Below, one piece after another: positions 1 through 64,000 of a stretch of DNA of 64,000 nt. The translations under genes and the position numbers were made by a program. The DNA comes from an uncultured Tateyamaria sp. (GTDB taxonomy: Bacteria; Pseudomonadota; Alphaproteobacteria; Rhodobacterales; Rhodobacteraceae). Position 1 is the stretch's first letter. Each line of letters opens with the position of its first letter. The stretch is from positions 62,001 to 126,000 of the forward strand of contig NZ_CANLAG010000005.1 of the NCBI RefSeq assembly GCF_947488715.1. The letters are read 5' to 3'. The notes beneath the pieces are model-generated. The model saw only the letters and a list, made by a program, of their open reading frames with translations. It had not been told where the DNA came from and searched no databases.

Positions 1-4
1 CGTG

Positions 5-856
5 TCACGGCGCGTCCTGTTCCTTGCCCTCGGGCTGCTCCGCCGCGTCTTCGCGGTAGAAATATACCCCAACGCGGTATCGTTGCCGCCCTGTATCGTC
101 GTCTTTGCCCTCGCGGTGCAGCGCGCTGCTTTGCCGGTTCAGGTCTTCGAGCATACTCTGCGCCTGATCGCGGGCCGATGCCTCGATCACGTCGATCGCA
201 TCCGGGGTCATCTGGTTGTAGAACACCGAGCGCTCGAAAAATGGCGGCGCGTCCGACAACAGGTTTTCCGCCGCCGCCGCAATGTGATCACCGACATTCG
301 CGCCAAAGAACACCTCTTTGTCCGACGCCTCAGAGGTGCCCACAACCGCCTGCGGCTTCAGACGCAACATGTCGCCCTCTTCGACGACAACCAGTCCTGC
401 GTTTCGCAATTCGTCCAAAACGGTGCGCGGGCGGACATCCTTGCTGAGCGACTGCACAAGGGTCTCGAAATCAGGTGCGCTGTCGGACACGCGGGGCAGG
501 GCGCGCGGTGCGTCGCCCTCGGTGTAATCGGGGTGCGACATCCATTGGCCCACAACCGTGGCCAGCAGGGCGCTCTTGCGGCGCGCATGGGCGGCACCAT
601 CGTCCTGCTGTGAGCGAAAGGTGCGGATGTCCTTGCGGTGAACACCGGTCAACATCGCCACCCGACTGTCGGTCAACGGCTTGCCATCCAGTTGAAAGGA
701 ATCCTCCGCCACTTCGACAAACACGCGTTTGAGCAATCCGTACACCACTGGGGCCGTCAGACCACGCGCAATCATCGTACGCACCAGCGGGCGCAGTAAC
801 CCTCTGAGAACGCGTAAGAAAGCGTCTGATGGCGTGTGGTTTCCCCCAATGTTCAT
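5..856 (-). CDS. DUF6502-family hypothetical protein
   Basis: A 283-residue soluble protein of unknown biochemical role. The N-terminal half (about residues 10-90) is a conserved block rich in hydrophobic helices, with the features LLRPLVRTMI, a VYGLLKRVFVEVA segment, and then a winged-helix-like stretch where a MLTGVHRKDIRTFR motif resembles a recognition helix. This is the pattern of the DUF6502 family found widely in Proteobacteria. No signal peptide or membrane segment is visible. The start ATG is the first in-frame one after the intergenic region shared with the divergent fasciclin gene, and two inverted repeats lie just upstream. DNA binding is an inference from the helix pattern only. 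Family membership is fairly sure, function is not. Confidence 0.75.
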   Translation of the reverse strand: MNIGGNHTPSDAFLRVLRGLLRPLVRTMIARGLTAPVVYGLLKRVFVEVAEDSFQLDGKPLTDSRVAMLTGVHRKDIRTFRSQQDDGAAHARRKSALLATVVGQWMSHPDYTEGDAPRALPRVSDSAPDFETLVQSLSKDVRPRTVLDELRNAGLVVVEEGDMLRLKPQAVVGTSEASDKEVFFGANVGDHIAAAAENLLSDAPPFFERSVFYNQMTPDAIDVIEASARDQAQSMLEDLNRQSSALHREGKDDDTGRQRYRVGVYFYREDAAEQPEGKEQDAP

Positions 857-875
857 GGTGCCAATCTAATGTTGT

Positions 876-951
876 GTGGAAAAAAATTCCACGCCTATCC
901 TTGATATTTTCGGGCCATGCGTCATTTCGCCGTTTGTGGGAAATATTCCCA
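876..951. promoter_or_regulatory. two related inverted repeats in a divergent intergenic region
   Basis: Between the DUF6502 gene and the fasciclin gene lie two similar palindromes: GTGGAA-N5-TTCCAC at 876-892 and TGGGAA-ATA-TTCCCA at 937-951. Their centres are 60 bp apart. Shape, spacing and position between divergent starts fit a pair of operator sites for one dimeric regulator, which would act on one or both genes. The regulator is unknown; the neighbouring DUF6502 protein is one possibility. Confidence 0.4.
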
Positions 952-1008
952 TTTATGAAAACCGAACCGTGGCCGTGCGCGCTTCCGGGACTGAAATAGG
1001 AGATCAAC

Positions 1009-1497
1009 ATGAAACGCCGTTCCTTTATGAAGATGACTGTCGTAGGCGCGACTTTTGCGGCACTGGGTGCTTGCGCCGAGATGACCAGCGAACCGGACAT
1101 CGTGGACACCGCCGTCGCCGCCGGTTCGTTCAACACGCTGGTGGCCGCCGTGCAGGCGGCTGGTCTGGTCGACACCCTGAAATCGCCCGGCCCCTTCACG
1201 GTCTTTGCGCCAACCGACGCGGCCTTTGCCAAACTGCCCGCAGGCACGGTCGAGAACCTGCTCAAGCCCGAGAACAAGGACCAGCTCACCGCCATCCTGA
1301 CCTATCACGTGGTGCCGGGTCAGACCCTGGCCGCTGACCTCGCGGGCAAGCGCCTGAGCGTCGCGACCGTAAATGGCGCAAACGTGCATATCGACGGGCG
1401 CAACGGCGTCAAAGTCGAGAAATCCAACGTGATACAGGCGGACATCCTGACCTCCAACGGCGTGATCCACGTGATTGACCGGGTGCTGCTGCCCTGA
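1009..1497 (+). CDS. fasciclin (FAS1) domain lipoprotein
   Basis: A 162-residue exported protein with a single FAS1 domain. The N-terminus carries a twin-arginine-like signal (KRRSFMK at residues 2-8) followed by a hydrophobic stretch and a lipobox (LGAC, Cys22), so it is probably a Tat-exported lipoprotein. Residues 30-162 show the FAS1 hallmarks: the H1-like block [16 protein letters not shown], the YH motif (LTYHVVPGQ), and the C-terminal [16 protein letters not shown]1 domains generally mediate adhesion or surface interactions; the ligand here cannot be deduced. The ATG at 1009 is preceded by AGGAG with good spacing. The gene is separate from the downstream gamma-glutamyltransferase gene by about 115 bp. 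Confidence 0.9.
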
Positions 1498-1612
1498 TGC
1501 GCGGCGGGCGGGTGCCAATTTAACCCATCCGCCCTTTTGCTTTTGCATCCTTGCGCGGCACAGGCGACAGTTGGGCGAAAATCCCCTTCTTGCCCAACTG
1601 TCCGAGCCGCCC

Positions 1613-3400
1613 ATGACCTTTACCACCCGCCCAGAACTGTCCGGCACCTTTGGCATGGTGACCTCAACGCATTGGCTGGCCTCAGCCGTGGGGCTCAAGC
1701 TGCTCGAGGCGGGCGGCACCGCCTTTGATGCCGCAGCCGGGGTCGGCTTTGTCCTGAATGTGGTCGAGCCGCATTTGAACGGCCTCTTGGGTGATATGCC
1801 CGCAATCCTGCGCGTGGCGGGCGAGGACCCGGTTGCCCTGTGCGGGCAGGGGGTCGCGCCCGCAGGGGCAACCATCGAACATTACCGCGATGCAGGGCTG
1901 GACCTGATCCCCGGCTCCGGCCTGCTGGCTACTGTGGTGCCGGGCGCCTTTGATGCGTGGATGCTGATGCTGCGCGATCACGGGCGTTTGCCTCTGCGCG
2001 ATATCCTTGCACCCGCCATTCACTACGCACGCGCGGGCCATCCCGTTCTGCCGCGCGTTGCCAATACCATCGCGGGGCAGGCCGCGTTTTTCGCCGCCGA
2101 ATGGCCCACCTCTGCCGAGGTCTGGACGCCAGGCGGCAAGGCACCTGCCGCTGGAACACTCTTTGCCAACCCGCAGCTTGCGGATGTCTGGGACCAACTG
2201 GCTCAAGAGGCGGATGCGGCGCCCAATCGCGTGGCAGGGATCGACGCGGCCCGGCGTGCCTTTGCCAGCGGGTTCGTGGCCGAACGGATCGACACCTATA
2301 TGTCCGACGCCTGCGTTATGGATGGCACGGGCGAGCGTCGACGCGGTGTGCTGACGGGCGATGACATGGCGCAGTGGTCCGCCAGCTACGAGCCGACCGT
2401 ATCCGTGGACCACCACGGTTGGCAGGTCCACAAATGCGGGCCGTGGACCCAGGGGCCGGTGCTGTTGCAATGCCTGCAAATGCTGCGCAACGACCCGCTG
2501 GCCGAGATGGACCCGAACGGGCCAGACTTTGTCCACCTTGTGACCGAGGCGCTGAAACGCGGCTTTGCGGATCGCGAGGTCTACTACGGCGACCCGGATC
2601 ACGCCGATATCCCGCTTGCGGCGCTGCTGTCTGATGCCCACGCCGACGCGCACCGGGCCGACATCACGGATCAGGCGACCCATGATCACCGTCCGGGCGT
2701 CATCTCGGGCTATGAAATCCCGCTCGCGGCCTATCACACGCGCGCGGGCCGCGTGGTCCCGCAGGACACCGGAACCGGCGGGGGCGAGCCGACGATGGCG
2801 CACCTGACCAACCGCAAGGGCGACACGGTGCACATCGACGTGGTTGATCAATGGGGCAACATGGTTTCGGCCACGCCCTCGGGCGGGTGGCTGCAATCCA
2901 ACCCGGTGGTGCCGGGCCTTGGCGTGCCGCTGAACTCCCGCGCCCAGATGTTCTGGCTGACGCCGGGCCTGCCCACGTCGCTGGCACCGGGCCGCAGGCC
3001 GCGCACCACCCTGTCACCGTCCATGGCACTGCACGCGGACGGGCGCGCGCTGGCCTTTGGCACGCCTGGCGGCGATCAGCAGGACCAATGGCAGCTCGCG
3101 TTTTTCCTGCGCCACGTCCACCACGGCATGAACCTGCAAGAGGCGATAGACGCGCCGCTGTTCCACACCGGACACCTACAGGCCAGCTTTTATCCCCGTG
3201 GCATGCGCGCCGGTCACCTGATGGCCGAACCGCACTTTGCCGAGGCGACACTGGACGCCCTGCGCGCCAAGGGCCACGCCCTCGAAGTGGCAGAGCCGTG
3301 GACCGTCGGGCGTCTGACCGCCGCGCAGCATGCGCCGGACGGTCTGGTCAAGGCGGCGGCCACGCCCCGCTTGATGCAGGCCTACGCGATGGGGCGCTGA
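1613..3400 (+). CDS. gamma-glutamyltransferase family protein
   Basis: A 595-residue Ntn-hydrolase of the gamma-glutamyltransferase (GGT) family, whose members cleave gamma-glutamyl bonds after autocatalytic cleavage into two subunits. N-terminal GGT features are visible (a GMVTSTHWLAS start, then a LLEAGGTAFDAAAGVGFVLNVVEPHLNG block). The putative nucleophile is Thr405 in GDTVHIDVVDQWGNMVSATPSGGW, which matches the family's T-x-H-x3-D-x2-GN-V-S-T pattern. The C-terminal LSPSMALH and FGTPGGDQQ segments are also typical. No signal peptide is evident, so it is probably cytoplasmic, as in many amidohydrolase-type GGT paralogs. An upstream in-frame extension to 1475 overlaps the fasciclin stop and lacks family similarity, so the ATG at 1613 was chosen. 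The true substrate could be a gamma-glutamyl amide or a cephalosporin-like amide. Confidence 0.88.
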   Translation: MTFTTRPELSGTFGMVTSTHWLASAVGLKLLEAGGTAFDAAAGVGFVLNVVEPHLNGLLGDMPAILRVAGEDPVALCGQGVAPAGATIEHYRDAGLDLIPGSGLLATVVPGAFDAWMLMLRDHGRLPLRDILAPAIHYARAGHPVLPRVANTIAGQAAFFAAEWPTSAEVWTPGGKAPAAGTLFANPQLADVWDQLAQEADAAPNRVAGIDAARRAFASGFVAERIDTYMSDACVMDGTGERRRGVLTGDDMAQWSASYEPTVSVDHHGWQVHKCGPWTQGPVLLQCLQMLRNDPLAEMDPNGPDFVHLVTEALKRGFADREVYYGDPDHADIPLAALLSDAHADAHRADITDQATHDHRPGVISGYEIPLAAYHTRAGRVVPQDTGTGGGEPTMAHLTNRKGDTVHIDVVDQWGNMVSATPSGGWLQSNPVVPGLGVPLNSRAQMFWLTPGLPTSLAPGRRPRTTLSPSMALHADGRALAFGTPGGDQQDQWQLAFFLRHVHHGMNLQEAIDAPLFHTGHLQASFYPRGMRAGHLMAEPHFAEATLDALRAKGHALEVAEPWTVGRLTAAQHAPDGLVKAAATPRLMQAYAMGR

Positions 3401-4755
3401 GCGTCGCGCGGCAGGCGCATCGACGCGCTAAAGCCCGCCGTGACCGCATCCAGGGTTAATGCGCCGCCGTGCCGGTTGGCGACCACCTCTGCGATGGACA
3501 GGCCAAGGCCGCTGCCGTCGCTTGGGTCCGCCTGACCGAACCGCGCGAGGATCTTGGGAAAGTCGCCCGGCGGCACGCCCTGACCGTCATCCGCCACCGT
3601 GATCCGTACCTCGTGATCCGCCGCCAGCGTTACGTCAACCGCGCTCAGGCCCGGCCCGCCATGCAGCAAGGCATTGTCGATCAGGTTCTTGATCGCCTCC
3701 TGCACCATGGTGCTGTCCAACCGCACGACCATCTGGTCCTGAGCGCCGCGCAGCGTCAGGCGCACATGCATCCGGGCCGCGCGACCTTCGAAATCTGCGA
3801 TGGTGCTGCGCAGCAACTGGGCCACGTCCACCGGGCGCGTGGCATCCACCTGTGCAGCACGTGCGCGCTCCAACGTCATCAGGTTCTCGGCCAGATCGCT
3901 GGCCCGCTCGGCCGCCGTCACCAGATCCCCCGCCCGCGCCTTGGCCGCATCCAGCGACCGCGCCGTCAGGATCGCCTCGCCCAGCGCACGAACACCCGCA
4001 ATGGGATTGCGCAACTGATGCGATGCGTCCGAGATAAAGGCCGACTGCGCCTCCATGGATTGACTGACCTGCCCAAACAAACGGTTCAGACGTTCCACGA
4101 TGCCGCGCGTCTCAATGGGCACACGGCGGCGAATGGGGCTCAGGTCTTCGGGGTTACGGCGTGAAATCGCATCCTCAAGGTCCAGCAGCGGTTTCAAGCC
4201 CACATTCACCCCAAACCACACCATCAGCGCCGCCGTCAGCACCAACACCGAAATCAGCGCCAGCGCCCGATAACCAAGTGCTGTGACAAAACCCTGCCGC
4301 ACAGCCTGATCCTGCCACAGGGTCACGGTGAACGTGCCGGAAAACCCGTCAATCTGCGTGACGTATTTCAGGCGCAACACCCGCACATCCCGCCCCTTAT
4401 AGACGGCGTCGTAAAACGCATAGGCCTCGTCCTGCACAGTGTCGGCCTCGGTCGGCACCGGCGGCACGGCATAGCCTGTCACGAACACACCGTCGGGCGC
4501 ATAAACGTGGTAGCGCACCAATCCACCCGCAGTGTCGGCCAGCAACGCTTCGGTCTCGGGCGAAATCAGGTCCCCATCGGCCAACGCCACATCCCGCGAC
4601 ACCGCCAGACCTGTGATCAACAGCGAATTGTCATAGAGGTCCTGCGCCGTCTGTCGTGCCTCGTTCATGCGCCACACGCCCGCGATCACGGCAATGACCA
4701 ACAGCGGGGCCAGAATGATCGTGAACAGTCGCAGGCGCAGCGAACGACCCATCAC
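3382..4755 (-). CDS. sensor histidine kinase, TctE-like
   Basis: A 457-residue membrane histidine kinase. A first membrane helix spans about residues 7-27, a periplasmic sensor part about 30-160 (containing LITGLAVSRDVALADGD, typical of the 2CSK_N/TctE type), and a second helix about 162-186. Then come a linker, the H-box (FISDASHQLRNPIAG, phospho-accepting His246), and a C-terminal HATPase with an N-box (NLIDNALLHG) and G-boxes (DDGQGV, GSGLGL). The gene overlaps the upstream response-regulator gene by 4 bp (ATGA), so the two are translationally coupled. Since the divergent genes encode a TctC-like binding protein and a TctA-TctB permease, the kinase probably senses a carboxylate, perhaps via the binding protein. 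The 3' end overlaps the GGT-family stop region tail to tail. Confidence 0.92.
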   Translation of the reverse strand: MMGRSLRLRLFTIILAPLLVIAVIAGVWRMNEARQTAQDLYDNSLLITGLAVSRDVALADGDLISPETEALLADTAGGLVRYHVYAPDGVFVTGYAVPPVPTEADTVQDEAYAFYDAVYKGRDVRVLRLKYVTQIDGFSGTFTVTLWQDQAVRQGFVTALGYRALALISVLVLTAALMVWFGVNVGLKPLLDLEDAISRRNPEDLSPIRRRVPIETRGIVERLNRLFGQVSQSMEAQSAFISDASHQLRNPIAGVRALGEAILTARSLDAAKARAGDLVTAAERASDLAENLMTLERARAAQVDATRPVDVAQLLRSTIADFEGRAARMHVRLTLRGAQDQMVVRLDSTMVQEAIKNLIDNALLHGGPGLSAVDVTLAADHEVRITVADDGQGVPPGDFPKILARFGQADPSDGSGLGLSIAEVVANRHGGALTLDAVTAGFSASMRLPRDAQRPIA

Positions 4756-5417
4756 AATTCCTCCAGCCGGTAACCCAGACCCCGCTGCGCGCGAATGTCC
4801 ACTTTGTGTGGCCGCAACCGTTTGCGCAGGCGTGACACATGCACTTCGATGGCGCTGTCTTCGACATCTGCGCCGGTGCCGTAGACGTGCTCGATCAGAT
4901 CGGCCTTGGACACGACGCGGCCGCGTGCGGACATCATCGTTTCAACCACAGCCAGCTCGCGCCGGGGCAGGTCAAGTGCAGCACCCGCCGCCTGCAAGGT
5001 CCGGCTCTGGGTGTCGAATACCAGCGGCCCGAAACGGTGCCCGGTTTCGATCGGCTGAGCCCGCCTGCGCGACAGCGCGCGGATGCGCGCCTCCAGCTCA
5101 TCCATGTCAAACGGCTTGGTCAAATAGTCGTCGGCCCCTGCATCCAGTCCCGCAACACGGGCCTCGATCTCGGCACGCGCGGTCAGCAACAGCACGGGCC
5201 GGACGTCGCCACGCGCGCGCAGATTGCGCAAAACCGTCAACCCGTCAATCTGGGGCAGGTTCACGTCCAGAACAATCAAATCATTGGAATCGCTTTGCAA
5301 AAACGTATCGGCATCCGCCCCGTCATGGATCAGGTCGGTCGCATGTCCCCGGTCTTCGAGACGGTAGGCGATGCCCTTGGCCACGCTCATATTGTCTTCG
5401 ATGATGGCAATACGCAT
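4752..5417 (-). CDS. response regulator, OmpR/TctD-like
   Basis: A 221-residue two-domain response regulator. The receiver domain has the acidic pair E7-D8, the phospho-acceptor Asp51 (VLDVNLP) and the conserved Lys in the LTKPFD motif. A C-terminal OmpR-type winged helix follows (about residues 125-220, with LPRRELAVVETMM and a terminal RGLGYRLEEL). It should bind DNA when phosphorylated by the coupled kinase downstream and control the divergent transporter genes starting at 5545. The ATG at 5417 gives the canonical MRIAIIEDN start; a 38-residue upstream extension has no receiver-domain similarity and was rejected. Confidence 0.92.
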   Translation of the reverse strand: MRIAIIEDNMSVAKGIAYRLEDRGHATDLIHDGADADTFLQSDSNDLIVLDVNLPQIDGLTVLRNLRARGDVRPVLLLTARAEIEARVAGLDAGADDYLTKPFDMDELEARIRALSRRRAQPIETGHRFGPLVFDTQSRTLQAAGAALDLPRRELAVVETMMSARGRVVSKADLIEHVYGTGADVEDSAIEVHVSRLRKRLRPHKVDIRAQRGLGYRLEEL

Positions 5418-5544
5418 CAGAATTTTCCGGCCCGTTAGCTTCACGCAAGCTTCGACAGTTAACTCTGTCACATGCGGCGGGGCAATCCCGTCGATTCGTG
5501 ACAGCGGCCCCGTGGAGGAGGTCGCGCACATTGGGAGGAAAACA
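5418..5544. promoter_or_regulatory. divergent promoter region between tctD-like and tctC-like genes
   Basis: A 127-bp intergenic region separates the regulator from the transporter genes. It contains the inverted repeat GACAG-TTAACT-CTGTC at 5454-5469 and a further GTGACAG at about 5500, which together resemble half-sites for an OmpR-type regulator. A strong Shine-Dalgarno (GGGAGG) precedes the plus-strand start. Assignment of the repeat to the TctD-like regulator is inference. Confidence 0.35.
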
Positions 5545-6657
5545 ATGACTTACACGAAAACGGCCCCCGCGGCCGTCATAGGCGCCGTGGCTGCCGCCAC
5601 CTTTGGCCTTGCAACAAACGCCGTGGCCGGTGGGCATGGCATCGATCTGGCGGGCAAAACCGTCGAATGGGTGATCCCGTTCTCGGAAACCGGCGGTTCG
5701 GCGAAATGGGCGAACTTCTACGCGCCACTTCTGTCCGAGGCTCTGCCGGGCCAACCCACCGTCGTGGTCAAATTCATGCCGGGTGCAGGTTCGACCAAAG
5801 GCGCCAACTGGTTCCAGGAACAATCCTATGACGACAGCGAAGGCACGCTGATCTTCGGCTCGTCCGGCTCGACGCAATTCCCCTACCTGCTGGGTGATCC
5901 GCGCGTGCGCTATGAATACAACGACTGGAATGTCGTGCTGGCCTCCGGCACAGGCGGCGTCGCCTATCTGCCGCCCGAACTGGCGGCCAAGATGGACGGC
6001 ATGGACGCCTCCGGCCTCAAGGAAGAAGACTTCATCTACGGCAGCCAGGGCGCCACGCGTCTCGACCTCGTGCCGCTGCTGGCATGGGAAATGCTGGGCC
6101 TGAACGTCGAGCCGGTGTTCGGCATCAAGGGCCGTGGCGATGGCCGTCTGATGTTTGAACGTGGCGAAGCCAACATCGACTACCAGACGTCCTCGTCCTA
6201 CCTCAAAGGTGTGACACCGCTGGTCGAGGCAGGCACCGCCGTGCCGATGATGTCCTGGGGTGCGCTGGATGCGGACGGCAATGTCGTGCGCGATCCGACC
6301 TTCCCCGACATGCCAACCTTCAAAGAGGTGTGCGAGGCAACAGACGGTTGTGAGACCAGCGGCGAAAAGTGGGACGCCTGGAAAGCGTTCTTTATCGCGG
6401 GTTTCCCGGCGCAAAAGATGGTGTTCCTGCCCGCAGGCGCATCCAACGATGCGATTGTGACCTACACCGCAGCTTTTGAGGCGGTCAAAGCACGCGCTGA
6501 CTTTGCCGAGATTTCGGGCGCACGTCTGGGCAAATACCCCCAGATGACAGGTGACGCCGCCACTGGCGCGCTGAACAGCGCCACGTCGGTGCCAGAGGCC
6601 GCCAAGACCTTTGTCACCACGTGGCTCAAAGACCGTTACGGCGTTTCGCTGAAGTGA
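5545..6657 (+). CDS. tripartite tricarboxylate transporter (TctC-like) substrate-binding protein
   Basis: A 370-residue periplasmic binding protein. The signal peptide is visible (residues 1 to about 28, ending NAVAG). The mature part starts with KTVEWVIPFSETGGSAKWANFYAPLL and continues with a KFMPGAGSTKGANWF segment; these match the TctC (Bug-type) pattern of a PF-GG-D/A loop and a PGAGG loop that bind a carboxylate. It is somewhat longer than the usual 320 or so residues, mainly because of an acidic insert near residues 240-290 that contains two cysteines (EVCEATDGCE). It would capture the substrate for the permease encoded 63 bp downstream. A GC hairpin between the two genes suggests that the binding protein is made in excess. 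The start is supported by the GGGAGG ribosome-binding site. Confidence 0.88.
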   Translation: MTYTKTAPAAVIGAVAAATFGLATNAVAGGHGIDLAGKTVEWVIPFSETGGSAKWANFYAPLLSEALPGQPTVVVKFMPGAGSTKGANWFQEQSYDDSEGTLIFGSSGSTQFPYLLGDPRVRYEYNDWNVVLASGTGGVAYLPPELAAKMDGMDASGLKEEDFIYGSQGATRLDLVPLLAWEMLGLNVEPVFGIKGRGDGRLMFERGEANIDYQTSSSYLKGVTPLVEAGTAVPMMSWGALDADGNVVRDPTFPDMPTFKEVCEATDGCETSGEKWDAWKAFFIAGFPAQKMVFLPAGASNDAIVTYTAAFEAVKARADFAEISGARLGKYPQMTGDAATGALNSATSVPEAAKTFVTTWLKDRYGVSLK

Positions 6658-6667
6658 TCTGATACAG

Positions 6668-6691
6668 CCCCCCGCCCGTTCGGGCGGGGGG
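6668..6691 (+). terminator. GC hairpin between binding-protein and permease genes
   Basis: A perfect 10-bp GC stem (CCCCCCGCCC / GGGCGGGGGG) with a GTTC loop lies 10 bp after the TctC-like stop. No U-tract follows directly, so it is more likely a stabiliser of the upstream transcript or a partial attenuator than a full terminator. This is a common arrangement after binding-protein genes. Confidence 0.6.
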
Positions 6692-6720
6692 ACCTGTCGC
6701 CCAATCGGGGATTTTTTGCC

Positions 6721-8748
6721 ATGGATTTCATGACGGTTGCCATGCCCGCGCTGGGCGATGCGGCGAGCCTTATCTTTCAGCCCATCGTTCTGGGGTATCT
6801 CGTTCTGGGTGTTGTGATGGGGCTGTGCGTCGGCGTCTTTCCCGGTCTGGGGGGGATTGCGGGCCTGTCGCTCTTGCTGCCGTTCATGTTCGGGATGGAC
6901 CCGGTGCTGGGCCTTGCCCTGATGATCGGCATGGTCGCCGTGGTGCCGACCTCTGACACCTTTGCCTCCGTCCTAATGGGGATACCCGGATCATCGGCCA
7001 GTCAGGCCACCGTGCTGGATGGTTTTCCCATGGCCAAAAAGGGCGAAGCGGCGCGCGCGCTGTCTGCGGCCTTTGCCTCGTCGCTCTTTGGCGGTCTTGT
7101 CGGGGCCGCTTTTCTCACTGTCTTTATCCTCGTGGCGCGCCCCATCGTGCTGGAATTCCGCACGCCCGAATTGCTGATGATCACCATCTTTGGCCTGTCC
7201 ATGGTCGGCATCCTCGCAGGTCGTGTCGCGATCAAGGGCATCGCGGCCGCAGGCCTCGGCATGATGATCGGAACCATCGGCGAGGGCGACAGCGCAGGCG
7301 CGCTGCGTATGGCGACCTATGACATGCCCTACCTCGCGGACGGGTTCAAACTGGTGATCGTGGGCCTCGGCATCTTTGCCATCCCCGAAATCGTCGCACT
7401 CCTCCGGCAGGACCGCGCCATCTCCGACCGCTCCGCGCTGGGCGGTGGCTGGCTGGTGGGGGTCAAGGACTGGTTCGCCAACATCTGGCTGTCCGTGCGC
7501 TGTTCCATTATCGGTGTCATCGTCGGTGTGATCCCCGGCCTTGGCGGGTCGGTCGTGGACTGGATCGCCTATGGTCACGCCGTCCAGACGACCAAGGACA
7601 AGTCCAAGTTCGGCAGCGGCGAGGTGCGCGGCGTGATCGGCCCCGAAAGTTCCAACAACGCCAAGGAAGGCGGCGGCCTCGTGCCCACGCTGCTCTTTGG
7701 CATTCCCGGTTCCGGTTCCATGGCGATCTTTATCGGGGCCATCGCCCTGCTGGGCTCCGGCAATATCGAGGTCGGCCCCTCGATGCTGAAAAACAACCTC
7801 GACATCACCTATGCCATCGTCTGGCTGCTGGCACTGGCGAACGTGGTGGGCACGCTGATCTGTATCGCCGCATCAGGCGGGATTGCGCGTCTCACGACCG
7901 TGCCTTTCGGCCTGCTGGCACCGTTCCTCTTTATGATCATCAGCTTTGCCGCCTTCCAGTCGGGCCAGAACCTGATGGACCTCGTGGCGCTCTTTGGCAT
8001 CGGCCTTCTGGGCATCATGATGCGCCGTTTTGACTGGTCACGCCCCGCCTTCCTTATCGGGTTCGTGCTGTCGAACCCCGCCGAAACCTACGCCAATCAG
8101 GCGGTGCAGATTGCCCAGTCGCGCTTTCGCAAGGGGTTCGAGGAGGGCATCGACTATATCTTCTCCCCCATCGTGATCGTGCTGATCATCATCACTGTGA
8201 TCTCTGTGGTGCTGGGCCTGCGTCAGGCCAAATCGATCATGGCCGAAGGCGAAGTGCAGGCCGGGACCAAACGCGCGCCGCTGATCTTTCTGCTGGTGAT
8301 CCTGGGCTATCTGCTGGTGGCCTTCACCAATGCCGCGATGATCCCTGACTATGCCTCTGCCGACCGCGTGTTCCCGACCTTTGTGGCCGGGGTGGCGATC
8401 GTGGGCTGTGTGATCCTGCTGGTGCAGATGATGCTGCGCCCCGAAACACATCCCCTCTTTGCCGACCGCGAGGTCACGGACGCCGAGGCAAACGCCCACG
8501 GCCTCTGGCCCACACTGGCGTGGTTCGCGGCGCTCCTGGCGCTGACTGCGCTGCTGGGCTTTATCCTCGCGCTGGCGATCTTCCTCTTCACGTTCATCCG
8601 GTTCCGCGCCGGGCGTAGCTGGGGCTTTGCCGCCGGATACACCGCGCTGGGCATCGCCTTCATGTGCGGCATGGCGGGTCTGTTGAACCGCGATTTCCCG
8701 CCGGGGCTTTTGCAGGAATATGTCGATCTGCCATGGCCGCTGACATGA
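6721..8748 (+). CDS. TctA-TctB fusion permease of the TTT family
   Basis: A 675-residue membrane protein that appears to join the large (TctA) and small (TctB) membrane subunits of a tripartite tricarboxylate transporter. Residues 1 to about 500 are TctA: many hydrophobic helices, the signature VFPGLGGIAGLSLLLP, a second inverted copy around VIPGLGGSVVDWIAYGHA, and FGIPGSGSMAIFIGA. Residues from about 515 to 675 form four hydrophobic segments separated by a charged loop (MMLRPETHPLFADREV), the size and shape of TctB. There is no stop or frameshift between them. It should import a carboxylate using the ion gradient, with the upstream binding protein. The downstream isomerase gene starts within its stop codon (ATGA). 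Confidence 0.88.
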   Translation: MDFMTVAMPALGDAASLIFQPIVLGYLVLGVVMGLCVGVFPGLGGIAGLSLLLPFMFGMDPVLGLALMIGMVAVVPTSDTFASVLMGIPGSSASQATVLDGFPMAKKGEAARALSAAFASSLFGGLVGAAFLTVFILVARPIVLEFRTPELLMITIFGLSMVGILAGRVAIKGIAAAGLGMMIGTIGEGDSAGALRMATYDMPYLADGFKLVIVGLGIFAIPEIVALLRQDRAISDRSALGGGWLVGVKDWFANIWLSVRCSIIGVIVGVIPGLGGSVVDWIAYGHAVQTTKDKSKFGSGEVRGVIGPESSNNAKEGGGLVPTLLFGIPGSGSMAIFIGAIALLGSGNIEVGPSMLKNNLDITYAIVWLLALANVVGTLICIAASGGIARLTTVPFGLLAPFLFMIISFAAFQSGQNLMDLVALFGIGLLGIMMRRFDWSRPAFLIGFVLSNPAETYANQAVQIAQSRFRKGFEEGIDYIFSPIVIVLIIITVISVVLGLRQAKSIMAEGEVQAGTKRAPLIFLLVILGYLLVAFTNAAMIPDYASADRVFPTFVAGVAIVGCVILLVQMMLRPETHPLFADREVTDAEANAHGLWPTLAWFAALLALTALLGFILALAIFLFTFIRFRAGRSWGFAAGYTALGIAFMCGMAGLLNRDFPPGLLQEYVDLPWPLT

Positions 8749-9833
8749 CCCAGACGGCGATCCCCTTCCTGTTCATGCGGGGCGGCACGTCGCGCGGGCC
8801 CTACTTCAACCGCGCCGACCTGCCCGACGACCGCGAAACGCTCGCAGAAGTCCTGTGCAGCGCCGTGGGCGCGGGCAACCCGCGCAACATCGACGGGCTG
8901 GGCGGCGGCAATGCAGTGACCACCAAGGTCGCGATGCTGTCCGTGTCCGAGGACCCGGCAGCGGACATCGACTACTTCTTTGCCCAGGTCGCGGTCGAGG
9001 ATCGGCAGGTCGACTTTTCACCCACCTGCGGCAACATCCTCGTGGGCGTGGGCCCCGCAGCCATCGAAATGGGGCTGGTCCCGGTCACCGGCGACGTCAC
9101 GCGGGTCCGCATCCGCGCCGTCAACACCGGCGCATTGGTCGAGGCCGAGGTGCAGACCCCCGGCGGCCACGTGGTCTATGACGGCGACACCGCGATTGAC
9201 GGCGTGCCGGGGTCTGCCGCACCCATTCCGCTCAACTTCATGGAAGTGGTCGGGTCGCGCACGGGCAAGCTATTTCCCACCGGCCAGCCCATCGACGTCA
9301 TTGACGGGATCGAGGTCAGCTGCGTGGACGTGGCCATGCCGATGATGATGGCCCGCGCCGCCGATCTGGGCATCACCGGCTACGAAAGCCAGACCGAACT
9401 GGACGAAAACACCGCGCTGTTCGCGCGGATCGAAGCCCTGCGCCTCGAGGCGGGCAAGCGCATGGGCTTTGGCGACGTGACCAAATCCGTGGTGCCCAAG
9501 GTCGGGCTGATCGCAGCTCCGGCACAGGGCGGTGACATGGCCGCGCGCTATTTCATGCCGTGGACAACCCACCCCACATTGGCCGTGACTGGCTCGCAAT
9601 GTCTTGCGGCCTGTGCGCTGGCACCCGGCACAGTGGCTGAGGGCCTCATTGACCCGCCAACCGCGTCACCCGCGACCTTCCGCATCGAACACCCCATGGG
9701 CCTGATGGACGTCCGCGTCCAGTTTGAAAACGGACCGGAGGGGTTCGACTTTGTCTCCGCCGGTGTGACCCGCACCGCGCGCCTCCTGGCGCGGGGGGAC
9801 GTGATGATCCCGCGCGCCATCTGGGCGGGCTGA
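8745..9833 (+). CDS. PrpF / 4-oxalomesaconate tautomerase-family isomerase
   Basis: A 362-residue protein of the PrpF family (diaminopimelate-epimerase-like fold), which isomerises unsaturated di- and tricarboxylates such as methylaconitate or 4-oxalomesaconate. Family marks are the start FLFMRGGTSRGPYF, the block NPRNIDGLGGGNAVTTKVAML, a DFSPTCGNILVGVGPAAIE segment with the catalytic-type cysteine, and the C-terminal HPMG motif. The start overlaps the permease stop as ATGA at 8745; an ATG 12 bases upstream (8733) is possible. Coupling to a TTT transporter suggests that the imported substrate, or a product of it, is the isomerase's substrate. A GalD-like role on 4-oxalomesaconate is plausible but unproven. 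The stop is directly adjacent, tail to tail, to that of phnM (TGATCA at 9831-9836). Confidence 0.88.
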   Translation: MTQTAIPFLFMRGGTSRGPYFNRADLPDDRETLAEVLCSAVGAGNPRNIDGLGGGNAVTTKVAMLSVSEDPAADIDYFFAQVAVEDRQVDFSPTCGNILVGVGPAAIEMGLVPVTGDVTRVRIRAVNTGALVEAEVQTPGGHVVYDGDTAIDGVPGSAAPIPLNFMEVVGSRTGKLFPTGQPIDVIDGIEVSCVDVAMPMMMARAADLGITGYESQTELDENTALFARIEALRLEAGKRMGFGDVTKSVVPKVGLIAAPAQGGDMAARYFMPWTTHPTLAVTGSQCLAACALAPGTVAEGLIDPPTASPATFRIEHPMGLMDVRVQFENGPEGFDFVSAGVTRTARLLARGDVMIPRAIWAG

Positions 9834-10976
9834 TCAGGCGACCTGCACGCCCCGGCTCCAGACCTGCCGGGCCACGGCCACCCCGTCCAGATCGGCAAAG
9901 CGCACAATATCCGCACGCAGCCCTGGCGCCAGACGCCCCCGATCCGTCAACCCCACATGCTGCGCCGGGTTCGCGGTCACGGTTGCAATGCCCCGCGCCA
10001 TGTCCCCCCACAACAGGCCAAGCTGCACCCCCGACATCAGCAAAGCCGCAGGCACGTAATCCGACGACAGAATGTCCAAGAGGTCCCGTTCCGCCAAATC
10101 CCGCGCCGCGACATTGCCCGAATGCGACCCGCCGCGCACAAGGTTCGGCGCGCCCATGATGATGGCAATGCCACTGGCCCGGCAGGCCTCGGCCGCCTCG
10201 ACCGTGGTGGGGAATTCGGCCACCGCCACACCGTGCCCGGCAGAGGTCGTCACCTGATCGGCGGTGGTGTCGTCATGGCTGGCCAGCACCGCACCCAACC
10301 GCCTGCACGCCGCCACACCTGCCGCCTCATGCGCAGCACCCAGCCGGGCCTGCACGCCACGCAGGCGCGCGACATGCTCTTCAAACTCGGCGTCGTTCAG
10401 GCTGTTCTTGCCCATGACATAGGCCTTCATCTTGTCCATGTCGCGGAACTGGCGCTGGCCGGGCGTGTGGTCCATCAGGCTGACAATGCCAACCCGGTCC
10501 TCGGGCGTGAATTCCGTCAACTCATCGGCCAGCGTCTCCGAACAGATTTCCGCCCGCAGGTGCAGGAAATGGCTGATCTTGAGCACATCGCGCGCCCGCA
10601 GATCCAACAGCTCGGTCGCCAACGCGCGCGCGTATTTCTTGTAGCGCGCCTTGCCCGACGGGATCGACCCGACCCGCAGCGCGTCGAACACCGTGGTGAT
10701 GCCGCACCCGGCCAATTCGCGGTCATGGGCCAGGATCGCAGGGCCATGGGGCCACGGCACCTTGGGCCGGGGCGAGATATGACGCTCCAGGTTGTCGGTG
10801 TGCAATTCGATCAGGCCGGGGATCAGATAGTCGCCGCCGCAATCCAGCGCTCCGCGCGGCACGGCAGCCCCTGTGCCAATCTCGGCGATCTTGCCATCCC
10901 GCAGCACCAGGTGGCCGGTCACCACCTCGGTGCCCAGGACCAGTCGGGCGTTGGCGAGCGTTGTGTCTTGTGTCAT
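9834..10976 (-). CDS. phnM: alpha-D-ribose 1-methylphosphonate 5-triphosphate diphosphatase (PhnM, copy 1)
   Basis: A 380-residue amidohydrolase-superfamily enzyme that removes pyrophosphate from ribose 1-methylphosphonate 5-triphosphate in the C-P lyase pathway. Visible marks are the metal-binding start of the barrel (LIPGLIELHTDNLERHISPRP, residues about 51-71), the SLMDHTPGQRQF motif, ASHDDTT, MGAPNLVRGGSHSGN, and a C-terminal composite domain (LAPGLRADIVRF). The gene starts 35 bp from the divergent DUF1045 gene, so the two probably share a promoter region. A second, different phnM lies at 18064-19245. It follows the expected family length. Confidence 0.94.
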   Translation of the reverse strand: MTQDTTLANARLVLGTEVVTGHLVLRDGKIAEIGTGAAVPRGALDCGGDYLIPGLIELHTDNLERHISPRPKVPWPHGPAILAHDRELAGCGITTVFDALRVGSIPSGKARYKKYARALATELLDLRARDVLKISHFLHLRAEICSETLADELTEFTPEDRVGIVSLMDHTPGQRQFRDMDKMKAYVMGKNSLNDAEFEEHVARLRGVQARLGAAHEAAGVAACRRLGAVLASHDDTTADQVTTSAGHGVAVAEFPTTVEAAEACRASGIAIIMGAPNLVRGGSHSGNVAARDLAERDLLDILSSDYVPAALLMSGVQLGLLWGDMARGIATVTANPAQHVGLTDRGRLAPGLRADIVRFADLDGVAVARQVWSRGVQVA

Positions 10977-11011
10977 GTGGCTGTCATCTCGAACTGCAAA
11001 AGGGTTGGGGT

Positions 11012-11692
11012 ATGTTTACGCGCTATGCCATCTACTACACGCCCGCTTCGGGCACGCCGCTGGCCGACTTTGGGGCGCACTGGCTGGGCTGGGACAGTGC
11101 CGCCGGGGCCACGCGCCCGCACCCGGATGTAGACGGCATCGATGTGGCCGGGGTCACGGACACGCCGCGCAAATACGGTTTTCACGGCACAATCAAACCG
11201 CCCTTTCGGCTGGCCGAGGGGCATCATGCCGATGACCTGCAAGACGCGCTGGCGCGTCTGTGCGAGACGGCGCAGCCTGTGACGCTGGATGCGCTTGTGC
11301 TGGCACGACTGGGTCGGTTTCTGGCGCTGGTGCCGGCGGGTGACACCGCCGCTTTGGGTGCCTTGGCCGCCCGCGCGGTGCAAGAGCTGGACGCCTTCCG
11401 CGCCCCGCCAACGCAGGCCGAGTTGACCAAACGCCGCGCTGCCCGGCTGTCGCCCGCACAGGACGCCCACCTCGTGCGCTGGGGCTATCCTTACGTGCTG
11501 GACCAGTTCCGCTTTCACCTGACGCTGAGCGGCAAGTTGGACAAACCCACGGCCGCAGCGGCCGAAGCCGCACTGTCGGAGCATTTGGCCCCATTGGACC
11601 TGGCACCCTACGTGATCGACGGACTGACTCTGCTGGGCGAGGATGCCGAGGGCCGGTTTCACCAGATCCATCGCTACACCCTCACCGGATAG
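11012..11692 (+). CDS. DUF1045 phosphonate-metabolism protein, 2H-phosphoesterase-like
   Basis: A 226-residue protein of the DUF1045 family, which is restricted largely to phn clusters. Two H-x-T motifs typical of the 2H phosphoesterase fold are visible: HGT at residues 58-60 (in KYGFHGTIKPPF) and HLT at 169-171 (in FRFHLTLSG). 2H enzymes hydrolyse cyclic phosphodiesters. The C-P lyase pathway produces a ribosyl 1,2-cyclic phosphate, and no phnP gene is present in the window, so this protein may substitute for PhnP; that is inference. The start ATG at 11012 was chosen because the family start MFTRYAIYYTP aligns there. The 3' end overlaps the end of phnN by 19 bp on opposite strands. Confidence 0.85.
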   Translation: MFTRYAIYYTPASGTPLADFGAHWLGWDSAAGATRPHPDVDGIDVAGVTDTPRKYGFHGTIKPPFRLAEGHHADDLQDALARLCETAQPVTLDALVLARLGRFLALVPAGDTAALGALAARAVQELDAFRAPPTQAELTKRRAARLSPAQDAHLVRWGYPYVLDQFRFHLTLSGKLDKPTAAAAEAALSEHLAPLDLAPYVIDGLTLLGEDAEGRFHQIHRYTLTG

Positions 11693-12216
11693 AGGGCGGC
11701 TTGCGCGGCCCTGATGGTTTGATCCAACGGGCCGGAATTGTCGATTGTGAGGGCGTCGATACCTTCGGGTATGCCCGCACCCGCACGTGCAAGGCGCGCG
11801 GCGATCTCGGCGGCATCCTCGCGCCCCCGCGCACCCAACCGTGCGGCCAGAACGTCGGGTGACGCCGTCAGTGACAGCACGATCAGCTTGTCAAACCGCG
11901 CCTGCGCTTGTGGCAGAACGGCCCGCGATAGGTTGACCAGCAGGTCCCGCCCGCCGCGCAATTCGACATCCACAGTGGCGGGAATACCGTATTGCAACCC
12001 ATGCGCGGCCCAGGACAGGGCAAAATGCCCAGCCTGCTGCATCTCGGCAAATGCCGCTTGGGTCGCGCTGTCAAAATCTTCGCCACCCGCGTCGGCGGGC
12101 CGGGTGATCACGCGCCGCACCAGCCCCAATGCGGGCACGGCTGCGGCCAGCGCGGCCATCACCGTGTCCTTGCCAACGCCCGACGGCCCGACCACCGCAA
12201 TCAGGCGGCCACTCAC
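11674..12216 (-). CDS. phnN: ribose 1,5-bisphosphate phosphokinase PhnN
   Basis: A 180-residue P-loop kinase that makes PRPP from ribose 1,5-bisphosphate at the end of the C-P lyase route. The Walker A motif GPSGVGKDT (residues 10-18) opens the protein, and a guanylate-kinase-like core follows, including [10 protein letters not shown] and the [14 protein letters not shown] segment typical of PhnN. The start overlaps the phnL stop by 4 bp (ATGA), which places it last in the phnGHIJ-VOC-phnKLN operon. Confidence 0.95.
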
Positions 12217-12902
12217 GACGCAGCCCGCGGCGTGAACGCGCTCACGTCAACTTCGCGGTCACAGACCCGCGCCCGCGCGGCATCGTCGTGGAAAATCCCC
12301 ACAATCGCCGCACCGCGCGCCTTGGCCGCGTCAATTAGGTCCAGAACCACCGCACGGTTGGTCGCATCCAGGCTCGCCGTCGGCTCATCCAGCAACAACG
12401 CCGGGTAATCATGGGCAAACCCGCGCGCGATGTTCACCCGCTGCTGTTCGCCACCCGAAAAGGTCGTGGGGCTCAGCGCCCACAGCCGCTCGGGGATGTT
12501 CAACATGGTCAGCAGATCACGTGCGCGCGCCTCGGCCTGTGCCGCATCCACACCCAGCACACGCAGCGGCTCGGCCACCACGTCCAGCGTCGGCACCCGT
12601 GGCACAACCCGCAGAAACTGGCTGACATACCCCAACGTTTCGCGGCGCAGGGCCAGAATGTCACGCGGCGGCGCGCTGGCCACGTCCACGTCACCGATCA
12701 TGATGCGCCCCGCCTGCGCCGTGTAATTGCCGTAGATCATCCGCATCAGCGTGGATTTCCCCGCCCCCGATGCGCCCACCAGCGCCACGCACTCACCGGG
12801 TGCCACGGCCAGCGACGCACCCGCCATAACCGGGATCACCGCAGCGTTCTGGTTGTGCAGCACAAAGCGTTTGTCGACGTCTTCCACTCGGATCATGGTC
12901 AT
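12213..12902 (-). CDS. phnL: phosphonate C-P lyase system protein PhnL
   Basis: A 229-residue ABC-type ATPase that associates with the C-P lyase core complex rather than with a transporter. Walker A is at about 43-51 (GASGAGKST), the ABC signature at about 149-153 (FSGGE) and Walker B at 169-174 (LLLDEP). The [11 protein letters not shown] segment after the Q-loop is typical of PhnL. It lies 33 bp after phnK and is coupled to phnN. Confidence 0.95.
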
Positions 12903-12935
12903 GTTCTCGGGGTCCAGTACATTCGGGTTTCGGGC

Positions 12936-13715
12936 TCAGACCTGCAGCACGCTCGACACGAGCAGCTGCGAATAGGCGTGTTGCGGATCGTCCAGCACCT
13001 GATCGGTGAGGCCGGTTTCAACAACATGCCCGTCCTTCATCACCATCAGCCGGTCGGCCAACAGACGCACAACGGCCAGGTCATGGGTGACGATGATGGC
13101 ACTCAGCCCCATCTCGCGGACCAGCCCGCGCAACAGGTCCAACAGACGCGCCTGCACCGACACATCCAGCCCCCCCGTCGGCTCATCCATGAACACCAGC
13201 CGAGGGCCTGTGACGAGGTTGCGCGCAATCTGCAAACGCTGCTGCATGCCACCCGAAAACTGGCGCGGGCGGTCGTCCACACGGTCCTCGGCAATCTCGA
13301 CCCGGCCCAGCCAGTCGATCGCAGTGCTGCGAATGCCTCCGTAGTGGCGCGCGCCCACCGCCATCAGCCGCTCGCCCACATTGCCGCCCGCACTGACGTT
13401 CATACGCAACCCGTCCCGCGCGTGCTGGTGGACAAACGCCCAATCGGTACGCCCCAGCATCCTGCGCTCCGGCTCCGACATCGTGACCGTGTCGCGCAAC
13501 CCCTCCGCGCGCGTGTCGAACATCACGCGCCCCGTGTCGGATGGCATGTGCCCCGCCATACAGTTCAGCAACGTGGACTTGCCCGACCCGCTTTCGCCAA
13601 CAATGCCCATCACTTCGCCCGGATAAAGGTCAAAGCTGACATCGGCACAGCCGACACGCGCACCGTAGAATTTGGACAGGCCCGCAACCTGCAACAAAGG
13701 ATCAACGTGGGTCAT
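12936..13715 (-). CDS. phnK: phosphonate C-P lyase system protein PhnK
   Basis: A 259-residue ABC-type ATPase of the C-P lyase machinery. Walker A is GESGSGKS at about 40-47, the signature FSGGM is at about 153-157, and Walker B with MDEPTGGLDVS is at about 174-184. The segment WAFVHQHARDGLRMNVSAGGN is characteristic of PhnK. The ATG at 13715 overlaps the end of the VOC gene by 14 bp and gives the family start; an 11-residue upstream extension is less likely. In E. coli, PhnK binds the PhnGHIJ core through PhnJ. Confidence 0.95.
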   Translation of the reverse strand: MTHVDPLLQVAGLSKFYGARVGCADVSFDLYPGEVMGIVGESGSGKSTLLNCMAGHMPSDTGRVMFDTRAEGLRDTVTMSEPERRMLGRTDWAFVHQHARDGLRMNVSAGGNVGERLMAVGARHYGGIRSTAIDWLGRVEIAEDRVDDRPRQFSGGMQQRLQIARNLVTGPRLVFMDEPTGGLDVSVQARLLDLLRGLVREMGLSAIIVTHDLAVVRLLADRLMVMKDGHVVETGLTDQVLDDPQHAYSQLLVSSVLQV

Positions 13716-14091
13716 AGGAAAACTCCAACCGCGTGCCGCCGGGCTCACGGATCATGAAATGCACCTTGGGGCCCTTGCCGGACGGCTCGGGCGCAAACTC
13801 GACCGCGACACCGGGCCAGTCACGCACCTGCGCAAACAGCTGATCCAGCGTGGCGCGGTCCGCAACCTTCAGTGCCGTATGGTGCAGGCCAACCGCCTCG
13901 TGCCGGTCAAACCCCGTGGCACCGCGTTGCTGCCATAGCGTCAGTTTTGCGTGCCCGTCCGTGACATAGGCCGACGGATAGTCCGGGTTGCCCCCAAACT
14001 CCGTCCACCCCAGACAGTCGACGAAAAAGGCGCGCGATCCGGCCAGATCCGACACCGTCAGCCCTAGGTGATCAATGCCCAACGTGCTCAT
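13702..14091 (-). CDS. VOC-family (glyoxalase-like) metalloprotein within the phn operon
   Basis: A 129-residue vicinal-oxygen-chelate domain protein. Probable metal ligands are His8 (DHLGL), His71 (HHTALKV) and Glu123 (RLEFSY), in the positions expected for a single VOC module that dimerises. It sits between phnJ and phnK and is translationally coupled to phnJ (ATGA overlap at 14088-14091). It is not a classical phn gene. Possible roles are processing of a particular phosphonate or of a reactive aldehyde, or fosfomycin-type chemistry. The sequence alone does not decide, although co-translation with the C-P lyase argues for a role in that pathway. Confidence 0.85.
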   Translation of the reverse strand: MSTLGIDHLGLTVSDLAGSRAFFVDCLGWTEFGGNPDYPSAYVTDGHAKLTLWQQRGATGFDRHEAVGLHHTALKVADRATLDQLFAQVRDWPGVAVEFAPEPSGKGPKVHFMIREPGGTRLEFSYDPR

Positions 14092-14945
14092 GCTGCGTCC
14101 TCCGCCAATGCTCCGACATGCCCCGCCGCGCGGCGGGCCTGGCAGTAATCGGTGTCCGAACACATGAACATCCGCCCCCCCGCATCATCCACGATCAACT
14201 CGTCCAGATAGCTGTCCGTCGCCCCGCACAGACCACAGGGATGATCGGCCTTGGACGGCTCAAACGGATGGTCCTCAAAATCCAGACTGACCACCTGCGT
14301 ATAGGGCGGCAGCGCATAGATACGCTGCTCACGACCTGCGCCAAAAAGTTGAATGGCGGCCATGCCCAGCTTGGGATTGTCAAACTTCGGAATGGGCGAG
14401 GGGTCCATCACATACCGCCCCTCGACCTGCACCGGATAGGCATAAGAGGTGGCAATCGCCCCATGCGCGCTGATGTCCTCGTACAGCTTCACATGCATCA
14501 AGCCGTAGTCCTCAAGCGCGTGCATCTTGCGCGTCTCCACCTCCGACGGCTCCAAAAACCGCAACGGCTCCGGGATCGGCACCTGATAGACGAGGATCTG
14601 ATCCTCGCTCAAAGGCACTTCGGGGATGCGGTGGCGGGTCTGGATCACCGTGGCCGCTTCGGTCGCCTCCGTGGTGGCGACCCCCGCCGTGCGCTCGAAA
14701 AACCGGCGGATCGACACCGCGTTGGTCGTGTCATCCGCACCCTGATCAATCACCTTCAGCACGTCCGCCTGCGTCATCACCGCCGCCGACACCTGCACCC
14801 CGCCCGTGCCCCACCCATAGGGCATCGGCATCTCGCGGCTGGCAAAGGGCACCTGATAGCCCGGAATGGCCAACCCCTTGAGGATCGCGCGCCGGATCAT
14901 CCGCTTGGTCTGCTCGTCCAGATAGGCAAAGTTGTACTCGCTCAT
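14088..14945 (-). CDS. phnJ: C-P lyase catalytic subunit PhnJ
   Basis: A 285-residue radical-SAM-type C-P lyase, the enzyme that cleaves ribose 1-methylphosphonate 5-phosphate and releases methane from methylphosphonate. Its four conserved cysteines are Cys237, Cys240, Cys262 and Cys268 (CGLC, then 21 residues to C, then SDTDYC). The spacing is the same as for E. coli Cys241/244/266/272: three bind the iron-sulphur cluster and the last is the radical site. The family start MSEYNFAYLDEQTKRMIRRA supports the ATG at 14945 over an upstream extension. It lies 46 bp after phnI. Confidence 0.97.
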   Translation of the reverse strand: MSEYNFAYLDEQTKRMIRRAILKGLAIPGYQVPFASREMPMPYGWGTGGVQVSAAVMTQADVLKVIDQGADDTTNAVSIRRFFERTAGVATTEATEAATVIQTRHRIPEVPLSEDQILVYQVPIPEPLRFLEPSEVETRKMHALEDYGLMHVKLYEDISAHGAIATSYAYPVQVEGRYVMDPSPIPKFDNPKLGMAAIQLFGAGREQRIYALPPYTQVVSLDFEDHPFEPSKADHPCGLCGATDSYLDELIVDDAGGRMFMCSDTDYCQARRAAGHVGALAEDAA

Positions 14946-14991
14946 GCCCGCACCTTCATTGTTCCAAAAATATGCAAAGACCAACGGCAGA

Positions 14992-16083
14992 TCATTCCGC
15001 AGCCTCCCTGTGGGCATCGCGCGCCTCGGCGTCGCGGCGCAGCTTGCGGATCAACTCCAGTTCGGACTGGAAATCGACGTAATGCGGCAGCTTGATATGC
15101 TCCAGAAACCCCGTCGCCTGAATGTTGTCCGCGTGGTACAGCACAAATTCCTCGTCCTGTGCGGGCGCGCCCAGATTGTCTTCGCCCAACTCTTCCCAGC
15201 GCAGCGCCCGGTCGACCAATGCCATGGAAATCGCCTTGCGCTCGGACATGCCGAACACCAGACCATAGCCGCGGGTGAACTGCGGCGGCTCGGTCTTGGA
15301 GCCTTGAAACTGGTTCACCGTCTCGCATTCCGTCACCTCGACCTCGCCGATCTCGATGGCAAAGCCCAACTCCGGGATCTCCATCTCGACCGCACAGGTC
15401 CCAATCCGCAGCTCGGCCACAAAGGCGTGGTTGCGCGCGTATCCACGCTGCGTCGAATAGGCCATGCCAAGGATGAACCCCTCGTCGCCCCGCGTCAGCG
15501 ATTGCAGGCGCAGCGCCCGCGTCGCGGGCAATTCCAGCGGCGCGCGGGTCAGGTCGGGCGGCACCTCCGGGCCTTCGGGCTCCTTCTGCACCAGGTCCTC
15601 GCGGTCGAGAAAAGACATGATATGCGGCTTGGTCACCCCGTCTGATGTGCCTTCGGGTGCATCGGGCACCTCGCCATCCGCGGCCAGTTTGAAATCCAGC
15701 AGCCGGTGCGTGTAGTCGAATGTCGGCCCCAGAACCTGCCCACCGGGCGCGTCCTTGAACGTCGCCGACACGCGCCGGTCGCAGGCCATCTCGCCGGTGT
15801 CCACCGGCACCGATCCGCCAAAACGGGGCAGGGTGGTCCGGTAGGCCCGGATCAGGAACACCGCCTCGATGAGGTCACCACGCGCCTGCTTGATCGCCAG
15901 CGCCGCAAGGTCAGGATCATATAATGACCCCTCGGCCATCACCCGGTTCACGGCCAGCTTCAACTGCCCCTTGATCTGCGCCACCGACAGCTCGGCCACG
16001 TCCGTGGGGCCACGGCGTTCCTCGGCCAGCCACGCATGCGCCGCGTCAATCGCCTTCTCGCCACCTTTTACCGCTACATACAT
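14992..16083 (-). CDS. phnI: C-P lyase core subunit PhnI
   Basis: A 363-residue PhnI, the nucleosidase subunit of the core complex that displaces adenine from ATP with the phosphonate. It shows the family start MYVAVKGGEKAI, the FGGSVPVDTGEMACDRRVSATFK-type region (about residues 88-112), YTHRLLDFKLA, an LGMAYSTQRGYARNHAF block and a C-terminal PHYVDFQSELELIRKLR. Full length. It is 4 bp downstream of phnH and is followed by phnJ. Confidence 0.96.
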   Translation of the reverse strand: MYVAVKGGEKAIDAAHAWLAEERRGPTDVAELSVAQIKGQLKLAVNRVMAEGSLYDPDLAALAIKQARGDLIEAVFLIRAYRTTLPRFGGSVPVDTGEMACDRRVSATFKDAPGGQVLGPTFDYTHRLLDFKLAADGEVPDAPEGTSDGVTKPHIMSFLDREDLVQKEPEGPEVPPDLTRAPLELPATRALRLQSLTRGDEGFILGMAYSTQRGYARNHAFVAELRIGTCAVEMEIPELGFAIEIGEVEVTECETVNQFQGSKTEPPQFTRGYGLVFGMSERKAISMALVDRALRWEELGEDNLGAPAQDEEFVLYHADNIQATGFLEHIKLPHYVDFQSELELIRKLRRDAEARDAHREAAE

Positions 16084-16087
16084 GAGC

Positions 16088-16672
16088 TCACCTCTGGTTC
16101 GACGTACATTGGCTCACCTTTGTGCTGCGGGGCAGGGCGGCAATCTGCGCCCCGCTTGTGAACATGAAATCCACCCCCAGCGGGAACAGCGCTGCATTGC
16201 GCTGAAACACGCCCACATCGCCGGGCAGGCCAAGCGTCGCGCGGTCCCGGATACCCGGTCCGGTCAGGATCGCACCCTCTGGCGACAAGGCAGGCAATTC
16301 CACAATGACGGTCGCGGACCGGTCCGGATACTCTGCGGTGCCAATGGCCAGTTGCGTCAGGTCAATGTCCGCCCACGCGCCCAAAACGAACTGCGCCGCC
16401 GGTGCAGCTACAAGGGGCGCGCCGGTCTGGAACGTGATCCAGTCGCGCACCGCCTGGGTGTCAAAGGCCCCGGCCAGATGCACGCCGGTGTCCGGGTCGG
16501 CCAGCGTCAGCAACACACTGCTTGCCGCTCCAGAGAGGGGCGCAGGTGCGGCCCCGCCGGTGATGGTCTCGATCCGACCGGGGCGCGCCATGACCTGCAT
16601 GATCGCGCGAAAGGCGGTGGAGCTTTGATGGGGCGGGTCGGCGAAGCCGCCCGCAAGGCTGGCCTGCTGCAT
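16088..16672 (-). CDS. phnH: C-P lyase core subunit PhnH
   Basis: A 194-residue PhnH, a structural subunit of the PhnGHIJ core. Visible features are the start QASLAGGFADPPHQSSTAFRAIM followed by ARPG, a LLTLADPDTGVHLAG segment, and C-terminal GPGIRDRATL and FPLGVDFMF motifs, all typical of PhnH. The ATG shares one base with the phnG stop (TGATG), which confirms the start. Confidence 0.96.
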   Translation of the reverse strand: MQQASLAGGFADPPHQSSTAFRAIMQVMARPGRIETITGGAAPAPLSGAASSVLLTLADPDTGVHLAGAFDTQAVRDWITFQTGAPLVAAPAAQFVLGAWADIDLTQLAIGTAEYPDRSATVIVELPALSPEGAILTGPGIRDRATLGLPGDVGVFQRNAALFPLGVDFMFTSGAQIAALPRSTKVSQCTSNQR

Positions 16673-17130
16673 CAATCCTCTCCTCTGGCGATGGTGAAAA
16701 AATCTACTTTGGTGGCGGCGGCCTTGGCCGCGCGGGTGCTGCGCTCTGCGTGGGCCTGCTGCGCCAAAGGCGCGATGATCCGTGTCGTAACATCCTCTGC
16801 TGCATCCGGGGACTGCATCAGCGCATCGGTCAAGGCGGCCTGCAGGGCATGGCCCTTGCCGCGCCCCTGCACATAGCCGTGGCCCACCTCGCCGGTGACC
16901 AGTCGCACGGAACAGCGCGTGACGGTCATTTCGCCCAGATTGAACGCCGCCCCCGCGGCCCCTGCACGACCGCGCACCATCACGGCACCGATCTCCGGCG
17001 CGCGGAGCACTTCGTATTCGGGCGCATATCCCGCACCCTGCCACAGCCGCGCCATCTCCGCCGCCGGCGCCTTGGCCAACGTGCCCAGCCAAGCCTTGCG
17101 GGCGCTCTGCGTTGTGTCTGTCATGGCCAT
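16672..17130 (-). CDS. phnG: C-P lyase core subunit PhnG
   Basis: A 152-residue PhnG, the first gene of the C-P lyase operon. It contains the recognisable APEIGAVMVRGRAGAAGAAFNLGEMTVTRC segment and the VGHGYVQGRGKGHALQAAL motif in which PhnG is conserved. The start is one of two ATGs six bases apart (17130 or 17124); AAGGTG just upstream favours 17130. It is divergent from phnF, with which it shares a 112-bp control region. Confidence 0.95.
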   Translation of the reverse strand: MAMTDTTQSARKAWLGTLAKAPAAEMARLWQGAGYAPEYEVLRAPEIGAVMVRGRAGAAGAAFNLGEMTVTRCSVRLVTGEVGHGYVQGRGKGHALQAALTDALMQSPDAAEDVTTRIIAPLAQQAHAERSTRAAKAAATKVDFFTIARGED

Positions 17131-17242
17131 CTATACACCTTGCGAAGTTGTCGAGATTCCTATACAACTAGACAAATCATAGGCGATCCGGACGGTTTCG
17201 TCCATCGCCTGATGCGTGAAACTTTCGTGACAGTGGACAGCC
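17131..17242. promoter_or_regulatory. phnG-phnF divergent control region with candidate PhnF operator and Pho box
   Basis: Plus-strand tandem 8-mers CTATACAA (17160-17167) and CTAGACAA (17168-17175), with a third related CTATACAC at 17131-17138, sit beside a minus-strand TATGAT (-10-like, 17176-17181) facing phnG. A repressor bound there would block the phnG start. Further upstream, the minus strand reads CTGTCAC-GAAA-GTTTCAC (17233-17216), a degenerate Pho box of two 7-mers 4 bp apart. PhnF-type regulators bind TATA-centred sites, so the tandem repeat is the best operator candidate. Confidence 0.45.
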
Positions 17243-17962
17243 ATGGCCAGAACACCGATCTGGAAATCCATCGCGGCAACGCTCTCGGGCGAAATTGCCG
17301 ACGGCCGCTACCAGCCGGGGGACAAACTCCCGACCGAGGCGCAACTGGCCGCGCGCTTTGGCGTGAACCGCCACACCGTGCGCCACGCGCTGTCCGCACT
17401 GGTCACCGACGGTACGGTCCACACCCGGCGCGGCGCGGGTGCCTTTGTGGCGCAAACACCCACCGACTACCCCATCGGCAAACGCGTGCGGTTTCACCAG
17501 AATGTCGCCGCCGCAGGCCGCCGCCCGACCAAGGACGTGCGCGCCATCGAAACACGACAATCCAACGCTGCCGAAGCCGAGGCACTGGGCCTGCAGGCAC
17601 ACACGCTGGTGCATGTCTGTGACGGGCTCAGCCTCGCCGACGGGCAACCCATTGCGATCTTTCAGTCGATCTTTCCGGCGCAACAGTTCCCCGATCTGCC
17701 CGCCGCCCTCACCGCTTCGGGGTCGGTCACGCAGGCGCTGGCTGTCTCGGGGGTGCCCGACTACACCCGCGCCTGGACCCGCCTGACGGCCAAGGCCGCC
17801 ACCGCAACCCAAGCCCTGCACCTGCGCATCCCCGAGGGCGCGCCGATCCTGCGCAGCGTCGGCGTCAACGTCGATCCCTCCGGCACACCGGTGGAATATG
17901 GCCGCACATGGTTTGCGGGCGACCGGGTGACGCTGACCCTGGGCGACGGCATCCCGGAATAG
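17243..17962 (+). CDS. phnF: phosphonate-operon regulator PhnF (GntR/HutC family)
   Basis: A 239-residue transcription factor. Residues 1-70 are a GntR winged helix with the pattern LPTEAQLAARFGVNRHTVRHALSALVTDG, and residues about 85-239 are a UTRA ligand-binding domain with the end VEYGRTWFAGDRVTLTLG. The phosphonate-cluster position, divergent from phnG, identifies it as PhnF, generally a repressor that responds to a pathway metabolite or phosphate status. The start is preceded by a purine-rich stretch. A second phnM gene follows on the same strand after about 100 bp. Confidence 0.92.
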   Translation: MARTPIWKSIAATLSGEIADGRYQPGDKLPTEAQLAARFGVNRHTVRHALSALVTDGTVHTRRGAGAFVAQTPTDYPIGKRVRFHQNVAAAGRRPTKDVRAIETRQSNAAEAEALGLQAHTLVHVCDGLSLADGQPIAIFQSIFPAQQFPDLPAALTASGSVTQALAVSGVPDYTRAWTRLTAKAATATQALHLRIPEGAPILRSVGVNVDPSGTPVEYGRTWFAGDRVTLTLGDGIPE

Positions 17963-17980
17963 AGCGGACCGGGGGCGTCA

Positions 17981-17998
17981 CTGTCACGTCACCGACAT
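17981..17998 (+). promoter_or_regulatory. candidate Pho box upstream of the second phnM
   Basis: CTGTCAC-GTCA-CCGACAT is two 7-mers 4 bp apart and matches the PhoB consensus of CTGTCAT direct repeats with two mismatches in the second half. It lies 66 bp before the phnM start, a suitable distance for activation under phosphate limitation. It was judged by eye only. Confidence 0.4.
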
Positions 17999-18063
17999 AT
18001 CCACAGGCTAAGGCTGGCGCAGTTTCAACACCCGTGTCCCGCCCTTTACCTCCGAGCATCACC

Positions 18064-19245
18064 ATGCCCCAGCACCTTCCCGCCCTGCGCCTGACCGGTG
18101 CCACCGTCCTGACAGACCGCTCAATGGTTGACCAACCGCTCGCCGTCGAAAACGGCCAGATCGTCGACCACGCAGTCCCCGAACTGGATCTGACCGGCTA
18201 TCTGGTGATGCCGGGCATCATCGACCTGCACGGCGACGCCTTTGAACACCACATGGCCCCGCGGCCAACCGCACCGTTCCCCCTGCGCACTGGGCTGGTC
18301 GGCACGGACCGCGATGCGGCGGCCAACGGCGTGACAACCGCATGGATGGCCCAAAGCTGGAGCTGGGAAGGCGGGCACCGTGGCCCCGACTATGCCGAGG
18401 CTTTCATGGCCGCACACGCGGCCTATGCGCCTTTCATGCAGACGGACCTGCGCATCCAGATCCGCTGCGAAACGCACACCATGGACACGCAGGACCGACT
18501 GCTGGCCGCGATCGAGACCTATGGCATCGACTACGTGATCTTTAACAATCACCTCGACGAGGCGCTGGCTCTGTCCAAGGCCAAACCCGAAGACATCATG
18601 CTGTGGGCCAAAAAGGCAGGTCGCACGCCCGAGGAACATATGGCGCTGGTCCACGCGGCCAAGGCACGGGATGCCGATGTTCCACGCTATCTGTGCAACC
18701 TCGCGCACGCCTTTGACAGCGCCGGTGTGACCTATGGAAGTCACGATGACCCCGACGGGGCGACCCGCGAACGCTTTTCCATGATCGGTGCGCATGTGTG
18801 CGAGTTTCCAACCGGCATGGGTGCCGCGGTCGTGGCGCGGACTTGGAATGACCCGGTGCTGATGGGGGCACCCAACGTGGTGCGCGGCGGCAGCCAATCC
18901 GGCAACATCGCCGCCACTGACCTGATCGCCCAGGACGCCTGCGACGCGCTGGTGTCGGACTATTACTACCCCGCCTTGGCACAGGCGGCCTTTGCCCTGT
19001 CCGACAGCGGATTGCGCAGCCTGCCTGATGCCTGGGCAATGATCTCGTCCGAACCTGCACGGGTTGCGGGCCTGTCGGATCGTGGCAGCCTGACGCCGGG
19101 CCAACGTGCCGACCTGACCGTGATCCACGCAGACACCCGCCAGATCGAAGCAACAATGGCAGGCGGACGCTGGACCCACCTGTGCGGTGAGGTCGCCAAC
19201 CGCGTGATGCGCATGCCGCGCGGCTTCTCCGTCGCCGCCGAGTAG
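18064..19245 (+). CDS. phnM: PhnM-family diphosphatase (copy 2)
   Basis: A 393-residue amidohydrolase of the PhnM family, clearly different from copy 1. It has VMPGIIDLHGDAFEHHMAPRP at the metal site, an RCETHTM segment, SHDDPDGATRE, and a MGAPNVVRGGSQSGNIAATDL block followed by ALVSDYYYPAL. The central part (AMAQSWSWEGGHRGPDYAEAF region) is diverged from copy 1, which may mean a different substrate range or regulation. The ATG at 18064 was chosen because upstream sequence overlaps phnF and carries a candidate Pho box. It probably forms a unit with phnF or has its own promoter. Confidence 0.9.
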   Translation: MPQHLPALRLTGATVLTDRSMVDQPLAVENGQIVDHAVPELDLTGYLVMPGIIDLHGDAFEHHMAPRPTAPFPLRTGLVGTDRDAAANGVTTAWMAQSWSWEGGHRGPDYAEAFMAAHAAYAPFMQTDLRIQIRCETHTMDTQDRLLAAIETYGIDYVIFNNHLDEALALSKAKPEDIMLWAKKAGRTPEEHMALVHAAKARDADVPRYLCNLAHAFDSAGVTYGSHDDPDGATRERFSMIGAHVCEFPTGMGAAVVARTWNDPVLMGAPNVVRGGSQSGNIAATDLIAQDACDALVSDYYYPALAQAAFALSDSGLRSLPDAWAMISSEPARVAGLSDRGSLTPGQRADLTVIHADTRQIEATMAGGRWTHLCGEVANRVMRMPRGFSVAAE

Positions 19246-19265
19246 GCGCTCGCAAACTGTTTCCA

Positions 19266-19318
19266 GCGCATTGCTTCGCAATGCGCGTCGCCCCGGCAGA
19301 GTATCCGCGTCAGCGGAT
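19266..19318. repeat. two consecutive hairpins after phnM copy 2
   Basis: A 9-bp perfect stem GCGCATTGC-TTC-GCAATGCGC (19266-19286) is followed by ATCCGC-GTCA-GCGGAT (19303-19318). Neither has a U-tract. They may mark the transcript end, or be short dispersed palindromes of the kind found between genes in this lineage. A similar CGCGCAGCGATGCGCG element lies near 29326. Confidence 0.4.
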
Positions 19319-19361
19319 GCGCGAGAGGGGCCAGCGGCAATCTAGTGCGGAACAGGAAGGT

Positions 19362-19391
19362 CTGGTGCTGTGAGAGAGGATTGAACTCTCG
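19362..19391 (-). repeat. duplicate of the tRNA-Thr 3' end (att-like)
   Basis: This 30-bp stretch is identical to 19476-19505, the 3' part of the tRNA-Thr gene (T-arm 3' half, acceptor strand and CCA). The copies are 114 bp apart, in the same orientation. A duplicated tRNA 3' end is the usual mark of site-specific integration or of its excision. No integrase is present between or near the copies, so this would be a relic. Confidence 0.65.
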
Positions 19392-19476
19392 CACGCAGCG
19401 TATCCTGCAAGGATGCGCGTACGTCGAGACCGACCAGATCGACTTGGCCCAACATTGCTGCGGGTAGAGAGACGGC

Positions 19477-19551
19477 TGGTGCTGTGAGAGAGGATTGAAC
19501 TCTCGACCTCACCCTTACCAAGGGTGTGCTCTACCACTGAGCTACCACAGC
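19477..19551 (-). tRNA. tRNA-Thr (anticodon GGT)
   Basis: Read on the minus strand, a full cloverleaf is present: acceptor GCTGTGG/TCACAGC (one G-T pair), a D-arm with GCTC-AGTGGTA-GAGC, an anticodon stem CACCC/GGGTG with loop TTGGTAA (anticodon GGT, genomic 19517-19519), and a T-arm GAGAG-TTCAATC-CTCTC. The 3' CCA is encoded. Length is 75 nt with CCA. Its 3' half is repeated 114 bp away. Confidence 0.95.
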
Positions 19552-19635
19552 GCCGTGGCCGGGTGATTAGACGTAATCGCCCCCCCACGCAACCCCATTC
19601 TGGACGCCCAATCGCCCCTGCGATAGAGAAGGCGC

Positions 19636-19797
19636 ATGGCAGATAAATCCGCACCCAAACCCAAGGCCAATTCTGACCGCGACGCACGCCTCAAGGCGGC
19701 GCTCAAGGCGAACATGGCCAAGCGTAAGGCACAGGCCCGCGCACGGTCGGAAACGGGCACGGCAAGCGGGACACCCAAGGAGCAGAACGATGGATAG
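19636..19797 (+). CDS. small basic protein overlapping the murA start
   Basis: A 53-residue, Lys/Arg/Ala-rich protein (start [10 protein letters not shown], core [20 protein letters not shown], then a polar tail). It has no signal peptide or membrane segment and would form one amphipathic basic helix. Its stop lies inside the beginning of murA (overlap of 8 bp, in another frame), so the two are probably co-translated. The function is unknown; nucleic-acid or ribosome binding is only suggested by composition. Codon use is ordinary for the region and a GAGAAGG ribosome-binding site precedes the ATG. Confidence 0.7.
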
Positions 19798-21061
19798 TAT
19801 TTTGGTGCGTGGCGGCAACGCTCTGAACGGGCAGATCCCGATTGCGGGGGCCAAAAACGCGTGCCTGACGCTGATGCCCGCGACCCTGCTCAGCGACGAG
19901 CCGCTGACGCTGACCAACGCGCCACGCCTTTCTGACATCCGCACCATGACGCAACTGCTGCAATCGCTGGGCGCCGAGGTCACGTCGATGCAGGACGGTC
20001 AGGTGCTGGCCATGTCCTGCCACGGCGACATTAACACCCGCGCCGAATATGACATCGTGCGCAAGATGCGCGCCTCCAACCTCGTGCTGGGGCCTTTGTT
20101 GGCGCGCGAAGGCCGGGCCGAGGTGTCGCTGCCCGGTGGCTGCGCCATTGGCGCGCGGCCCATGGACATCCACACCGATGGCCTCGCCAAAATGGGTGCA
20201 GAGATCGACCTGCGCGACGGCTACCTGCATGCCAAGGCGGACGGCGGCAAACTCAAGGGCGCGGTGATCGACTTCCCCTTTGCCTCTGTTGGAGCCACTG
20301 AAAACATCCTGATGGCGGCGACGCTGGCCAAGGGCACCACCGTCATCAACAACGCAGCCCGCGAGCCTGAGATCGTGGACCTCGCCAACTGCCTGCGCGC
20401 AATGGGCGCACAGATCGACGGCGACGGCACGTCCTCGATCACCATCCAGGGCGTCGACCGCCTGCACGGGGCCACACACCGCGTCGTCACCGACCGGATC
20501 GAACTGGGCACCTACATGCTGGCCCCCGCCATCTGCGGCGGTGAGGTCGAGCTGCTGGGCGGGCGCATCGACCTGGTCGGCGCGTTCTGCGAGAAACTGG
20601 ACGCGGCCGGCATCTCGGTCGAGGAAACGGACAAAGGCCTCAAGGTCGCGCGCAAGAACGGGCGCATCCAGGCCGTGGACGTGACCACCGAACCCTTCCC
20701 CGGCTTTCCCACGGACCTACAGGCACAGATGATGGCGCTCCTGTGCACCGCCGAAGGCACCTCCGTGCTCGAAGAGAAGATCTTTGAAAACCGCTTCATG
20801 CATGCGCCCGAACTGGTGCGCATGGGCGCGGATATTGACGTGCATGGCGGCACCGCCACGGTCAAGGGCGTCGAACGGCTCAAGGGCGCGCCGGTCATGG
20901 CGACCGACCTGCGCGCCAGCGTCAGCCTGATCCTCGCCGGTCTCGCAGCCGAGGGCGAAACGCGGGTCGCCCGCGTCTACCACCTCGACCGCGGCTATGA
21001 ACACGTGGTGCGCAAATTCTCCGGCGTGGGTGCGCATATCGAACGGGTGGCAGGCGAATGA
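19790..21061 (+). CDS. murA: UDP-N-acetylglucosamine 1-carboxyvinyltransferase MurA
   Basis: A 423-residue cytoplasmic enzyme that transfers enolpyruvate from PEP to UDP-GlcNAc, the first committed step of peptidoglycan synthesis. Visible are the N-terminal GAKNACL motif (Lys22-Asn23), the catalytic loop with Cys118 ([10 protein letters not shown], the fosfomycin-sensitive cysteine), and the C-terminal [15 protein letters not shown] and HLDRGYEH motifs. Full length. It is coupled to the 53-aa gene upstream and to the DUF2948 gene downstream (ATGA overlap). Confidence 0.97.
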
Positions 21062-21528
21062 CAGACGACGCACGGTTCGAAGACGGACGCGAATCCCCCC
21101 TCAACCTCGGCGCGCTGGACGTCGAAGACCTCAAGGTCCTGTCGTCGCTGGCACAGGACGCGGTGTTTCCGATCACCGAAATGCAATGGGACAGCAAGGC
21201 CCGCCGCTTTGGCCTGCTGCTCAACCGCTTCCGCTGGGAGGATGCGGGCAAGGCGCGCCACGCGCCCGAACGGGTACAATCCGTGCTGGCCTTTGACCAC
21301 GTGTTGCGCGTGGCGAGCCAAGGCATCGACCGCAGCGACACCGACATGATCCTGTCGCTCTTGACCGTCGAATTCGAACCGGGTGCGGACGGCGCGGGCG
21401 ACATCCTGCTGACACTGGCAGGCGACGGGGCGATCCGCCTGTCCGTCGAGACCATCGAGGCCACGCTCAAGGACGTCACGCGCCCCTATATCGCGCCGTC
21501 GAAATCCGTCCCCAAACACGATGACTGA
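21058..21528 (+). CDS. DUF2948-family protein
   Basis: A 156-residue soluble alphaproteobacterial protein of unknown function. It carries the family blocks [37 protein letters not shown] and a C-terminal [19 protein letters not shown]. It is usually found between murA and hisD in Rhodobacterales, as here. The start overlaps the murA stop (ATGA), and its 3' end overlaps the following GNAT gene by 8 bp, so it is part of a coupled operon. Confidence 0.88.
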
Positions 21529-22027
21529 CACCACCATCCGCGCCGCCACCGAACGTGATGTCGACGCATGGCGCGCCCTGCGCATGGATGGGATCATTCG
21601 CCACCCCCAGGCCTTCATCGTCTCCGCCGAAGAGGCGGCAGCCGTCCCGGTGGAGGAAGACGCCGCAAGGCTCCGCTCCGGCGGGCGTTTCATGGCGTTC
21701 ATGGATGACACCGCCGTGGGCCTCATCGGTCTCAACCGCAACACCATGCCGCGCAGCCGCCACCGCGGCGAAATCGGCCCGCTCTATGTTGCACCGCAGG
21801 CGCGCGGGCAGGGGGTGGCCGACGCACTGCTGACCGCTGCCATGGAGGCTGGCCGCGCCATAGGCGTCTGGCAGATTGAACTGTCGGTCTATGTCAAAAA
21901 CCGCCGCGCCATCGCGCTCTACGAACGCCACGGCTTTGCCCTGACCGGCAAAATCCCCAATGCCCTGCTGGGCGCAGAGGGTTTCGAGGACGATCTGCTG
22001 ATGATCCGCATCTTTGATCGCACCTGA
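21521..22027 (+). CDS. GNAT-family N-acetyltransferase
   Basis: A 168-residue acetyltransferase. The acetyl-CoA-binding motif A is clear in IGPLYVAPQARGQGVADALLTAAMEAG (about residues 86-112; the pattern R-G-x-G-x-A), followed by motif B VYVKNRRAIALYERHGF. The acceptor is unknown; the layout resembles amino-acid or protein-N-terminal acetyltransferases. It overlaps the DUF2948 gene. Confidence 0.88.
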   Translation: MTDTTIRAATERDVDAWRALRMDGIIRHPQAFIVSAEEAAAVPVEEDAARLRSGGRFMAFMDDTAVGLIGLNRNTMPRSRHRGEIGPLYVAPQARGQGVADALLTAAMEAGRAIGVWQIELSVYVKNRRAIALYERHGFALTGKIPNALLGAEGFEDDLLMIRIFDRT

Positions 22028-22088
22028 ACCCGCACCTTGAGACTGCCCCACCGGCCCGCTATGTCCCGCCGGGAACGGAGAAATGCCC

Positions 22089-23393
22089 ATGCCCCAGTTT
22101 CTTGACCACAGCGACCCGGATTTCGAGACGCAGTTCACCACCCTGCTGAACGCCAAGCGCGAGGACAGCCCGGACGTGGACGCCATCGTGGCCGAGATCA
22201 TCGGTGATGTGCGCAACCGCGGCGACGCCGCCGTGATCGCGCTGACCGAACGGTTTGACCGCATCGCGCTGACACCCGACACCCTGCGCATCAGCGCGGA
22301 CGAGGTGGCGCAGGCCGTGGCCCAAGTGGACGCCGCCGACCGGTCCGCGCTTGAGCTTGCCGCAGAACGCATCCGCGCCTACCACGCCCGCCAGATGCCC
22401 GACGATGCGCAATGGACGGACGACGCGGGCGCCACGCTGGGCTGGCGCTGGACGCCGGTCTCGGCGGCGGGGCTCTATGTGCCGGGGGGGCTGGCGAGCT
22501 ACCCGTCCTCGGTGCTGATGAACGCGATCCCGGCCAAAGTTGCAGGGGTGGGGCGGCTCGCCATCACCGTGCCGACGCCCGACGGGGTGATCAACCCGCT
22601 GGTCCTGCTGGCCGCGCAGATCGCAGGCGTGGACGAAATCTACCGCATCGGCGGGGCGCAAGCGATTGCGGCGCTGGCTTACGGCACCGACACAATTGCG
22701 CCGGTGGACAAGATCACCGGCCCTGGCAACGCCTTTGTCGCCGCCGCCAAGCGGCGTGTGTTCGGCAAGGTCGGCATCGACATGATCGCAGGGCCTTCGG
22801 AAATCCTCGTGATCGCCGATGGCGACAACGACCCCGACTGGATCGCCCTCGACCTGCTCAGCCAGGCGGAACACGATGAAAGCGCGCAATCGCTGCTGAT
22901 CACCACGGATGCAGGCTTTGGCCGCGCGGTGGCGGATGCGGTGAACGCCCGGCTCGAAACGCTGGAACGGCGCGCGATTGCCGGGGCCAGCTGGCGCGAC
23001 TATGGCGCGATCATCACCGTGCCGGACCTTGCCACCGCCGCCACGCTGTCCGACCGCATCGCCCCCGAACACCTCGAGCTGTGCGTGGCCGACCCCGCGG
23101 CCCTGTCCGACCAGATCACACACGCAGGTGCGATTTTCCTGGGCCAATGGACGCCCGAAGCCATCGGCGACTATATCGGCGGGCCGAACCACGTGCTGCC
23201 CACGGCGCGGTCGGCGCGGTTCTCTTCGGGCCTGTCGGTGATGGATTTTGTCAAACGCACGACGCTGGCCCAGATGACGCCTGATGCCCTGCGCGCCATT
23301 GGTCCGGGGGCCGAACGTCTCGCTGCCTCCGAGAGCCTCGAGGCGCACGGCCTGTCTGTCACCGCCCGCCTGCGCAAACTCAACGACCGTTGA
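22089..23393 (+). CDS. hisD: histidinol dehydrogenase HisD
   Basis: A 434-residue enzyme catalysing the last two oxidations of histidine synthesis. Motifs are VPGGLASYPSSVLMNAIPAKVAGV, GGAQAIAALAYGTDTI, DKITGPGNAFVAAAKR, GPSEILVIAD and a LSQAEHDESAQS zinc-site segment (Gln-Ala-Glu-His). The C-terminal GPNHVLPT-x3-ARFSSGLSVMDF region is also present. An ATG six bases upstream (22083) is the alternative start. GGAG precedes both. It is followed by a UPF0262 gene, the usual order in this family. Confidence 0.96.
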   Translation: MPQFLDHSDPDFETQFTTLLNAKREDSPDVDAIVAEIIGDVRNRGDAAVIALTERFDRIALTPDTLRISADEVAQAVAQVDAADRSALELAAERIRAYHARQMPDDAQWTDDAGATLGWRWTPVSAAGLYVPGGLASYPSSVLMNAIPAKVAGVGRLAITVPTPDGVINPLVLLAAQIAGVDEIYRIGGAQAIAALAYGTDTIAPVDKITGPGNAFVAAAKRRVFGKVGIDMIAGPSEILVIADGDNDPDWIALDLLSQAEHDESAQSLLITTDAGFGRAVADAVNARLETLERRAIAGASWRDYGAIITVPDLATAATLSDRIAPEHLELCVADPAALSDQITHAGAIFLGQWTPEAIGDYIGGPNHVLPTARSARFSSGLSVMDFVKRTTLAQMTPDALRAIGPGAERLAASESLEAHGLSVTARLRKLNDR

Positions 23394-23486
23394 CGCGCGG
23401 GCATTGGGCGGCCTGCCATTGTGTTGCCCGCTCCGAGACCCTAATCATGGGTCAACCGAGACCGTTTGCCGAAAGCCCGCGTGACC

Positions 23487-23966
23487 ATGACCCGTATTGC
23501 CCGCATCACGCTGGATGATGCCAACCTGCCGCCCCCCACGCCAGAGATCGAACAAGAGCGCAAAGTCGCCATGTTCGACCTGCTGGAGGACAACACATTC
23601 GTGCTGCCCACCCGCGACGCACGCCCCGTGCCTGCGGGGCCCTATCACGTGGGCCTGTCGATCCGCGACAAACGGCTGGTGTTCGACGTGCAGACCGAGG
23701 CCGAGGAAAAGGCCGCCGAATTCCACCTGTCGCTTGGTCCCTTCCGGCAGGTGGTCAAGGACTACTTCCAGATCTGCGAAAGCTATTTCGAGGCGGTCAA
23801 GAAACTGCCCCCCAGCCAGATCGAAACCATCGACATGGCCCGCCGCGGCATCCACAACGAAGGCAGCCGCGTGCTGCAAGAGCGTCTCGAAGGCAAGGCC
23901 GAGGTCGACACCGATACCGCCCGGCGGCTCTTTACCCTGATCTGTGTCCTGCATTTTGGCGGATAA
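23487..23966 (+). CDS. UPF0262 family protein
   Basis: A 159-residue protein of the UPF0262 family, function unknown, conserved downstream of hisD in Rhodobacterales. The family blocks RIARITLDDANL, EIEQERKVAMFDLLEDNTF, GPYHVGLSIRDKRLVFDV and MARRGIHNEGSRVLQERLEGK are all visible. An upstream TTG (23466) would add seven residues, but the ATG at 23487 gives the family start. It runs directly into the following phosphatase gene with no gap. Confidence 0.9.
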   Translation: MTRIARITLDDANLPPPTPEIEQERKVAMFDLLEDNTFVLPTRDARPVPAGPYHVGLSIRDKRLVFDVQTEAEEKAAEFHLSLGPFRQVVKDYFQICESYFEAVKKLPPSQIETIDMARRGIHNEGSRVLQERLEGKAEVDTDTARRLFTLICVLHFGG

Positions 23967-24428
23967 ATGACGCTCCCCCTGCCGCAATCCGTGCTCTTTT
24001 GTTGCGACCACAATGCGGTCCGGTCCCCCATGGCCGAAGGGATCATGAAGAAATTCTACGGCACCGGCACATACGTCCAATCGGTGGGCGTCAAGAACGA
24101 CATGGAAATCGACGGCTTCTCCATCGCGGTGTGCCAGGAGATGGACGTGGAACTGTCGCGCCACCGCTCGCGCAGCTTTGACGAAATGGAGGACTGGGGC
24201 GACGACCTCAGCTCTTTCGACCTCGTGGTCGCCCTCAGCCCCGCCAGCCAGCGCCGTGCACTGGAACTGACGCGGTTCTACCACCTCGAAGTAGAATACT
24301 GGCCCATCCTCGACCCCACCGGCCTCGGTGAAACGCGCGAGGCCAAACTGGAAAGCTACCGCGCCGCCCGCGACCAGATCATCGCCCGCCTGACAGACCG
24401 CTGGGGCCCGGCCCAAGGAACCACATGA
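23967..24428 (+). CDS. low-molecular-weight protein tyrosine phosphatase-like protein
   Basis: A 153-residue phosphatase with the CX5R(S) P-loop at Cys13-Arg19 (CDHNAVRS), the hallmark of LMW-PTP and arsenate reductases. The general-acid Asp is probably in YWPILDPTGLG near the C-terminus. It may dephosphorylate proteins or small phosphoesters. The ATG directly follows the UPF0262 stop and the end overlaps the next gene by 4 bp. Confidence 0.88.
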   Translation: MTLPLPQSVLFCCDHNAVRSPMAEGIMKKFYGTGTYVQSVGVKNDMEIDGFSIAVCQEMDVELSRHRSRSFDEMEDWGDDLSSFDLVVALSPASQRRALELTRFYHLEVEYWPILDPTGLGETREAKLESYRAARDQIIARLTDRWGPAQGTT

Positions 24429-24820
24429 TGCACATCATTCAGCAGTATTTCGACGCGTTCAACGCCGGCGACACCGCCGCCATGCTGGACTGCCTGACCG
24501 ACGATGTGGCCCATCACGTGAACGAGGGGCAGATCCGCACCGGCAAGACGGCGTTCGAGGCGTTCTGCGCCCACATGACCCGCTGCTACAGCGAAACCCT
24601 GACCGACATGGTGATCCTGTCCCACCCGGACGGCGCCCGCGCCGCCGCCGAATACATGGTCAACGGCACCTACCTCGCCACCGATGACGGCCTGCCAGAG
24701 GCGCGGGGCCAGACCTACCGCCTGCCCGCAGGGTCGTTCTTTGATCTGTCGGGCGGCAAAATTGCCCGCGTCACCACCTACTACAACCTCGCCGACTGGG
24801 TGCGGCAAGTCTCTGCATGA
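24425..24820 (+). CDS. NTF2-like / SnoaL-fold protein
   Basis: A 131-residue single-domain protein with the NTF2-like fold: MMHIIQQYFDAFNAGDTAAMLDCLTDDVAHHVN at the start, then a strand-rich core (YMVNGTYLATDD) and a closing KIARVTTYYNLADW. Family members include isomerases and many small-molecule-binding proteins. No specific catalytic residue set can be assigned. It is coupled to its neighbours on both sides (ATGA overlaps). Confidence 0.85.
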   Translation: MMHIIQQYFDAFNAGDTAAMLDCLTDDVAHHVNEGQIRTGKTAFEAFCAHMTRCYSETLTDMVILSHPDGARAAAEYMVNGTYLATDDGLPEARGQTYRLPAGSFFDLSGGKIARVTTYYNLADWVRQVSA

Positions 24821-25398
24821 AGATCGAACCGCTGACCGGTGCCCGCCTCGGGGACTTGCTGGATGACGTGGCCCAACTGCGCATCGCCATCTTCCGCGAC
24901 TGGCCCTACCTCTACGACGGTGACGTGGCCTACGAACGGCGCTACCTTCAGGTCTACGAGGACAGCCCCCGCGCCATCGTCCTCGGTGCCTTCGACGGCG
25001 ACTGGCTGGTGGGCGCCGCAACAGGCACACCCATGTCCGAACATGCCGACGACTTTGCCGACGCCTTTGCGCAAAGCGACATGGACATCGCCAACACGTT
25101 CTACTGCGGAGAAAGCGTGCTGCTGCCCCGTTACCGTGGCCGCGGGATCGGTCACCGCTTCTTTGATGGCCGAGAGGCGTTTGCGCGCATGGGCGGGTTC
25201 AGCCACATCTGCTTTGCCTCCGTGGTCCGGCCCCAGGATCACCCCCTGCGCCCCAAGGACTACCGCCCGCTCGACGGGTTCTGGGAACGGCGCGGATACG
25301 AACGGATGCCCGGCGTCATAGCGCGTTTTCCGTGGAAAGACGTTGATCAACCGGGCGAAACCGTCAAACCGCTACAGTTCTGGTCCCGCGCCCTCTGA
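24817..25398 (+). CDS. GNAT-family acetyltransferase (second)
   Basis: A 193-residue acetyltransferase-like protein. The acetyl-CoA-binding region is CGESVLLPRYRGRGIGHRFFDGREAFARMG (about residues 89-118), with the R-G-x-G-I/V-G pattern. An N-terminal DWPYLYDGDVAYERRYLQVY block is typical of a subgroup annotated only as GNAT. It is the last gene of the plus-strand run from 19.6 kb. The acceptor is unknown. Confidence 0.87.
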   Translation: MKIEPLTGARLGDLLDDVAQLRIAIFRDWPYLYDGDVAYERRYLQVYEDSPRAIVLGAFDGDWLVGAATGTPMSEHADDFADAFAQSDMDIANTFYCGESVLLPRYRGRGIGHRFFDGREAFARMGGFSHICFASVVRPQDHPLRPKDYRPLDGFWERRGYERMPGVIARFPWKDVDQPGETVKPLQFWSRAL

Positions 25399-25459
25399 CA
25401 CTTTGGCACAACCACCCGAAACGCTCAGGCTCATTGCGCGCGTCAGGCATTGTTCTGCC

Positions 25460-25822
25460 CTAAGTGCACAACCGCGCGGCGCGGTCGCTGTAATCACGCC
25501 ACTTGCGCCAAAACCGCTCATCCGTGCTGCGATCCGACTGACGTACGACCTGCGCCTGATGCGGGTCGGAAAAGAACCGCGCCCCGCGCCGCTGATCGTC
25601 CGCACTCAGCGACTGGTTGGCGACCGCCTGCACACAGCCACACCGCTCGCGGCTGGCCTGTTTGCGCCCCGCCGAACGGCAGGCCGAGAAAATCGGCCCC
25701 GTCGAAAACAGAACGGCGGGTGAGCGCACTGCGTTTGCGCTCGAATACCGTGTGCCACCGCTCGAACAGGCGGCAAGGGTCAGGGCGGCAACGCCCGCAA
25801 TAAGGATGGTCGTCGGTTTCAT
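25460..25822 (-). CDS. small Cys-rich lipoprotein, conserved in Rhodobacteraceae
   Basis: A 120-residue exported lipoprotein. The signal peptide ends in a lipobox (LAAC). The C-terminal part holds a conserved block FSACRSAGRKQASRERCGC followed by VQAVANQSLSADDQRRGARFF, with three cysteines, and it ends in a DRAARLC stretch. Homologs are sometimes labelled arginine transporter without support, and nothing here looks like a transporter. The ATG at 25822 is chosen because it opens a proper signal peptide. It is convergent with the GNAT gene. Confidence 0.75.
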   Translation of the reverse strand: MKPTTILIAGVAALTLAACSSGGTRYSSANAVRSPAVLFSTGPIFSACRSAGRKQASRERCGCVQAVANQSLSADDQRRGARFFSDPHQAQVVRQSDRSTDERFWRKWRDYSDRAARLCT

Positions 25823-26009
25823 GACGTGGTGCCTGTGTCTGCTCCGGCGGGTTGGCCCGCTCTGGCGCAACTATGCCGGATTTCCGAGGCAAGGGCAATT
25901 CACACCTCTGTGCCGTGTGCGCGCAGCGCGGTGTTGACGGCATCGGAGAGCGGTATTTGACCACCCCGGGTCCAAAGGCTAAGGATTTCGAAACAACACC
26001 CGAGGTCCC

Positions 26010-26135
26010 ATGTCCCGCACCGTCCTGTTCTTACTTGCGCTAAGCGCCGTCGTGACACTCTCCGCCTGCGAAACCGCCAAAGGCGTGGGTCGGGACATCA
26101 CAAGAGCCGCAGAAGCGGTCGACCGAGCGATTTAA
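26010..26135 (+). CDS. entericidin-like small lipoprotein
   Basis: A 41-residue lipoprotein: a short hydrophobic signal (MSRTVLFLLALSAVVTLSAC, lipobox LSAC) followed by ETAKGVGRDITRAAEAVDRAI, the amphipathic EcnA/EcnB-type tail. Entericidins are membrane lipoproteins linked to stress and programmed lysis in enterobacteria; the role in roseobacters is unknown. An AGGT-containing sequence precedes the start. It stands alone, divergent from the Cys-rich lipoprotein gene. Confidence 0.85.
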   Translation: MSRTVLFLLALSAVVTLSACETAKGVGRDITRAAEAVDRAI

Positions 26136-26220
26136 ACTTCAGCCGTACAAAGACACGTCAGGCCAGGCGTCCAGCCCGCCGCCGTAGGAGTGCAACCCAA
26201 GCAAAAGCAAGGCTTTTGCC

Positions 26221-26273
26221 GCGCCCGACCCTCCCCCCGGGAGGGCGCAAGACGCCCACCCAGGGTCGGGCGC
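26221..26273. repeat. large imperfect palindrome with nested hairpins
   Basis: A 12-bp perfect outer stem GCGCCCGACCCT / AGGGTCGGGCGC (26221-26232 and 26262-26273) encloses CCCTCCC-CCC-GGGAGGG-type and GGGCG-CAAGA-CGCCC hairpins, giving a cloverleaf-like RNA. A short T-run follows (CGCTTTG). It may terminate the entericidin transcript or be a dispersed intergenic element. Confidence 0.55.
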
Positions 26274-26297
26274 TTTGAGGGATGCAAAGCTAGCATT

Positions 26298-27416
26298 TCA
26301 ATTCACAAATGGCAGCCAAGCTTTCCCCGCTTCGATAATTCTTTGCAGCTGCGCCGGGTTTGCCAGAAGATACGCGCCGCCCATCGGGACACCCCACCGG
26401 ATAGCCTGATCAATCGTAAGATCGGCTTTCCTGCCGAAATACCTCAGCACATCGCTTACCCAATTTGCAATCGCATCGATTGAACGGCGGACAATCCACC
26501 TGTCTGGGCTGTCACGTTCAACTTCTTGCTCCAGAGCGTCGATAGCAGCCCAAACGATCTCACGCCGCCCGACATGATCCGGTTCGTCGATCAATTCTGG
26601 CGGGTTGTTATGCCCACGGTGGACAAGCACTTCTTCTTTGACGACCGTTTTAGTCGAGTCGCGAAATTTCGAGATAGCAGACTTCAGCGCCAACCGAGCC
26701 TCGATCCCCCGGATCGCCTTGGCCACTTTGGCCAGCGCATCCTCGCCTTCCCAAACGACGTCCGGGATCAACGCTACCTCAATCGCCAGATCCCAATTGG
26801 TGAATTCCCCATGCCACATTTCGCTGTACCAACGCCGCCAAAAGGCCCAATCATCGTTTGCTGCCAGATAGGCTAGGAAAGTCTCGTGGTTTTCGGCAAT
26901 ATTCTTTGGCACGGAAACGCTGCCCCAAAGTGTCCGGTGCAATAGCTGCGAGATTGAGTGTTTCGTGTCTTCAGAAAGCGCTCTTTCTAGCGCTGTAACG
27001 TAAAGCCGGGAGTCTGAGGCTTTTTCAATAGAGCGGCTTGTCGATAGCACGGCAGCTTTTGCATTTAAGGCGGAGTCTGGTGAATAGGCGGCCGCGCGTG
27101 CCGCCGCAAAGGCAACGGTCGATGATGACCGAGTGTTTACATTCATACTGGCTTTGTCGGCTGCGAGGACAGCTGCGCGAGCTGCCCGTTGCAGTGTTTG
27201 TCTTTCCGAATTGCCTGGTGGTCCAAAAACCATGGACACGAGCAAACATCTGAAACTCGTAAGGGCCAAAAGCTCGACAAGTTCGCTCGACTCGGTGCCT
27301 ACGTTCGCCAAAATGCGAAGGGCTGCCCGACCTGCAATAGGACCACGCACTCTGGGGTTTTGCGTTTCAAACCAAGCCGCCGTGGCCTCGACGTTGGAAA
27401 AATCAACCTCAGCCAC
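26298..27416 (-). CDS. hypothetical protein, lower GC than surroundings
   Basis: A predicted 372-residue soluble protein that I do not recognise. It is rich in Ala and charged residues and mostly helical, with an Ala-heavy segment ([20 protein letters not shown]) and an aromatic-rich block ([18 protein letters not shown]). Near the C-terminus are [15 protein letters not shown], resembling a short conserved motif of phage and plasmid proteins, and a hydrophobic tail [19 protein letters not shown] is visibly lower than in flanking genes, suggesting acquisition. The start is uncertain: a GTG at 27416 fits, and the frame is open up to 27497, overlapping lepA. It is divergent from lepA. Confidence 0.6.
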
Positions 27417-27481
27417 ACCCGCACCCCACCTGCGACACCAACCCCATTGACCACCCCCGAAATCCCCTACATATCCCAACC

Positions 27482-29278
27482 ATGACACCGCTTTCACATA
27501 TCCGCAATTTCTCCATCGTCGCCCATATCGACCACGGGAAATCGACCCTCGCTGACCGGCTGATCCAGTCCACCAACACCGTGGCAGACCGGGACATGAA
27601 GGAACAGCTGCTCGACAGCATGGATATCGAACGCGAGCGTGGCATCACCATCAAGGCCAACACCGTCCGCATCGACTACACCGCCCAGAACGGTGAGCAG
27701 TACGTGCTCAACCTGATCGACACCCCCGGCCACGTGGACTTTGCCTACGAAGTGTCCCGCTCCATGCGCGCCGTCGAAGGGTCGCTGCTGGTTGTGGACA
27801 GCACCCAAGGGGTCGAGGCGCAGACGCTGGCCAATGTCTATCAGGCCATCGACGCGGATCATGAGATCGTGCCGGTCTTCAACAAGATCGACCTGCCCGC
27901 ATCGGATATCGACCGCGTCGCCGAACAGGTCGAGGACGTGATCGGCATCGACGCCTCGGGTGCCATCGCGGTGTCGGCCAAAACCGGCGAGGGCATCATG
28001 GAAACGCTCGAGGCCATCGTCACCGAACTCCCCGCGCCCACAGGCAACCCCGACGCCGATCTCAAGGCCATGCTGGTCGACAGCTGGTACGACAGCTACC
28101 TCGGCGTCATCGTCCTGATCCGCGTCATCGACGGCCGCCTGAAAAAGGGCGAAAAGATCAAGTTCCTGTCCAACAACACCATCCACCACGTGGACCGCGT
28201 CGGCGTCTTCCGTCCGCAAATGGAAATGGTGGACAGCCTCGGCCCCGGCGAAATCGGCTTCCTGACGGCAAGCATCAAACAGGTCCGCGACACCCGCGTC
28301 GGCGACACGATCACCCACGAACGCAAAGAGGTCGAGGCACTCCCCGGCTTCAAGCCTGCGCAACCGGTGGTCTTCTGCGGCCTCTTCCCCGTGGACAGCG
28401 CCGAGTTCGAAGACCTCCGCGACGCCATCGACAAACTCGCCCTCAACGATGCCTCCTTCAGCTTCGAAATGGAAACCTCCGCCGCGCTCGGCTTTGGCTT
28501 CCGCTGCGGCTTCCTCGGGCTCCTGCACCTCGAAGTGATCCGCGACCGGATCGAGCGGGAATACAACATCGAACTGATCACCACCGCACCCTCGGTCATC
28601 TACCACGTCTACATGCGCGATGGCTCGATGATCGAGCTGCACAATCCCGCCGACATGCCCGACCTCACCCATGTCGACCACCTCGAAGAGCCGCGGATCA
28701 AGGCCACGATCCTGGTCCCCGACGAATACCTCGGCGACGTGCTGAAACTCTGCCAGGACCGGCGGGGGATCCAGGAAGACCTCACCTACGCCGGCACCCG
28801 CGCCATGGTCGTCTACGACCTGCCCCTGAACGAAGTGGTGTTCGATTTCTACGACCGCCTGAAATCGGTGACCAAGGGCTATGCGTCCTTTGACTACCAA
28901 CTGACGGGCTACCGCACGGACAACCTTGTGAAAATGTCGATCCTGGTAAACGACGAACCCGTGGACGCCCTGTCGATCATGGTCCACCGAGACCGCGCCG
29001 AAATGCGTGGCCGCGCGATGGTGGAAAAACTCAAAGACCTGATCCCCCGCCACATGTTCAAAATCCCGATCCAGGCGGCCATCGGCGGCAAGGTCATCGC
29101 CCGCGAAACGCTGTCGGCCATGCGCAAGGACGTGACGGCGAAATGCTACGGGGGCGACGCGACTCGGAAGCGGAAGCTGCTGGACAAGCAGAAGGCGGGT
29201 AAGAAGAAGATGCGCCAGTTCGGGAAGGTGGATATCCCGCAGGAGGCATTCATCAGCGCACTCAAAATGGACGGCTAA
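27482..29278 (+). CDS. lepA: elongation factor 4 (LepA)
   Basis: A 598-residue translational GTPase that back-translocates stalled ribosomes. The G1 motif AHIDHGKST (residues 14-22), switch region [15 protein letters not shown]3 DTPGHVDF, G4 NKIDLP, and the LepA-specific C-terminal domain with [24 protein letters not shown] are all present. Full length. The stop codon lies in the loop of a terminator-like hairpin. It acts at the membrane or ribosome. Confidence 0.98.
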
Positions 29279-29290
29279 GCCGTCCGTTTT
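29264..29290 (+). terminator. lepA terminator with stop codon in the loop
   Basis: GGACGGC-TAA-GCCGTCC (29269-29285), followed by GTTTT and preceded by AAAAT, is a 7-bp GC stem whose 3-nt loop is exactly the lepA stop codon. The following T-run fits intrinsic termination. Confidence 0.75.
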
Positions 29291-29373
29291 GGGCGCTGAG
29301 GAATGCCAGTGCGCGAAAGTCGTATCGCGCAGCGATGCGCGTAGCGGCACCCGGTTGCTTTGTTGTATGCGAA

Positions 29374-29400
29374 AAAAGGGCCGCGTTTCGCGGCCCTTTT
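29374..29400. terminator. bidirectional intrinsic terminator
   Basis: A 12-bp stem AAAAGGGCCGCG / CGCGGCCCTTTT with a TTT loop is flanked by A- and T-runs. It can terminate lepA read-through on the plus strand and the convergent small gene (29402-29575) on the minus strand. Confidence 0.85.
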
Positions 29401-29401
29401 C

Positions 29402-29575
29402 CTATTTCTCTTTGCGAACACCTTTGAACGGTTTTTTGTCGGAAGTTTTAACATCCATGAACCGCCCAGAGTCGGCGTCCCGTTTCACATAGTGTCCAGA
29501 GGGTGTCTTGGTCTGAGACCGTTTCCGAACCATTCCCTTGCGATGGCCATCGCCGGTAGGTGGGTTTGTAGCCAT
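29402..29575 (-). CDS. small basic hypothetical protein (KGVRKEK-type)
   Basis: A 57-residue basic protein beginning MATNPPTGDGHRKGMVRKRSQ and ending KPFKGVRKEK. From memory, this is a short, widely scattered family whose members share PPTGDxHR, SQT, the YVKRDxxxGRFM block and a KGVRKEK end. The function is unknown. It lies 11 bp downstream of another small gene, 29587-29793, with which it is probably co-transcribed. Its start is preceded by a purine-rich segment; an upstream 16-residue extension lacks similarity. The distribution pattern suggests horizontal movement. Confidence 0.7.
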   Translation of the reverse strand: MATNPPTGDGHRKGMVRKRSQTKTPSGHYVKRDADSGRFMDVKTSDKKPFKGVRKEK

Positions 29576-29586
29576 GATGTAGTCCT

Positions 29587-29793
29587 TTATTGCGTATGAC
29601 AATTGGGTGAGCAGTAGTAGCACCCGTTCACTTGGCTATAGTGTTTCTTCGCTTGCTGGACGGCAGGGCCACAACTTCCAAAATCCCCAAGGTTAATCCG
29701 GTTGTGAGTTTCCGGAAGCCTCGTACAGCTCTCCTTGTGAACCTCATGGTCCCCGTTGGACTGAGCGTTCTTGTTTACATAGTATATTGCCAT
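29587..29793 (-). CDS. small Cys-rich hypothetical protein (YYVNKNAQSNGDHEVH type)
   Basis: A 68-residue protein with the striking start MAIYYVNKNAQSNGDHEVHK, a conserved NRINLGDFGSCGPAVQQAKK centre and a Cys/His-rich end (NGCYYCSPNCHTQ). Four or five Cys with His suggest a small metal-binding fold. The family is scattered through unrelated bacteria and is usually of unknown function. GAGG precedes the ATG at 29793. It is co-directional with the 57-aa gene; the pair sits in a low-GC pocket beside lepA. Confidence 0.75.
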   Translation of the reverse strand: MAIYYVNKNAQSNGDHEVHKESCTRLPETHNRINLGDFGSCGPAVQQAKKHYSQVNGCYYCSPNCHTQ

Positions 29794-30293
29794 AATTGGC
29801 CTCGCAAAATTGTGCGACAATTGTCGCATGTGGGCGAGGACGCTTGACTCACTCGATCCGAGTTGATTCACTCAGTTTGCACACCGAACTACCGCTGCGG
29901 CCTCATTGGGTTGCGGTTCCGGAGTGAGACGCCGCATTGGTCTGACCACCTTTGCGGCGTCACCGATTCTCCAGATGTCAAAACGATAATGGTGGACATA
30001 GGGCGACGCTGTCAAGCGTCAGGGGCACATTTCGTGATGGGAAGCCCTACGCAGTGTAGAAAACTACTATATGCAGTATTTGTCAATAGTATGTGGTTAC
30101 ATTTCTGTAGATAACTATATCGTCCACTTGCTTCTATATGCTGTGGATATTCATTTACTTATAGATATTTTTCTTGAAACCCCGCCCTACGCCACCAAAC
30201 CCATCCCGACCCGAAACCGCACATCCCAATGAACACTCGAATCCACCCACTCCCCAGCCCGCTCCACAAACCTGTACCCAGCCTCAACCCCCT
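29794..30293. other. 500-bp non-coding stretch: AT-rich then G-depleted
   Basis: No convincing gene was found. The first part (to about 30175) has lower GC and a strongly AT-rich core (about 30055-30175, rich in TATAT-type words) that probably holds promoters for the minus-strand small genes. From 30181 to 30300 the plus strand has about 62 C but only about 11 G in 120 bases, an extreme strand asymmetry that ends at the rbsD stop. Small open frames here lack start signals and family similarity. Confidence 0.5.
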
Positions 30294-30668
30294 TCAAAAC
30301 ACCACCCCACTCACCAACCCCACATTCGCGTAAGGCGTGCCTTCCCCCGTGCGCACCACCGCGACGGCCCCGACAGTACGCTCTTTGAACACCTCGTGGC
30401 TCACCAGATCGCACTGCACCCGCGCGTCGATCTCGCCGCCCACGGCGCTAGCCTCCTCCGCGCGGAACGCCGTCTCCACGCACATCTCGCTCAGCACCGT
30501 GTCCAGCACCTCCAGCATCGCGGGCACGCCCAGCGTCACCGCCAGATCCACGCAAGGCACCCCTGCGGGTACGGGCAATCCCGCGTCCGCGATCACCAGC
30601 AGGTCGCCGTGTCCCAGCGCCGCCACGATGCGCGACAGCTCTGCGTTCAAAATTCCGGATTTCTTCAT
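30294..30668 (-). CDS. rbsD: D-ribose pyranase RbsD
   Basis: A 124-residue protein matching RbsD/FucU, which interconverts the pyranose and furanose forms of ribose. Family marks are the start MKKSGILNAELSRIVAALGHGD (His20 in the position of the E. coli catalytic His), VIADAGLPVPAGV, and the C-terminal VVRTGEGTPYANVGLVSGVVF. It is slightly short because of a deletion in the middle. No other rbs genes are in the window. It lies 45 bp after a Phd-like gene on the same strand. Confidence 0.92.
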   Translation of the reverse strand: MKKSGILNAELSRIVAALGHGDLLVIADAGLPVPAGVPCVDLAVTLGVPAMLEVLDTVLSEMCVETAFRAEEASAVGGEIDARVQCDLVSHEVFKERTVGAVAVVRTGEGTPYANVGLVSGVVF

Positions 30669-30713
30669 GACGCCACCTCCGCGTCCGATCCTAGCCGACC
30701 GCGCCGCGCCGGG

Positions 30714-31058
30714 CTACCGTCGCGCGGCCTTCCACGCCGCATACTCCGCGTCGTCCATCCCCATCGGTGGGTAGCCGCCCGACAGCGGCAGCACCGGTTC
30801 GGACCGCCAGCGCGCCGTGTCCTCGATCGCCGCCACCCGGCGGGCGTGGTCCACGCAGGCGCGGTGCAGCGCCTCTTCGGGGTTCAGGCCGATGGCGCGG
30901 TGGAGCACCATTTCGTCACGCATCGGGATCACCACGCACATCGGTTTGCGGTGGTGATGCAGCCACAGGTGCCCCATCTCCTCGTGCACGAACTTCAGCT
31001 CTCGGCTGGCGTGTTTGCGGAATTCCGTGAAAGAAATCTTGCGAATTTCGGTGGGCAT
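30714..31058 (-). CDS. Phd/YefM-like antitoxin domain protein (no toxin partner seen)
   Basis: A 114-residue protein whose N-terminus (ISFTEFRKHASRELKFV, then HHHRKPMCVVIPMRDE) follows the Phd/YefM antitoxin pattern of an N-terminal DNA-binding fold. A C-terminal part follows (EALHRACVDHARRVAAIEDTARW) that should hold a toxin-interacting region, but no RelE/Doc/PIN-type gene is adjacent. It may be an orphan antitoxin or a regulator. It is upstream of rbsD in the same direction. Confidence 0.55.
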   Translation of the reverse strand: MPTEIRKISFTEFRKHASRELKFVHEEMGHLWLHHHRKPMCVVIPMRDEMVLHRAIGLNPEEALHRACVDHARRVAAIEDTARWRSEPVLPLSGGYPPMGMDDAEYAAWKAARR

Positions 31059-31086
31059 GGTGACGCACCCCTTGGGCCAGTGGACA

Positions 31087-31193
31087 AAACGTACACTTTG
31101 CTGCCGAAACCGTGCATTTCATCAAAAACGGCCCCAAATCGTGTGATCGGGGCCGTCGATGACTGTGCAGATCGGGGCCGAAACTGTACGTTT
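31087..31193. promoter_or_regulatory. inverted repeat pair and hairpin upstream of the Phd-like gene
   Basis: AAACGTACA (31087-31095) and TGTACGTTT (31185-31193) form a perfect 9-bp inverted repeat about 90 bp apart. Between them, ACGGCCCC / GGGGCCGT (31128-31135 and 31149-31156) forms an 8-bp hairpin. They lie in the control region of the Phd-like gene at 30714-31058, consistent with operator sites bound by an autoregulating antitoxin-type protein (inference). Confidence 0.35.
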
Positions 31194-31256
31194 GCGACCC
31201 TAGCGTGGTGCCCTCAGCTCGCGGTTAAGCCACCGTGCGCTGCGGACACCAAACCG

Positions 31257-31826
31257 TCACTTATGTCCGAACGCCGCGTTGGGCATCCAGTCGGGCGACC
31301 CTTTGCCCGCGCGCATGTGCAGGCACGCGGTGCCCGTGCGCTGGAAATACGTGATGTCGACCGGATACCATCCGGCCTGCGGCACCTCGACCTGTACGGC
31401 GCGCGTTTCAAAGCACTTTTGCCGCCCGTCGAAATACCCGACGGTCTGCCCGCCGACCTTGGCGTCGAGGCCGTCATTGGTCAGGAAGTCGATGTTGTAC
31501 GTGCCGGGCGCGTCGAACTTGACGTAGCCCGAAATGCCCGCCGCCACGTAGTGCGCGCGCTTGGATGTCAGGGTGGCGTCGCCGTCGCGCGTGTCGCGGT
31601 AATCAAGGCCTTTGAGCGCCGGTCCGGCCTTGGCTTTCTTGAGCGCGCGATTGGCCTGGTTGATGCTCTTGACGTCTGGCGGATAGGCGTATTTCACAGC
31701 CAGACCCGGCTTGAGCCCCGAAGGCTGCGGGTTGGCGGGTTTCAGTTTCAGCGGCGCGGCATAGGTTGCAGTGGCCAGCAAAACAGCTGTGGCGGCCATG
31801 GCGGCCGTCTTCAAAATCGTCATCAT
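31257..31826 (-). CDS. exported PA14-domain protein
   Basis: A 189-residue secreted protein. The signal peptide is about residues 1-23 (ending TYAAP). The C-terminal 110 residues are PA14-like: GISGYVKFDAPGTYNIDFLTNDG, then VGYFDGRQKCFET and QVEVPQAGWYPVDITYFQRTGTACLHM. PA14 domains bind carbohydrates. Two or three cysteines could form disulphides. It is transcribed alone. Confidence 0.85.
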   Translation of the reverse strand: MMTILKTAAMAATAVLLATATYAAPLKLKPANPQPSGLKPGLAVKYAYPPDVKSINQANRALKKAKAGPALKGLDYRDTRDGDATLTSKRAHYVAAGISGYVKFDAPGTYNIDFLTNDGLDAKVGGQTVGYFDGRQKCFETRAVQVEVPQAGWYPVDITYFQRTGTACLHMRAGKGSPDWMPNAAFGHK

Positions 31827-31939
31827 TCACTCCCCTTGGACTGGCCGCTTGGTGCGGCCTTGAATCACGGGAAGTCTAAGAGGCGCTACGGTCTGCTGAC
31901 AACAGTTGACGCATCAATCGTGATCAAACCTTCACATAC

Positions 31940-32419
31940 CTACCCGGCACGGTAGAAAAGATAGCGTTCCGGATCGACCGTGTCCGGCCCTTTGATCTGT
32001 TCCAGCCCAACGAGCGGCTGTTGCGACAGCACCAACCCACCCGGCACCATCAGCGCGGCGATCAGCGGGCTGAGGCGTCCGCCTTCCTCGACGTCTTTTT
32101 CCTTGACCCCATAGCCAAAGTCGTAGTGCGCCAGAGCCATCCGCCGGCCGTCACCAGCGAGCTGCTTCAGCATGTCCTCCGCCTCGCCCAGAAGAAAGTC
32201 CTGCTCGGGCGGAATGCAGCTGGGATGCGGCTTGAGCACGCGGTCAATGACCCAGATGCGACGGTTGGGGATCTCCTGACGCAGATGGTCATAGGTGCGC
32301 CCGTTTCCGAGTCCCATTTCCAGAACGTCGCCCTGCAGCGGGGCGATTAGATCAGCCGCCCAGTTGATGCCGTCGATTTGTGCGGTCAAACGGCGCCGCA
32401 TGGATTCCAGTCTGCTCAT
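31940..32419 (-). CDS. small class I SAM-dependent methyltransferase-like protein
   Basis: A 159-residue protein with the SAM-binding motif I DVLEMGLGNGRTYDHLR (about residues 31-47) and a following acidic residue in IWVIDRVLKPHPS. It resembles the short methyltransferase family that I recall as Methyltransf_17 (PF12692), whose members share GLGNGRTYxHL. It is the last gene of the seven-gene glycan-type operon; its ATG overlaps the deacetylase stop by 4 bp. A related gene (GLGNGRTYHHM) is at 50307-50804. The acceptor is unknown. Confidence 0.8.
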   Translation of the reverse strand: MSRLESMRRRLTAQIDGINWAADLIAPLQGDVLEMGLGNGRTYDHLRQEIPNRRIWVIDRVLKPHPSCIPPEQDFLLGEAEDMLKQLAGDGRRMALAHYDFGYGVKEKDVEEGGRLSPLIAALMVPGGLVLSQQPLVGLEQIKGPDTVDPERYLFYRAG

Positions 32420-33159
32420 TCTTCGTTCTCCAGTGCCCATGGCGTTGCGCCACCCAGCATCATTTCGTGCGTAAAACCTTCGACAAAAGACCAGATCGCG
32501 GGGGTGTGAACGAGGTGGTGCGTCAACAGCCCCAGCGGTTCCGCCGCGTCTTCGTCGCCACGGCATCGCGCGTTCAGATGCGCCGCGGTTTGCAGGATCA
32601 GGTGATCGGGATCCACCAGATCACGTGTGCCTTTCCAAAAGATCGGGTCGATATGGGTGTTGATCTGACGCACACCTTCGGTCGCAAGCTGCGCCGTGCG
32701 TGGGCCAAAGGTCGACAAGGTGGTGTAGCCCGCCCCGGCCAGCGCCTCGGTCACGGTTTCATTGATCCGGTTCCAGGGCGGGACAAACATGGGCCGGGCG
32801 CGGCCACCAAAGAGCGCGGTCATGCGGTCCAGACCCTGCGCCGCCTCTGCAACTGCGGATGGTCGCGGGGTTTGGAACTCGTTCTTTTTGCCCACACCCC
32901 CGCTGTGATCCGTATGGGACCAGCCGTGGACCACAGGTACAAAACACTTGGGCAAAGTGTCGGCCAGGGTCCGTGTCGCGGGTTCGGGAATGACGGCGAG
33001 GTGAACCAAAACCCCAACCGTTTCCGACAGTTGCGCCAATTGGTCGAGCTGCGGTGTCGGCTCAATCGCATCATCATCGCGCCACCACACCGGCACGGGT
33101 AAATCAGCGCGTCTACAGGCGCTCAGCGCTTCGCGCAGGGGGTGCCAATCAATTGTCAT
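32416..33159 (-). CDS. polysaccharide deacetylase-like protein
   Basis: A 247-residue NodB-type deacetylase homolog. The first motif has three Asp (WWRDDD, residues 28-30) and the metal-binding H-x3-H is HGWSH (His78 and His82). Further motifs are FVPPWNRI and LLTHHLVHT. There is no signal peptide, so it would act in the cytoplasm, unlike most chitin or peptidoglycan deacetylases. It starts inside the stop of the upstream glycosyltransferase gene (ATGA) and its own stop overlaps the methyltransferase start. Confidence 0.8.
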   Translation of the reverse strand: MTIDWHPLREALSACRRADLPVPVWWRDDDAIEPTPQLDQLAQLSETVGVLVHLAVIPEPATRTLADTLPKCFVPVVHGWSHTDHSGGVGKKNEFQTPRPSAVAEAAQGLDRMTALFGGRARPMFVPPWNRINETVTEALAGAGYTTLSTFGPRTAQLATEGVRQINTHIDPIFWKGTRDLVDPDHLILQTAAHLNARCRGDEDAAEPLGLLTHHLVHTPAIWSFVEGFTHEMMLGGATPWALENEE

Positions 33160-34286
33160 CTGTTGTGCCCTTGCAAGAGACGGTCAACGATTTCGACGGT
33201 TTGGGTCGCGCCATCCATGCCATCCGTGCGCGGTGGTCGCGCAGGCTGCGTGATCACGGTGCTCAGGGCTGTGATCAAGCCCTCCGCTGTCAGATCGCTT
33301 TGCGGTACAACGCCAATCGCGGGCAGGGCGGCCAGTGCTGCGGCGCGCAGGCCCTGTTCGACCTCTCCGCCATCGTCGAAAGGGATGAACACAGCCGGGA
33401 CGCCCGTTTGCAGGATGTCCATCGCGGTGTTGTAGCCGCACATCGAGACAGAGGCCGAAGCCCCCTGCATCAGCACGCGAAAGTCGGGCCGTGGCGCTTC
33501 GACCGCCATGTTGTCGGGCGCTGTTGCAGCAACCTGTGCAACCCTGTCCTGACCGCCGCCCACGATGCACCGCCAGCGCCAATGCGGCGTCTGCCGCGCC
33601 GCCGTCAGCGCGGTTTCAAACACAGCGTCGCCCACATTTCCGCCACCTGCGCTGACCAGTATTTCACCATGTGTCTTGGCGTCCTGACCGGGGGGCGGGG
33701 GGGCGACAAACCCGGTGTAGTGCAGAACGGATGCCATCCGCTCGGTTACGGGCCAGCTGCGGTCAAGCGGGACCAGATCGGCATCGGAATGCACCAGTAC
33801 CCCGTCGTAGAAATCCGCAACCAAAGTGTCCGCAAATGCGGCCTTGGACGGTTTGCTGGGCGGGGCGAGGATGTCCCGCACAGAGGCGAGAACCAGAGGG
33901 CGCGGATGCATGGTGTGGGCCTGCGCCAAAAGCTGTTGAAATTCGTCCCTTAAGATGCGGCGACCAAAGGGGAACAGTTCTGTGATCAGCACGTCCGGGG
34001 CGGCAGTGGTCAGCGCGCCCGTCAGAGCGGCCAGTCGCGTGTCCATATGTGCGGTGTCTACCAGCGCGCCGTTTTCATCCAGCAGCTTGGTAAAATCGAT
34101 GCCATTGGACCGGACCGGCGGCAATTGGATCACCTCAAGTCCCGTCGTGTCAAAATGCGGCACCGGGGTGCCGCCGCTGACAATGGTGACGCTGTGACCT
34201 CGGCCCGCAAACGCGCGGCCCAGCGTCAGCGCACGAGCAAGGTGCCCTGTGCCCAACAGATGTGTCACGACGATCATCACGTTCAT
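33156..34286 (-). CDS. MurG/GT28-like glycosyltransferase
   Basis: A 376-residue GT-B-fold protein. The N-terminus (VTHLLGTGHLARALTLGRAFAGRGH) has the glycine-rich H-x-x-x motif of MurG-like transferases and the C-terminal half has a sugar-nucleotide-type loop (SVSMCGYNTAMDILQTG) with a downstream FDDGGEVEQGLRA segment. It resembles the 37175-38398 protein (both have a C-G/M-GYNT element), so the two are paralogs. It is soluble, without a signal peptide. It is coupled to a histidine phosphatase upstream and a deacetylase downstream. Confidence 0.82.
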   Translation of the reverse strand: MNVMIVVTHLLGTGHLARALTLGRAFAGRGHSVTIVSGGTPVPHFDTTGLEVIQLPPVRSNGIDFTKLLDENGALVDTAHMDTRLAALTGALTTAAPDVLITELFPFGRRILRDEFQQLLAQAHTMHPRPLVLASVRDILAPPSKPSKAAFADTLVADFYDGVLVHSDADLVPLDRSWPVTERMASVLHYTGFVAPPPPGQDAKTHGEILVSAGGGNVGDAVFETALTAARQTPHWRWRCIVGGGQDRVAQVAATAPDNMAVEAPRPDFRVLMQGASASVSMCGYNTAMDILQTGVPAVFIPFDDGGEVEQGLRAAALAALPAIGVVPQSDLTAEGLITALSTVITQPARPPRTDGMDGATQTVEIVDRLLQGHNR

Positions 34287-34867
34287 CAGACACGGTCCTC
34301 CAACGGTACGGGCTGCGGTTCTGCGCGCAGGTCCTGACCTGTGACATGCAGGACGAACAACCTGTTCCGCTTGATCCGAAACGGCGCGGGGCCGTCAAAG
34401 TTCCAACCGCTGGCCATCGCCATCAGAACGCGCATGATCCCGATATGGCACACCGCAACGGTGTCCCCCTGCAACGTGGCGAGCCATGGCAACAGGCGGG
34501 CGCGCACGTCATCCGGGCTTTCCCCATCTGGCGGGCGGTAGTGCCATCCCCAGTGTTCGATGTCGCGAAATCCGGCATTCGGGTCGGCGCGCAAATCAGC
34601 GCCGTGTTGACCCTCCCACTGGCCCCAATCCATCTCGATCAGTGCAGGCTCTGGCTGTGCCGCCCGTCCGGCCACCAATGCCGCTGTCTCCAACGCGCGC
34701 GATAGCGGGCTGGCGACAACGGTGGCGTCTTGCCAGCCTGCGGGCAGGCATTTGGCACCCAGATCCGCGCGGGCGGCATCATCCAACGGAATATCCGTGC
34801 GCCCCTGAATACGACCCCCCCGGTTCCAGGGCGTATGCCCGTGGCGCAGCAATGCAATCCGGGTCAT
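34286..34867 (-). CDS. histidine phosphatase (phosphoglycerate-mutase-like) family protein
   Basis: A 193-residue enzyme with the RHG catalytic signature (LLRHGHTPWN, His9), a GRTDIPLD segment, and a second catalytic His in VCHIGIMRVL. It belongs to histidine-phosphatase clan 1. The gene lies between glycosyltransferase genes, so a sugar-phosphate substrate is the simplest proposal; similar placement is seen for alpha-ribazole-type or mannosyl-phosphate phosphatases. Its stop shares one base with the next start (TGATG). Confidence 0.86.
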   Translation of the reverse strand: MTRIALLRHGHTPWNRGGRIQGRTDIPLDDAARADLGAKCLPAGWQDATVVASPLSRALETAALVAGRAAQPEPALIEMDWGQWEGQHGADLRADPNAGFRDIEHWGWHYRPPDGESPDDVRARLLPWLATLQGDTVAVCHIGIMRVLMAMASGWNFDGPAPFRIKRNRLFVLHVTGQDLRAEPQPVPLEDRV

Positions 34868-35931
34868 GTCAGGCCTCTGAGTTCAGTGTCGATTGTGCGG
34901 GCGGCGTGGCCCAACAGGTGCCGCGCGCCGACGGTGTCGCGTGCAGCTTTGCCTGCCGCCCGTCGTGCGCCTTGGTCGCCCAGCAGGTTTGCCAGATGAT
35001 CCGCCATGGCCTGTGCGCCCGCGTTGACGTCAGATTGGGGGCCAACCACCACGTCACAAACGCCGGGCCGGTTTTGGGCGACCACCGGGACGCCTGCGGC
35101 CTGCGCTTCGAGGTAGGTCAGGCCAAAGGCTTCGTTCACGCCGGGCCAGAACAGGATCGACGCTTGTTTGTAGAGGTCTGCCAACGCGGCGCTATTCAAC
35201 TGCCCCAGCAGGCGCACCCGGTTGCCAAAGGGTGCCATCAGCGCCTCAACCTCATGGCGCGCCGTGCCGTCACCCGCAATGTCCAGCCGCCAATCCATCC
35301 CAGCGGGCAAAGTGCGGAGCGTCTCGGCAATCAGGCGGTAAGAGGCCAGCTTGTCCCCCTCGCGCATCATGCCGACACTCAACATGGGGCCGTCCAGCGT
35401 GCTGGCCTCCGGCAGCGCATCCTGTTGTAAAAATGGTGGCAAATGCCTGAGAACCTGTGCGGCAGGGGCATCCCGGCGCAAGGTCTCTGCGTCCCGGTGG
35501 GTCAGGTAGAATATCAGGGCGGCCGCGTCGCTTGCGTCCTCTGCGGCCTGCGCAAACTGCGCCCATGGGCCTTGCAGACGCTTGCGCGCGCGCGTGCTTT
35601 CGATCTGCACATAGGGCAGGGCCAGCGCGTCGCACACCGCAGGCCCGATCAGGTCCGGTGCCTTGTAGTAGTTGTGGTAGGTGACCCACACCCGCCAGGT
35701 CCGCGCCTGTGGTGTGGCCAGCAAGCGTGCCGTTTCCGCACGCGCCGCAGCCAATAGGGCATCCTGCGTTTCGGGCAGCCCAACACCGTCATACAACCGC
35801 AGTTCAGACGCCAGATCGACGGCGCGTCCCGTGGCCTGCATGGCAGCCATCAACGCCCGTGCCATAGTACGGTCACCAGACGGAACAGTATGGTTGGGGG
35901 CCTTGAGCGGCGCGTAGAACGCGACCGTCAT
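34864..35931 (-). CDS. glycosyltransferase family 4-like protein (first)
   Basis: A 355-residue GT-B glycosyltransferase. The C-terminal E-x7-E motif is visible in FWPGVNEAFGLTYLEAQAAGVPVVAQN, and a LRLLGQLNSAALADLYKQASI segment precedes it. The N-terminus (FYAPLKAPNHTVPSGDRTMARALM) is typical of a subgroup annotated glycosyltransferase group 1 in roseobacters. It overlaps its neighbours on both sides by 4 bp. Confidence 0.86.
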   Translation of the reverse strand: MTVAFYAPLKAPNHTVPSGDRTMARALMAAMQATGRAVDLASELRLYDGVGLPETQDALLAAARAETARLLATPQARTWRVWVTYHNYYKAPDLIGPAVCDALALPYVQIESTRARKRLQGPWAQFAQAAEDASDAAALIFYLTHRDAETLRRDAPAAQVLRHLPPFLQQDALPEASTLDGPMLSVGMMREGDKLASYRLIAETLRTLPAGMDWRLDIAGDGTARHEVEALMAPFGNRVRLLGQLNSAALADLYKQASILFWPGVNEAFGLTYLEAQAAGVPVVAQNRPGVCDVVVGPQSDVNAGAQAMADHLANLLGDQGARRAAGKAARDTVGARHLLGHAARTIDTELRGLT

Positions 35932-37178
35932 GCGTTTGGCCCCTTGTGTAAAAGCGGTTTCAGCAACCCGTTCAACTGGTTGATGCCGGGCTGCATCTGA
36001 AACCCGTCCCGCAGTCGAGCAAGGGCGGCGTCTGCCATGTCGGGGCCTTTGGCCGGTGTCAGAGCAAAATCCGCCATGTGGCGGGCGAGCGTGGCGGGGT
36101 CATCCGCGCTCAGAACACCGTGGACACCGGTGTCGATGAATTCCGGGATGGCAGAGACGGGCGTGGACAGGATTGGCAGCTTTTGACTGGCGGCCTCCAT
36201 CAGAACATTCGGCAGCCCGTCCCGATCCCCATCCTGCGCAATCCGGCTGGGCAGAACAAACAGGTCCGCTGCGCGCATCGCGGCGATGACCTCGGGTTGG
36301 TCACAAGCACCACGCCAGGTGATGCGGTCACCAATGCCCAGATCGACCGCCTGCTGTTTCAGCGTATCGCCCAAAGCGCCGCCACCAATATGGGTCCAGT
36401 GCCAGTTGATGTCCGGCGGCAGCAGCGCAAGTGCCGCGACCAGATTGTCAAAGCCCTTCTTTTCCACCAGACGCCCCACCGACACCATGGCAAAGGGGTC
36501 ATCAGCGGCGCGCATGGGCCGTTCGGGCGGGGCCGGGAAACGGTTCAGGTCAAGCCCGTGATAGATCAACTCCACCGGCGTTCCGGCAGACAACCCCTTG
36601 AGATGATCCGCCCCAAAGGCGGTGCAGGTGGCACCAAACGCGGCACCCACCTGGGCCGGGTCCAGCTTTTCCCGCAACTCCCATTCGGGCGACGTCCAGA
36701 TATCCTTGGCATGGGCGGAAAAGGACCAGGGCATGCTGCGCAGCATAGCGGTGTAGCGCGCAACAGACGCTGGCGTATGTAGGAAATGCGCATAGAGCGC
36801 TTGCGTGTCCGAGGGCAATTCGCGGGCCATCACACAGGCTTGGCCAAACCGGCGGATGCGGTTCCTGTTTCGGTCGCGCATCAGATCGCGCAGGAAATGC
36901 CGTGCGGCTGTCCAGAACCCGCGCCGCGTCATGGCGGCGGCAATGCTGCGCAGCACGCGCACAGGTTCGTCGTGCAGGTATTCGGGCAAATAGTGGACCT
37001 GCGCGCCCAACTGGTCATGCAGGGGATGTGTCTTTTTGTCGGTCGGATGGCGCAGCGACCAGATGGCGAAATCAAGTCCGGCGCGTTCCAGCGCCACAAG
37101 TTCCTGGGCGATAAAGGTCTCTGACAGGCGCGGCCAGCCTTTGACCACGACCGCGAGGCGGGGTGCTTGTGCTGTCAT
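35928..37178 (-). CDS. glycosyltransferase family 4-like protein (second)
   Basis: A 416-residue GT4-type enzyme. The start MTAQAPRLAVVVKGWPRLSETF shows the common KGWPRLSETFIAQE motif of GT4 proteins in exopolysaccharide clusters. The N-terminal half also has ELHLxx-like YAHFLHTPASVARY and FSAHAKDIW (a His-Ala-Lys-Asp motif). The C-terminal half has VSVGRLVEKKGFDNLV and the donor loop DRDGLPNVLMEAASQKLP. The start was chosen from the ATGA overlap with the upstream gene; a 73-residue upstream extension is antisense-like sequence. Confidence 0.87.
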   Translation of the reverse strand: MTAQAPRLAVVVKGWPRLSETFIAQELVALERAGLDFAIWSLRHPTDKKTHPLHDQLGAQVHYLPEYLHDEPVRVLRSIAAAMTRRGFWTAARHFLRDLMRDRNRNRIRRFGQACVMARELPSDTQALYAHFLHTPASVARYTAMLRSMPWSFSAHAKDIWTSPEWELREKLDPAQVGAAFGATCTAFGADHLKGLSAGTPVELIYHGLDLNRFPAPPERPMRAADDPFAMVSVGRLVEKKGFDNLVAALALLPPDINWHWTHIGGGALGDTLKQQAVDLGIGDRITWRGACDQPEVIAAMRAADLFVLPSRIAQDGDRDGLPNVLMEAASQKLPILSTPVSAIPEFIDTGVHGVLSADDPATLARHMADFALTPAKGPDMADAALARLRDGFQMQPGINQLNGLLKPLLHKGPNA

Positions 37179-38398
37179 TCGGCGGCGTTGCTCAGGCTCT
37201 GATCCATCAGCAGGCGCGCGCGTTGGTTCACCACGTCCAAACCGTCCAGTAGACCGTTTGCACCCGCCTCGGACGGGCGTTTCTGATGTGGCAGTCCACG
37301 GATGGCTGCGATCATCGCCTCGGGTGTCAGCCCGTCGCGGAACTGATCGAGGTTGCGCACCAGACCCAGCTCTTCGGCACGGTTGGCACGGATCCATTGC
37401 TCAAGCCGCGGCTTGGTCCGTGGCACGATCACTGCGCGCTGGTCAAAAGACAGCAACTCGCAAAAGGTGTTGTAGCCCCCCATACAGATCACGCCCTGCG
37501 CCCCGGCAAAAAGCGACTCGATCCGGCTGTCGAACCCTGTGGCCGTGACGCGGCCGTTCAACGACGCCACGCGGGCCTCAAAGGCGTCGCGCGTGTCACC
37601 GGACAGGAATGGGCCATAGACCAGCACCGCATGCGGCGCGAGGTCGGGGTCGGTTTCGTAGGCTTTGAGCACCAGATCGACCATCGCCTCGCCATCGCCG
37701 CCGCCACCGGGGGTTACAAGGATGTATGGCGTGTCTGGCACGTCTGCCGGGTCGATGATGCTGCGCCGCAAATAGCCGGTCCAGACGGTACGCCCGCGCG
37801 CCGACGGCGACAGCGGTAGCCCTTCGGTCGGGTCATAGACGGACCGCATGCCATAGACCCAAAGTTCGTCGTAAAATGCTTCGGTCGCCTCAATCGCGCC
37901 TTTGCGTGCCCACTCGGTCGCCAGCACTTCGGCCTCGTCCAGCACGTCACGCAGACCCAGCACGATGCGCGTGTGGCCCTTGCGGCTGAGCTGTTCCAGG
38001 GTCGGCAACAGCTCTCCGCGAAAGCCGGTGGGTTCCTTGTCGACGATCAGCAGGTCGGGTTCGTATTGCGTGACAGTCGATTCAATCAGCCCCGCACGCA
38101 GGGCGGTTGTCGCCTCTATGTCCATGCCGGAGTTCTGGCTGACATAGCTGCCATCGGCCAGTTTCTTGACGCCGGGCAAACGCACGTGATCGACCGTATC
38201 GGGAAAGGTGAACCGCCCCGCCACCGGGCTGCCGGTCAGGATGATCGCCGACCCGACCGTGCGCGACTCTGTCAGCGCAGAGGCCAGCGCCCGGCTGCGG
38301 CGCAGGTGGCCCAGGCCAAATGTATCGTGGCTGTACAGGACAACGCGGCGGGGGCGTGTTCCGGCACAATCCGGTGTCCCAGTTACGGAGTGGCCCAT
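37175..38398 (-). CDS. MurG-like glycosyltransferase, first gene of the operon
   Basis: A 407-residue GT-B protein with the start VVLYSHDTFGLGHLRRSRALASAL (glycine/histidine-rich acceptor loop), a VTPGGGGDGEAMVDLVLKAYE donor-domain start, and a C-terminal VICMGGYNTFCELLSFD element followed by VPRTKPRLEQWIRANRAEELG, which are typical of MurG-like transferases that use UDP- or GDP-sugars. It is the most upstream gene of the operon and is divergent from the MscS gene across 289 bp. It is related to the 33156-34286 protein. Confidence 0.84.
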   Translation of the reverse strand: MGHSVTGTPDCAGTRPRRVVLYSHDTFGLGHLRRSRALASALTESRTVGSAIILTGSPVAGRFTFPDTVDHVRLPGVKKLADGSYVSQNSGMDIEATTALRAGLIESTVTQYEPDLLIVDKEPTGFRGELLPTLEQLSRKGHTRIVLGLRDVLDEAEVLATEWARKGAIEATEAFYDELWVYGMRSVYDPTEGLPLSPSARGRTVWTGYLRRSIIDPADVPDTPYILVTPGGGGDGEAMVDLVLKAYETDPDLAPHAVLVYGPFLSGDTRDAFEARVASLNGRVTATGFDSRIESLFAGAQGVICMGGYNTFCELLSFDQRAVIVPRTKPRLEQWIRANRAEELGLVRNLDQFRDGLTPEAMIAAIRGLPHQKRPSEAGANGLLDGLDVVNQRARLLMDQSLSNAAE

Positions 38399-38687
38399 CG
38401 TCGTCGTCTTTTCCCGCTATTCACCAGTGCCCTGCAATCAGGGCGCCCAGCACTCTTGTACCATCGTATACCATAATCGCGCCCCTTCCCAAGACCAACG
38501 CGTTCTGGCGGTCACCCGTGTGGCCGCTGTGTTTCGATCACAACACCACCGGACCAACGGCGATATGCCATGGAATGCAGCACGATGCAAAACACGTGTT
38601 TGCACGGAGGCGATATTTGAAATCACAATTTGCGCCGCGGGAATTGTCATCGCACCTGCCGTCGCGTAGCGTTTTCGTGATGCGGGG

Positions 38688-41042
38688 ATGGGTGTACAAG
38701 CCGTGAAAAGACATTGGGTGTCCGGGCTTTGGGCCCTCATTTTGACCTGTATGCTGCTGGTGGCGGGTCCTCTGGCGGCCCAAGGGCTGACCAGCCTGTT
38801 GCCCGCACCCACGCAAAGCACACCCGAAACCGACGTCTCTGACCTGATGCGCTCGGCTGCGGAAAATGGTGTCAGCGTCATCGTGATCGACAGCGATGGC
38901 CGGGTCCTGACCCAGGTAGGCGATACATCAGCGTCAACACCATCCACTGATCCGGGGTCGGGTTCGACCCTCATGGCGATCCAGGATGATGCCGTGGCGT
39001 TTCGGTCCGCATTGGTGGACAGGTTCCTGAACCTGCCCGTGGCCTTCAACGAGGTGCTGTATATCCTGCGCGCGACCAGCCCGGATGGCACCATCTTTGC
39101 CTTTGTCGAAGTGCTGATCTACAGCTTGTTGCTCTTTGCCGCCGGGATGCTGTTCGAGGCACAGGTGTTTGGCAAACGCATGGTCAAAAACTTTGTCGTG
39201 GCCCGCATCCGTGAAACGCCCGAAGGGTATGGGCAAAAGATGCCATTTCTCGTCTTTCGCTTTGTTATGGGGGTGGTCGGCATCGTCGTGTCCATGGCGG
39301 TGGCCTATGTGCTGGGCTTTATCATCTTTGGCCCGCTCGAGGACCCGGCACTGCAATTCACCGCATCGCTGATCAACGCCGGCTATTTCATGGTCCGCGC
39401 AACCTCAAGCGTATGGCGCATGATCCTGTCGCCCTACCTGTCGCAATACCGCATCCCCATGTTCTCGGATCAGGACGCCCGCCGGCTGCACCTGTGGCTC
39501 AGCGGCGTAGCGGCCATGGGGTTCTTTGCCATCCTGTTCGGCGTGTGGATCGAGGAACTTGGCCTCAATCACGAAGTCTATGTGTTCCTCTTTTCGCTGC
39601 TCAGCTTTGGCGTGATGACCATCAACATCGCGCTTGTCTGGGCCAACAACGCGGCCATCACCAATGCCATTCTGAACGGCAAACGGGCGCGGGATGCCAC
39701 GTGGATCCTGCGGACGCTGTCGCGGATCTGGGCGCCGATCGCCGTCGCGTATTTCCTGTTCGCCTGGGGGGAACAAAGCTATCATCTGGTGCTGGGTGAT
39801 CCGCTTGGTGTGCCGCTGTTGGCGGCCGCCTGGGCGATCCTGACAGTGATCATTGTTGTCTACGGCGTGATCAACTTTTTCATCGAACGCAGTTTTGAGC
39901 GCGCGCGTTACCTGCGCGAGCGCAATGAACTGTCCGGCATGGCCCCGAATGCCACGGCGCGATCCGCCGACATGACCACCGGCCCGCGCATCATGACCTT
40001 CGAGGGTCTGGCGCAGCGCATCGCGGGCATCCTCGCCTTTGTGGCTGGCACCTATGCCTTTGTCGCAATCTGGCGGCCCGACACCAACATGATGGGCGAA
40101 ACCTGGACCGACCGCGCGCTGGACGTGATTGTCATCCTGTTCATCGGCTATATCGCCTACAACGCCTTCCGTATCTGGATCGACAACAAGATCCTCGAAG
40201 AACAAGGCGATGTGGTCGAAGCGGAACTGGGCGATGAAGGCGGCGGATCATCCGCGTCGCGTCTGGCTACGCTGCTGCCGCTGTTCCGCAACTTTGTCCT
40301 GCTGGTCATTATCCTGACGATCCTGCTGATCGTGCTGATGGAACTGGGCATCAACGTGGGCCCGCTTTTTGCCGGTGCGGGCATCGTCGGTGTCGCGGTT
40401 GGTTTCGGCAGTCAAAGCCTCGTGCGGGATATCTTTTCCGGTGCGTTCTTCCTCTTCGACGATGCGTTCCGTAAGGGTGAGTATATCGACGTCGGCGGGG
40501 TCAAGGGCACGGTCGAAAACATCAGCGTGCGGTCGTTTCAACTGCGCCACCACCTTGGCGCGCTGCACACCATCCCCTTTGGCGAAATCCAAGTGCTGAC
40601 CAACTATTCCCGCGACTGGGTGATCATGAAACTGCCCCTGCGCGTGACCTATGACACCGACGTGGAAAAGGTGCGCAAGCTGATCAAGAACCTCGGTGTT
40701 GCCCTGCTCGACGATCCGGTGATCGGCGACAACTTTATCCAGCCGCTGAAATCGCAGGGCGTGATCGAAATGCAGGACAGCGCCATGATCATCCGGGTCA
40801 AATTCATGACCAAACCGGGCGACCAATGGCTGGTGCGCAAAAAGGTCTACGAGGAAATCCGCGCGCTGTTCGAACGCGAGGGGATCAAGTTCGCGCACCG
40901 CGAGGTGACCGTGCGTCTGGCCGATGGGCAAAAACCCGACGAACTCACGGACGAGGACCGCAAGGCCATCACCGCCGCCGCACAGGCCTCAATCGAGGAA
41001 GAATTGCTGGAAGATGCCGCCGATTTCGGCGACGACCGCTGA
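38688..41042 (+). CDS. mechanosensitive channel (MscS family), large type
   Basis: A 784-residue inner-membrane channel. A signal sequence (to about residue 32) and an N-terminal periplasmic region (to about 115) are followed by about 11 membrane segments. The MscS core starts near residue 565 (AGIVGVAVGFGSQSLVRDIFSGAFFLF, pore helix) and continues with the beta domain (VGGVKGTVENISVRSFQLRHH and TIPFGEIQVLTNYSRDW). The cytoplasmic C-terminal part (RVTYDTDVEKVRKLIKNLG) completes it. It releases solutes under hypo-osmotic stress. The ATG at 38688 is one candidate start; a GTG at 38703 is the alternative. Confidence 0.92.
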   Translation: MGVQAVKRHWVSGLWALILTCMLLVAGPLAAQGLTSLLPAPTQSTPETDVSDLMRSAAENGVSVIVIDSDGRVLTQVGDTSASTPSTDPGSGSTLMAIQDDAVAFRSALVDRFLNLPVAFNEVLYILRATSPDGTIFAFVEVLIYSLLLFAAGMLFEAQVFGKRMVKNFVVARIRETPEGYGQKMPFLVFRFVMGVVGIVVSMAVAYVLGFIIFGPLEDPALQFTASLINAGYFMVRATSSVWRMILSPYLSQYRIPMFSDQDARRLHLWLSGVAAMGFFAILFGVWIEELGLNHEVYVFLFSLLSFGVMTINIALVWANNAAITNAILNGKRARDATWILRTLSRIWAPIAVAYFLFAWGEQSYHLVLGDPLGVPLLAAAWAILTVIIVVYGVINFFIERSFERARYLRERNELSGMAPNATARSADMTTGPRIMTFEGLAQRIAGILAFVAGTYAFVAIWRPDTNMMGETWTDRALDVIVILFIGYIAYNAFRIWIDNKILEEQGDVVEAELGDEGGGSSASRLATLLPLFRNFVLLVIILTILLIVLMELGINVGPLFAGAGIVGVAVGFGSQSLVRDIFSGAFFLFDDAFRKGEYIDVGGVKGTVENISVRSFQLRHHLGALHTIPFGEIQVLTNYSRDWVIMKLPLRVTYDTDVEKVRKLIKNLGVALLDDPVIGDNFIQPLKSQGVIEMQDSAMIIRVKFMTKPGDQWLVRKKVYEEIRALFEREGIKFAHREVTVRLADGQKPDELTDEDRKAITAAAQASIEEELLEDAADFGDDR

Positions 41043-41120
41043 TCCCCCTCGACATGGCCGCAGAAAGGGCATAGGCGCGCATGCTTTGGGGCTGCTGCCC
41101 CGTCTGACAGGACCGTTCCC

Positions 41121-43193
41121 TTGATCGCACCGCTTCAATCCGCGCTGACCGCCCGTGGCTATACCGACCTGACCCCCGTGCAAACGGCTGTGACCGACCC
41201 CGATCTGATCGGGTCCGACCTGCTGGTCTCGGCCCAGACCGGGTCCGGCAAGACGGTGGGCTTTGGCCTGGCCCTCGGCCCCACACTGCTGGGCGACGAA
41301 GAGCTGTTCGAGCTGGCCGACGCCCCGCTGGCACTGGTGATTGCACCGACACGCGAACTGGCGATGCAGGTCAAGCGCGAGCTGGGCTGGCTTTATGGCG
41401 AAACGGGTGTGGTCATGGCCTCTTGCGTGGGGGGCATGGACATGCGCGACGAACGCCGCGCGCTGGCCCGTGGCGCGCATATCGTGGTGGCCACGCCGGG
41501 CCGCCTGCGCGATCACATCATGCGCGGATCCATCGACCTCACTGCCATTCGCGGCGTGGTGCTGGACGAGGCGGACGAGATGCTCGATCTGGGCTTTCGC
41601 GAGGACCTCGAGTTTATCTTGGGCGAATGCCCCGACACCCGCCGCACGCTGATGTTCTCGGCCACCGTGCCTGCGCAAATTGCCAAACTGGCCAAAACCT
41701 ACCAAAAGGACGCGGTGCGCGTCGCCACCACGACGGGTGAAAAGCAGCACGCGGACATCACCTATCAGGCGATGATGGTGGCCAACCACGACGCCGAAAA
41801 CGCGATCATCAACATCCTGCGCTATCACGAGGCGCCCAATGCCATCGTGTTCTGCAACACCCGCGCCATGGTCAACCGTGTCACCACGCGGCTGTCGAAC
41901 CGGGGCTTCCCCGTGGTGGCGTTGTCGGGCGAGTTGACGCAATCCGAACGCACCAACGCGTTGCAAGCGATGCGCGATGGGCGCGCGCGGGTCTGTGTGG
42001 CGACGGATGTGGCCGCGCGGGGCATCGACCTGCCCAACCTCGATCTGGTGGTGCACGCCGAACTGCCGTCGAACCACGAAACCCTGTTGCACCGTTCGGG
42101 CCGCACGGGCCGCGCGGGCCGCAAGGGCACCAGCGCGCTGATCGTCACGGCCAAGGTCCGGTCCAAGGCGATGCGCATCCTCAAATCCGCCAAGCTGGAC
42201 GCCGACTGGGTCGACGCCCCTTCGGCCGAAGCAGTGCGCGCACAGGACGAGGCGCGCCTGCTGCAGGACCCGATGTGGACCGACCCCATCACCGATGGCG
42301 AGGCGGACATGGTCGCCAAGCTAGCGAGCCAGTTCAGCACCGAACAACTGGCCGCCGCCCTTCTGCGCATCCACGGCCACCGCCACTCGGCCCCCGAACA
42401 CCTCTCTGCCGTGAACGAAAAGGCGCCTAAGGCGCGTACGCCCTTTGGGCCCAGCACGTGGTTCTCCGTCACCGGTGGCCGCGATCAGGGTGTCGAAGTA
42501 CGCCGCCTGCTGCCCATCATCTGCAACGCGGGCGACATCACCAAGGACGACATCGGCGCGATCCGCATCCAGAACGACATGTCCTATGTGGAACTGAAAT
42601 CAGAGGCCGTCGCAGGCTTTGTCGCCGCACTTGGTGCGTCCATGCAGGTCGAGGGTGGGGCCAAGGTCACCAAGCTGGACCAGGTGCCCGACGCCGCGTC
42701 GCAGCCGAAACCACGGTTCGAGGGCAAGCCCAAGCGCGACTATGGCGACGCGCCCAAACCGCGCGCCAAGCGGGACTATGACAGCCCGAAGAAACCCTAT
42801 GAACCAAAGGCCAAGCGCGGGTTCCCCGATGCGCCGAAACCCTCCCCGCGCCGGGTCTGGGACAGTGATGCGGCACCCGCGCCCAAGCCCAAGCCGCGCA
42901 ATGACGCAGCCCCCATCGATTGGAACGACACCTCGACGCCGAAACCGCGCAAACCAAAGCCCGGCGCCAAACCGGCTGCAAAATCCCGCTATACAAAGGC
43001 GCCGACGACCCTTGAAAAAGCGGTCAAGGATGGCAGCGTAACAACGCCCAAGAAACCGCGCCACAAGACCGCACAAAAGGGCAAACCTACAACCGGCGGT
43101 GCGCCCAAGACGGCGAAATTCAATTCGAAAAAGAACAAGGCCCGCCGCGCGGCGTCCCAAGGTGGGGCGCAACCACCGCGCCGCAAGGGGTAA
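41121..43193 (+). CDS. DEAD-box RNA helicase with DbpA-type RNA-binding domain
   Basis: A 690-residue ATP-dependent RNA helicase. It starts with TTG (AGGA upstream). Motif I AQTGSGKT is at 38-45, motif II DEAD is near 150, motif III SAT near 180, and the helicase C-terminal domain includes RGIDLPNLDLVVHAELP and HRSGRTGRAGRKG. A DbpA-like RNA-binding domain covers about 447-505 (TWFSVTGGRDQGVEVRRLL). The last 185 residues are a Lys/Pro-rich, repetitive low-complexity tail (KPKPRNDAAP-type) that should bind RNA. It is a single-gene unit, likely a cold-shock or ribosome-assembly helicase. Confidence 0.95.
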   Translation: MIAPLQSALTARGYTDLTPVQTAVTDPDLIGSDLLVSAQTGSGKTVGFGLALGPTLLGDEELFELADAPLALVIAPTRELAMQVKRELGWLYGETGVVMASCVGGMDMRDERRALARGAHIVVATPGRLRDHIMRGSIDLTAIRGVVLDEADEMLDLGFREDLEFILGECPDTRRTLMFSATVPAQIAKLAKTYQKDAVRVATTTGEKQHADITYQAMMVANHDAENAIINILRYHEAPNAIVFCNTRAMVNRVTTRLSNRGFPVVALSGELTQSERTNALQAMRDGRARVCVATDVAARGIDLPNLDLVVHAELPSNHETLLHRSGRTGRAGRKGTSALIVTAKVRSKAMRILKSAKLDADWVDAPSAEAVRAQDEARLLQDPMWTDPITDGEADMVAKLASQFSTEQLAAALLRIHGHRHSAPEHLSAVNEKAPKARTPFGPSTWFSVTGGRDQGVEVRRLLPIICNAGDITKDDIGAIRIQNDMSYVELKSEAVAGFVAALGASMQVEGGAKVTKLDQVPDAASQPKPRFEGKPKRDYGDAPKPRAKRDYDSPKKPYEPKAKRGFPDAPKPSPRRVWDSDAAPAPKPKPRNDAAPIDWNDTSTPKPRKPKPGAKPAAKSRYTKAPTTLEKAVKDGSVTTPKKPRHKTAQKGKPTTGGAPKTAKFNSKKNKARRAASQGGAQPPRRKG

Positions 43194-43202
43194 GCCCTAT
43201 GG

Positions 43203-44279
43203 TCAGGTGACCGCGTGATGCGCCACCTTGTCCGGGTCCCAGACAATGCCAAGGCCTGGACCGCGCGCGGTGACGCGGCCTTGGTCCAGCGCCAACGGCG
43301 CGGCCATCAACCCGCCCGCAACATCCAGCCACTCAAGGTATTGTGCGCCGCGCGTGGCGGCCAGCGCGTGGGCGGAGGCTTCGATGAACAGATGGCTCGA
43401 GACGGGCACGGCTGCGGCGTCGGCCATGGCCGCTGCCTGCACCCAGCCCGTTATGCCGCCGATCTTGATCATGTCGGGCATTGCGTAATCGGTTGTGCCG
43501 GCGGCCAGCGCACGGGCTGCATCCGCCGCGTGCCACCAGTTTTCCCCCGATTGCAGCGGTGTGGACACCGCCGCCCGCACGCTCTGGTAGGCGGCGACAT
43601 TCTCCGCCGCTACGGGTTCCTCAACCCAGAGCAGGTTAAGGCCCGCATCCTCAATGGCGCGGATTCGGCGGATCGCCTCCGGTGCGTCAAAGGCCTGATT
43701 GTAATCCAGCATCAGATCGCGGTCCGGCCCTATCATGTCGCGCACCACGCGCAGGGCGGCGACATCCTCCTGCACTGAAGGAAAGCCCAGCTTGACCTTG
43801 ATCGCCTCGAAACCCCGGTCCAGCGATGCCGCAATCAGCTGCTCGTCGCGGCCCGGCACGAATACGCCTTGGCTGTCATAACAGGGCAGGGCACGCGGGC
43901 TGGCCCCCAACAGCGCGCAGACGGGTTGACCCAACGCCTTGCCTTGAGCGTCCCACAGCGCCAGATCGATCCCCGCCAGTGCCATGCCGACCAATCCCTG
44001 CCGACCCAAAAGGCGAAACTGCGTCTCTGTTTGGCGCGCAAAGTCGAGCGGTAGCGCAGATGCGCCTTTCAGCGTCTCACCCAACCCATCCAGAAACGTC
44101 ACCAGCGGCGCCAGCATCAGCGGCGTGTAGGCAAAGATATACCCCGTTCCGGTCACGCCCGCGTCAGTCTCTAAATCCACCAGCACCAAGGGGGCCGCTG
44201 GGATCACGGCCTGCGCCGTGCTGATCGGTTGGGCCAGCGGCGCCATCACGGCGCGCGCCTTGAGGCCTGCGATCCGCAT
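43203..44279 (-). CDS. mandelate-racemase-like enolase-superfamily enzyme
   Basis: A 358-residue enolase-superfamily enzyme closely following mandelate racemase. The acid/base residues are present: K161-x-K163, metal ligands D192 (LMLDYNQ), E220 (WVEEP) and E246 (SGENWW), the D269-H296 dyad (AMPDMIKIGG and SSHLF), and E316 in YLEWLD. The full set and its spacing match the mandelate-racemase subgroup, as does the flow SSHLFIEASAHALAAT. The substrate is probably a 2-hydroxy acid or acid sugar. It is co-oriented with and 1 bp overlapping the ABC permease upstream, so the transported compound may be its substrate or precursor. Confidence 0.9.
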   Translation of the reverse strand: MRIAGLKARAVMAPLAQPISTAQAVIPAAPLVLVDLETDAGVTGTGYIFAYTPLMLAPLVTFLDGLGETLKGASALPLDFARQTETQFRLLGRQGLVGMALAGIDLALWDAQGKALGQPVCALLGASPRALPCYDSQGVFVPGRDEQLIAASLDRGFEAIKVKLGFPSVQEDVAALRVVRDMIGPDRDLMLDYNQAFDAPEAIRRIRAIEDAGLNLLWVEEPVAAENVAAYQSVRAAVSTPLQSGENWWHAADAARALAAGTTDYAMPDMIKIGGITGWVQAAAMADAAAVPVSSHLFIEASAHALAATRGAQYLEWLDVAGGLMAAPLALDQGRVTARGPGLGIVWDPDKVAHHAVT

Positions 44280-45433
44280 CAGCCTTTGTAGGGGTCAAGG
44301 CTGTCGCGCAGCCCGTCGCCGAGGAAGTTGAATGCCAGCACCACGATGATGATCGGCAGCATCGGGATCGCCGTCCACGGATAGATCTCGATGCTCGCCA
44401 GGTTCTGCGCGTCGTTCAGCATCACGCCCCAGGACACCGCAGGCGCGCGCAGGCCAAGGCCAAGGAAGGACAGCGCCGTCTCGCCCAGGATCATCGCCGG
44501 GATCGACAGGGTGGCCGATGCGATCAGGTGCGACATGAAGTTGGGCAGCAGGTGCCGCCGGATCACCCGCCCCGGTTTGGCCCCCATCATCTCTGCCGCG
44601 CGCACATATTCCTCCTCTCTTAACGAGAGGAACTTACTTCGGACCGCACGGGCGAGGCCGGGCCAATCCAAGAGCCCGAGGATGATACTGATTATGAAAA
44701 ACACCGACACCGGCCCCCAATTCGACGGCACCGCCGCCGACAGGGCCAGCCACAGTGGCAGCTCGGGCAAGGACCGCAAGATTTCGATTGCGCGGTTCAC
44801 GACCCAGTCGACCCAACCGCCGAAATAGCCCGCGATGGCGCCGAAGCCGATGCCCAGGATGAACGACACGGTGATCCCGATCAGACCCACGGTCAGCGAC
44901 AGCTGCGCCCCGTAGGAAATCCGCGAAAACACGTCTCGGCCCAGACGGTCAGACCCAAAGATAAAGATCGTCGCCCCTTCGGGTGCACAAAACAGGTGCC
45001 GTTCGGTCGGGATAAAGCCAAACAGGTGGTACTGCGTCCGCTTGCAAAAGAACTGCAGCGGCATCGGACGGGTCTCATCGGTGGTATAGGTCCACCGGTA
45101 ATTCTCAAGGTCGGCCACCGCCTCGGTTGGATAGACAAAGGGGCCGATGTAGTCGCCTTCGTGCCAGAAATGGATCGCTTGCGGCGGGTGGTACAGGTAA
45201 TCCGCGCTGCGCTCATTCGGCGTGTAGGGCGAAAAGAACCCGGCAAAGGGGATCGCCATGTAAGCCAGGAACAGGAAGATCCCCGACAACAGTCCCAACC
45301 GGTGGCGTCGGAACTTGCGCCAGACCAACAGCCAGTTGGGGGCGTCCATGTCCGAACGGTCCAGCGCGGACAGATCGACATTGGGATCATAGGGGGCGTC
45401 ATCAATGTAACGGCCGTCGGGCAGGGTGCTCAT
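44279..45433 (-). CDS. ABC transporter permease, DppC/OppC type
   Basis: A 384-residue membrane permease. An N-terminal cytoplasmic part (about 1-45) and a first helix are followed by a long periplasmic segment (about 75-165, containing a LFCAPEG and a SDRLGRDVFSRISYG element, the latter the OppC loop). The permease core has the EAA-like motif (AEMMGAKPGRVIRRHLLPN). The large periplasmic insert is unusual compared with DppC. The start MSTLPDGRY (ATG at 45433, AAGGA upstream) was preferred over an in-frame extension to 45475. Confidence 0.9.
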   Translation of the reverse strand: MSTLPDGRYIDDAPYDPNVDLSALDRSDMDAPNWLLVWRKFRRHRLGLLSGIFLFLAYMAIPFAGFFSPYTPNERSADYLYHPPQAIHFWHEGDYIGPFVYPTEAVADLENYRWTYTTDETRPMPLQFFCKRTQYHLFGFIPTERHLFCAPEGATIFIFGSDRLGRDVFSRISYGAQLSLTVGLIGITVSFILGIGFGAIAGYFGGWVDWVVNRAIEILRSLPELPLWLALSAAVPSNWGPVSVFFIISIILGLLDWPGLARAVRSKFLSLREEEYVRAAEMMGAKPGRVIRRHLLPNFMSHLIASATLSIPAMILGETALSFLGLGLRAPAVSWGVMLNDAQNLASIEIYPWTAIPMLPIIIVVLAFNFLGDGLRDSLDPYKG

Positions 45434-45437
45434 ATCG

Positions 45438-46466
45438 TTATCCTTCCCGCGCGCCATAGCGGATGCGCGGATCAAGCAGCACCAGCAAGAGGTCTGAAAT
45501 CATTGTCCCAATCAACGTCAACAGCGCCACGAACATCAGCACGAAGGCGGCCAGGAACTGATCCTGCGACTTGAGCGCCGTCAACAGCGCCGGCCCGATG
45601 GTCTGAAGGCCCAGCACGACCGACACCAGAACCGATCCCGACACCATCGCGGGCAGCAAGTTGCCGATGTCCGCGACAAAGGGGTTGAACGCCATGCGCA
45701 ACGGATACTTGGTCAACAGCCGCGAAGGTGCGAGACCCTTGGCCATCGCCGTCTCCACGTAGGGTTTGCTGAGCTCGTCCAGCATGTTGGCGCGCAGACG
45801 TTGCATCATGCCTGCAGCCCCGGATGTCCCGATCACAAAGGTCGGCACGATCAGGTGCACAAGGATCGACTGCACCTTGCCCAGCGACATCGGCTCGCCC
45901 TCGTATTCCGGGGCCATCAGGCCACCAATCGGCAGGCCAAGGTATTTGTGCCCGTAGTAGAACAGGATCAGCGCAAGCAGAAAGTTCGGCGTGGCGAGAC
46001 CGAGATAGCCAATAAAGGCAGTGGTGTAGTCGACCCACGTGGCCGACCGCGCCGCGGCAAGCACACCGAGGGGCAGCGCCACGAGATAGACAAACAGAAC
46101 CGCCGCCAGGTTGACCAGCACCGTCAGCCACAGCGCGTCGCCCACGATCTCGGCCACGGGCGCATCAAATTCGAATGACCAACCGAAATCGCCCTGCAAC
46201 AGACCCGAAAACCCCTGCGGGCCGGGGATCACACCGACCCAGATCAGGTATTGCTGATAGAGCGGGCGGTCGAGTGCGTATTCCTTGCGCAGGAACTCAG
46301 CCTTGGCGACACCTTCAGCCTGACCGGTGGCGCGCAATTCGGCAATCTGGTTGGACAGGTAATCGCCGGGCGGCAGGTTGATGATGACAAAGATCAGCAT
46401 CGACACCACGATCAGCGTCAGGACCATCGTCAGCAGACGATAGGCCGCATAGCGAATGAACATCAT
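45438..46466 (-). CDS. ABC transporter permease, DppB/OppB type
   Basis: A 342-residue inner-membrane permease with about six helices. N-terminal FIRYAAYRLLTMVLTLIVVS is the OppB-type signal-anchor, and the EAA-like loop is MLDELSKPYVETAMAKGLAPSRLL. It partners the DppC-type permease 4 bp downstream. The start overlaps the binding-protein stop (ATGA). The membrane complex belongs to the peptide/nickel/oligosaccharide importer family. Confidence 0.92.
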   Translation of the reverse strand: MMFIRYAAYRLLTMVLTLIVVSMLIFVIINLPPGDYLSNQIAELRATGQAEGVAKAEFLRKEYALDRPLYQQYLIWVGVIPGPQGFSGLLQGDFGWSFEFDAPVAEIVGDALWLTVLVNLAAVLFVYLVALPLGVLAAARSATWVDYTTAFIGYLGLATPNFLLALILFYYGHKYLGLPIGGLMAPEYEGEPMSLGKVQSILVHLIVPTFVIGTSGAAGMMQRLRANMLDELSKPYVETAMAKGLAPSRLLTKYPLRMAFNPFVADIGNLLPAMVSGSVLVSVVLGLQTIGPALLTALKSQDQFLAAFVLMFVALLTLIGTMISDLLLVLLDPRIRYGAREG

Positions 46467-48397
46467 TCCGTCACCTGCGCCAATTCTTCATCGGCAAAAT
46501 AGAATTCATCCACCCGGTGTACGCCGAAATGCGCGCCGGGATCCCAGGCCCATTTGCCGAACTCCGGCACGTTGCGCAAACGGTCTGACACAACGACGGG
46601 CTGCGGGGCCTCGGATAGGATGCCAATGCCGAATTGCTGATCGGCATGTATTGCCAACATTTCGCGCCACACCCGCGCCCGGTCATAGGGGTCTGGCTTG
46701 GCCTCCCACTCGGCGGCCAGTGCGAGCAGGCGCTGGGCGTCGGGCATGTCCACAGGCTCACCTGCCTGTCCATGGGTCTGATAATATTGCCCCCACTTGG
46801 GCCAGGCGAAAAACACCTGATCCGTCGGCGCGAGGTAGTTGGGGGGCGTGTAGGGCTGCGGGATACCGTTGTCCCAGCCGAACCAGACCGCGGCCATGGT
46901 CACACCGGAAAACACACGGTTGCGCAGGATGTCGCGATCCAGAGGGCGCATGATGAGCTTGATGCCGAGATCGCGCCACGTGTCGGTGATAATGGCCAGC
47001 GCGTTTTCGACCTCTTGCCGTTCGCCGGCCGTCTCGATCACAAATTCCATCGGTCGCCCGTCCGGCAACAGCCGGATGCCAGAGCCATCACGCGTGGTCA
47101 GGCCCATCTCGTCCAGCATCAGGTTGGCTGTGTCCAGATCATAGAGCGCCCATTTGGTCAGGTTCTCGGATTCAAAGAACGGACTGGCCGCAAGGGCGGT
47201 CATGTTCCCTTCCTTGCCCAGCCCGAAATACAGCGCGCGGTTGATCATACGCCGGTCGATGCCCATCGACAGCGCCCGCCGGAACCGCGGATCGCGGATC
47301 ACCGCACGCCAGGTCGGGTCGGCAAAGTTCAGGTTGGGGTAAATGGCAATCTGGCTCGCCGCACTGTTGGCCCACAGGTAGGTGCGGTAGGGCGCGCCGT
47401 CCGCTTCGCCCTTTTTCAGGATCGACACATCGCGAAAATCGAGGCCACGCGCCTGCAAATCCGCCTCACCCGCGTTTGCCTTGGCCGCGACGAGGCCCGA
47501 GCCCACGATGTGCATTTCGACCACGTCGATATAGGGCAAATGCGTGCCGCGCGCATCGACACGGTGGAAGTAGGGGTTGCGCACAAAGAGCTGGCGCGAC
47601 TGACCGCCCGTGCTGGCAGGCATCCATGGCTGCAAGGTCGGCAACTCGTGGTTGTCGAACTTGTACATGTTGTCGAGCTTGTTGTGCAGCGGCGCCCAAC
47701 CCCGCACCCGCTTGCTGTCGATCATCTCTTCCATTTCTTCCATCGTGTTAAAATCCACGTGGAATTGGCGGAGGTAGTGGGCGGGCCGGTAGATGAACGG
47801 CGGGCTGGCCTGTGCAAGTGACTGCAGGAACATCGGGTTCTGGCGTGGGAACTCGACCACAACCGTGTGTGCGTCGGGGAACGTCATGGTGCCGATTTCG
47901 TCACCCGCGCGCATGATCTCGGGCGGGCCGTTGGGGCTTAGCTCGCTGTTTTGGGCGACATGTTCCCACCAATAGCGGAAATCCTCAGAGGTAAAGGGCG
48001 CGCCATCCGACCAGCGGTGACCGGGTCGCAGGTGCAGTGTGAATTTGCGCCCGTCCTCAACGTCGTAGTCGCGCAAAATGTCGGCACGCAGCTGGTAGTT
48101 TTCGTCGTAGCCCACCAGCCGGGCATAACCGTAAACCACCATCTGCCGCACGTCCTTGGACCGTGTGACCATCGTGCGCAGCGTGCCGCCCTGTTTGCCA
48201 AACGTCCGCCCCTTGGCCTCGAGATCGACGATCAGCGGGGTGTCGGGGATACGGTCGGGGGCCGGGTCCATCTGTTTCTTGGCAACCTCAGCCGCCCAGA
48301 AACCGCTTTCTTCTACTACGATTTCGGCACTGGCGGGCAGGGCGATCAGCCCGGCGGCCAGGCACGTTGCAAACATACGGGTCAGTCGGTCAAACAT
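46463..48397 (-). CDS. ABC transporter substrate-binding protein, family 5
   Basis: A 644-residue periplasmic binding protein. The signal peptide covers about 1-24 (ending PASA). The mature protein has the family-5 (SBP_bac_5) features: YDVEDGRKFTLHLRPGHRWSDGAPFTSEDFRYWW near residues 115-150, the KANAGEADLQARGLD segment, and the RRALSMGIDRRMINRALYFG block. It is larger than DppA (about 535), like the oligosaccharide- and opine-type members. It is encoded between the ATPase and permease genes, overlapping both. Confidence 0.92.
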   Translation of the reverse strand: MFDRLTRMFATCLAAGLIALPASAEIVVEESGFWAAEVAKKQMDPAPDRIPDTPLIVDLEAKGRTFGKQGGTLRTMVTRSKDVRQMVVYGYARLVGYDENYQLRADILRDYDVEDGRKFTLHLRPGHRWSDGAPFTSEDFRYWWEHVAQNSELSPNGPPEIMRAGDEIGTMTFPDAHTVVVEFPRQNPMFLQSLAQASPPFIYRPAHYLRQFHVDFNTMEEMEEMIDSKRVRGWAPLHNKLDNMYKFDNHELPTLQPWMPASTGGQSRQLFVRNPYFHRVDARGTHLPYIDVVEMHIVGSGLVAAKANAGEADLQARGLDFRDVSILKKGEADGAPYRTYLWANSAASQIAIYPNLNFADPTWRAVIRDPRFRRALSMGIDRRMINRALYFGLGKEGNMTALAASPFFESENLTKWALYDLDTANLMLDEMGLTTRDGSGIRLLPDGRPMEFVIETAGERQEVENALAIITDTWRDLGIKLIMRPLDRDILRNRVFSGVTMAAVWFGWDNGIPQPYTPPNYLAPTDQVFFAWPKWGQYYQTHGQAGEPVDMPDAQRLLALAAEWEAKPDPYDRARVWREMLAIHADQQFGIGILSEAPQPVVVSDRLRNVPEFGKWAWDPGAHFGVHRVDEFYFADEELAQVTE

Positions 48398-50159
48398 GGC
48401 AGCGCACCTTGTGTCCGGGTTCAATCTGGATGAGGTCGGGCGCGTTCAACCCGTCAAATCGGAACATGTCAGGCCAATCGCTGGGCGATCCGGCCCCACG
48501 CGCGACCTGCGCGAGGTCGATGGGCCGTGTGACATCCGGTTCGGGTTGCGCGGCGATCAGCGCCTTGGTGTAGGGATGGCGCGGATTGTAAAACAGGGTC
48601 TCTGGCGGCGCCTGTTCCACCACGACGCCCTGCCGCATCACGGCCACCTCGTCGGCGATCCGTGCGACCACGGCAAGGTCGTGGCTGATGAACAGATAGG
48701 ACAGGCCCATGCCCTCCTGGATGCGTTCCAAAAGGATCAGGATCTGTTCCTGAACCGAAACATCCAGCGCCGAGGTCGGCTCGTCACAGACCAACAGCAC
48801 CGGGTCCAACGTCAAGGCGCGTGCAATCGACAGGCGCTGACGTTGACCGCCGGAAAACGCATGCGGATAGCGTTTCAGCATATCAGGGTTCAGGCCCACC
48901 CAACGCAACATTTCCGCCGCCTTGTCGCGCCGGGCAATGCGGTCGCCAATCCGGTGAATTTCCATGGGCTCGGTCAACGCTTCCTGAACGCGCATGCGCG
49001 GGCTCAACGACGAATAGGGGTCCTGAAACACCATCTGTGCCTGTTTTTGAAAGGCGACCTTTTGTGCGCGCGACAGTTGGTTGATGCACACAGGCTCAGC
49101 ACCCGGTGTCGGGCGAAACAGAACCTCGGAACCCTCGTCCGGGTTTTCAGCCCCCAGTGCGATGCGGGCGCAGGTGGTCTTGCCCGACCCGCTTTCTCCC
49201 ACCACGGCCAGTGTCTTGCCGCGTGGCAATTTCAGGGACACGTCGCGGCAGGCATGCACCTGCTTGGTCGCGCGCCACCCTCCGGCCCGGACGGTGTAGG
49301 TCTTGCACACTTTGTTCAGCTCGAGGATCAGGTCATCCTGTTCCACTGGGGCGGCGGGCGTCGCCACGTCCGGGATCATCGGTGCGGCGGCAAACAGTTT
49401 CTTGGTGTACCCATGACCGGGCGCGCCCAAAACCGCGGCTGCGGGGCCGCTTTCCATCACGTGGCCCTTGTTCATCACGACAACGCTGTCCGCCATATTG
49501 GCCACGACACCCAGATCATGGGTCACGAGGATCATCGCCATGCCGGTGTCGCGCTGCAGGTCCTTCATCAGGCCCAGAACCTGCGCCTGCGTGGTCACGT
49601 CCAGCGCGGTGGTCGGCTCGTCCGCGATCAACAGATCGGGTTTCGCAACCATCGCCATCGCAATCATCGCGCGTTGACGCATGCCGCCCGACATCTCGAA
49701 CGGATAGGCACGAAAGGCGCGCTCGGCATCGGCAAAGCCCACACGCTCAAAGGTGGCAAGGACGTCTTTCTTGGCCTCTGCCGCACTCATGTTGCGATGG
49801 AGCGTCAGAACCTCAGCGACTTGATTGCCGATCCGGTGCAGCGGCGACAGCGACCGCATCGGTTCCTGAAAGATCATGGAAATCCGGTCGCCCCGAATGT
49901 CGCGAATATCCCGGTTGGACAGCTTGAGAAGATCGGTGCGCGATGCGCCTGTGCCAAATTCAATCACGCCACGACGCAATTGCGCTGTACCGGGCAAAAT
50001 CCGCAGGATCGAACGGCACGTCAGCGTTTTGCCGGATCCGCTTTCGCCGACGAGGGCCAGCGTTTCGCCGGCACTCACAGAGAAATTGACCCCTGCGACA
50101 ACAGGTGGCGCAGTGCCAAACCCGATGGAAAGGTCTCTTACGTCGAGCAGGGGGGCCAT
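48390..50159 (-). CDS. ABC transporter ATPase, fused DppD-DppF type
   Basis: A 589-residue cytoplasmic protein with two nucleotide-binding domains. Domain 1 has Walker A GESGSGKT (about 38-45), signature MSGGMRQRAMIA and LLIADEPTTALDVTTQ. Domain 2 has Walker A GESGSGKTTCA (about 330-340), signature FSGGQRQRLSIA and LLVCDEPTSALDVS. Each domain ends with the oligopeptide-type C-terminal extension (PGHGYTKKLFAAAP and PRHPYTKALIAAQP). It is the first gene of the transporter operon and would energise both permeases on its own. Confidence 0.94.
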   Translation of the reverse strand: MAPLLDVRDLSIGFGTAPPVVAGVNFSVSAGETLALVGESGSGKTLTCRSILRILPGTAQLRRGVIEFGTGASRTDLLKLSNRDIRDIRGDRISMIFQEPMRSLSPLHRIGNQVAEVLTLHRNMSAAEAKKDVLATFERVGFADAERAFRAYPFEMSGGMRQRAMIAMAMVAKPDLLIADEPTTALDVTTQAQVLGLMKDLQRDTGMAMILVTHDLGVVANMADSVVVMNKGHVMESGPAAAVLGAPGHGYTKKLFAAAPMIPDVATPAAPVEQDDLILELNKVCKTYTVRAGGWRATKQVHACRDVSLKLPRGKTLAVVGESGSGKTTCARIALGAENPDEGSEVLFRPTPGAEPVCINQLSRAQKVAFQKQAQMVFQDPYSSLSPRMRVQEALTEPMEIHRIGDRIARRDKAAEMLRWVGLNPDMLKRYPHAFSGGQRQRLSIARALTLDPVLLVCDEPTSALDVSVQEQILILLERIQEGMGLSYLFISHDLAVVARIADEVAVMRQGVVVEQAPPETLFYNPRHPYTKALIAAQPEPDVTRPIDLAQVARGAGSPSDWPDMFRFDGLNAPDLIQIEPGHKVRCHV

Positions 50160-50306
50160 TCTTGGTCCTTCAATTGCATTTTTTCATGCCGATCTTCAGT
50201 CAACCCGATTCCAGTCCATAGGTCCATACACGGGATCCTGAAGGTTTCGTGCTACACTTTTCGCATTTTCTGCCCCATCTAAGGGTCAAAGCCAAAGGAA
50301 TGATCA

Positions 50307-50804
50307 ATGACACAGAGCCGCCTTGACCTTTTTGTTGACCGTATGGTGTCGCAACGCGCCTGCCTGGACCATGCGGCGCAGGCGATTTCGCAACTGGCGG
50401 GGCCGGTGTTTGAGCTGGGCCTGGGCAACGGCCGGACGTATCATCACATGCGCCACGTGATGCCCGACCGCGACATCTATGTATTTGAACGGGCCATCGC
50501 ATCGCATCCCGACAGCACACCAGATGACGACATGGTCCTGTTGGGGGACGTTTTTGACACGCTGCCCGAGGCGCTGGCGCGTTTTGGCGCGTCGGCGGCG
50601 CTCATCCACGCTGACCTTGGTGGGCACAACCGCGCCAAGAACGATCTTTTTGCGCAAAAGGTATCGCCGGTGATTGAGCCACTGCTGGCCGTTGGTGGTT
50701 TGATGGTCTCGTCAGACAAAATGTATTTTGACGGCCTGGTGGAACAGCCCTTGCCCCAGGGTGCGGTACCGGGGCGGTGCTTTATCTACCGCCGGGACGC
50801 GTGA
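50307..50804 (+). CDS. small SAM-dependent methyltransferase-like protein (second copy)
   Basis: A 165-residue protein with motif I VFELGLGNGRTYHHMRHVMP and an acidic motif II in DIYVFERAI. It shares the GLGNGRTY hallmark and general length with 31940-32419, so the two are paralogs of the same short methyltransferase family. AAAGGA precedes the ATG by seven bases. It is divergent from the ABC transporter operon and has no other partner nearby, unlike its relative, which ends a glycan-type operon. Confidence 0.8.
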   Translation: MTQSRLDLFVDRMVSQRACLDHAAQAISQLAGPVFELGLGNGRTYHHMRHVMPDRDIYVFERAIASHPDSTPDDDMVLLGDVFDTLPEALARFGASAALIHADLGGHNRAKNDLFAQKVSPVIEPLLAVGGLMVSSDKMYFDGLVEQPLPQGAVPGRCFIYRRDA

Positions 50805-50991
50805 TCCAAACCGTCGTCCGGTCGGAGAGCGGCCCTTCGGGGAGAGTTTATCTGGCAAGATGACGGGGCAGCATTACGCCTAAATGACGTGGCGGCGCAT
50901 GTCGAAACGCTTGCCCTTTTTGTGTGCACGCCTAGGCTGAACCCTGCGCCGGACGGTGATCCGTTGCGCAACCAATGTCAGCGGAGGGACC

Positions 50992-53082
50992 ATGAGCGAC
51001 AAGATTGCCTATTCGAGACAAGGCGATATCGCCGTTCTGACAGTCCAGAACCCGCCGGTGAATGCGTTGGGCCAAGCCGTGCGGCAGGGCCTGTGGGACG
51101 GCATGGACCGGGCCGAAGCGGATGACGGCGTACGCGCCGTACTGATCGTGGGCGACGGGCGCGCGTTTTTTGCCGGGGCCGATATCACCGAATTTGGCAA
51201 GCCGCCGCTTGAGCCGCATCTGCCCGACCTGATCAACCGGATCGAAGCCTCGCCATTGTTGGTGGTGGCGTCGATGCACGGGGTGTCCCTGGGCGGCGGT
51301 CTTGAGGTGGCACTGGGCTGTCACTACCGGATCGCCGTGCCGTCCGCCAAAGTGGGCCTGCCCGAGGTGCATCTGGGCCTGTTGCCGGGTGCTGGCGGCA
51401 CACAGCGCCTGCCGCGTCTGACGGGGGTTGAGGCGGCGTTGGACGTCATGACCACGGGTCGGCACATCGGTGCGGCCAAGGCCCATGCGCTGGGCATCAT
51501 CGACGTCGTCGAGGACGGCAATCAGATGGAAAACGGTCTGGCCTATACGCAGCGCCTGCTGGATCAGGGCGCGGTGCGCCGCCCCGTGTCCGAGATGGAC
51601 CCGCCCGCGGCCATCGACTGGGACGCCGCGTTCGAGGCCATTTTGGCCAAAGGGCGCGGCCAGATTTCGCCCGCATGGTGCGTGCGTGCGGTGCAGGCCA
51701 GCGTTGAAAAGCCGTTTGACGAAGGGCTCAAGACCGAGCGCCAGATTTTCTACGACCTCATGCAGACCGATCAGCGCAAGGGTATGATCCACGCCTTTTT
51801 CTCGGAACGCGCTGTGTCGAACCTACCGGAGTTGAAAGGTGTTGAGCCAAGCGAGGTCCAGCACATCGCCGTGATCGGCGGTGGCACCATGGGCGCAGGC
51901 ATTGCCACGGCGGCGCTGCTGTCGGGCCTGCGTGTGCACCTGCTCGAGATGTCGGCGCAGGCGGGTCAAGCCGCCCGTGGCCGGATTGAGGGCAACCTCG
52001 CCGGTGCCTTGAAACGCGGCAAGATCAACGCCGAGCAACATGATGCCATCCTTGGTCAGGCGCTCCAGATCGTGACCAGCTATGACGCTTTGGCGGACGT
52101 CGATCTGGTGATCGAAGCCGTGTTCGAGGACATGGAGGTCAAGAAACAGGTCTTTGCGGAACTGGACCGGGTGTGCAAACCCGGCGCGATCCTCGCGTCC
52201 AACACCTCTTACCTTGATGTCGACGCCATTGCGGCGACCACCTCGCGGCCCACGGACGTGTTGGGCCTGCACTTCTTTTCGCCAGCACATGTGATGAAAC
52301 TGCTTGAGATCGTCGTGGGCGACAAGACCGCGCCGGAGGTCACCGCGACGGGCTTTGCGCTGGGCAAAATGCTCGGGAAAATCAGCGTGCGCGCGGGTGT
52401 GTGTGACGGGTTTATCGGGAACCGGATCCTCGCCACCTATCGCACTGCTGCCGACCAGATGATCCTTGACGGGGCCTCGCCCTACGAGATTGACGCGGCA
52501 CTCGAGGACTTTGGTTTTGCGATGGGTCCTTTCGCCGTCGCGGACCTGGCCGGGCTCGACATCGGCTGGGCCGTGCGCAAACGCAAGCGTGCCGAGGGGC
52601 ATGCGCCGAAACGCGACACGACCTATGCCGACACCCTCTGCGAACAGGGCCATTTCGGTCAGAAGACGGGCAAAGGCTACTACGACTACGCCGCAGGCAA
52701 CAAAGCCCGCGTGCCTAATCCAGACGTATTGCCCATGATCGAAGCCGACCGCGCGCGGCTGGGCATCACACCTCGCGACTTCACCCACGAGGAAATCACC
52801 CGCCGCTACATGGCCGCCATGGTCAACGAATCCGCCAAAGTTGTCGGCGAGGGCATCGCCCGCCGCCCGCTCGACGTCGATATGACGCTGCTCTTCGGCT
52901 ACGGCTTTCCGCGATACCGGGGTGGCCCGCTGAAATGGGCGGACATTGTGGGGCTCGAAGACCTCCTCAAAGACATCACCTCCTATGCCGCCGAAGACCC
53001 GGAGTTCTGGGCGCCCGCCCCCCTGTTGGAACAACTGGTGGCCGAAAACAAAACCTTCGATGACCTGAACAAAAAGGGCTGA
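50992..53082 (+). CDS. bifunctional enoyl-CoA hydratase / 3-hydroxyacyl-CoA dehydrogenase
   Basis: A 696-residue multifunctional beta-oxidation enzyme. The N-terminal crotonase domain (about 1-190) has AFFAGADITEFG and HGVSLGGGLEVALGCHYRIA oxyanion-hole motifs. The NAD-binding dehydrogenase begins near residue 294 (VIGGGTMGAGIA) and has the LHFFSPAHVMKLLEIV motif and a GVCDGFIGNRI segment. Two C-terminal dehydrogenase domains follow. The start has a GGAGGG ribosome-binding site. It is the first gene of the plus-strand acyl-CoA operon. Confidence 0.95.
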   Translation: MSDKIAYSRQGDIAVLTVQNPPVNALGQAVRQGLWDGMDRAEADDGVRAVLIVGDGRAFFAGADITEFGKPPLEPHLPDLINRIEASPLLVVASMHGVSLGGGLEVALGCHYRIAVPSAKVGLPEVHLGLLPGAGGTQRLPRLTGVEAALDVMTTGRHIGAAKAHALGIIDVVEDGNQMENGLAYTQRLLDQGAVRRPVSEMDPPAAIDWDAAFEAILAKGRGQISPAWCVRAVQASVEKPFDEGLKTERQIFYDLMQTDQRKGMIHAFFSERAVSNLPELKGVEPSEVQHIAVIGGGTMGAGIATAALLSGLRVHLLEMSAQAGQAARGRIEGNLAGALKRGKINAEQHDAILGQALQIVTSYDALADVDLVIEAVFEDMEVKKQVFAELDRVCKPGAILASNTSYLDVDAIAATTSRPTDVLGLHFFSPAHVMKLLEIVVGDKTAPEVTATGFALGKMLGKISVRAGVCDGFIGNRILATYRTAADQMILDGASPYEIDAALEDFGFAMGPFAVADLAGLDIGWAVRKRKRAEGHAPKRDTTYADTLCEQGHFGQKTGKGYYDYAAGNKARVPNPDVLPMIEADRARLGITPRDFTHEEITRRYMAAMVNESAKVVGEGIARRPLDVDMTLLFGYGFPRYRGGPLKWADIVGLEDLLKDITSYAAEDPEFWAPAPLLEQLVAENKTFDDLNKKG

Positions 53083-53085
53083 GAT

Positions 53086-54285
53086 ATGGACCTGAGCTAC
53101 TCCCCCGACGAACTGGCCTTTCAGGCCGAAGTGCGCGCGTTTCTGGCTGGCGAACTGCCGCAGGATATCGCAGAAAAGGTCCGACTGGATACGGACCTGA
53201 CCAAAGACGACATGGAACGCTGGCACGCGATCCTGAACAATCGCGGGTGGCTGGCGCAAAACTGGCCCAAGGCTTTTTGCGGTGCCGAATGGTCCGCCGT
53301 CCAGCGCCACATCTACGACACCGAAGCCGCCGACGCCAACGCCCCCCGCATCGTGCCCTTTGGCCTCTCGATGCTCGGCCCTGTCCTGCAAAAATTCGGC
53401 TCGAAAGAACAGCAGGACCACTGGTTGCCCCGCATCCTCGACGGCACCGACTGGTGGTGCCAGGGCTATTCCGAACCGGGCGCAGGCTCCGACCTTGCGT
53501 CGCTGAAAACCAAAGCGGTCCGCGATGGCGACCACTACATCGTCAACGGCCAGAAGACATGGACCACGCTTGGGCAATTCGCCAACATGATCTTCTGCCT
53601 TGTCCGTACGGACCCGGATGTCAAACAGCAGGAAGGGATCAGTTTCCTGCTCATCGACATGGACACGCCGGGCGTCGAAGTGCGGCCCATCATCCTGCTC
53701 GACGGCTGCCACGAGGTGAACGAGGTCTGGTTCACGGACGTGCGGGTGCCCGTCGAAAACCTCGTGGGCGAGGAAAACAAGGGCTGGACCTATGCCAAAT
53801 ACCTGCTCACTCACGAACGCACGGGGCTGGGCGGCGTGGGCTTCTCCCAGGCGGGTCTCAAGACCGTCAAACGCATCGCTCGCGCCGCCAATCACAACGG
53901 CAAGCCGCTCATCGAAAACCCCCATTTCGCCGCGCGCGTCGCACAGGTTGAGATCGATCTGCGCGCCATGGCCACAACAAACCTGCGCATCATCTCGCAG
54001 GCCGCCGCAGGCGAAGCACCGGGGCTGGAAGCCTCCATGCTCAAGGTCAAAGGGTCGATCATCCGTCAGGAAATCAACGATTTGGCCCGCCGCGCGGTTG
54101 GCCCCTATGCGATGCCCTTTGCGTCCGAGGCAGTAGAAGGGGCCAACGACCGCATCCCCGACCCGCTGGACGCAGGACCGGTTGCAGGCCAGTACTTCAA
54201 CAACCGCAAGCTTTCGATCTTCGGCGGGTCCAACGAAATCCAGCGCGGCATCATCGCCAAAGTGACCATGAGCGGAGGTGCATAA
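53086..54285 (+). CDS. acyl-CoA dehydrogenase (first)
   Basis: A 399-residue flavoenzyme of the acyl-CoA dehydrogenase family. N-terminal helical domain, then the FAD/substrate region (WWCQGYSEPGAGSDLASLKTKAV, the G-x-x-E-P-x-A-G-S-D motif), and a C-terminal domain with NNRKLSIFGGSNEIQRGIIAK. It lies 3 bp after the bifunctional enzyme. The pairing of two dissimilar dehydrogenases is common in steroid- and branched-acid-degradation operons, where they form heteromers. Confidence 0.93.
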   Translation: MDLSYSPDELAFQAEVRAFLAGELPQDIAEKVRLDTDLTKDDMERWHAILNNRGWLAQNWPKAFCGAEWSAVQRHIYDTEAADANAPRIVPFGLSMLGPVLQKFGSKEQQDHWLPRILDGTDWWCQGYSEPGAGSDLASLKTKAVRDGDHYIVNGQKTWTTLGQFANMIFCLVRTDPDVKQQEGISFLLIDMDTPGVEVRPIILLDGCHEVNEVWFTDVRVPVENLVGEENKGWTYAKYLLTHERTGLGGVGFSQAGLKTVKRIARAANHNGKPLIENPHFAARVAQVEIDLRAMATTNLRIISQAAAGEAPGLEASMLKVKGSIIRQEINDLARRAVGPYAMPFASEAVEGANDRIPDPLDAGPVAGQYFNNRKLSIFGGSNEIQRGIIAKVTMSGGA

Positions 54286-55355
54286 TGGACTTCAACCTGA
54301 CCGAAGAACGGCAGATGCTGCAAGACACGCTGCGCCGCTACCTGCGCGAACAATACGGTACCGCACGGCGCAATGAGATCCTCGCCTCTGACACCGGCTT
54401 CTCCGCCGACATCTGGACTGAACTCGCAGACCTCGGCATCCTCGGCGCGCTGTTCGCCGAGGACCATGGCGGCTTTGGCGGCGCAGGCTTTGACATCGCC
54501 GTGGTGTTCGAGGAACTGGGCCGCGCGGGCGTGGTGGAACCGGTGCTGGACTCTGCGCTGATGGGCGGTCGCCTCCTCGCGGCAGCGGGCAAAACGGACC
54601 TTGTCGAACTGGTCATTGGTGGCTCCTTGCACCTCGCTGTGGCCCACGGCGAACCTGACAGCCGCTATGACCTCGACCACGTAAACACCACCGTCTCCGA
54701 CAACAAACTCACAGGCCGCAAGGCCGTCGTGATGAACGCCGAAGCCGCCGATCACCTGATTGTCTCGGCCAAGAACGGCGGCAGCATCGCGCTCTACCTC
54801 GTGGATAAGGGCGCGCAGGGTCTCGACATCCAGGGCTACCCACTCCTTGCAGGAGGACGCGCCGCCGAAGTCACGCTCGACAACACACCCGGCGCACCGT
54901 TGGGCCTCACGCTCGCAGACTACGAGGCCGCCAACCGCCTCGCCCTCATCGCCCAATGCGCAGAGGCTCTCGGTGCTATGGAAACCGCCACCGCGCTCAC
55001 CAAAGACTACCTGATGACACGCAAGCAATTCGGACGGCCCATTGGTACCTTCCAAGCGCTCGCCCACCGCATGTCTGACCTGCTGATCGAGCTGGAACAG
55101 GCGCGGTCTGCCGTCATCAATGCCGCAGGCTATGCCGACGGTAAGGATGCCGACCTGCACCTCTCCGCCTCCAAAAACCTGATCGGACGCATCGGTCGCC
55201 TCGTGGCCGAAGAAGCGATCCAGATGCACGGCGGCATTGCCATGACGCAGGAATACGAACTGGCCCACATCGCCAAGCGCATCGTCATGGCCGACCACCG
55301 TTTCGGCGACACGGACTATCATCTGGAGCGGTTCATTGCCCTCTCTGCCGCCTGA
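54285..55355 (+). CDS. acyl-CoA dehydrogenase (second, smaller)
   Basis: A 356-residue acyl-CoA dehydrogenase-family protein. It has the N-terminal helical part (LTEERQMLQDTLRRYLREQY), the conserved LGILGALFAEDHGGFG segment, and the C-terminal AEEAIQMHGGIAMTQEYELAHIAKR block. The middle FAD-binding G-x-x-E-P motif is degenerate, which points to a partner subunit for the first dehydrogenase (inference). Its start shares one base with the previous stop (TAATG). Confidence 0.9.
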   Translation: MDFNLTEERQMLQDTLRRYLREQYGTARRNEILASDTGFSADIWTELADLGILGALFAEDHGGFGGAGFDIAVVFEELGRAGVVEPVLDSALMGGRLLAAAGKTDLVELVIGGSLHLAVAHGEPDSRYDLDHVNTTVSDNKLTGRKAVVMNAEAADHLIVSAKNGGSIALYLVDKGAQGLDIQGYPLLAGGRAAEVTLDNTPGAPLGLTLADYEAANRLALIAQCAEALGAMETATALTKDYLMTRKQFGRPIGTFQALAHRMSDLLIELEQARSAVINAAGYADGKDADLHLSASKNLIGRIGRLVAEEAIQMHGGIAMTQEYELAHIAKRIVMADHRFGDTDYHLERFIALSAA

Positions 55356-55767
55356 CGGCGATCCAAACGGGCCGGGCATCATCCGCGACGAAACCGGCGC
55401 GCAAACACTGCTGGGGTACGTCGTAGACATCCGTGAGGCGGGTGGCGTGTCGCGCTGTTGGCTCGACATCGGTGTGCAGCACGGCAACCGTCACGGCGGG
55501 CTGCACGGTGGCATCATGTCCGCCATGCTCGACAATGCCATGGGCTTTGCCGCCGCGCGCACAGGCAATGACGACGGCAGCACTAAGGTCGCGACCCTGA
55601 CCATGACCACCAATTACCTCGCCCCCGCCCGCGACGGCGTGGTGGTCGCGACGGGCGAAGTATCTGGCGGTGGGCGCAGCACGATCTTTACCGAAGGGCG
55701 GCTCGAGGACGAAAACGGCACTGTCCTCGCCACTGCGACAGGCGTTTACAAACGGGTGCGCACATGA
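55336..55767 (+). CDS. PaaI-family hotdog thioesterase
   Basis: A 143-residue hotdog-fold thioesterase that should hydrolyse acyl-CoA intermediates. The catalytic-type motif is HGNRHGGLHGGIMSAMLDNAMGFAA (about residues 50-75), followed by TLTMTTNYLAPARDG. It uses a TTG start at 55336, overlapping the dehydrogenase end by 20 bp; no better ATG gives a complete domain. It would release CoA in this degradation operon. Confidence 0.84.
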   Translation: MPSLPPDGDPNGPGIIRDETGAQTLLGYVVDIREAGGVSRCWLDIGVQHGNRHGGLHGGIMSAMLDNAMGFAAARTGNDDGSTKVATLTMTTNYLAPARDGVVVATGEVSGGGRSTIFTEGRLEDENGTVLATATGVYKRVRT

Positions 55768-56534
55768 CCGCGCGCATAGAGGACGCGGGCGATCGGTTGA
55801 TCATCTGGAACGGCAATGCGGCGCGACGGGGTGCGCTTGGTCCGGAACTCTATGCGGCCATTCGGACAGCGATGGAACAAGCCGTGCACCCGCGCATTCG
55901 CGCAATCATCCTGACCTCGGACGGGGATTTCTTTTGTGCCGGCGGCGATCTGAATGTCCTGATTGAACGGCGGAGCCTGTCCGAAGCAGAACGGCGGGCC
56001 AAGGTGGATGACCTGCACGACTTGATCCGGGCCATGCGCGAGAGCCCCGTTCCGATTATAGGCGCGATCAAGGGCGGCGCGGCAGGTGCGGGCGCATCTC
56101 TGGCACTGGCTTGCGATCTGATTGTCGCCGAGGCGGGGGCAAAGTTCACAGCGGCCTATGTCAAAGCCGGGCTGGTGCCTGACGCGGGTCTGACCGCCTC
56201 CCTTGCCCGTCTGGTGCCACGGACCCTCGCGATGGAGATGTGTATCCTCGCGCGCCCCGTGACCAGTGAACGGTTGCTGGCCCTGGGTGCCATAACGGAC
56301 TGTGTCGCTGGGCCGGATGTGCTGACCCGTGCACATCAACTGGCGGACGAGGTCGCGCGCGGCCCCCGAGACGCGATTGGGGCCATACGGTCGCTTGTCG
56401 CGTCCGCCTATGATCAAACCGAAGCCGTGCAGCTTGATCTTGAACGGGATGCAATGGCGCGCGCGGCAGGTGGGGCAGAGTCAGCCGAAGGGATTGCTGC
56501 CTTTCTGGAAAAGCGCCCCGCGAGGTTCGACTGA
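55764..56534 (+). CDS. enoyl-CoA hydratase/isomerase family protein
   Basis: A 256-residue crotonase-fold protein. The oxyanion-hole segments are FFCAGGDLNVLIERRS and GAIKGGAAGAGASLALACDLIVAEAG; the second catalytic Glu position is not obvious, so the exact reaction (hydration, isomerisation or hydrolysis) is open. It overlaps the thioesterase gene by 4 bp and the ligase gene by 1 bp. Confidence 0.88.
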   Translation: MTARIEDAGDRLIIWNGNAARRGALGPELYAAIRTAMEQAVHPRIRAIILTSDGDFFCAGGDLNVLIERRSLSEAERRAKVDDLHDLIRAMRESPVPIIGAIKGGAAGAGASLALACDLIVAEAGAKFTAAYVKAGLVPDAGLTASLARLVPRTLAMEMCILARPVTSERLLALGAITDCVAGPDVLTRAHQLADEVARGPRDAIGAIRSLVASAYDQTEAVQLDLERDAMARAAGGAESAEGIAAFLEKRPARFD

Positions 56535-58009
56535 TGGAAAGCGTGGCCGGACTATTGTCGCACCAAGTGGCCACGCAACCGGGCGCGCTTGCCCTTGAAG
56601 ACACCACCGGCGCGCGGTGGACTTACGCGGACCTCGACCGCACGGCAGATGCGCTTGCCGCGACCCTCGGTCAGCGCGGGGTGATTGCAGGAGACCGCGT
56701 GTTGGTCGTGTCCGAGAACTGTGCCGCGGCAGTTGCGGCGCTCTTTGCCGTATGGCGTCTGGATGCCGTGGCTGTGCCGGTCAACGCGCGCCAGACAGCG
56801 CGTGAATTGAACCGTGTCATCGCCCATGCCGAACCCAGTGCGATCCTGTTGACGACAGAGGTGTCACCGGATGCGCAAACCCATGCCGAAACCCTGCATG
56901 CACGGCCGATTTCGGGCGCGTGGGGCATGCTGGCGCTGGTTTGTCCCCGCGGGGACAGTGCGCGGGCCCAAGAGGATGTGGCGGTTTTGCTCTATACGAC
57001 GGGCACCACCGGTGATCCCAAGGGGGTGATGCTGACCCATGCGAATGTGCGGTTCGGTGGGGCGACCTCGGCCAACCTGCGCGCGATGACGCCCGCCGAC
57101 GTGATCTATGGCGTGCTGCCTACCACACATGTGTTTGGCCTGTGCTCGGTTGTTGTGGCGGCGATCCATGCGGGTGCGCCGGTGCGCCTTGTGCCGCGCT
57201 TTGACGTGGCGTCTGTGTTTGGCGCATTGCGCGGCGGGATCACGCTGTTTTCGGCGGTGCCGCAGATGCATGCGCTGCTGATGGCCCATGCGAAATCACT
57301 GGGCTTGGCCGCGCTTGGATCCGAGACGCTGCGCTATGTGTCATCCGGTGCTGCACCCCTTGACCCCACGTGGAAACGCGAGGCCGAGGCGTTTTACGGC
57401 GTCGCCCTGCAAAACGGGTACGGCATGACCGAAAGCACCGCTGGCACGGCCGCCACGCGCAACGCGATTGGCGACCCGGATACCTCTGTTGGACCGGTCT
57501 TGCCCGGTATTGAAATCGCGATCGATGCTGAGGTGGCGGGTGGCGAAGTGCTGACGCGCGGTCCGCATGTGATGAAAGGGTATTTCCGCAATCCTGACGA
57601 AACCGCCAAGGTGCTGAACGCGGATGGATGGCTGCGCACCGGCGATCTGGGGCGCATTGATGCCCAAGGTCATTTGCACATTCTAGGCCGTGCGAAAGAG
57701 CTGATCATACATGGGGGGTTCAACGTCTTTCCGCCCGAGGTCGAAGCGGCGCTGAACGATCATCCGGACGTCGTGCAGGCCGCCGTGGTGGGTCGGAGCA
57801 AGGGAGGTGACGAAGAGGTTTTGGCATTTGTCCAGGTTCCAAACGGAAGCGTTTTGAAGCCCGAAGAACTGCGCCTGTTCGTCAAAGACCGGTTGGCCGG
57901 ATACAAGCAACCCTCACACTATGTGCTGGCCAATGCCTTGCCTGCAGCGCCCACCGGCAAGATCCTGAAACACAAACTGATCGAAACCTTTGCCGGGCAG
58001 TTGCCCTGA
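56534..58009 (+). CDS. acyl-CoA ligase (class I adenylate-forming)
   Basis: A 491-residue AMP-binding ligase that activates a carboxylic acid to its CoA thioester. The P-loop motif LLYTTGTTGDPKGVM is at about 152-166, the adenine-binding NGYGMTES near 295, RTGDLGRIDAQG near 370 and the C-terminal catalytic Lys in PTGKILKHKL is Lys476. It is shorter than FadD and the last gene of the operon, so it probably feeds the substrate to the enzymes encoded upstream. Confidence 0.93.
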   Translation: MESVAGLLSHQVATQPGALALEDTTGARWTYADLDRTADALAATLGQRGVIAGDRVLVVSENCAAAVAALFAVWRLDAVAVPVNARQTARELNRVIAHAEPSAILLTTEVSPDAQTHAETLHARPISGAWGMLALVCPRGDSARAQEDVAVLLYTTGTTGDPKGVMLTHANVRFGGATSANLRAMTPADVIYGVLPTTHVFGLCSVVVAAIHAGAPVRLVPRFDVASVFGALRGGITLFSAVPQMHALLMAHAKSLGLAALGSETLRYVSSGAAPLDPTWKREAEAFYGVALQNGYGMTESTAGTAATRNAIGDPDTSVGPVLPGIEIAIDAEVAGGEVLTRGPHVMKGYFRNPDETAKVLNADGWLRTGDLGRIDAQGHLHILGRAKELIIHGGFNVFPPEVEAALNDHPDVVQAAVVGRSKGGDEEVLAFVQVPNGSVLKPEELRLFVKDRLAGYKQPSHYVLANALPAAPTGKILKHKLIETFAGQLP

Positions 58010-58019
58010 GGCGGGCGGG

Positions 58020-58709
58020 TTAGGTCCAGACACCTTCGGCGGCTGCGCGAATCGCGCGGATGTTTTGACCGTAGGGCGTGGGGTCACTGACCGACCCGCC
58101 ACGGAAAACGGCCGATCCGGCCACAAGAACGTCCGCACCGGCGCGCGCCACAATCGGCGCAGTGACCGGGTCGACGCCGCCGTCGATTTCGATGTGCACA
58201 GGCCGATCCCCGATCATCTCGCGCAGGGCTGTGATCTTGGCCGTCATGTCGATGAACTTCTGCCCGCCAAAGCCCGGGTTCACGGTCATCACGCAAATCA
58301 GGTCGACCATGTCCATGAGGTCCGCCACCGCCGTTGCGGGTGTGCCGGGGTTGAGGGCAACGCCCGCTTTCATGCCTGCGCCACGGATGGCTTGCAGCGT
58401 CCTGTGAATGTGCGGTCCTGCCTCGACATGTGCTGTCAGCACGTCCGCGCCCGCATCGGCAAAAGCCTGAATATAAGGGTCAACCGGCGCAATCATCAGG
58501 TGAACGTCCATGACACCCTTGATGTGCGGGCGGATCGCGGCACAGGTCGCGGGGCCAAAAGTGATGTTCGGCACGAAGTGTCCGTCCATGACATCGACAT
58601 GGATCCAATCTGCGCCCTGCGCCTCGACGGCGGCGCATTCGGCCCCGAAATTGGCAAAGTCGGCGGCCAGGATGGATGGCGCAATCTTGATGGAACGGTC
58701 GAAGGTCAT
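58020..58709 (-). CDS. rpe: ribulose-phosphate 3-epimerase
   Basis: A 229-residue TIM-barrel enzyme that interconverts ribulose 5-phosphate and xylulose 5-phosphate. Motifs are KIAPSILAADFANF, HVDVMDGHFVPNITFG, MTVNPGFGGQKF, and EIDGGVDPVTAPIVARAGADVLVAGSAVF. It is convergent with the ligase gene and divergent from xylB. Its product links the xylose route to the pentose-phosphate pathway, so the position beside xylBA is functional rather than accidental. Confidence 0.96.
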   Translation of the reverse strand: MTFDRSIKIAPSILAADFANFGAECAAVEAQGADWIHVDVMDGHFVPNITFGPATCAAIRPHIKGVMDVHLMIAPVDPYIQAFADAGADVLTAHVEAGPHIHRTLQAIRGAGMKAGVALNPGTPATAVADLMDMVDLICVMTVNPGFGGQKFIDMTAKITALREMIGDRPVHIEIDGGVDPVTAPIVARAGADVLVAGSAVFRGGSVSDPTPYGQNIRAIRAAAEGVWT

Positions 58710-58844
58710 GCAGGTCTCCGGGTTGCGATGGCCGCGCTATATCCGGTCAGGGCCACGGTGGAAAGGGCACGCGATGTCTGTCGGCCGTGCGTGATAGTGG
58801 TTTGGCGGTTTGCGCGATGGGGAACTGCAGGCGGCCACTTGGGA

Positions 58845-58869
58845 ATTTAATTTGACAAAGAAATTAAAT
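58845..58869 (+). promoter_or_regulatory. XylR-type operator (inverted repeat) before xylB
   Basis: A perfect 9-bp inverted repeat ATTTAATTT-GACAAAG-AAATTAAAT, with the TTGACA hexamer at 58852-58857 in its spacer, lies 32 bp before the xylB start. This is the shape of operators bound by ROK-family xylose repressors in alphaproteobacteria. The regulator gene is not in the window. A repressor bound here would block the -35 element. Confidence 0.75.
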
Positions 58870-58900
58870 GCGGCGACTGTGAGCAAGAGGGAGGACGACA

Positions 58901-60349
58901 ATGTATCTGGGGCTTGATGTAGGCACGTCCGGTGTCAAAGCGCTATTGGTGGATGCCGACGGCCGTACGGTCGGCAGTGCGGATGCCACATATGACGTGA
59001 CGAACCCCGCGCCCGGCTGGAGCGAGCAGGACCCTGCCGACTGGACGGGTGGGGTTGCGCAGGCGCTGGCGCAGTTGCGATCAGCGCATGGCAGCGCCTT
59101 TGCCGCGATCAAGGGATTGTCGTTGTCCGGTCATATGCACGGCGCTGTTCTGGTGGACGCAGAGGGCGCGGTTCTGCGCCCCTGCATCCTGTGGAATGAC
59201 ACGCGCAGTCACGCCGAGGCGGCAGAAATGGACGCTGCGGAAGCCGCTCGTGATCTGAGTGGCAATATCGTCTTTCCCGGATTCACGGCGCCAAAACTGG
59301 CCTGGGTGGCCCGGCATGAACCAGAGGTGTTTGCCAAAGTCGCACGCGTCATGCTGCCCAAGGATTATGTTGTCTGGTGGCTCACCGGGCGATACGCGAC
59401 CGAGATGTCAGACGCCGCTGGTACCGCCTGGCTCGACGTGGGCAAGCGGGATTGGTCGGATACGCTGTTGTCCCTTGGCGGTATGACGCGGGCGCAAATG
59501 CCCGATCTGCTGGAAGGGACCGATGTAGTTGGCCCGGTCCAGAGCGCGCGCGCTGATCTGGGGCTGCCGCAAGATGCGCAAGTCGTGGCGGGGGGTGCAG
59601 ACAATGCGGTTGCCGCCTGTGGGGTTGGCGCGTTGGGCGAGGGGGACGGGTTTGTGTCACTGGGCACATCCGGCGTCGTTCTGGCCGGGCGCGACCGCTA
59701 TGCGCCCATGGCGGCAAACGCTGTCCACACATTTTGCCACGCCGTGCCGGGGCGTTGGTATCAGATGGGCGTTGTGCTGGCCGCGACCGACAGCATGAAC
59801 TGGCTGGCCCGGATCACGGGGCAGAGCGCAGGGGCGCTGTCCGACGCCTTGGGCACCAAGGTGCAGGCACCGGGTGGGGCCAAGTTCTATCCCTACCTGT
59901 CCGGAGAGCGGACGCCGCACAACGATGCTCAGGTTAGGGGCGGTTTGACCGGTATTGATATTGCATCGACCCCGCAGGATCTGACCCGCGCCGTGATGAC
60001 GGGGGTGAGCTTTGCCCTGCGCGACAGCCTTGAGGCCCTGCGGGGGACCGGGGCGCAACTGGACAGCGCGCTGGCCATTGGCGGCGGCACGCGGTCGCCC
60101 TATTGGACCCAGCTTTTGGCGACTGTGCTGAACCTGCCGCTGGAACGCCCGGACGAGGGTGCCTTTGGTGCGGCACTGGGTGCTGCGCGGATTGCGATCT
60201 GTGGCGTGACCGGCGCCGCGCCCGCGCAGGTCATGTCCAAACCACCGATAACCGATGTCATCCAACCCGATGCCGCCCATGTGGCCGCCTACGATGACGC
60301 CTATGCCGCCTTTGCCGCGGCCTACCCAACCTTGAAAGCCATGCCATGA
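58901..60349 (+). CDS. xylB: xylulokinase XylB
   Basis: A 482-residue FGGY-family kinase that phosphorylates D-xylulose. It starts [21 protein letters not shown] (phosphate-binding DVGT) and has [25 protein letters not shown] and a C-terminal [24 protein letters not shown] segment. GAGGGAGG precedes the ATG. It overlaps xylA (ATGA), so xylBA are co-translated under the operator 32 bp upstream. Confidence 0.96.
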
Positions 60350-61653
60350 CCACTGGATTTTTTGACGCCGTTGCCCCCGCCACATTCGAGGGGCCAGACA
60401 GCACCAACCCGATGGCGTTCCGCCACTACAACCCCGACGAGATCGTCATGGGCAAGCGAATGGAAGATCACCTGCGCTTTGCCGTGGCCTATTGGCATTC
60501 CTTTGCCTGGGAAGGGGGCGACCCCTTTGGTGGCCAGACGTTCATCCGCCCCTGGCACCCGCAGGATGACATGGGCCGCGCCAAGATGAAGGCCGATGTG
60601 GCCTTCGAGATGTTCGAGCGGTTGGGCGTGCCCTATTTCTGCTGGCACGATGCCGACATCCGGCCCGAAGGCGATACATTCGCCGAGAGCCTCGACCGGT
60701 TGAACGAGATCACCGACTATTTCCTGGAAAAGATGGACGGGACCAAGATCGGCTGCCTGTGGGGGACGGCCAACATGTTCAGCCATCGCCGCTGGATGTC
60801 CGGTGCCTCGACCAACCCGGACCCCGATGTGTTTGCCTATGCCGCTGCAACCGTCAAAGGGTGCATGGACGCGACGCAGAAACTGGGCGGTCAGAACTAT
60901 GTCCTGTGGGGCGGGCGCGAAGGGTACGAGACGCTGCTCAACACCGATATGGGCCGCGAGCTGGACCATATGGGCCGGTTCCTGAACATGGTGGTCGAGT
61001 ACAAGCACAAGATCGGTTTCGAAGGCACCATTCTGGTCGAACCAAAACCGCAGGAGCCGTCCAAGCACCAGTACGATTTCGATGCCGCGACCTGCATCGG
61101 GTTCCTGCGCAAATACGGGCTGGAGGACGAGGTGAAGCTGAACCTCGAACAGGGGCATGCGATCCTCGCGGGCCATTCGTTCGAGCACGAGATTGCGGTG
61201 GCCGCCGCTGACGGGATGTTGGGGTCGATCGACATGAACCGCAACGACTACCAGTCGGGTTGGGACACCGACCAGTTCCCCAACAACGTGCCAGAAGTGG
61301 CGCTGTGTTATTACCACATCCTGAACGCTGGTGGGCTTGGCACGGGCGGTACGAACTTCGATGCCAAGTTGCGGCGTCAAAGCCTCGACGCCGAAGACCT
61401 GATTGCCGCCCACGTCGGCGCGATGGACATCTGTGCGCGCGGCCTCAAGGCGGCGGCCGCGATGATCGAAGATGGCGGTTTGGGCGACGCATTGTCGGCG
61501 CGCTATGCCGGGTGGGACACGGATGCGGCGCGTTCGATGCTGGACAGCGATCTGGGCGCGATCTCGGATCGTGTTCTATCCGAAGGCATTGAGCCGCAGC
61601 CGCGGTCGGGCCGTCAGGAGATCCTGGAGAATTACGTCTCGCGCTTTGTCTGA
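60346..61653 (+). CDS. xylA: xylose isomerase XylA
   Basis: A 435-residue enzyme that converts D-xylose to D-xylulose. The catalytic segment is [12 protein letters not shown] (His101, Asp104), the metal-binding loops are [22 protein letters not shown] and a following [19 protein letters not shown]. Full length and of the large (class II) type. It is translated from within the xylB stop codon. Confidence 0.97.
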
Positions 61654-61671
61654 ACGGGGCGCGGCGAGGGC

Positions 61672-62940
61672 TCAGACGAAGGGCAGGTAGAAGTCGCGGA
61701 CCTCGTCCACGGACTTGTCCTTGAGCCGTTTCCATTCGTCCTGTTTCAGGAAGATCAGCGCGTTGCACAGATCCGCGCCCACGGCAGCGCGCAGGGGCGC
61801 GTCCGCGTCCAGCGCATCCAGCGCCTTGTCGAGCGCGGATGGCACATGGCGCGTGGCGCGCACGTTTTCCAACCCGTCCAAGTCTTCGGCGGCGGGCAGG
61901 TCATAGCCGTTTTCCACGCCCAGCAGGGCCGCCTGCAACACCGCCGTCACGGCGAGGTACGGGTTTGTTGCGCAATCGGCCATGCGGTGTTCCAGCCGCG
62001 CGGACCGGGGGGAGGTCACGCAGGACCGCGTCGTGACCAGCCGGTGATCGTCGGCCCAGTTGGCCCAATACCCGGCCATCGACGCAGGCCCGAGGCGGTC
62101 ATAGCTGTTCACGGTCATCGCCAGCAGGGCGGCCAGCCCTTCGTGGTGGTGGATCAGCCCGGCCATGCAGCCACGCGCCACATCCGACAACTGCCCGTCG
62201 GGCGCGATGACATTGCCACCCTGCGCGTCCTCGAAGCTGAAGTTGATATGCAGGCCGGATCCGCCCCGATCGGGGATCGGTTTGGGCAGGAAGGTCAGCA
62301 ACAGGTCCATGTCCGCCGCCACCTCGCGGGCCATTGTCTTGAACAGGAACGCGCCGTCGCAGGCGGCGAGTGCGTCGTCGAACTGCATGGTCAGCTCGAA
62401 TTGGCCGTTGTCATATTCGCCGTTCATCGATTCGATGCGCAGACCAACCTCTTCTGCCGTGGCCCAGAGGGCGTTCATCAATCCGGCGGGATCGTTCTGC
62501 GGGCCGGTGCCGTACACAAAGGCGCCGGGCGTGTCATAGGGCTCCCACACGCCATCGGTGCCTTGCTGGAACACATAAGCCTCCATCTCCAGTCCGACCT
62601 TGGGCGTCAGCCCGCGTGCCTGCCACGCGGCCACGGTGGCCTGAAGCCGCCCGCGCGCGCATAGGCCAAAGGGCGCGCCGTCCGCGTGCAGGGTACCAAG
62701 GGCGATGTCGGTGTCCTGTTGCCAGTCGGGGTGCCGCGCCTCGTCCAGCACAAGCTCCATGTCGGGGATGCCGTCAAAGACGCCCGCGCCCGGCACGGGG
62801 ATCAGGTCGCGGTCAAAGGTGGTGCCGAACACACCGCGGGCAAAGCCGACCTTGCCCCCCGCGGCCACGTCCGATGGCACGTATTTGCCGCGCGGCAGGT
62901 TCAACAGATCGCAAAACAGGGTGCGGGTGCGTGTGGTCAT
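61672..62940 (-). CDS. glutamine-synthetase-family protein
   Basis: A 422-residue protein of the glutamine synthetase superfamily, of the shorter glutamate-amine-ligase-like type. Recognisable are KVGLEMEAYVF (about residues 115-125), ESMNGEYDNGQFELTM, the GGSGLHINFSF motif, and the segment SPRSARLEHRMADCATNPYLAVTAVLQAALLG. Compared with true GlnA the N-terminal domain is short. It may condense glutamate with an amine. The P450 gene ends 5 bp upstream, so the two appear to be one operon. Its real substrate is unknown. Confidence 0.85.
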   Translation of the reverse strand: MTTRTRTLFCDLLNLPRGKYVPSDVAAGGKVGFARGVFGTTFDRDLIPVPGAGVFDGIPDMELVLDEARHPDWQQDTDIALGTLHADGAPFGLCARGRLQATVAAWQARGLTPKVGLEMEAYVFQQGTDGVWEPYDTPGAFVYGTGPQNDPAGLMNALWATAEEVGLRIESMNGEYDNGQFELTMQFDDALAACDGAFLFKTMAREVAADMDLLLTFLPKPIPDRGGSGLHINFSFEDAQGGNVIAPDGQLSDVARGCMAGLIHHHEGLAALLAMTVNSYDRLGPASMAGYWANWADDHRLVTTRSCVTSPRSARLEHRMADCATNPYLAVTAVLQAALLGVENGYDLPAAEDLDGLENVRATRHVPSALDKALDALDADAPLRAAVGADLCNALIFLKQDEWKRLKDKSVDEVRDFYLPFV

Positions 62941-62945
62941 ATCGG

Positions 62946-64000
62946 TCACTTCAGCGTTGGGCGCAGGGTCAGCGATTTGACCCCGCAGATGAAATTGGAT
63001 CGGGTCCAGGTCGGCTCTGACACCGCGTCGAGCCGGGTGATGCGGCCTGCCAGTTCTTGCAGGATGCACCGCAATTCGAGTTTGGCAAGCCACATGCCAA
63101 GGCAGACATGCGGCCCGCCCTGTCCAAAGGCGAGGTGGCGGTTCGGGCTTCGGTCCAGTTGCGCGCTGTGCGGGTTGTCGAACACCGTCTCGTCGCGGCT
63201 GCCGGAGGCGAACCACATCAGCACCTTGTCGCCCGCGCGGATGGTCTGGCCGTGCAGGTCGATGTCGCGCGTTGCCGTGCGGCGGAAATGCAGGGTGGGC
63301 GAGGCGAGGCGGATGATCTCGTCCGCGCAGGTGTCCCAGACCTTGCCCGTTTGCAGCTGCGCCAGCAGGTCCGGTTGCCGTGTCATGAGGTGCAGCGCCA
63401 TCGCGATGGAATAGCGGGTCGTGTCGTTTCCGGCGGCCACCAGCAGGCAAAAGAAGTTCTTGAAGTCCTGCGGCGTCATCGCGCCGTCCTCGCTGCGCAG
63501 CACGCGGGCGAGGATGCCGTCGCCGTCCACTTGCCGCGAGCCATCCAAGATCGTGTCGGCATAGTCATAAAGCTCGACCCCCGCAGGCGACCGGAACGGC
63601 ATCATGCGGTAGGCGTCGGTGTCGACCTTGTCGATCACGGTGGTGGTAAAGTCGGGGTCCGTGTTCCCGATCAGCGCGTCGCCCCGTTCCACCAGCCAGT
63701 CGAGGTCATCCTCGGGCACGCCGAGGATGCGGCCCAGCATCAGCATCGGCAGCCGCTTGGCGATCAGGTCGATGCCGTCGAATTCCGCATGGTCCAGCGC
63801 CTGACCGACGATGTCGCGGGCCAGCTCCTGGATCAGCGGTTCGAACCGGGCGATGACGGGCTTGGCAAAGACGGGATTGACAGCGCGGCGGGTGCTGGAA
63901 TGTTCGGGCGGGTCAGTTTCCTGAAAGGTGCGGCGCGACATGTATTCGTCGTGGCTTTGGTCCTCGATCCGGATGCCCTGTGCGCTGGAGAATGTCGCGG
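62946..64000 (-). CDS. cytochrome P450 (partial, 5' end beyond window)
   Basis: The visible 350 or so residues are a bacterial class I P450. The part closest to the window edge reads FSSAQGIRIEDQSHDEY, followed by FQETDPPEHSSTRRAVNPVF (the D-P-P-E-H motif). The I-helix AAGNDTTR, the K-helix E-x-x-R equivalent, and the haem loop HLAFGQGGPHVCLG are clear. The start lies outside the window. It is coupled to the glutamine-synthetase-like gene and needs an unlinked ferredoxin system. Confidence 0.93.
   Translation of the reverse strand, partial: ATFSSAQGIRIEDQSHDEYMSRRTFQETDPPEHSSTRRAVNPVFAKPVIARFEPLIQELARDIVGQALDHAEFDGIDLIAKRLPMLMLGRILGVPEDDLDWLVERGDALIGNTDPDFTTTVIDKVDTDAYRMMPFRSPAGVELYDYADTILDGSRQVDGDGILARVLRSEDGAMTPQDFKNFFCLLVAAGNDTTRYSIAMALHLMTRQPDLLAQLQTGKVWDTCADEIIRLASPTLHFRRTATRDIDLHGQTIRAGDKVLMWFASGSRDETVFDNPHSAQLDRSPNRHLAFGQGGPHVCLGMWLAKLELRCILQELAGRITRLDAVSEPTWTRSNFICGVKSLTLRPTLK

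Follow-up and report, generated by a model that had tools for sequence, protein, structure and literature searches.

A seven-gene operon of an uncultured Tateyamaria as a possible biosynthetic half of a conserved alphaproteobacterial glycan system

Two of the closest known counterparts of the locus reported here come from rhizobia. In Sinorhizobium meliloti, the msbA2 operon (SMb21188-21191) likewise places glycosyltransferases beside a gene for an MsbA-like protein and, in the available text of two papers, is tied to an unknown polysaccharide (PMC3687685, PMC12239276). We rejected msbA2 as the same locus on position: msbA2 lies at 938 kb of pSymB, and the S. meliloti locus of the present system lies at 822-845 kb. 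SMb20804 and SMb20805 are named in the available text of PMC5539429 as affecting capsule and peptide sensitivity. On plasmid pA of Rhizobium etli CIAT 652 (RHECIAT_PA0000036-0000045), an Opp block and cyaAa precede two genes annotated as redA and redB, followed by a MurG2 homologue, an MsbA-like gene, and a cNMP-binding gene. For redA and redB we found gene names only and no description in the open-access literature; a redA match in the available text of PMC6200981 is an author's name and not the gene. SPH1118 of Sphingomonas sp. A1 (7ver) is, in the available text of PMC9314435, a pectin-binding protein serving pectin chemotaxis and assimilation.

The window, that is, the whole 64,000-nucleotide stretch of DNA that was analysed, carries on its minus strand (31940-38398) seven genes that all start with ATG (7/7) and overlap at successive junctions by 4, 4, 4, 1, 4, and 4 bp, in agreement with the overlaps of 1 or 4 bases described in an earlier, sequence-only reading. 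The operon and its neighbours are as follows.

38688..41042, plus strand: MscS-family mechanosensitive channel, divergent neighbour of the operon in the Rhodobacteraceae (such a neighbour in 67/80 named loci)
37175..38398, minus strand: MurG1, MurG-like GT-B glycosyltransferase, 407 aa, PF04101, homologue of R. etli CIAT 652 redA
35928..37178, minus strand: GT4a, GT4 glycosyltransferase, 416 aa, PF13692/PF00534, homologue of R. etli CIAT 652 redB
34864..35931, minus strand: GT4b, GT4 glycosyltransferase, 355 aa, PF13692/PF00534
34286..34867, minus strand: HP, histidine phosphatase, 193 aa, PF00300 (124 bits)
33156..34286, minus strand: MurG2, MurG/UGT-like glycosyltransferase, 376 aa, PF04101
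32416..33159, minus strand: DAC, predicted CE4/NodB-fold deacetylase (AlphaFold2 model and motifs, the latter intact), without signal peptide, 247 aa
31940..32419, minus strand: MT, PF12692 SAM methyltransferase, homologue of 3iht, 159 aa (233.8 bits)
31257..31826, minus strand: PA14-domain protein whose start resembles a signal peptide, 113 bp beyond MT (in 5/80 named loci)

No 19-residue segment of the seven proteins exceeds 1.6 in Kyte-Doolittle hydrophobicity (maximum, 1.57), in keeping with the earlier view that the enzymes look cytoplasmic and that DAC lacks a signal peptide. MT lies above the curated cut-off of its family (Methyltransf_17, 27 bits), and the two MurG-like proteins score 34.4 and 24.5 bits with PF04101 (cut-off, 22). 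GT4b has weak solved relatives among the matches listed (26.5-41.6 bits, C-terminal half only), including D-inositol-3-phosphate glycosyltransferase, a BshA-type synthase, and a PIM mannosyltransferase, and the nearest solved relatives of HP are alpha-ribazole phosphatase (52 bits) and, lower, glucosyl-3-phosphoglycerate phosphatase (46 bits).

DAC scores 14.2 bits with Polysacc_deac_1 (cut-off, 23.1) and 14.9 with DUF2334 (cut-off, 26). The fold matches of its AlphaFold2 model (pLDDT, 96.1) are CE4/NodB deacetylases, and its RDDD, HGxxH, and PPWNR motifs are invariant in 36/36 aligned sequences, the window copy included. Given the modelled CE4 fold and the conserved Asp/His metal-site motifs, DAC is a predicted CE4/NodB deacetylase. 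It shares this fold with ArnD (TMq, 0.63), but its identity to the CE4 matches listed, ArnD among them, is 10-16%, and it stays below the Pfam cut-offs. In the mycothiol and bacillithiol pathways, the deacetylase acting after the GT4 enzyme has the LmbE fold (MshB/BshB); since DAC matches CE4 structures and not LmbE, and so has the wrong fold, a pathway of that type was rejected.

Next, we compared the locus across genomes. The operon was present in 37 of 40 fetched stretches (5 from Rhodobacteraceae and 35 from other families, picked from the search hits for variety and length of contigs, not at random), covering the Rhodobacteraceae and 24 other alphaproteobacterial families; L063, L081, and L083, with a deacetylase homologue alone, were left out of the 37. 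The full order MurG1-GT4a-GT4b-HP-MurG2-DAC was found in 19 of the 24 other families, and this six-gene order was intact in 30/37 operon-bearing loci and 69/80 named loci, six Microvirga loci among the latter having no HP match at the threshold used. Such an order is far beyond chance. The sequence-only reading had named as evidence against itself that the genes do not co-occur elsewhere or that they belong to a standard capsule or LPS locus; they co-occur as a unit, and the larger locus around them is not a standard one. It had also named an initiating sugar-phosphate transferase, a flippase, and a polymerase as missing; in keeping with this, the annotation of the 25-37 kb surrounding the operon lists none of the three, and no Wzx, Wzy, Wza, or Wzc, in three relatives with incomplete plasmid gene tables (R. 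etli, Ruegeria TM1040, and Azospirillum lipoferum). The reading also knew of no described system with this composition, and we found no description of the system in the open-access literature, the R. etli record supplying the names redA and redB.

The operon also has regular company. Outside the Rhodobacteraceae it mostly adjoins an Opp-type importer and often an MsbA-like protein, and the Opp block follows DAC directly, or one small gene later, in 31/37 loci, counts of outer genes being lowered because contig ends truncate L066 and L099 and the stretches stop at about 20 kb. In A. lipoferum 4B, a single run reads MT-ABC-OppDF-A-B-C-MurG1-GT4a-GT4b-HP-MurG2-DAC. The R. etli region differs in that its stretch yielded no GT4b, HP, or DAC. 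In S. meliloti, GT4b and DAC are separate from the rest of the operon, moving together as they do in genome G495, and HP was not found within 30 kb.

Across 149 Rhodobacteraceae genomes, DAC was found in 32, the MsbA-like gene (E, 1e-60) in 31, and both in 29 (Fisher test, P = 3e-25, kinship ignored); OppA (E below 1e-240) was found in 35, of which 31 also had DAC (P = 2e-26, kinship likewise ignored). G003, G054, and G124 carry DAC and had no MsbA-like match at E 1e-60. PF12692 exceeded its cut-off in 30/149 genomes, every one of them DAC-positive, and in 0/14 control genomes; it was thus present in 30/32 DAC genomes, G077 and G134 being without it. MurG1 and GT4a were found in 12/12 chosen genomes with DAC, an MsbA-like gene, or a strong OppA, four of the twelve being without DAC, and in 0/9 chosen genomes with none of these three. 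Four genomes keep MurG1-GT4a-GT4b-HP-MurG2 without DAC and without PF12692 over its cut-off, two of which (G004 and G122) had no MsbA-like match.

In the window, the importer lies at 44279-50159, on the operon's strand and 5.9 kb from it, with these genes in and around it.

50307..50804, plus strand: second PF12692 methyltransferase, divergent from OppDF
48390..50159, minus strand: OppDF, ABC ATPase of the importer with two fused domains; by eye, its P-loops and signatures are intact
46463..48397, minus strand: OppA, binding protein (SBP_bac_5) whose nearest characterised relative of solved structure is SPH1118 (pectin binding)
45438..46466, minus strand: OppB, permease, importer subunit
44279..45457, minus strand: OppC, permease (start at 45457 or 45433)
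43203..44279, minus strand: enolase-superfamily (mandelate racemase-like) gene, sharing 1 bp with oppC

The earlier statement that no transporter is present thus stands for the seven genes and fails for their neighbourhood. OppA is by homology closer to saccharide binders of the SPH1118 kind than to known peptide binders: SPH1118 aligns at 195 bits over 596 residues, whereas entries named as known peptide binders reach at most 39 bits, and a family profile gives 335 bits against 56-81. The best solved relative of OppA is 5ipw (264 bits), an entry that its depositors named a putative oligopeptide-binding protein. In this near full-length homologue of SPH1118, the stacking Trp594 is kept as Trp in 28/29 OppA sequences and Arg466 as Arg in 25/29, but Arg438 is Arg in 3/29, Arg496 is Pro in 29/29, and Arg57 is unaligned, so the ligand of OppA need not be a galacturonide. 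In Ruegeria TM1040, a CoA transferase follows oppC in place of the enolase-superfamily gene.

The second partner, the MsbA-like protein, has an exporter transmembrane fold (PF00664; AlphaFold2 pLDDT, 87.2; Foldseek matches), and MsbA is its best or second-best named family, far below cut-off. Its model has the fold of MsbA-type and cyclic-glucan (7zo8) ABC exporters but differs from them in lacking the full ATPase motifs and in an extra stretch of about 260-280 residues in the nucleotide-binding domain. Among 43 sequences, the P-loop GxxxxGK[ST] was found in 2, SGGQ in 0, and the Walker B DE in 2, and none (0/43) had the P-loop, LSGGQ signature, and Walker B Asp-Glu together. Among 31 Alphaproteobacteria with an MsbA-like match, G430, G558, G566, and G680 align over the C-terminal part only. 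We found no description of this ATPase-degenerate family in the open-access literature. The window's genome has two homologues, one beside TamA/TamB-like genes and neither adjoining the operon, so the link between them and the operon in this genome rests on the other families. With importer and MsbA-like parts linked elsewhere and present in the window or its genome, the earlier idea of a product finished inside the cell without transporters is not supported.

A cNMP-binding domain is attached or adjacent to the MsbA-like protein. The canonical cassette pattern matched in 28/39 loci; it missed L068, L120, L124, and L156, as well as seven domain-fused Rhodobacteraceae copies (L141, L142, L143, L145, L146, L147, and L150), which include both copies of the window's genome. 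The separate cNMP-binding gene of Rhodobacteraceae genome G101 (L152) matched the pattern, and the inspected fused Rhodobacteraceae copies keep only Gly-Glu/Asp and Arg. Because the pattern is degenerate in these fused copies, the case for cAMP gating of the MsbA-like protein in this clade is weak.

As a whole, these observations are best explained, tentatively, by a glycan system conserved in Alphaproteobacteria, of which the seven genes would form the biosynthetic half; on this reading, which we put somewhat below an even chance, the operon may make a short acidic oligosaccharide or glycoconjugate with amino sugar that passes the inner membrane, a related oligosaccharide being taken up. MurG1, GT4a, GT4b, and MurG2 would assemble, on the cytoplasmic side, a short oligosaccharide or glycoconjugate of defined structure; HP would take a phosphate off the acceptor of the GT4b step or off its product, DAC would free an amino group on an N-acetylated sugar, and MT would methylate it. 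A nucleotide-sugar dehydrogenase stands beside the operon in 21/80 named loci and is absent from the 64-kb window; the sole one of the 21 classified (L064) is TviB-like (487 bits; cut-off, 592) and closest to UDP-GlcNAc 6-dehydrogenase. As such an enzyme is encoded next to the operon in about one in four named relatives, a uronate or N-acetyl-hexosaminuronate is probably part of the product. The MsbA-like protein, acting as a regulated, non-canonical carrier or scaffold, would serve the passage of the product across the inner membrane, and the Opp importer would take up an acidic oligosaccharide, either the product or a breakdown piece (recapture) or an outside relative. The overlap of oppC with the enolase-superfamily gene would suit the breakdown of an imported sugar acid no less well than recapture. 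Quite unlikely, in our estimate, is the stricter version in which envelope-glycan export across the inner membrane is independent of the exporter's own ATP hydrolysis, the MsbA fold with its dead nucleotide-binding domain and cNMP domain serving as a gated channel or scaffold while the ATP-driven importer recaptures the same acidic amino-sugar oligosaccharide.

The foremost alternative, unlikely but credible, is a membrane glycolipid pathway in which a lipid is the acceptor of the glycosyltransferases, the MsbA-like protein flips the resulting glycolipid, which is retained in the envelope, and Opp is a separate, co-selected scavenging or recycling system. The lack of an annotated polymerase or initiating transferase in the three relatives, the MsbA kinship (though far below cut-off), the frequent MscS neighbour, and the presence among the DAC fold matches of ArnD, which acts on a lipid-linked sugar, are consistent with it, but the operon has no lipid-modifying gene, and this scheme leaves unexplained why OppA keeps such close company with MurG1 and GT4a, also in genomes that have lost DAC. 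We consider it rather unlikely that Opp instead imports an outside acidic oligosaccharide that the operon rebuilds, glycosylates, dephosphorylates, and deacetylates, with the MsbA-like protein as a regulator. The saccharide-binder resemblance of OppA, the coupling of the enolase-superfamily gene to oppC, and the missing ATPase motifs of the MsbA-like protein speak for it. Against it, the four glycosyltransferases and the nucleotide-sugar dehydrogenase are enzymes of biosynthesis, and the 50 other loci compared contain no homologue of the single polysaccharide lyase noticed (S. meliloti).

By analogy with mycothiol, whose logic is a GT4 enzyme, a phosphatase, and a deacetylase, the product could be a small secreted amino-sugar natural product (a pseudo-oligosaccharide, metallophore, or signal) that is made, exported, and re-imported. 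The joint movement of GT4b and DAC, the weak kinship of GT4b to inositol-phosphate and malate glycosyltransferases, and the matches of OppDF to nickel and opine importers, among many others, would suit such a product; the CE4 fold of DAC, not that of MshB/BshB, and an operon without a condensing enzyme or ligase make it very unlikely. Least likely of all is a partly seen standard capsule, exopolysaccharide, or LPS locus, to which the EpsE profile score of GT4a (111 bits; cut-off, 400) and an unspecified R. etli ABC permease gene (RHECIAT_PA0000031, 2.6 kb beyond the cNMP-binding gene) might point and which we set aside because its defining genes are not annotated in the three relatives, the small gene set recurring moreover in 24 other families and S. 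meliloti msbA2 lying at another position on pSymB.

The seven genes thus make up one half of a bigger set, found again across many Alphaproteobacteria with an importer, which probably takes up sugars, and an exporter-like protein whose ATP engine looks broken. If it is true that the MsbA-like protein moves a glycan without an ATPase of its own, this would be a new transport principle. The shared locus gives PF12692, redA/redB, and the ATPase-degenerate MsbA-like family a context and thus a testable role. Moreover, Sinorhizobium, Rhizobium, and Azospirillum carry parts of the system on plasmids, and such parts are also present in Microvirga and many roseobacters, including Ruegeria pomeroyi, so that this role can be tested in genetically tractable strains.

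The sequence-only reading had described seven overlapping minus-strand glycan genes of stated kinds with cytoplasmic-looking enzymes, and both points were borne out. The open reading frames (ORFs) overlap by 4, 4, 4, 1, 4, and 4 bases, and Pfam assigned two GT28-like (MurG-type) glycosyltransferases (MurG1 and MurG2), two GT4 glycosyltransferases (GT4a and GT4b), one histidine phosphatase (HP), and one PF12692 methyltransferase (MT). The deacetylase (DAC) scored under the Pfam cut-offs; its AlphaFold2 model, built on a 36-sequence alignment (pLDDT 96.1, pTM 0.92), had CE4 deacetylases, including ArnD, as structural matches, and its RDDD, HGxxH, and PPWNR motifs were unchanged in all 36 sequences. 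Hydropathy showed no membrane segment or signal peptide in any of the seven proteins. A search of the window with the proteins of an Opp-type importer (fused ATPase OppDF, binding protein OppA, permeases OppB and OppC) located a matching Opp block. The features are as follows.

30294-30668, minus strand, RbsD/FucU-family gene, a short distance downstream of the operon
31257-31826, minus strand, PA14-domain protein with a signal-peptide-like start, after MT
31940-38398, minus strand, glycan operon of seven ORFs
43203-44279, minus strand, enolase-superfamily gene, overlapping oppC by 1 base
44279-50159, minus strand, Opp block
50307-50804, divergent from the Opp block, second PF12692 methyltransferase

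In Ruegeria TM1040, a CoA transferase occupies the place of the enolase-superfamily gene beside oppC. Elsewhere in the Tateyamaria assembly are two genes for MsbA-like proteins, of divergent ABC-exporter fold, both with a cNMP-binding domain fused on; one lies directly before Omp85 (TamA-like) and TamB genes (L142:8069-11005).

Next, we looked at how the operon recurs. DAC homologues, counting those outside the operon, occur in 32 of 149 Rhodobacteraceae and 84 of 289 alphaproteobacterial genomes. We compared 40 stretches, each up to 20 kb around DAC and picked for variety (5 from Rhodobacteraceae, 35 from other families). DAC was inside the operon in 37 and stood alone in three (L063, L081, and L083); the genomes of the last two carry MurG1, GT4a, and the MsbA-like gene at another place (L256 and L257). 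Across the 37 loci, GT4b and MurG2 were found in all, GT4a in 35, HP in 34, and MurG1 in 33. Counts for the outer genes are low estimates because the stretches were truncated, either near 20 kb or by a contig boundary: OppDF 33, OppC 32, OppA 28, OppB 28, X171 (a small gene without a Pfam match) 25, the MsbA-like gene 23, a cNMP-binding gene 22, and PF12692 16. The order MurG1-GT4a-GT4b-HP-MurG2-DAC was unbroken in 30 of the 37, and operon-bearing loci came from 24 families beyond Rhodobacteraceae, 19 of them with the full six-gene order. The seven-gene operon is part of a larger gene set.

Outside Rhodobacteraceae, the usual layout has the cNMP-binding and MsbA-like genes on one strand, with a methyltransferase beyond where seen, and divergently the six operon genes followed by OppDF-OppA-OppB-OppC. 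Azospirillum lipoferum 4B plasmid p4 carries twelve genes in a single run; in Rhizobium etli CIAT 652 pA, the annotation names MurG1 redA and GT4a redB, and cyaAa adjoins the Opp block. Further examples are Sinorhizobium meliloti 1021 (pSymB, 822-845 kb), Microvirga species, and a Mesorhizobium MAG. Roseobacters such as Ruegeria pomeroyi and Ruegeria TM1040 have an MscS channel gene divergent from the operon, and TM1040 has its Opp block two genes away. Among the 80 named loci, which are mostly roseobacters because they are the best 80 of 586 confirmed, MscS was divergent in 67, PF12692 lay directly 3' of DAC in 65, and a PA14-domain gene occurred in 5. In the rhodobacteraceal genome G054 (locus L259), a single run contains MscS together with the six-gene operon and the Opp block, joining the two layouts. 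A PA14-protein homologue lies within one Opp block (L075:12979-13578), and an MBL-fold hydrolase gene was seen in 13 of 51 loci. Three rhizobial loci (L123:2432-8793, L120, and L156) have nearby a DUF3095 protein, a nucleotide-sugar dehydrogenase, and a cyclase-like protein annotated adenylate cyclase in R. etli. In the S. meliloti 1021 locus (L123), the MsbA-like gene exceeds its counterpart in strain 2011 by 1 base and gives two overlapping matches; it is whole in other strains, and the split could reflect either a sequencing error or a genuine disruption of the gene.

We then assessed co-occurrence in 149 Rhodobacteraceae genomes, each from a different genus. DAC was present in 32, the MsbA-like gene in 31, and both in 29 (DAC alone in G003, G054, and G124; MsbA-like alone in G083 and G101). 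OppA (E < 1e-240) was present in 35, 31 of them with DAC; DAC lacked OppA in the fragmented assembly G119, and OppA lacked DAC in G004, G083, G101, and G122. Both associations were significant when kinship was ignored (Fisher, P = 3e-25 for MsbA-like and P = 2e-26 for OppA). PF12692 scored above cut-off in 30 genomes, every one DAC-positive (G077 and G134 are the two DAC genomes that lack it). None of 14 control genomes had it, and a smaller set gave 11/11 for genomes with the system and 0/4 for those without. MurG1 and GT4a were present in 12 of 21 chosen genomes. These twelve are the ones that carry DAC, strong OppA, or the MsbA-like gene; the remaining nine carry none of the three, and in three of those nine a weaker OppA relative was present. 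The four genomes with OppA but no DAC (loci L251, L253, L254, and L255 of G004, G101, G122, and G083, respectively) keep MurG1-GT4a-GT4b-HP-MurG2; PF12692 was above cut-off in none, and the MsbA-like match was missing in two. The transferases and Opp are therefore the steadiest part of the system, with DAC and MT optional. Across 398 genomes of the phylum, the MsbA-like family occurred in 32: 31 from Alphaproteobacteria, of which 4 match through the C-terminal part alone, plus a single fragment from a different class.

The MsbA-like model had an exporter fold (pLDDT 87.2); its nucleotide-binding domain contains an additional segment of about 260 to 280 residues, most of it predicted well. Of the 43 sequences aligned, 2 kept the P-loop GxxxxGK[ST], 16 its lysine, 2 the Walker B Asp-Glu, and 0 SGGQ; none had all three motifs together. 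These losses make an ordinary cycle of ATP hydrolysis unlikely. In the L067 protein (residues ~470-733), ENLLFG-like motifs recur ahead of this additional segment, inside it, and at its end, a pattern resembling a partial duplication of the domain. The cNMP cassette pattern was found in 28 of 39 loci and was absent from both Tateyamaria copies, which retain only parts.

A nucleotide-sugar dehydrogenase gene adjoined the operon in 21 of the best 80 of 586 confirmed loci; none was seen adjoining it in the window. The single example classified (L064) was closest to the UDP-GlcNAc C-6 dehydrogenase TviB, with a score of 487 bits that fell short of the 592-bit cut-off, and R. etli and S. meliloti have another dehydrogenase of the superfamily nearby. 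These genes suggest an acidic amino-sugar. The nearest solved chain to the window OppA was 5ipw (264 bits), whose deposition names it a putative oligopeptide-binding protein and in which no ligand was seen; SPH1118 followed (195), then an alpha-galactoside binder (80), a chitin-oligosaccharide binder (43), and the remaining peptide-binder-named entries (≤39). The OppA family profile ranked them likewise (SPH1118 335 bits versus 56 to 81 for peptide- or dipeptide-named entries). SPH1118 is described as binding pectin and galacturonides via arginines and Trp594 (PMC9314435). At the SPH1118 positions in 29 aligned OppA sequences, Trp594 is Trp in 28, Arg466 is Arg in 25, Arg438 is Arg in 3, and Arg496 is Pro in all 29; Asn53 is Arg or Lys in all 29, Asp483 is Trp in 23, and Arg57 was unaligned. 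We read OppA as a putative saccharide binder with a basic and aromatic cleft and a ligand other than that of SPH1118.

The individual parts are of known kinds. We found the combination, most of all an ATPase-degenerate exporter-fold protein tied to the gene set, undescribed in the open-access full-text literature searched. We infer from the genes what each enzyme does chemically, what is made, which way it is transported, and that cAMP exerts control. The strongest rival is a glycolipid remaining in the envelope. The coupling of an enolase-superfamily gene to oppC speaks against recapture of the product by the importer; such a gene would fit a catabolic role. Our best reading is a dedicated pathway in which the operon enzymes would make a short acidic amino-sugar oligosaccharide or glycoconjugate, the product would move across the inner membrane, and the Opp importer would take up a related oligosaccharide.
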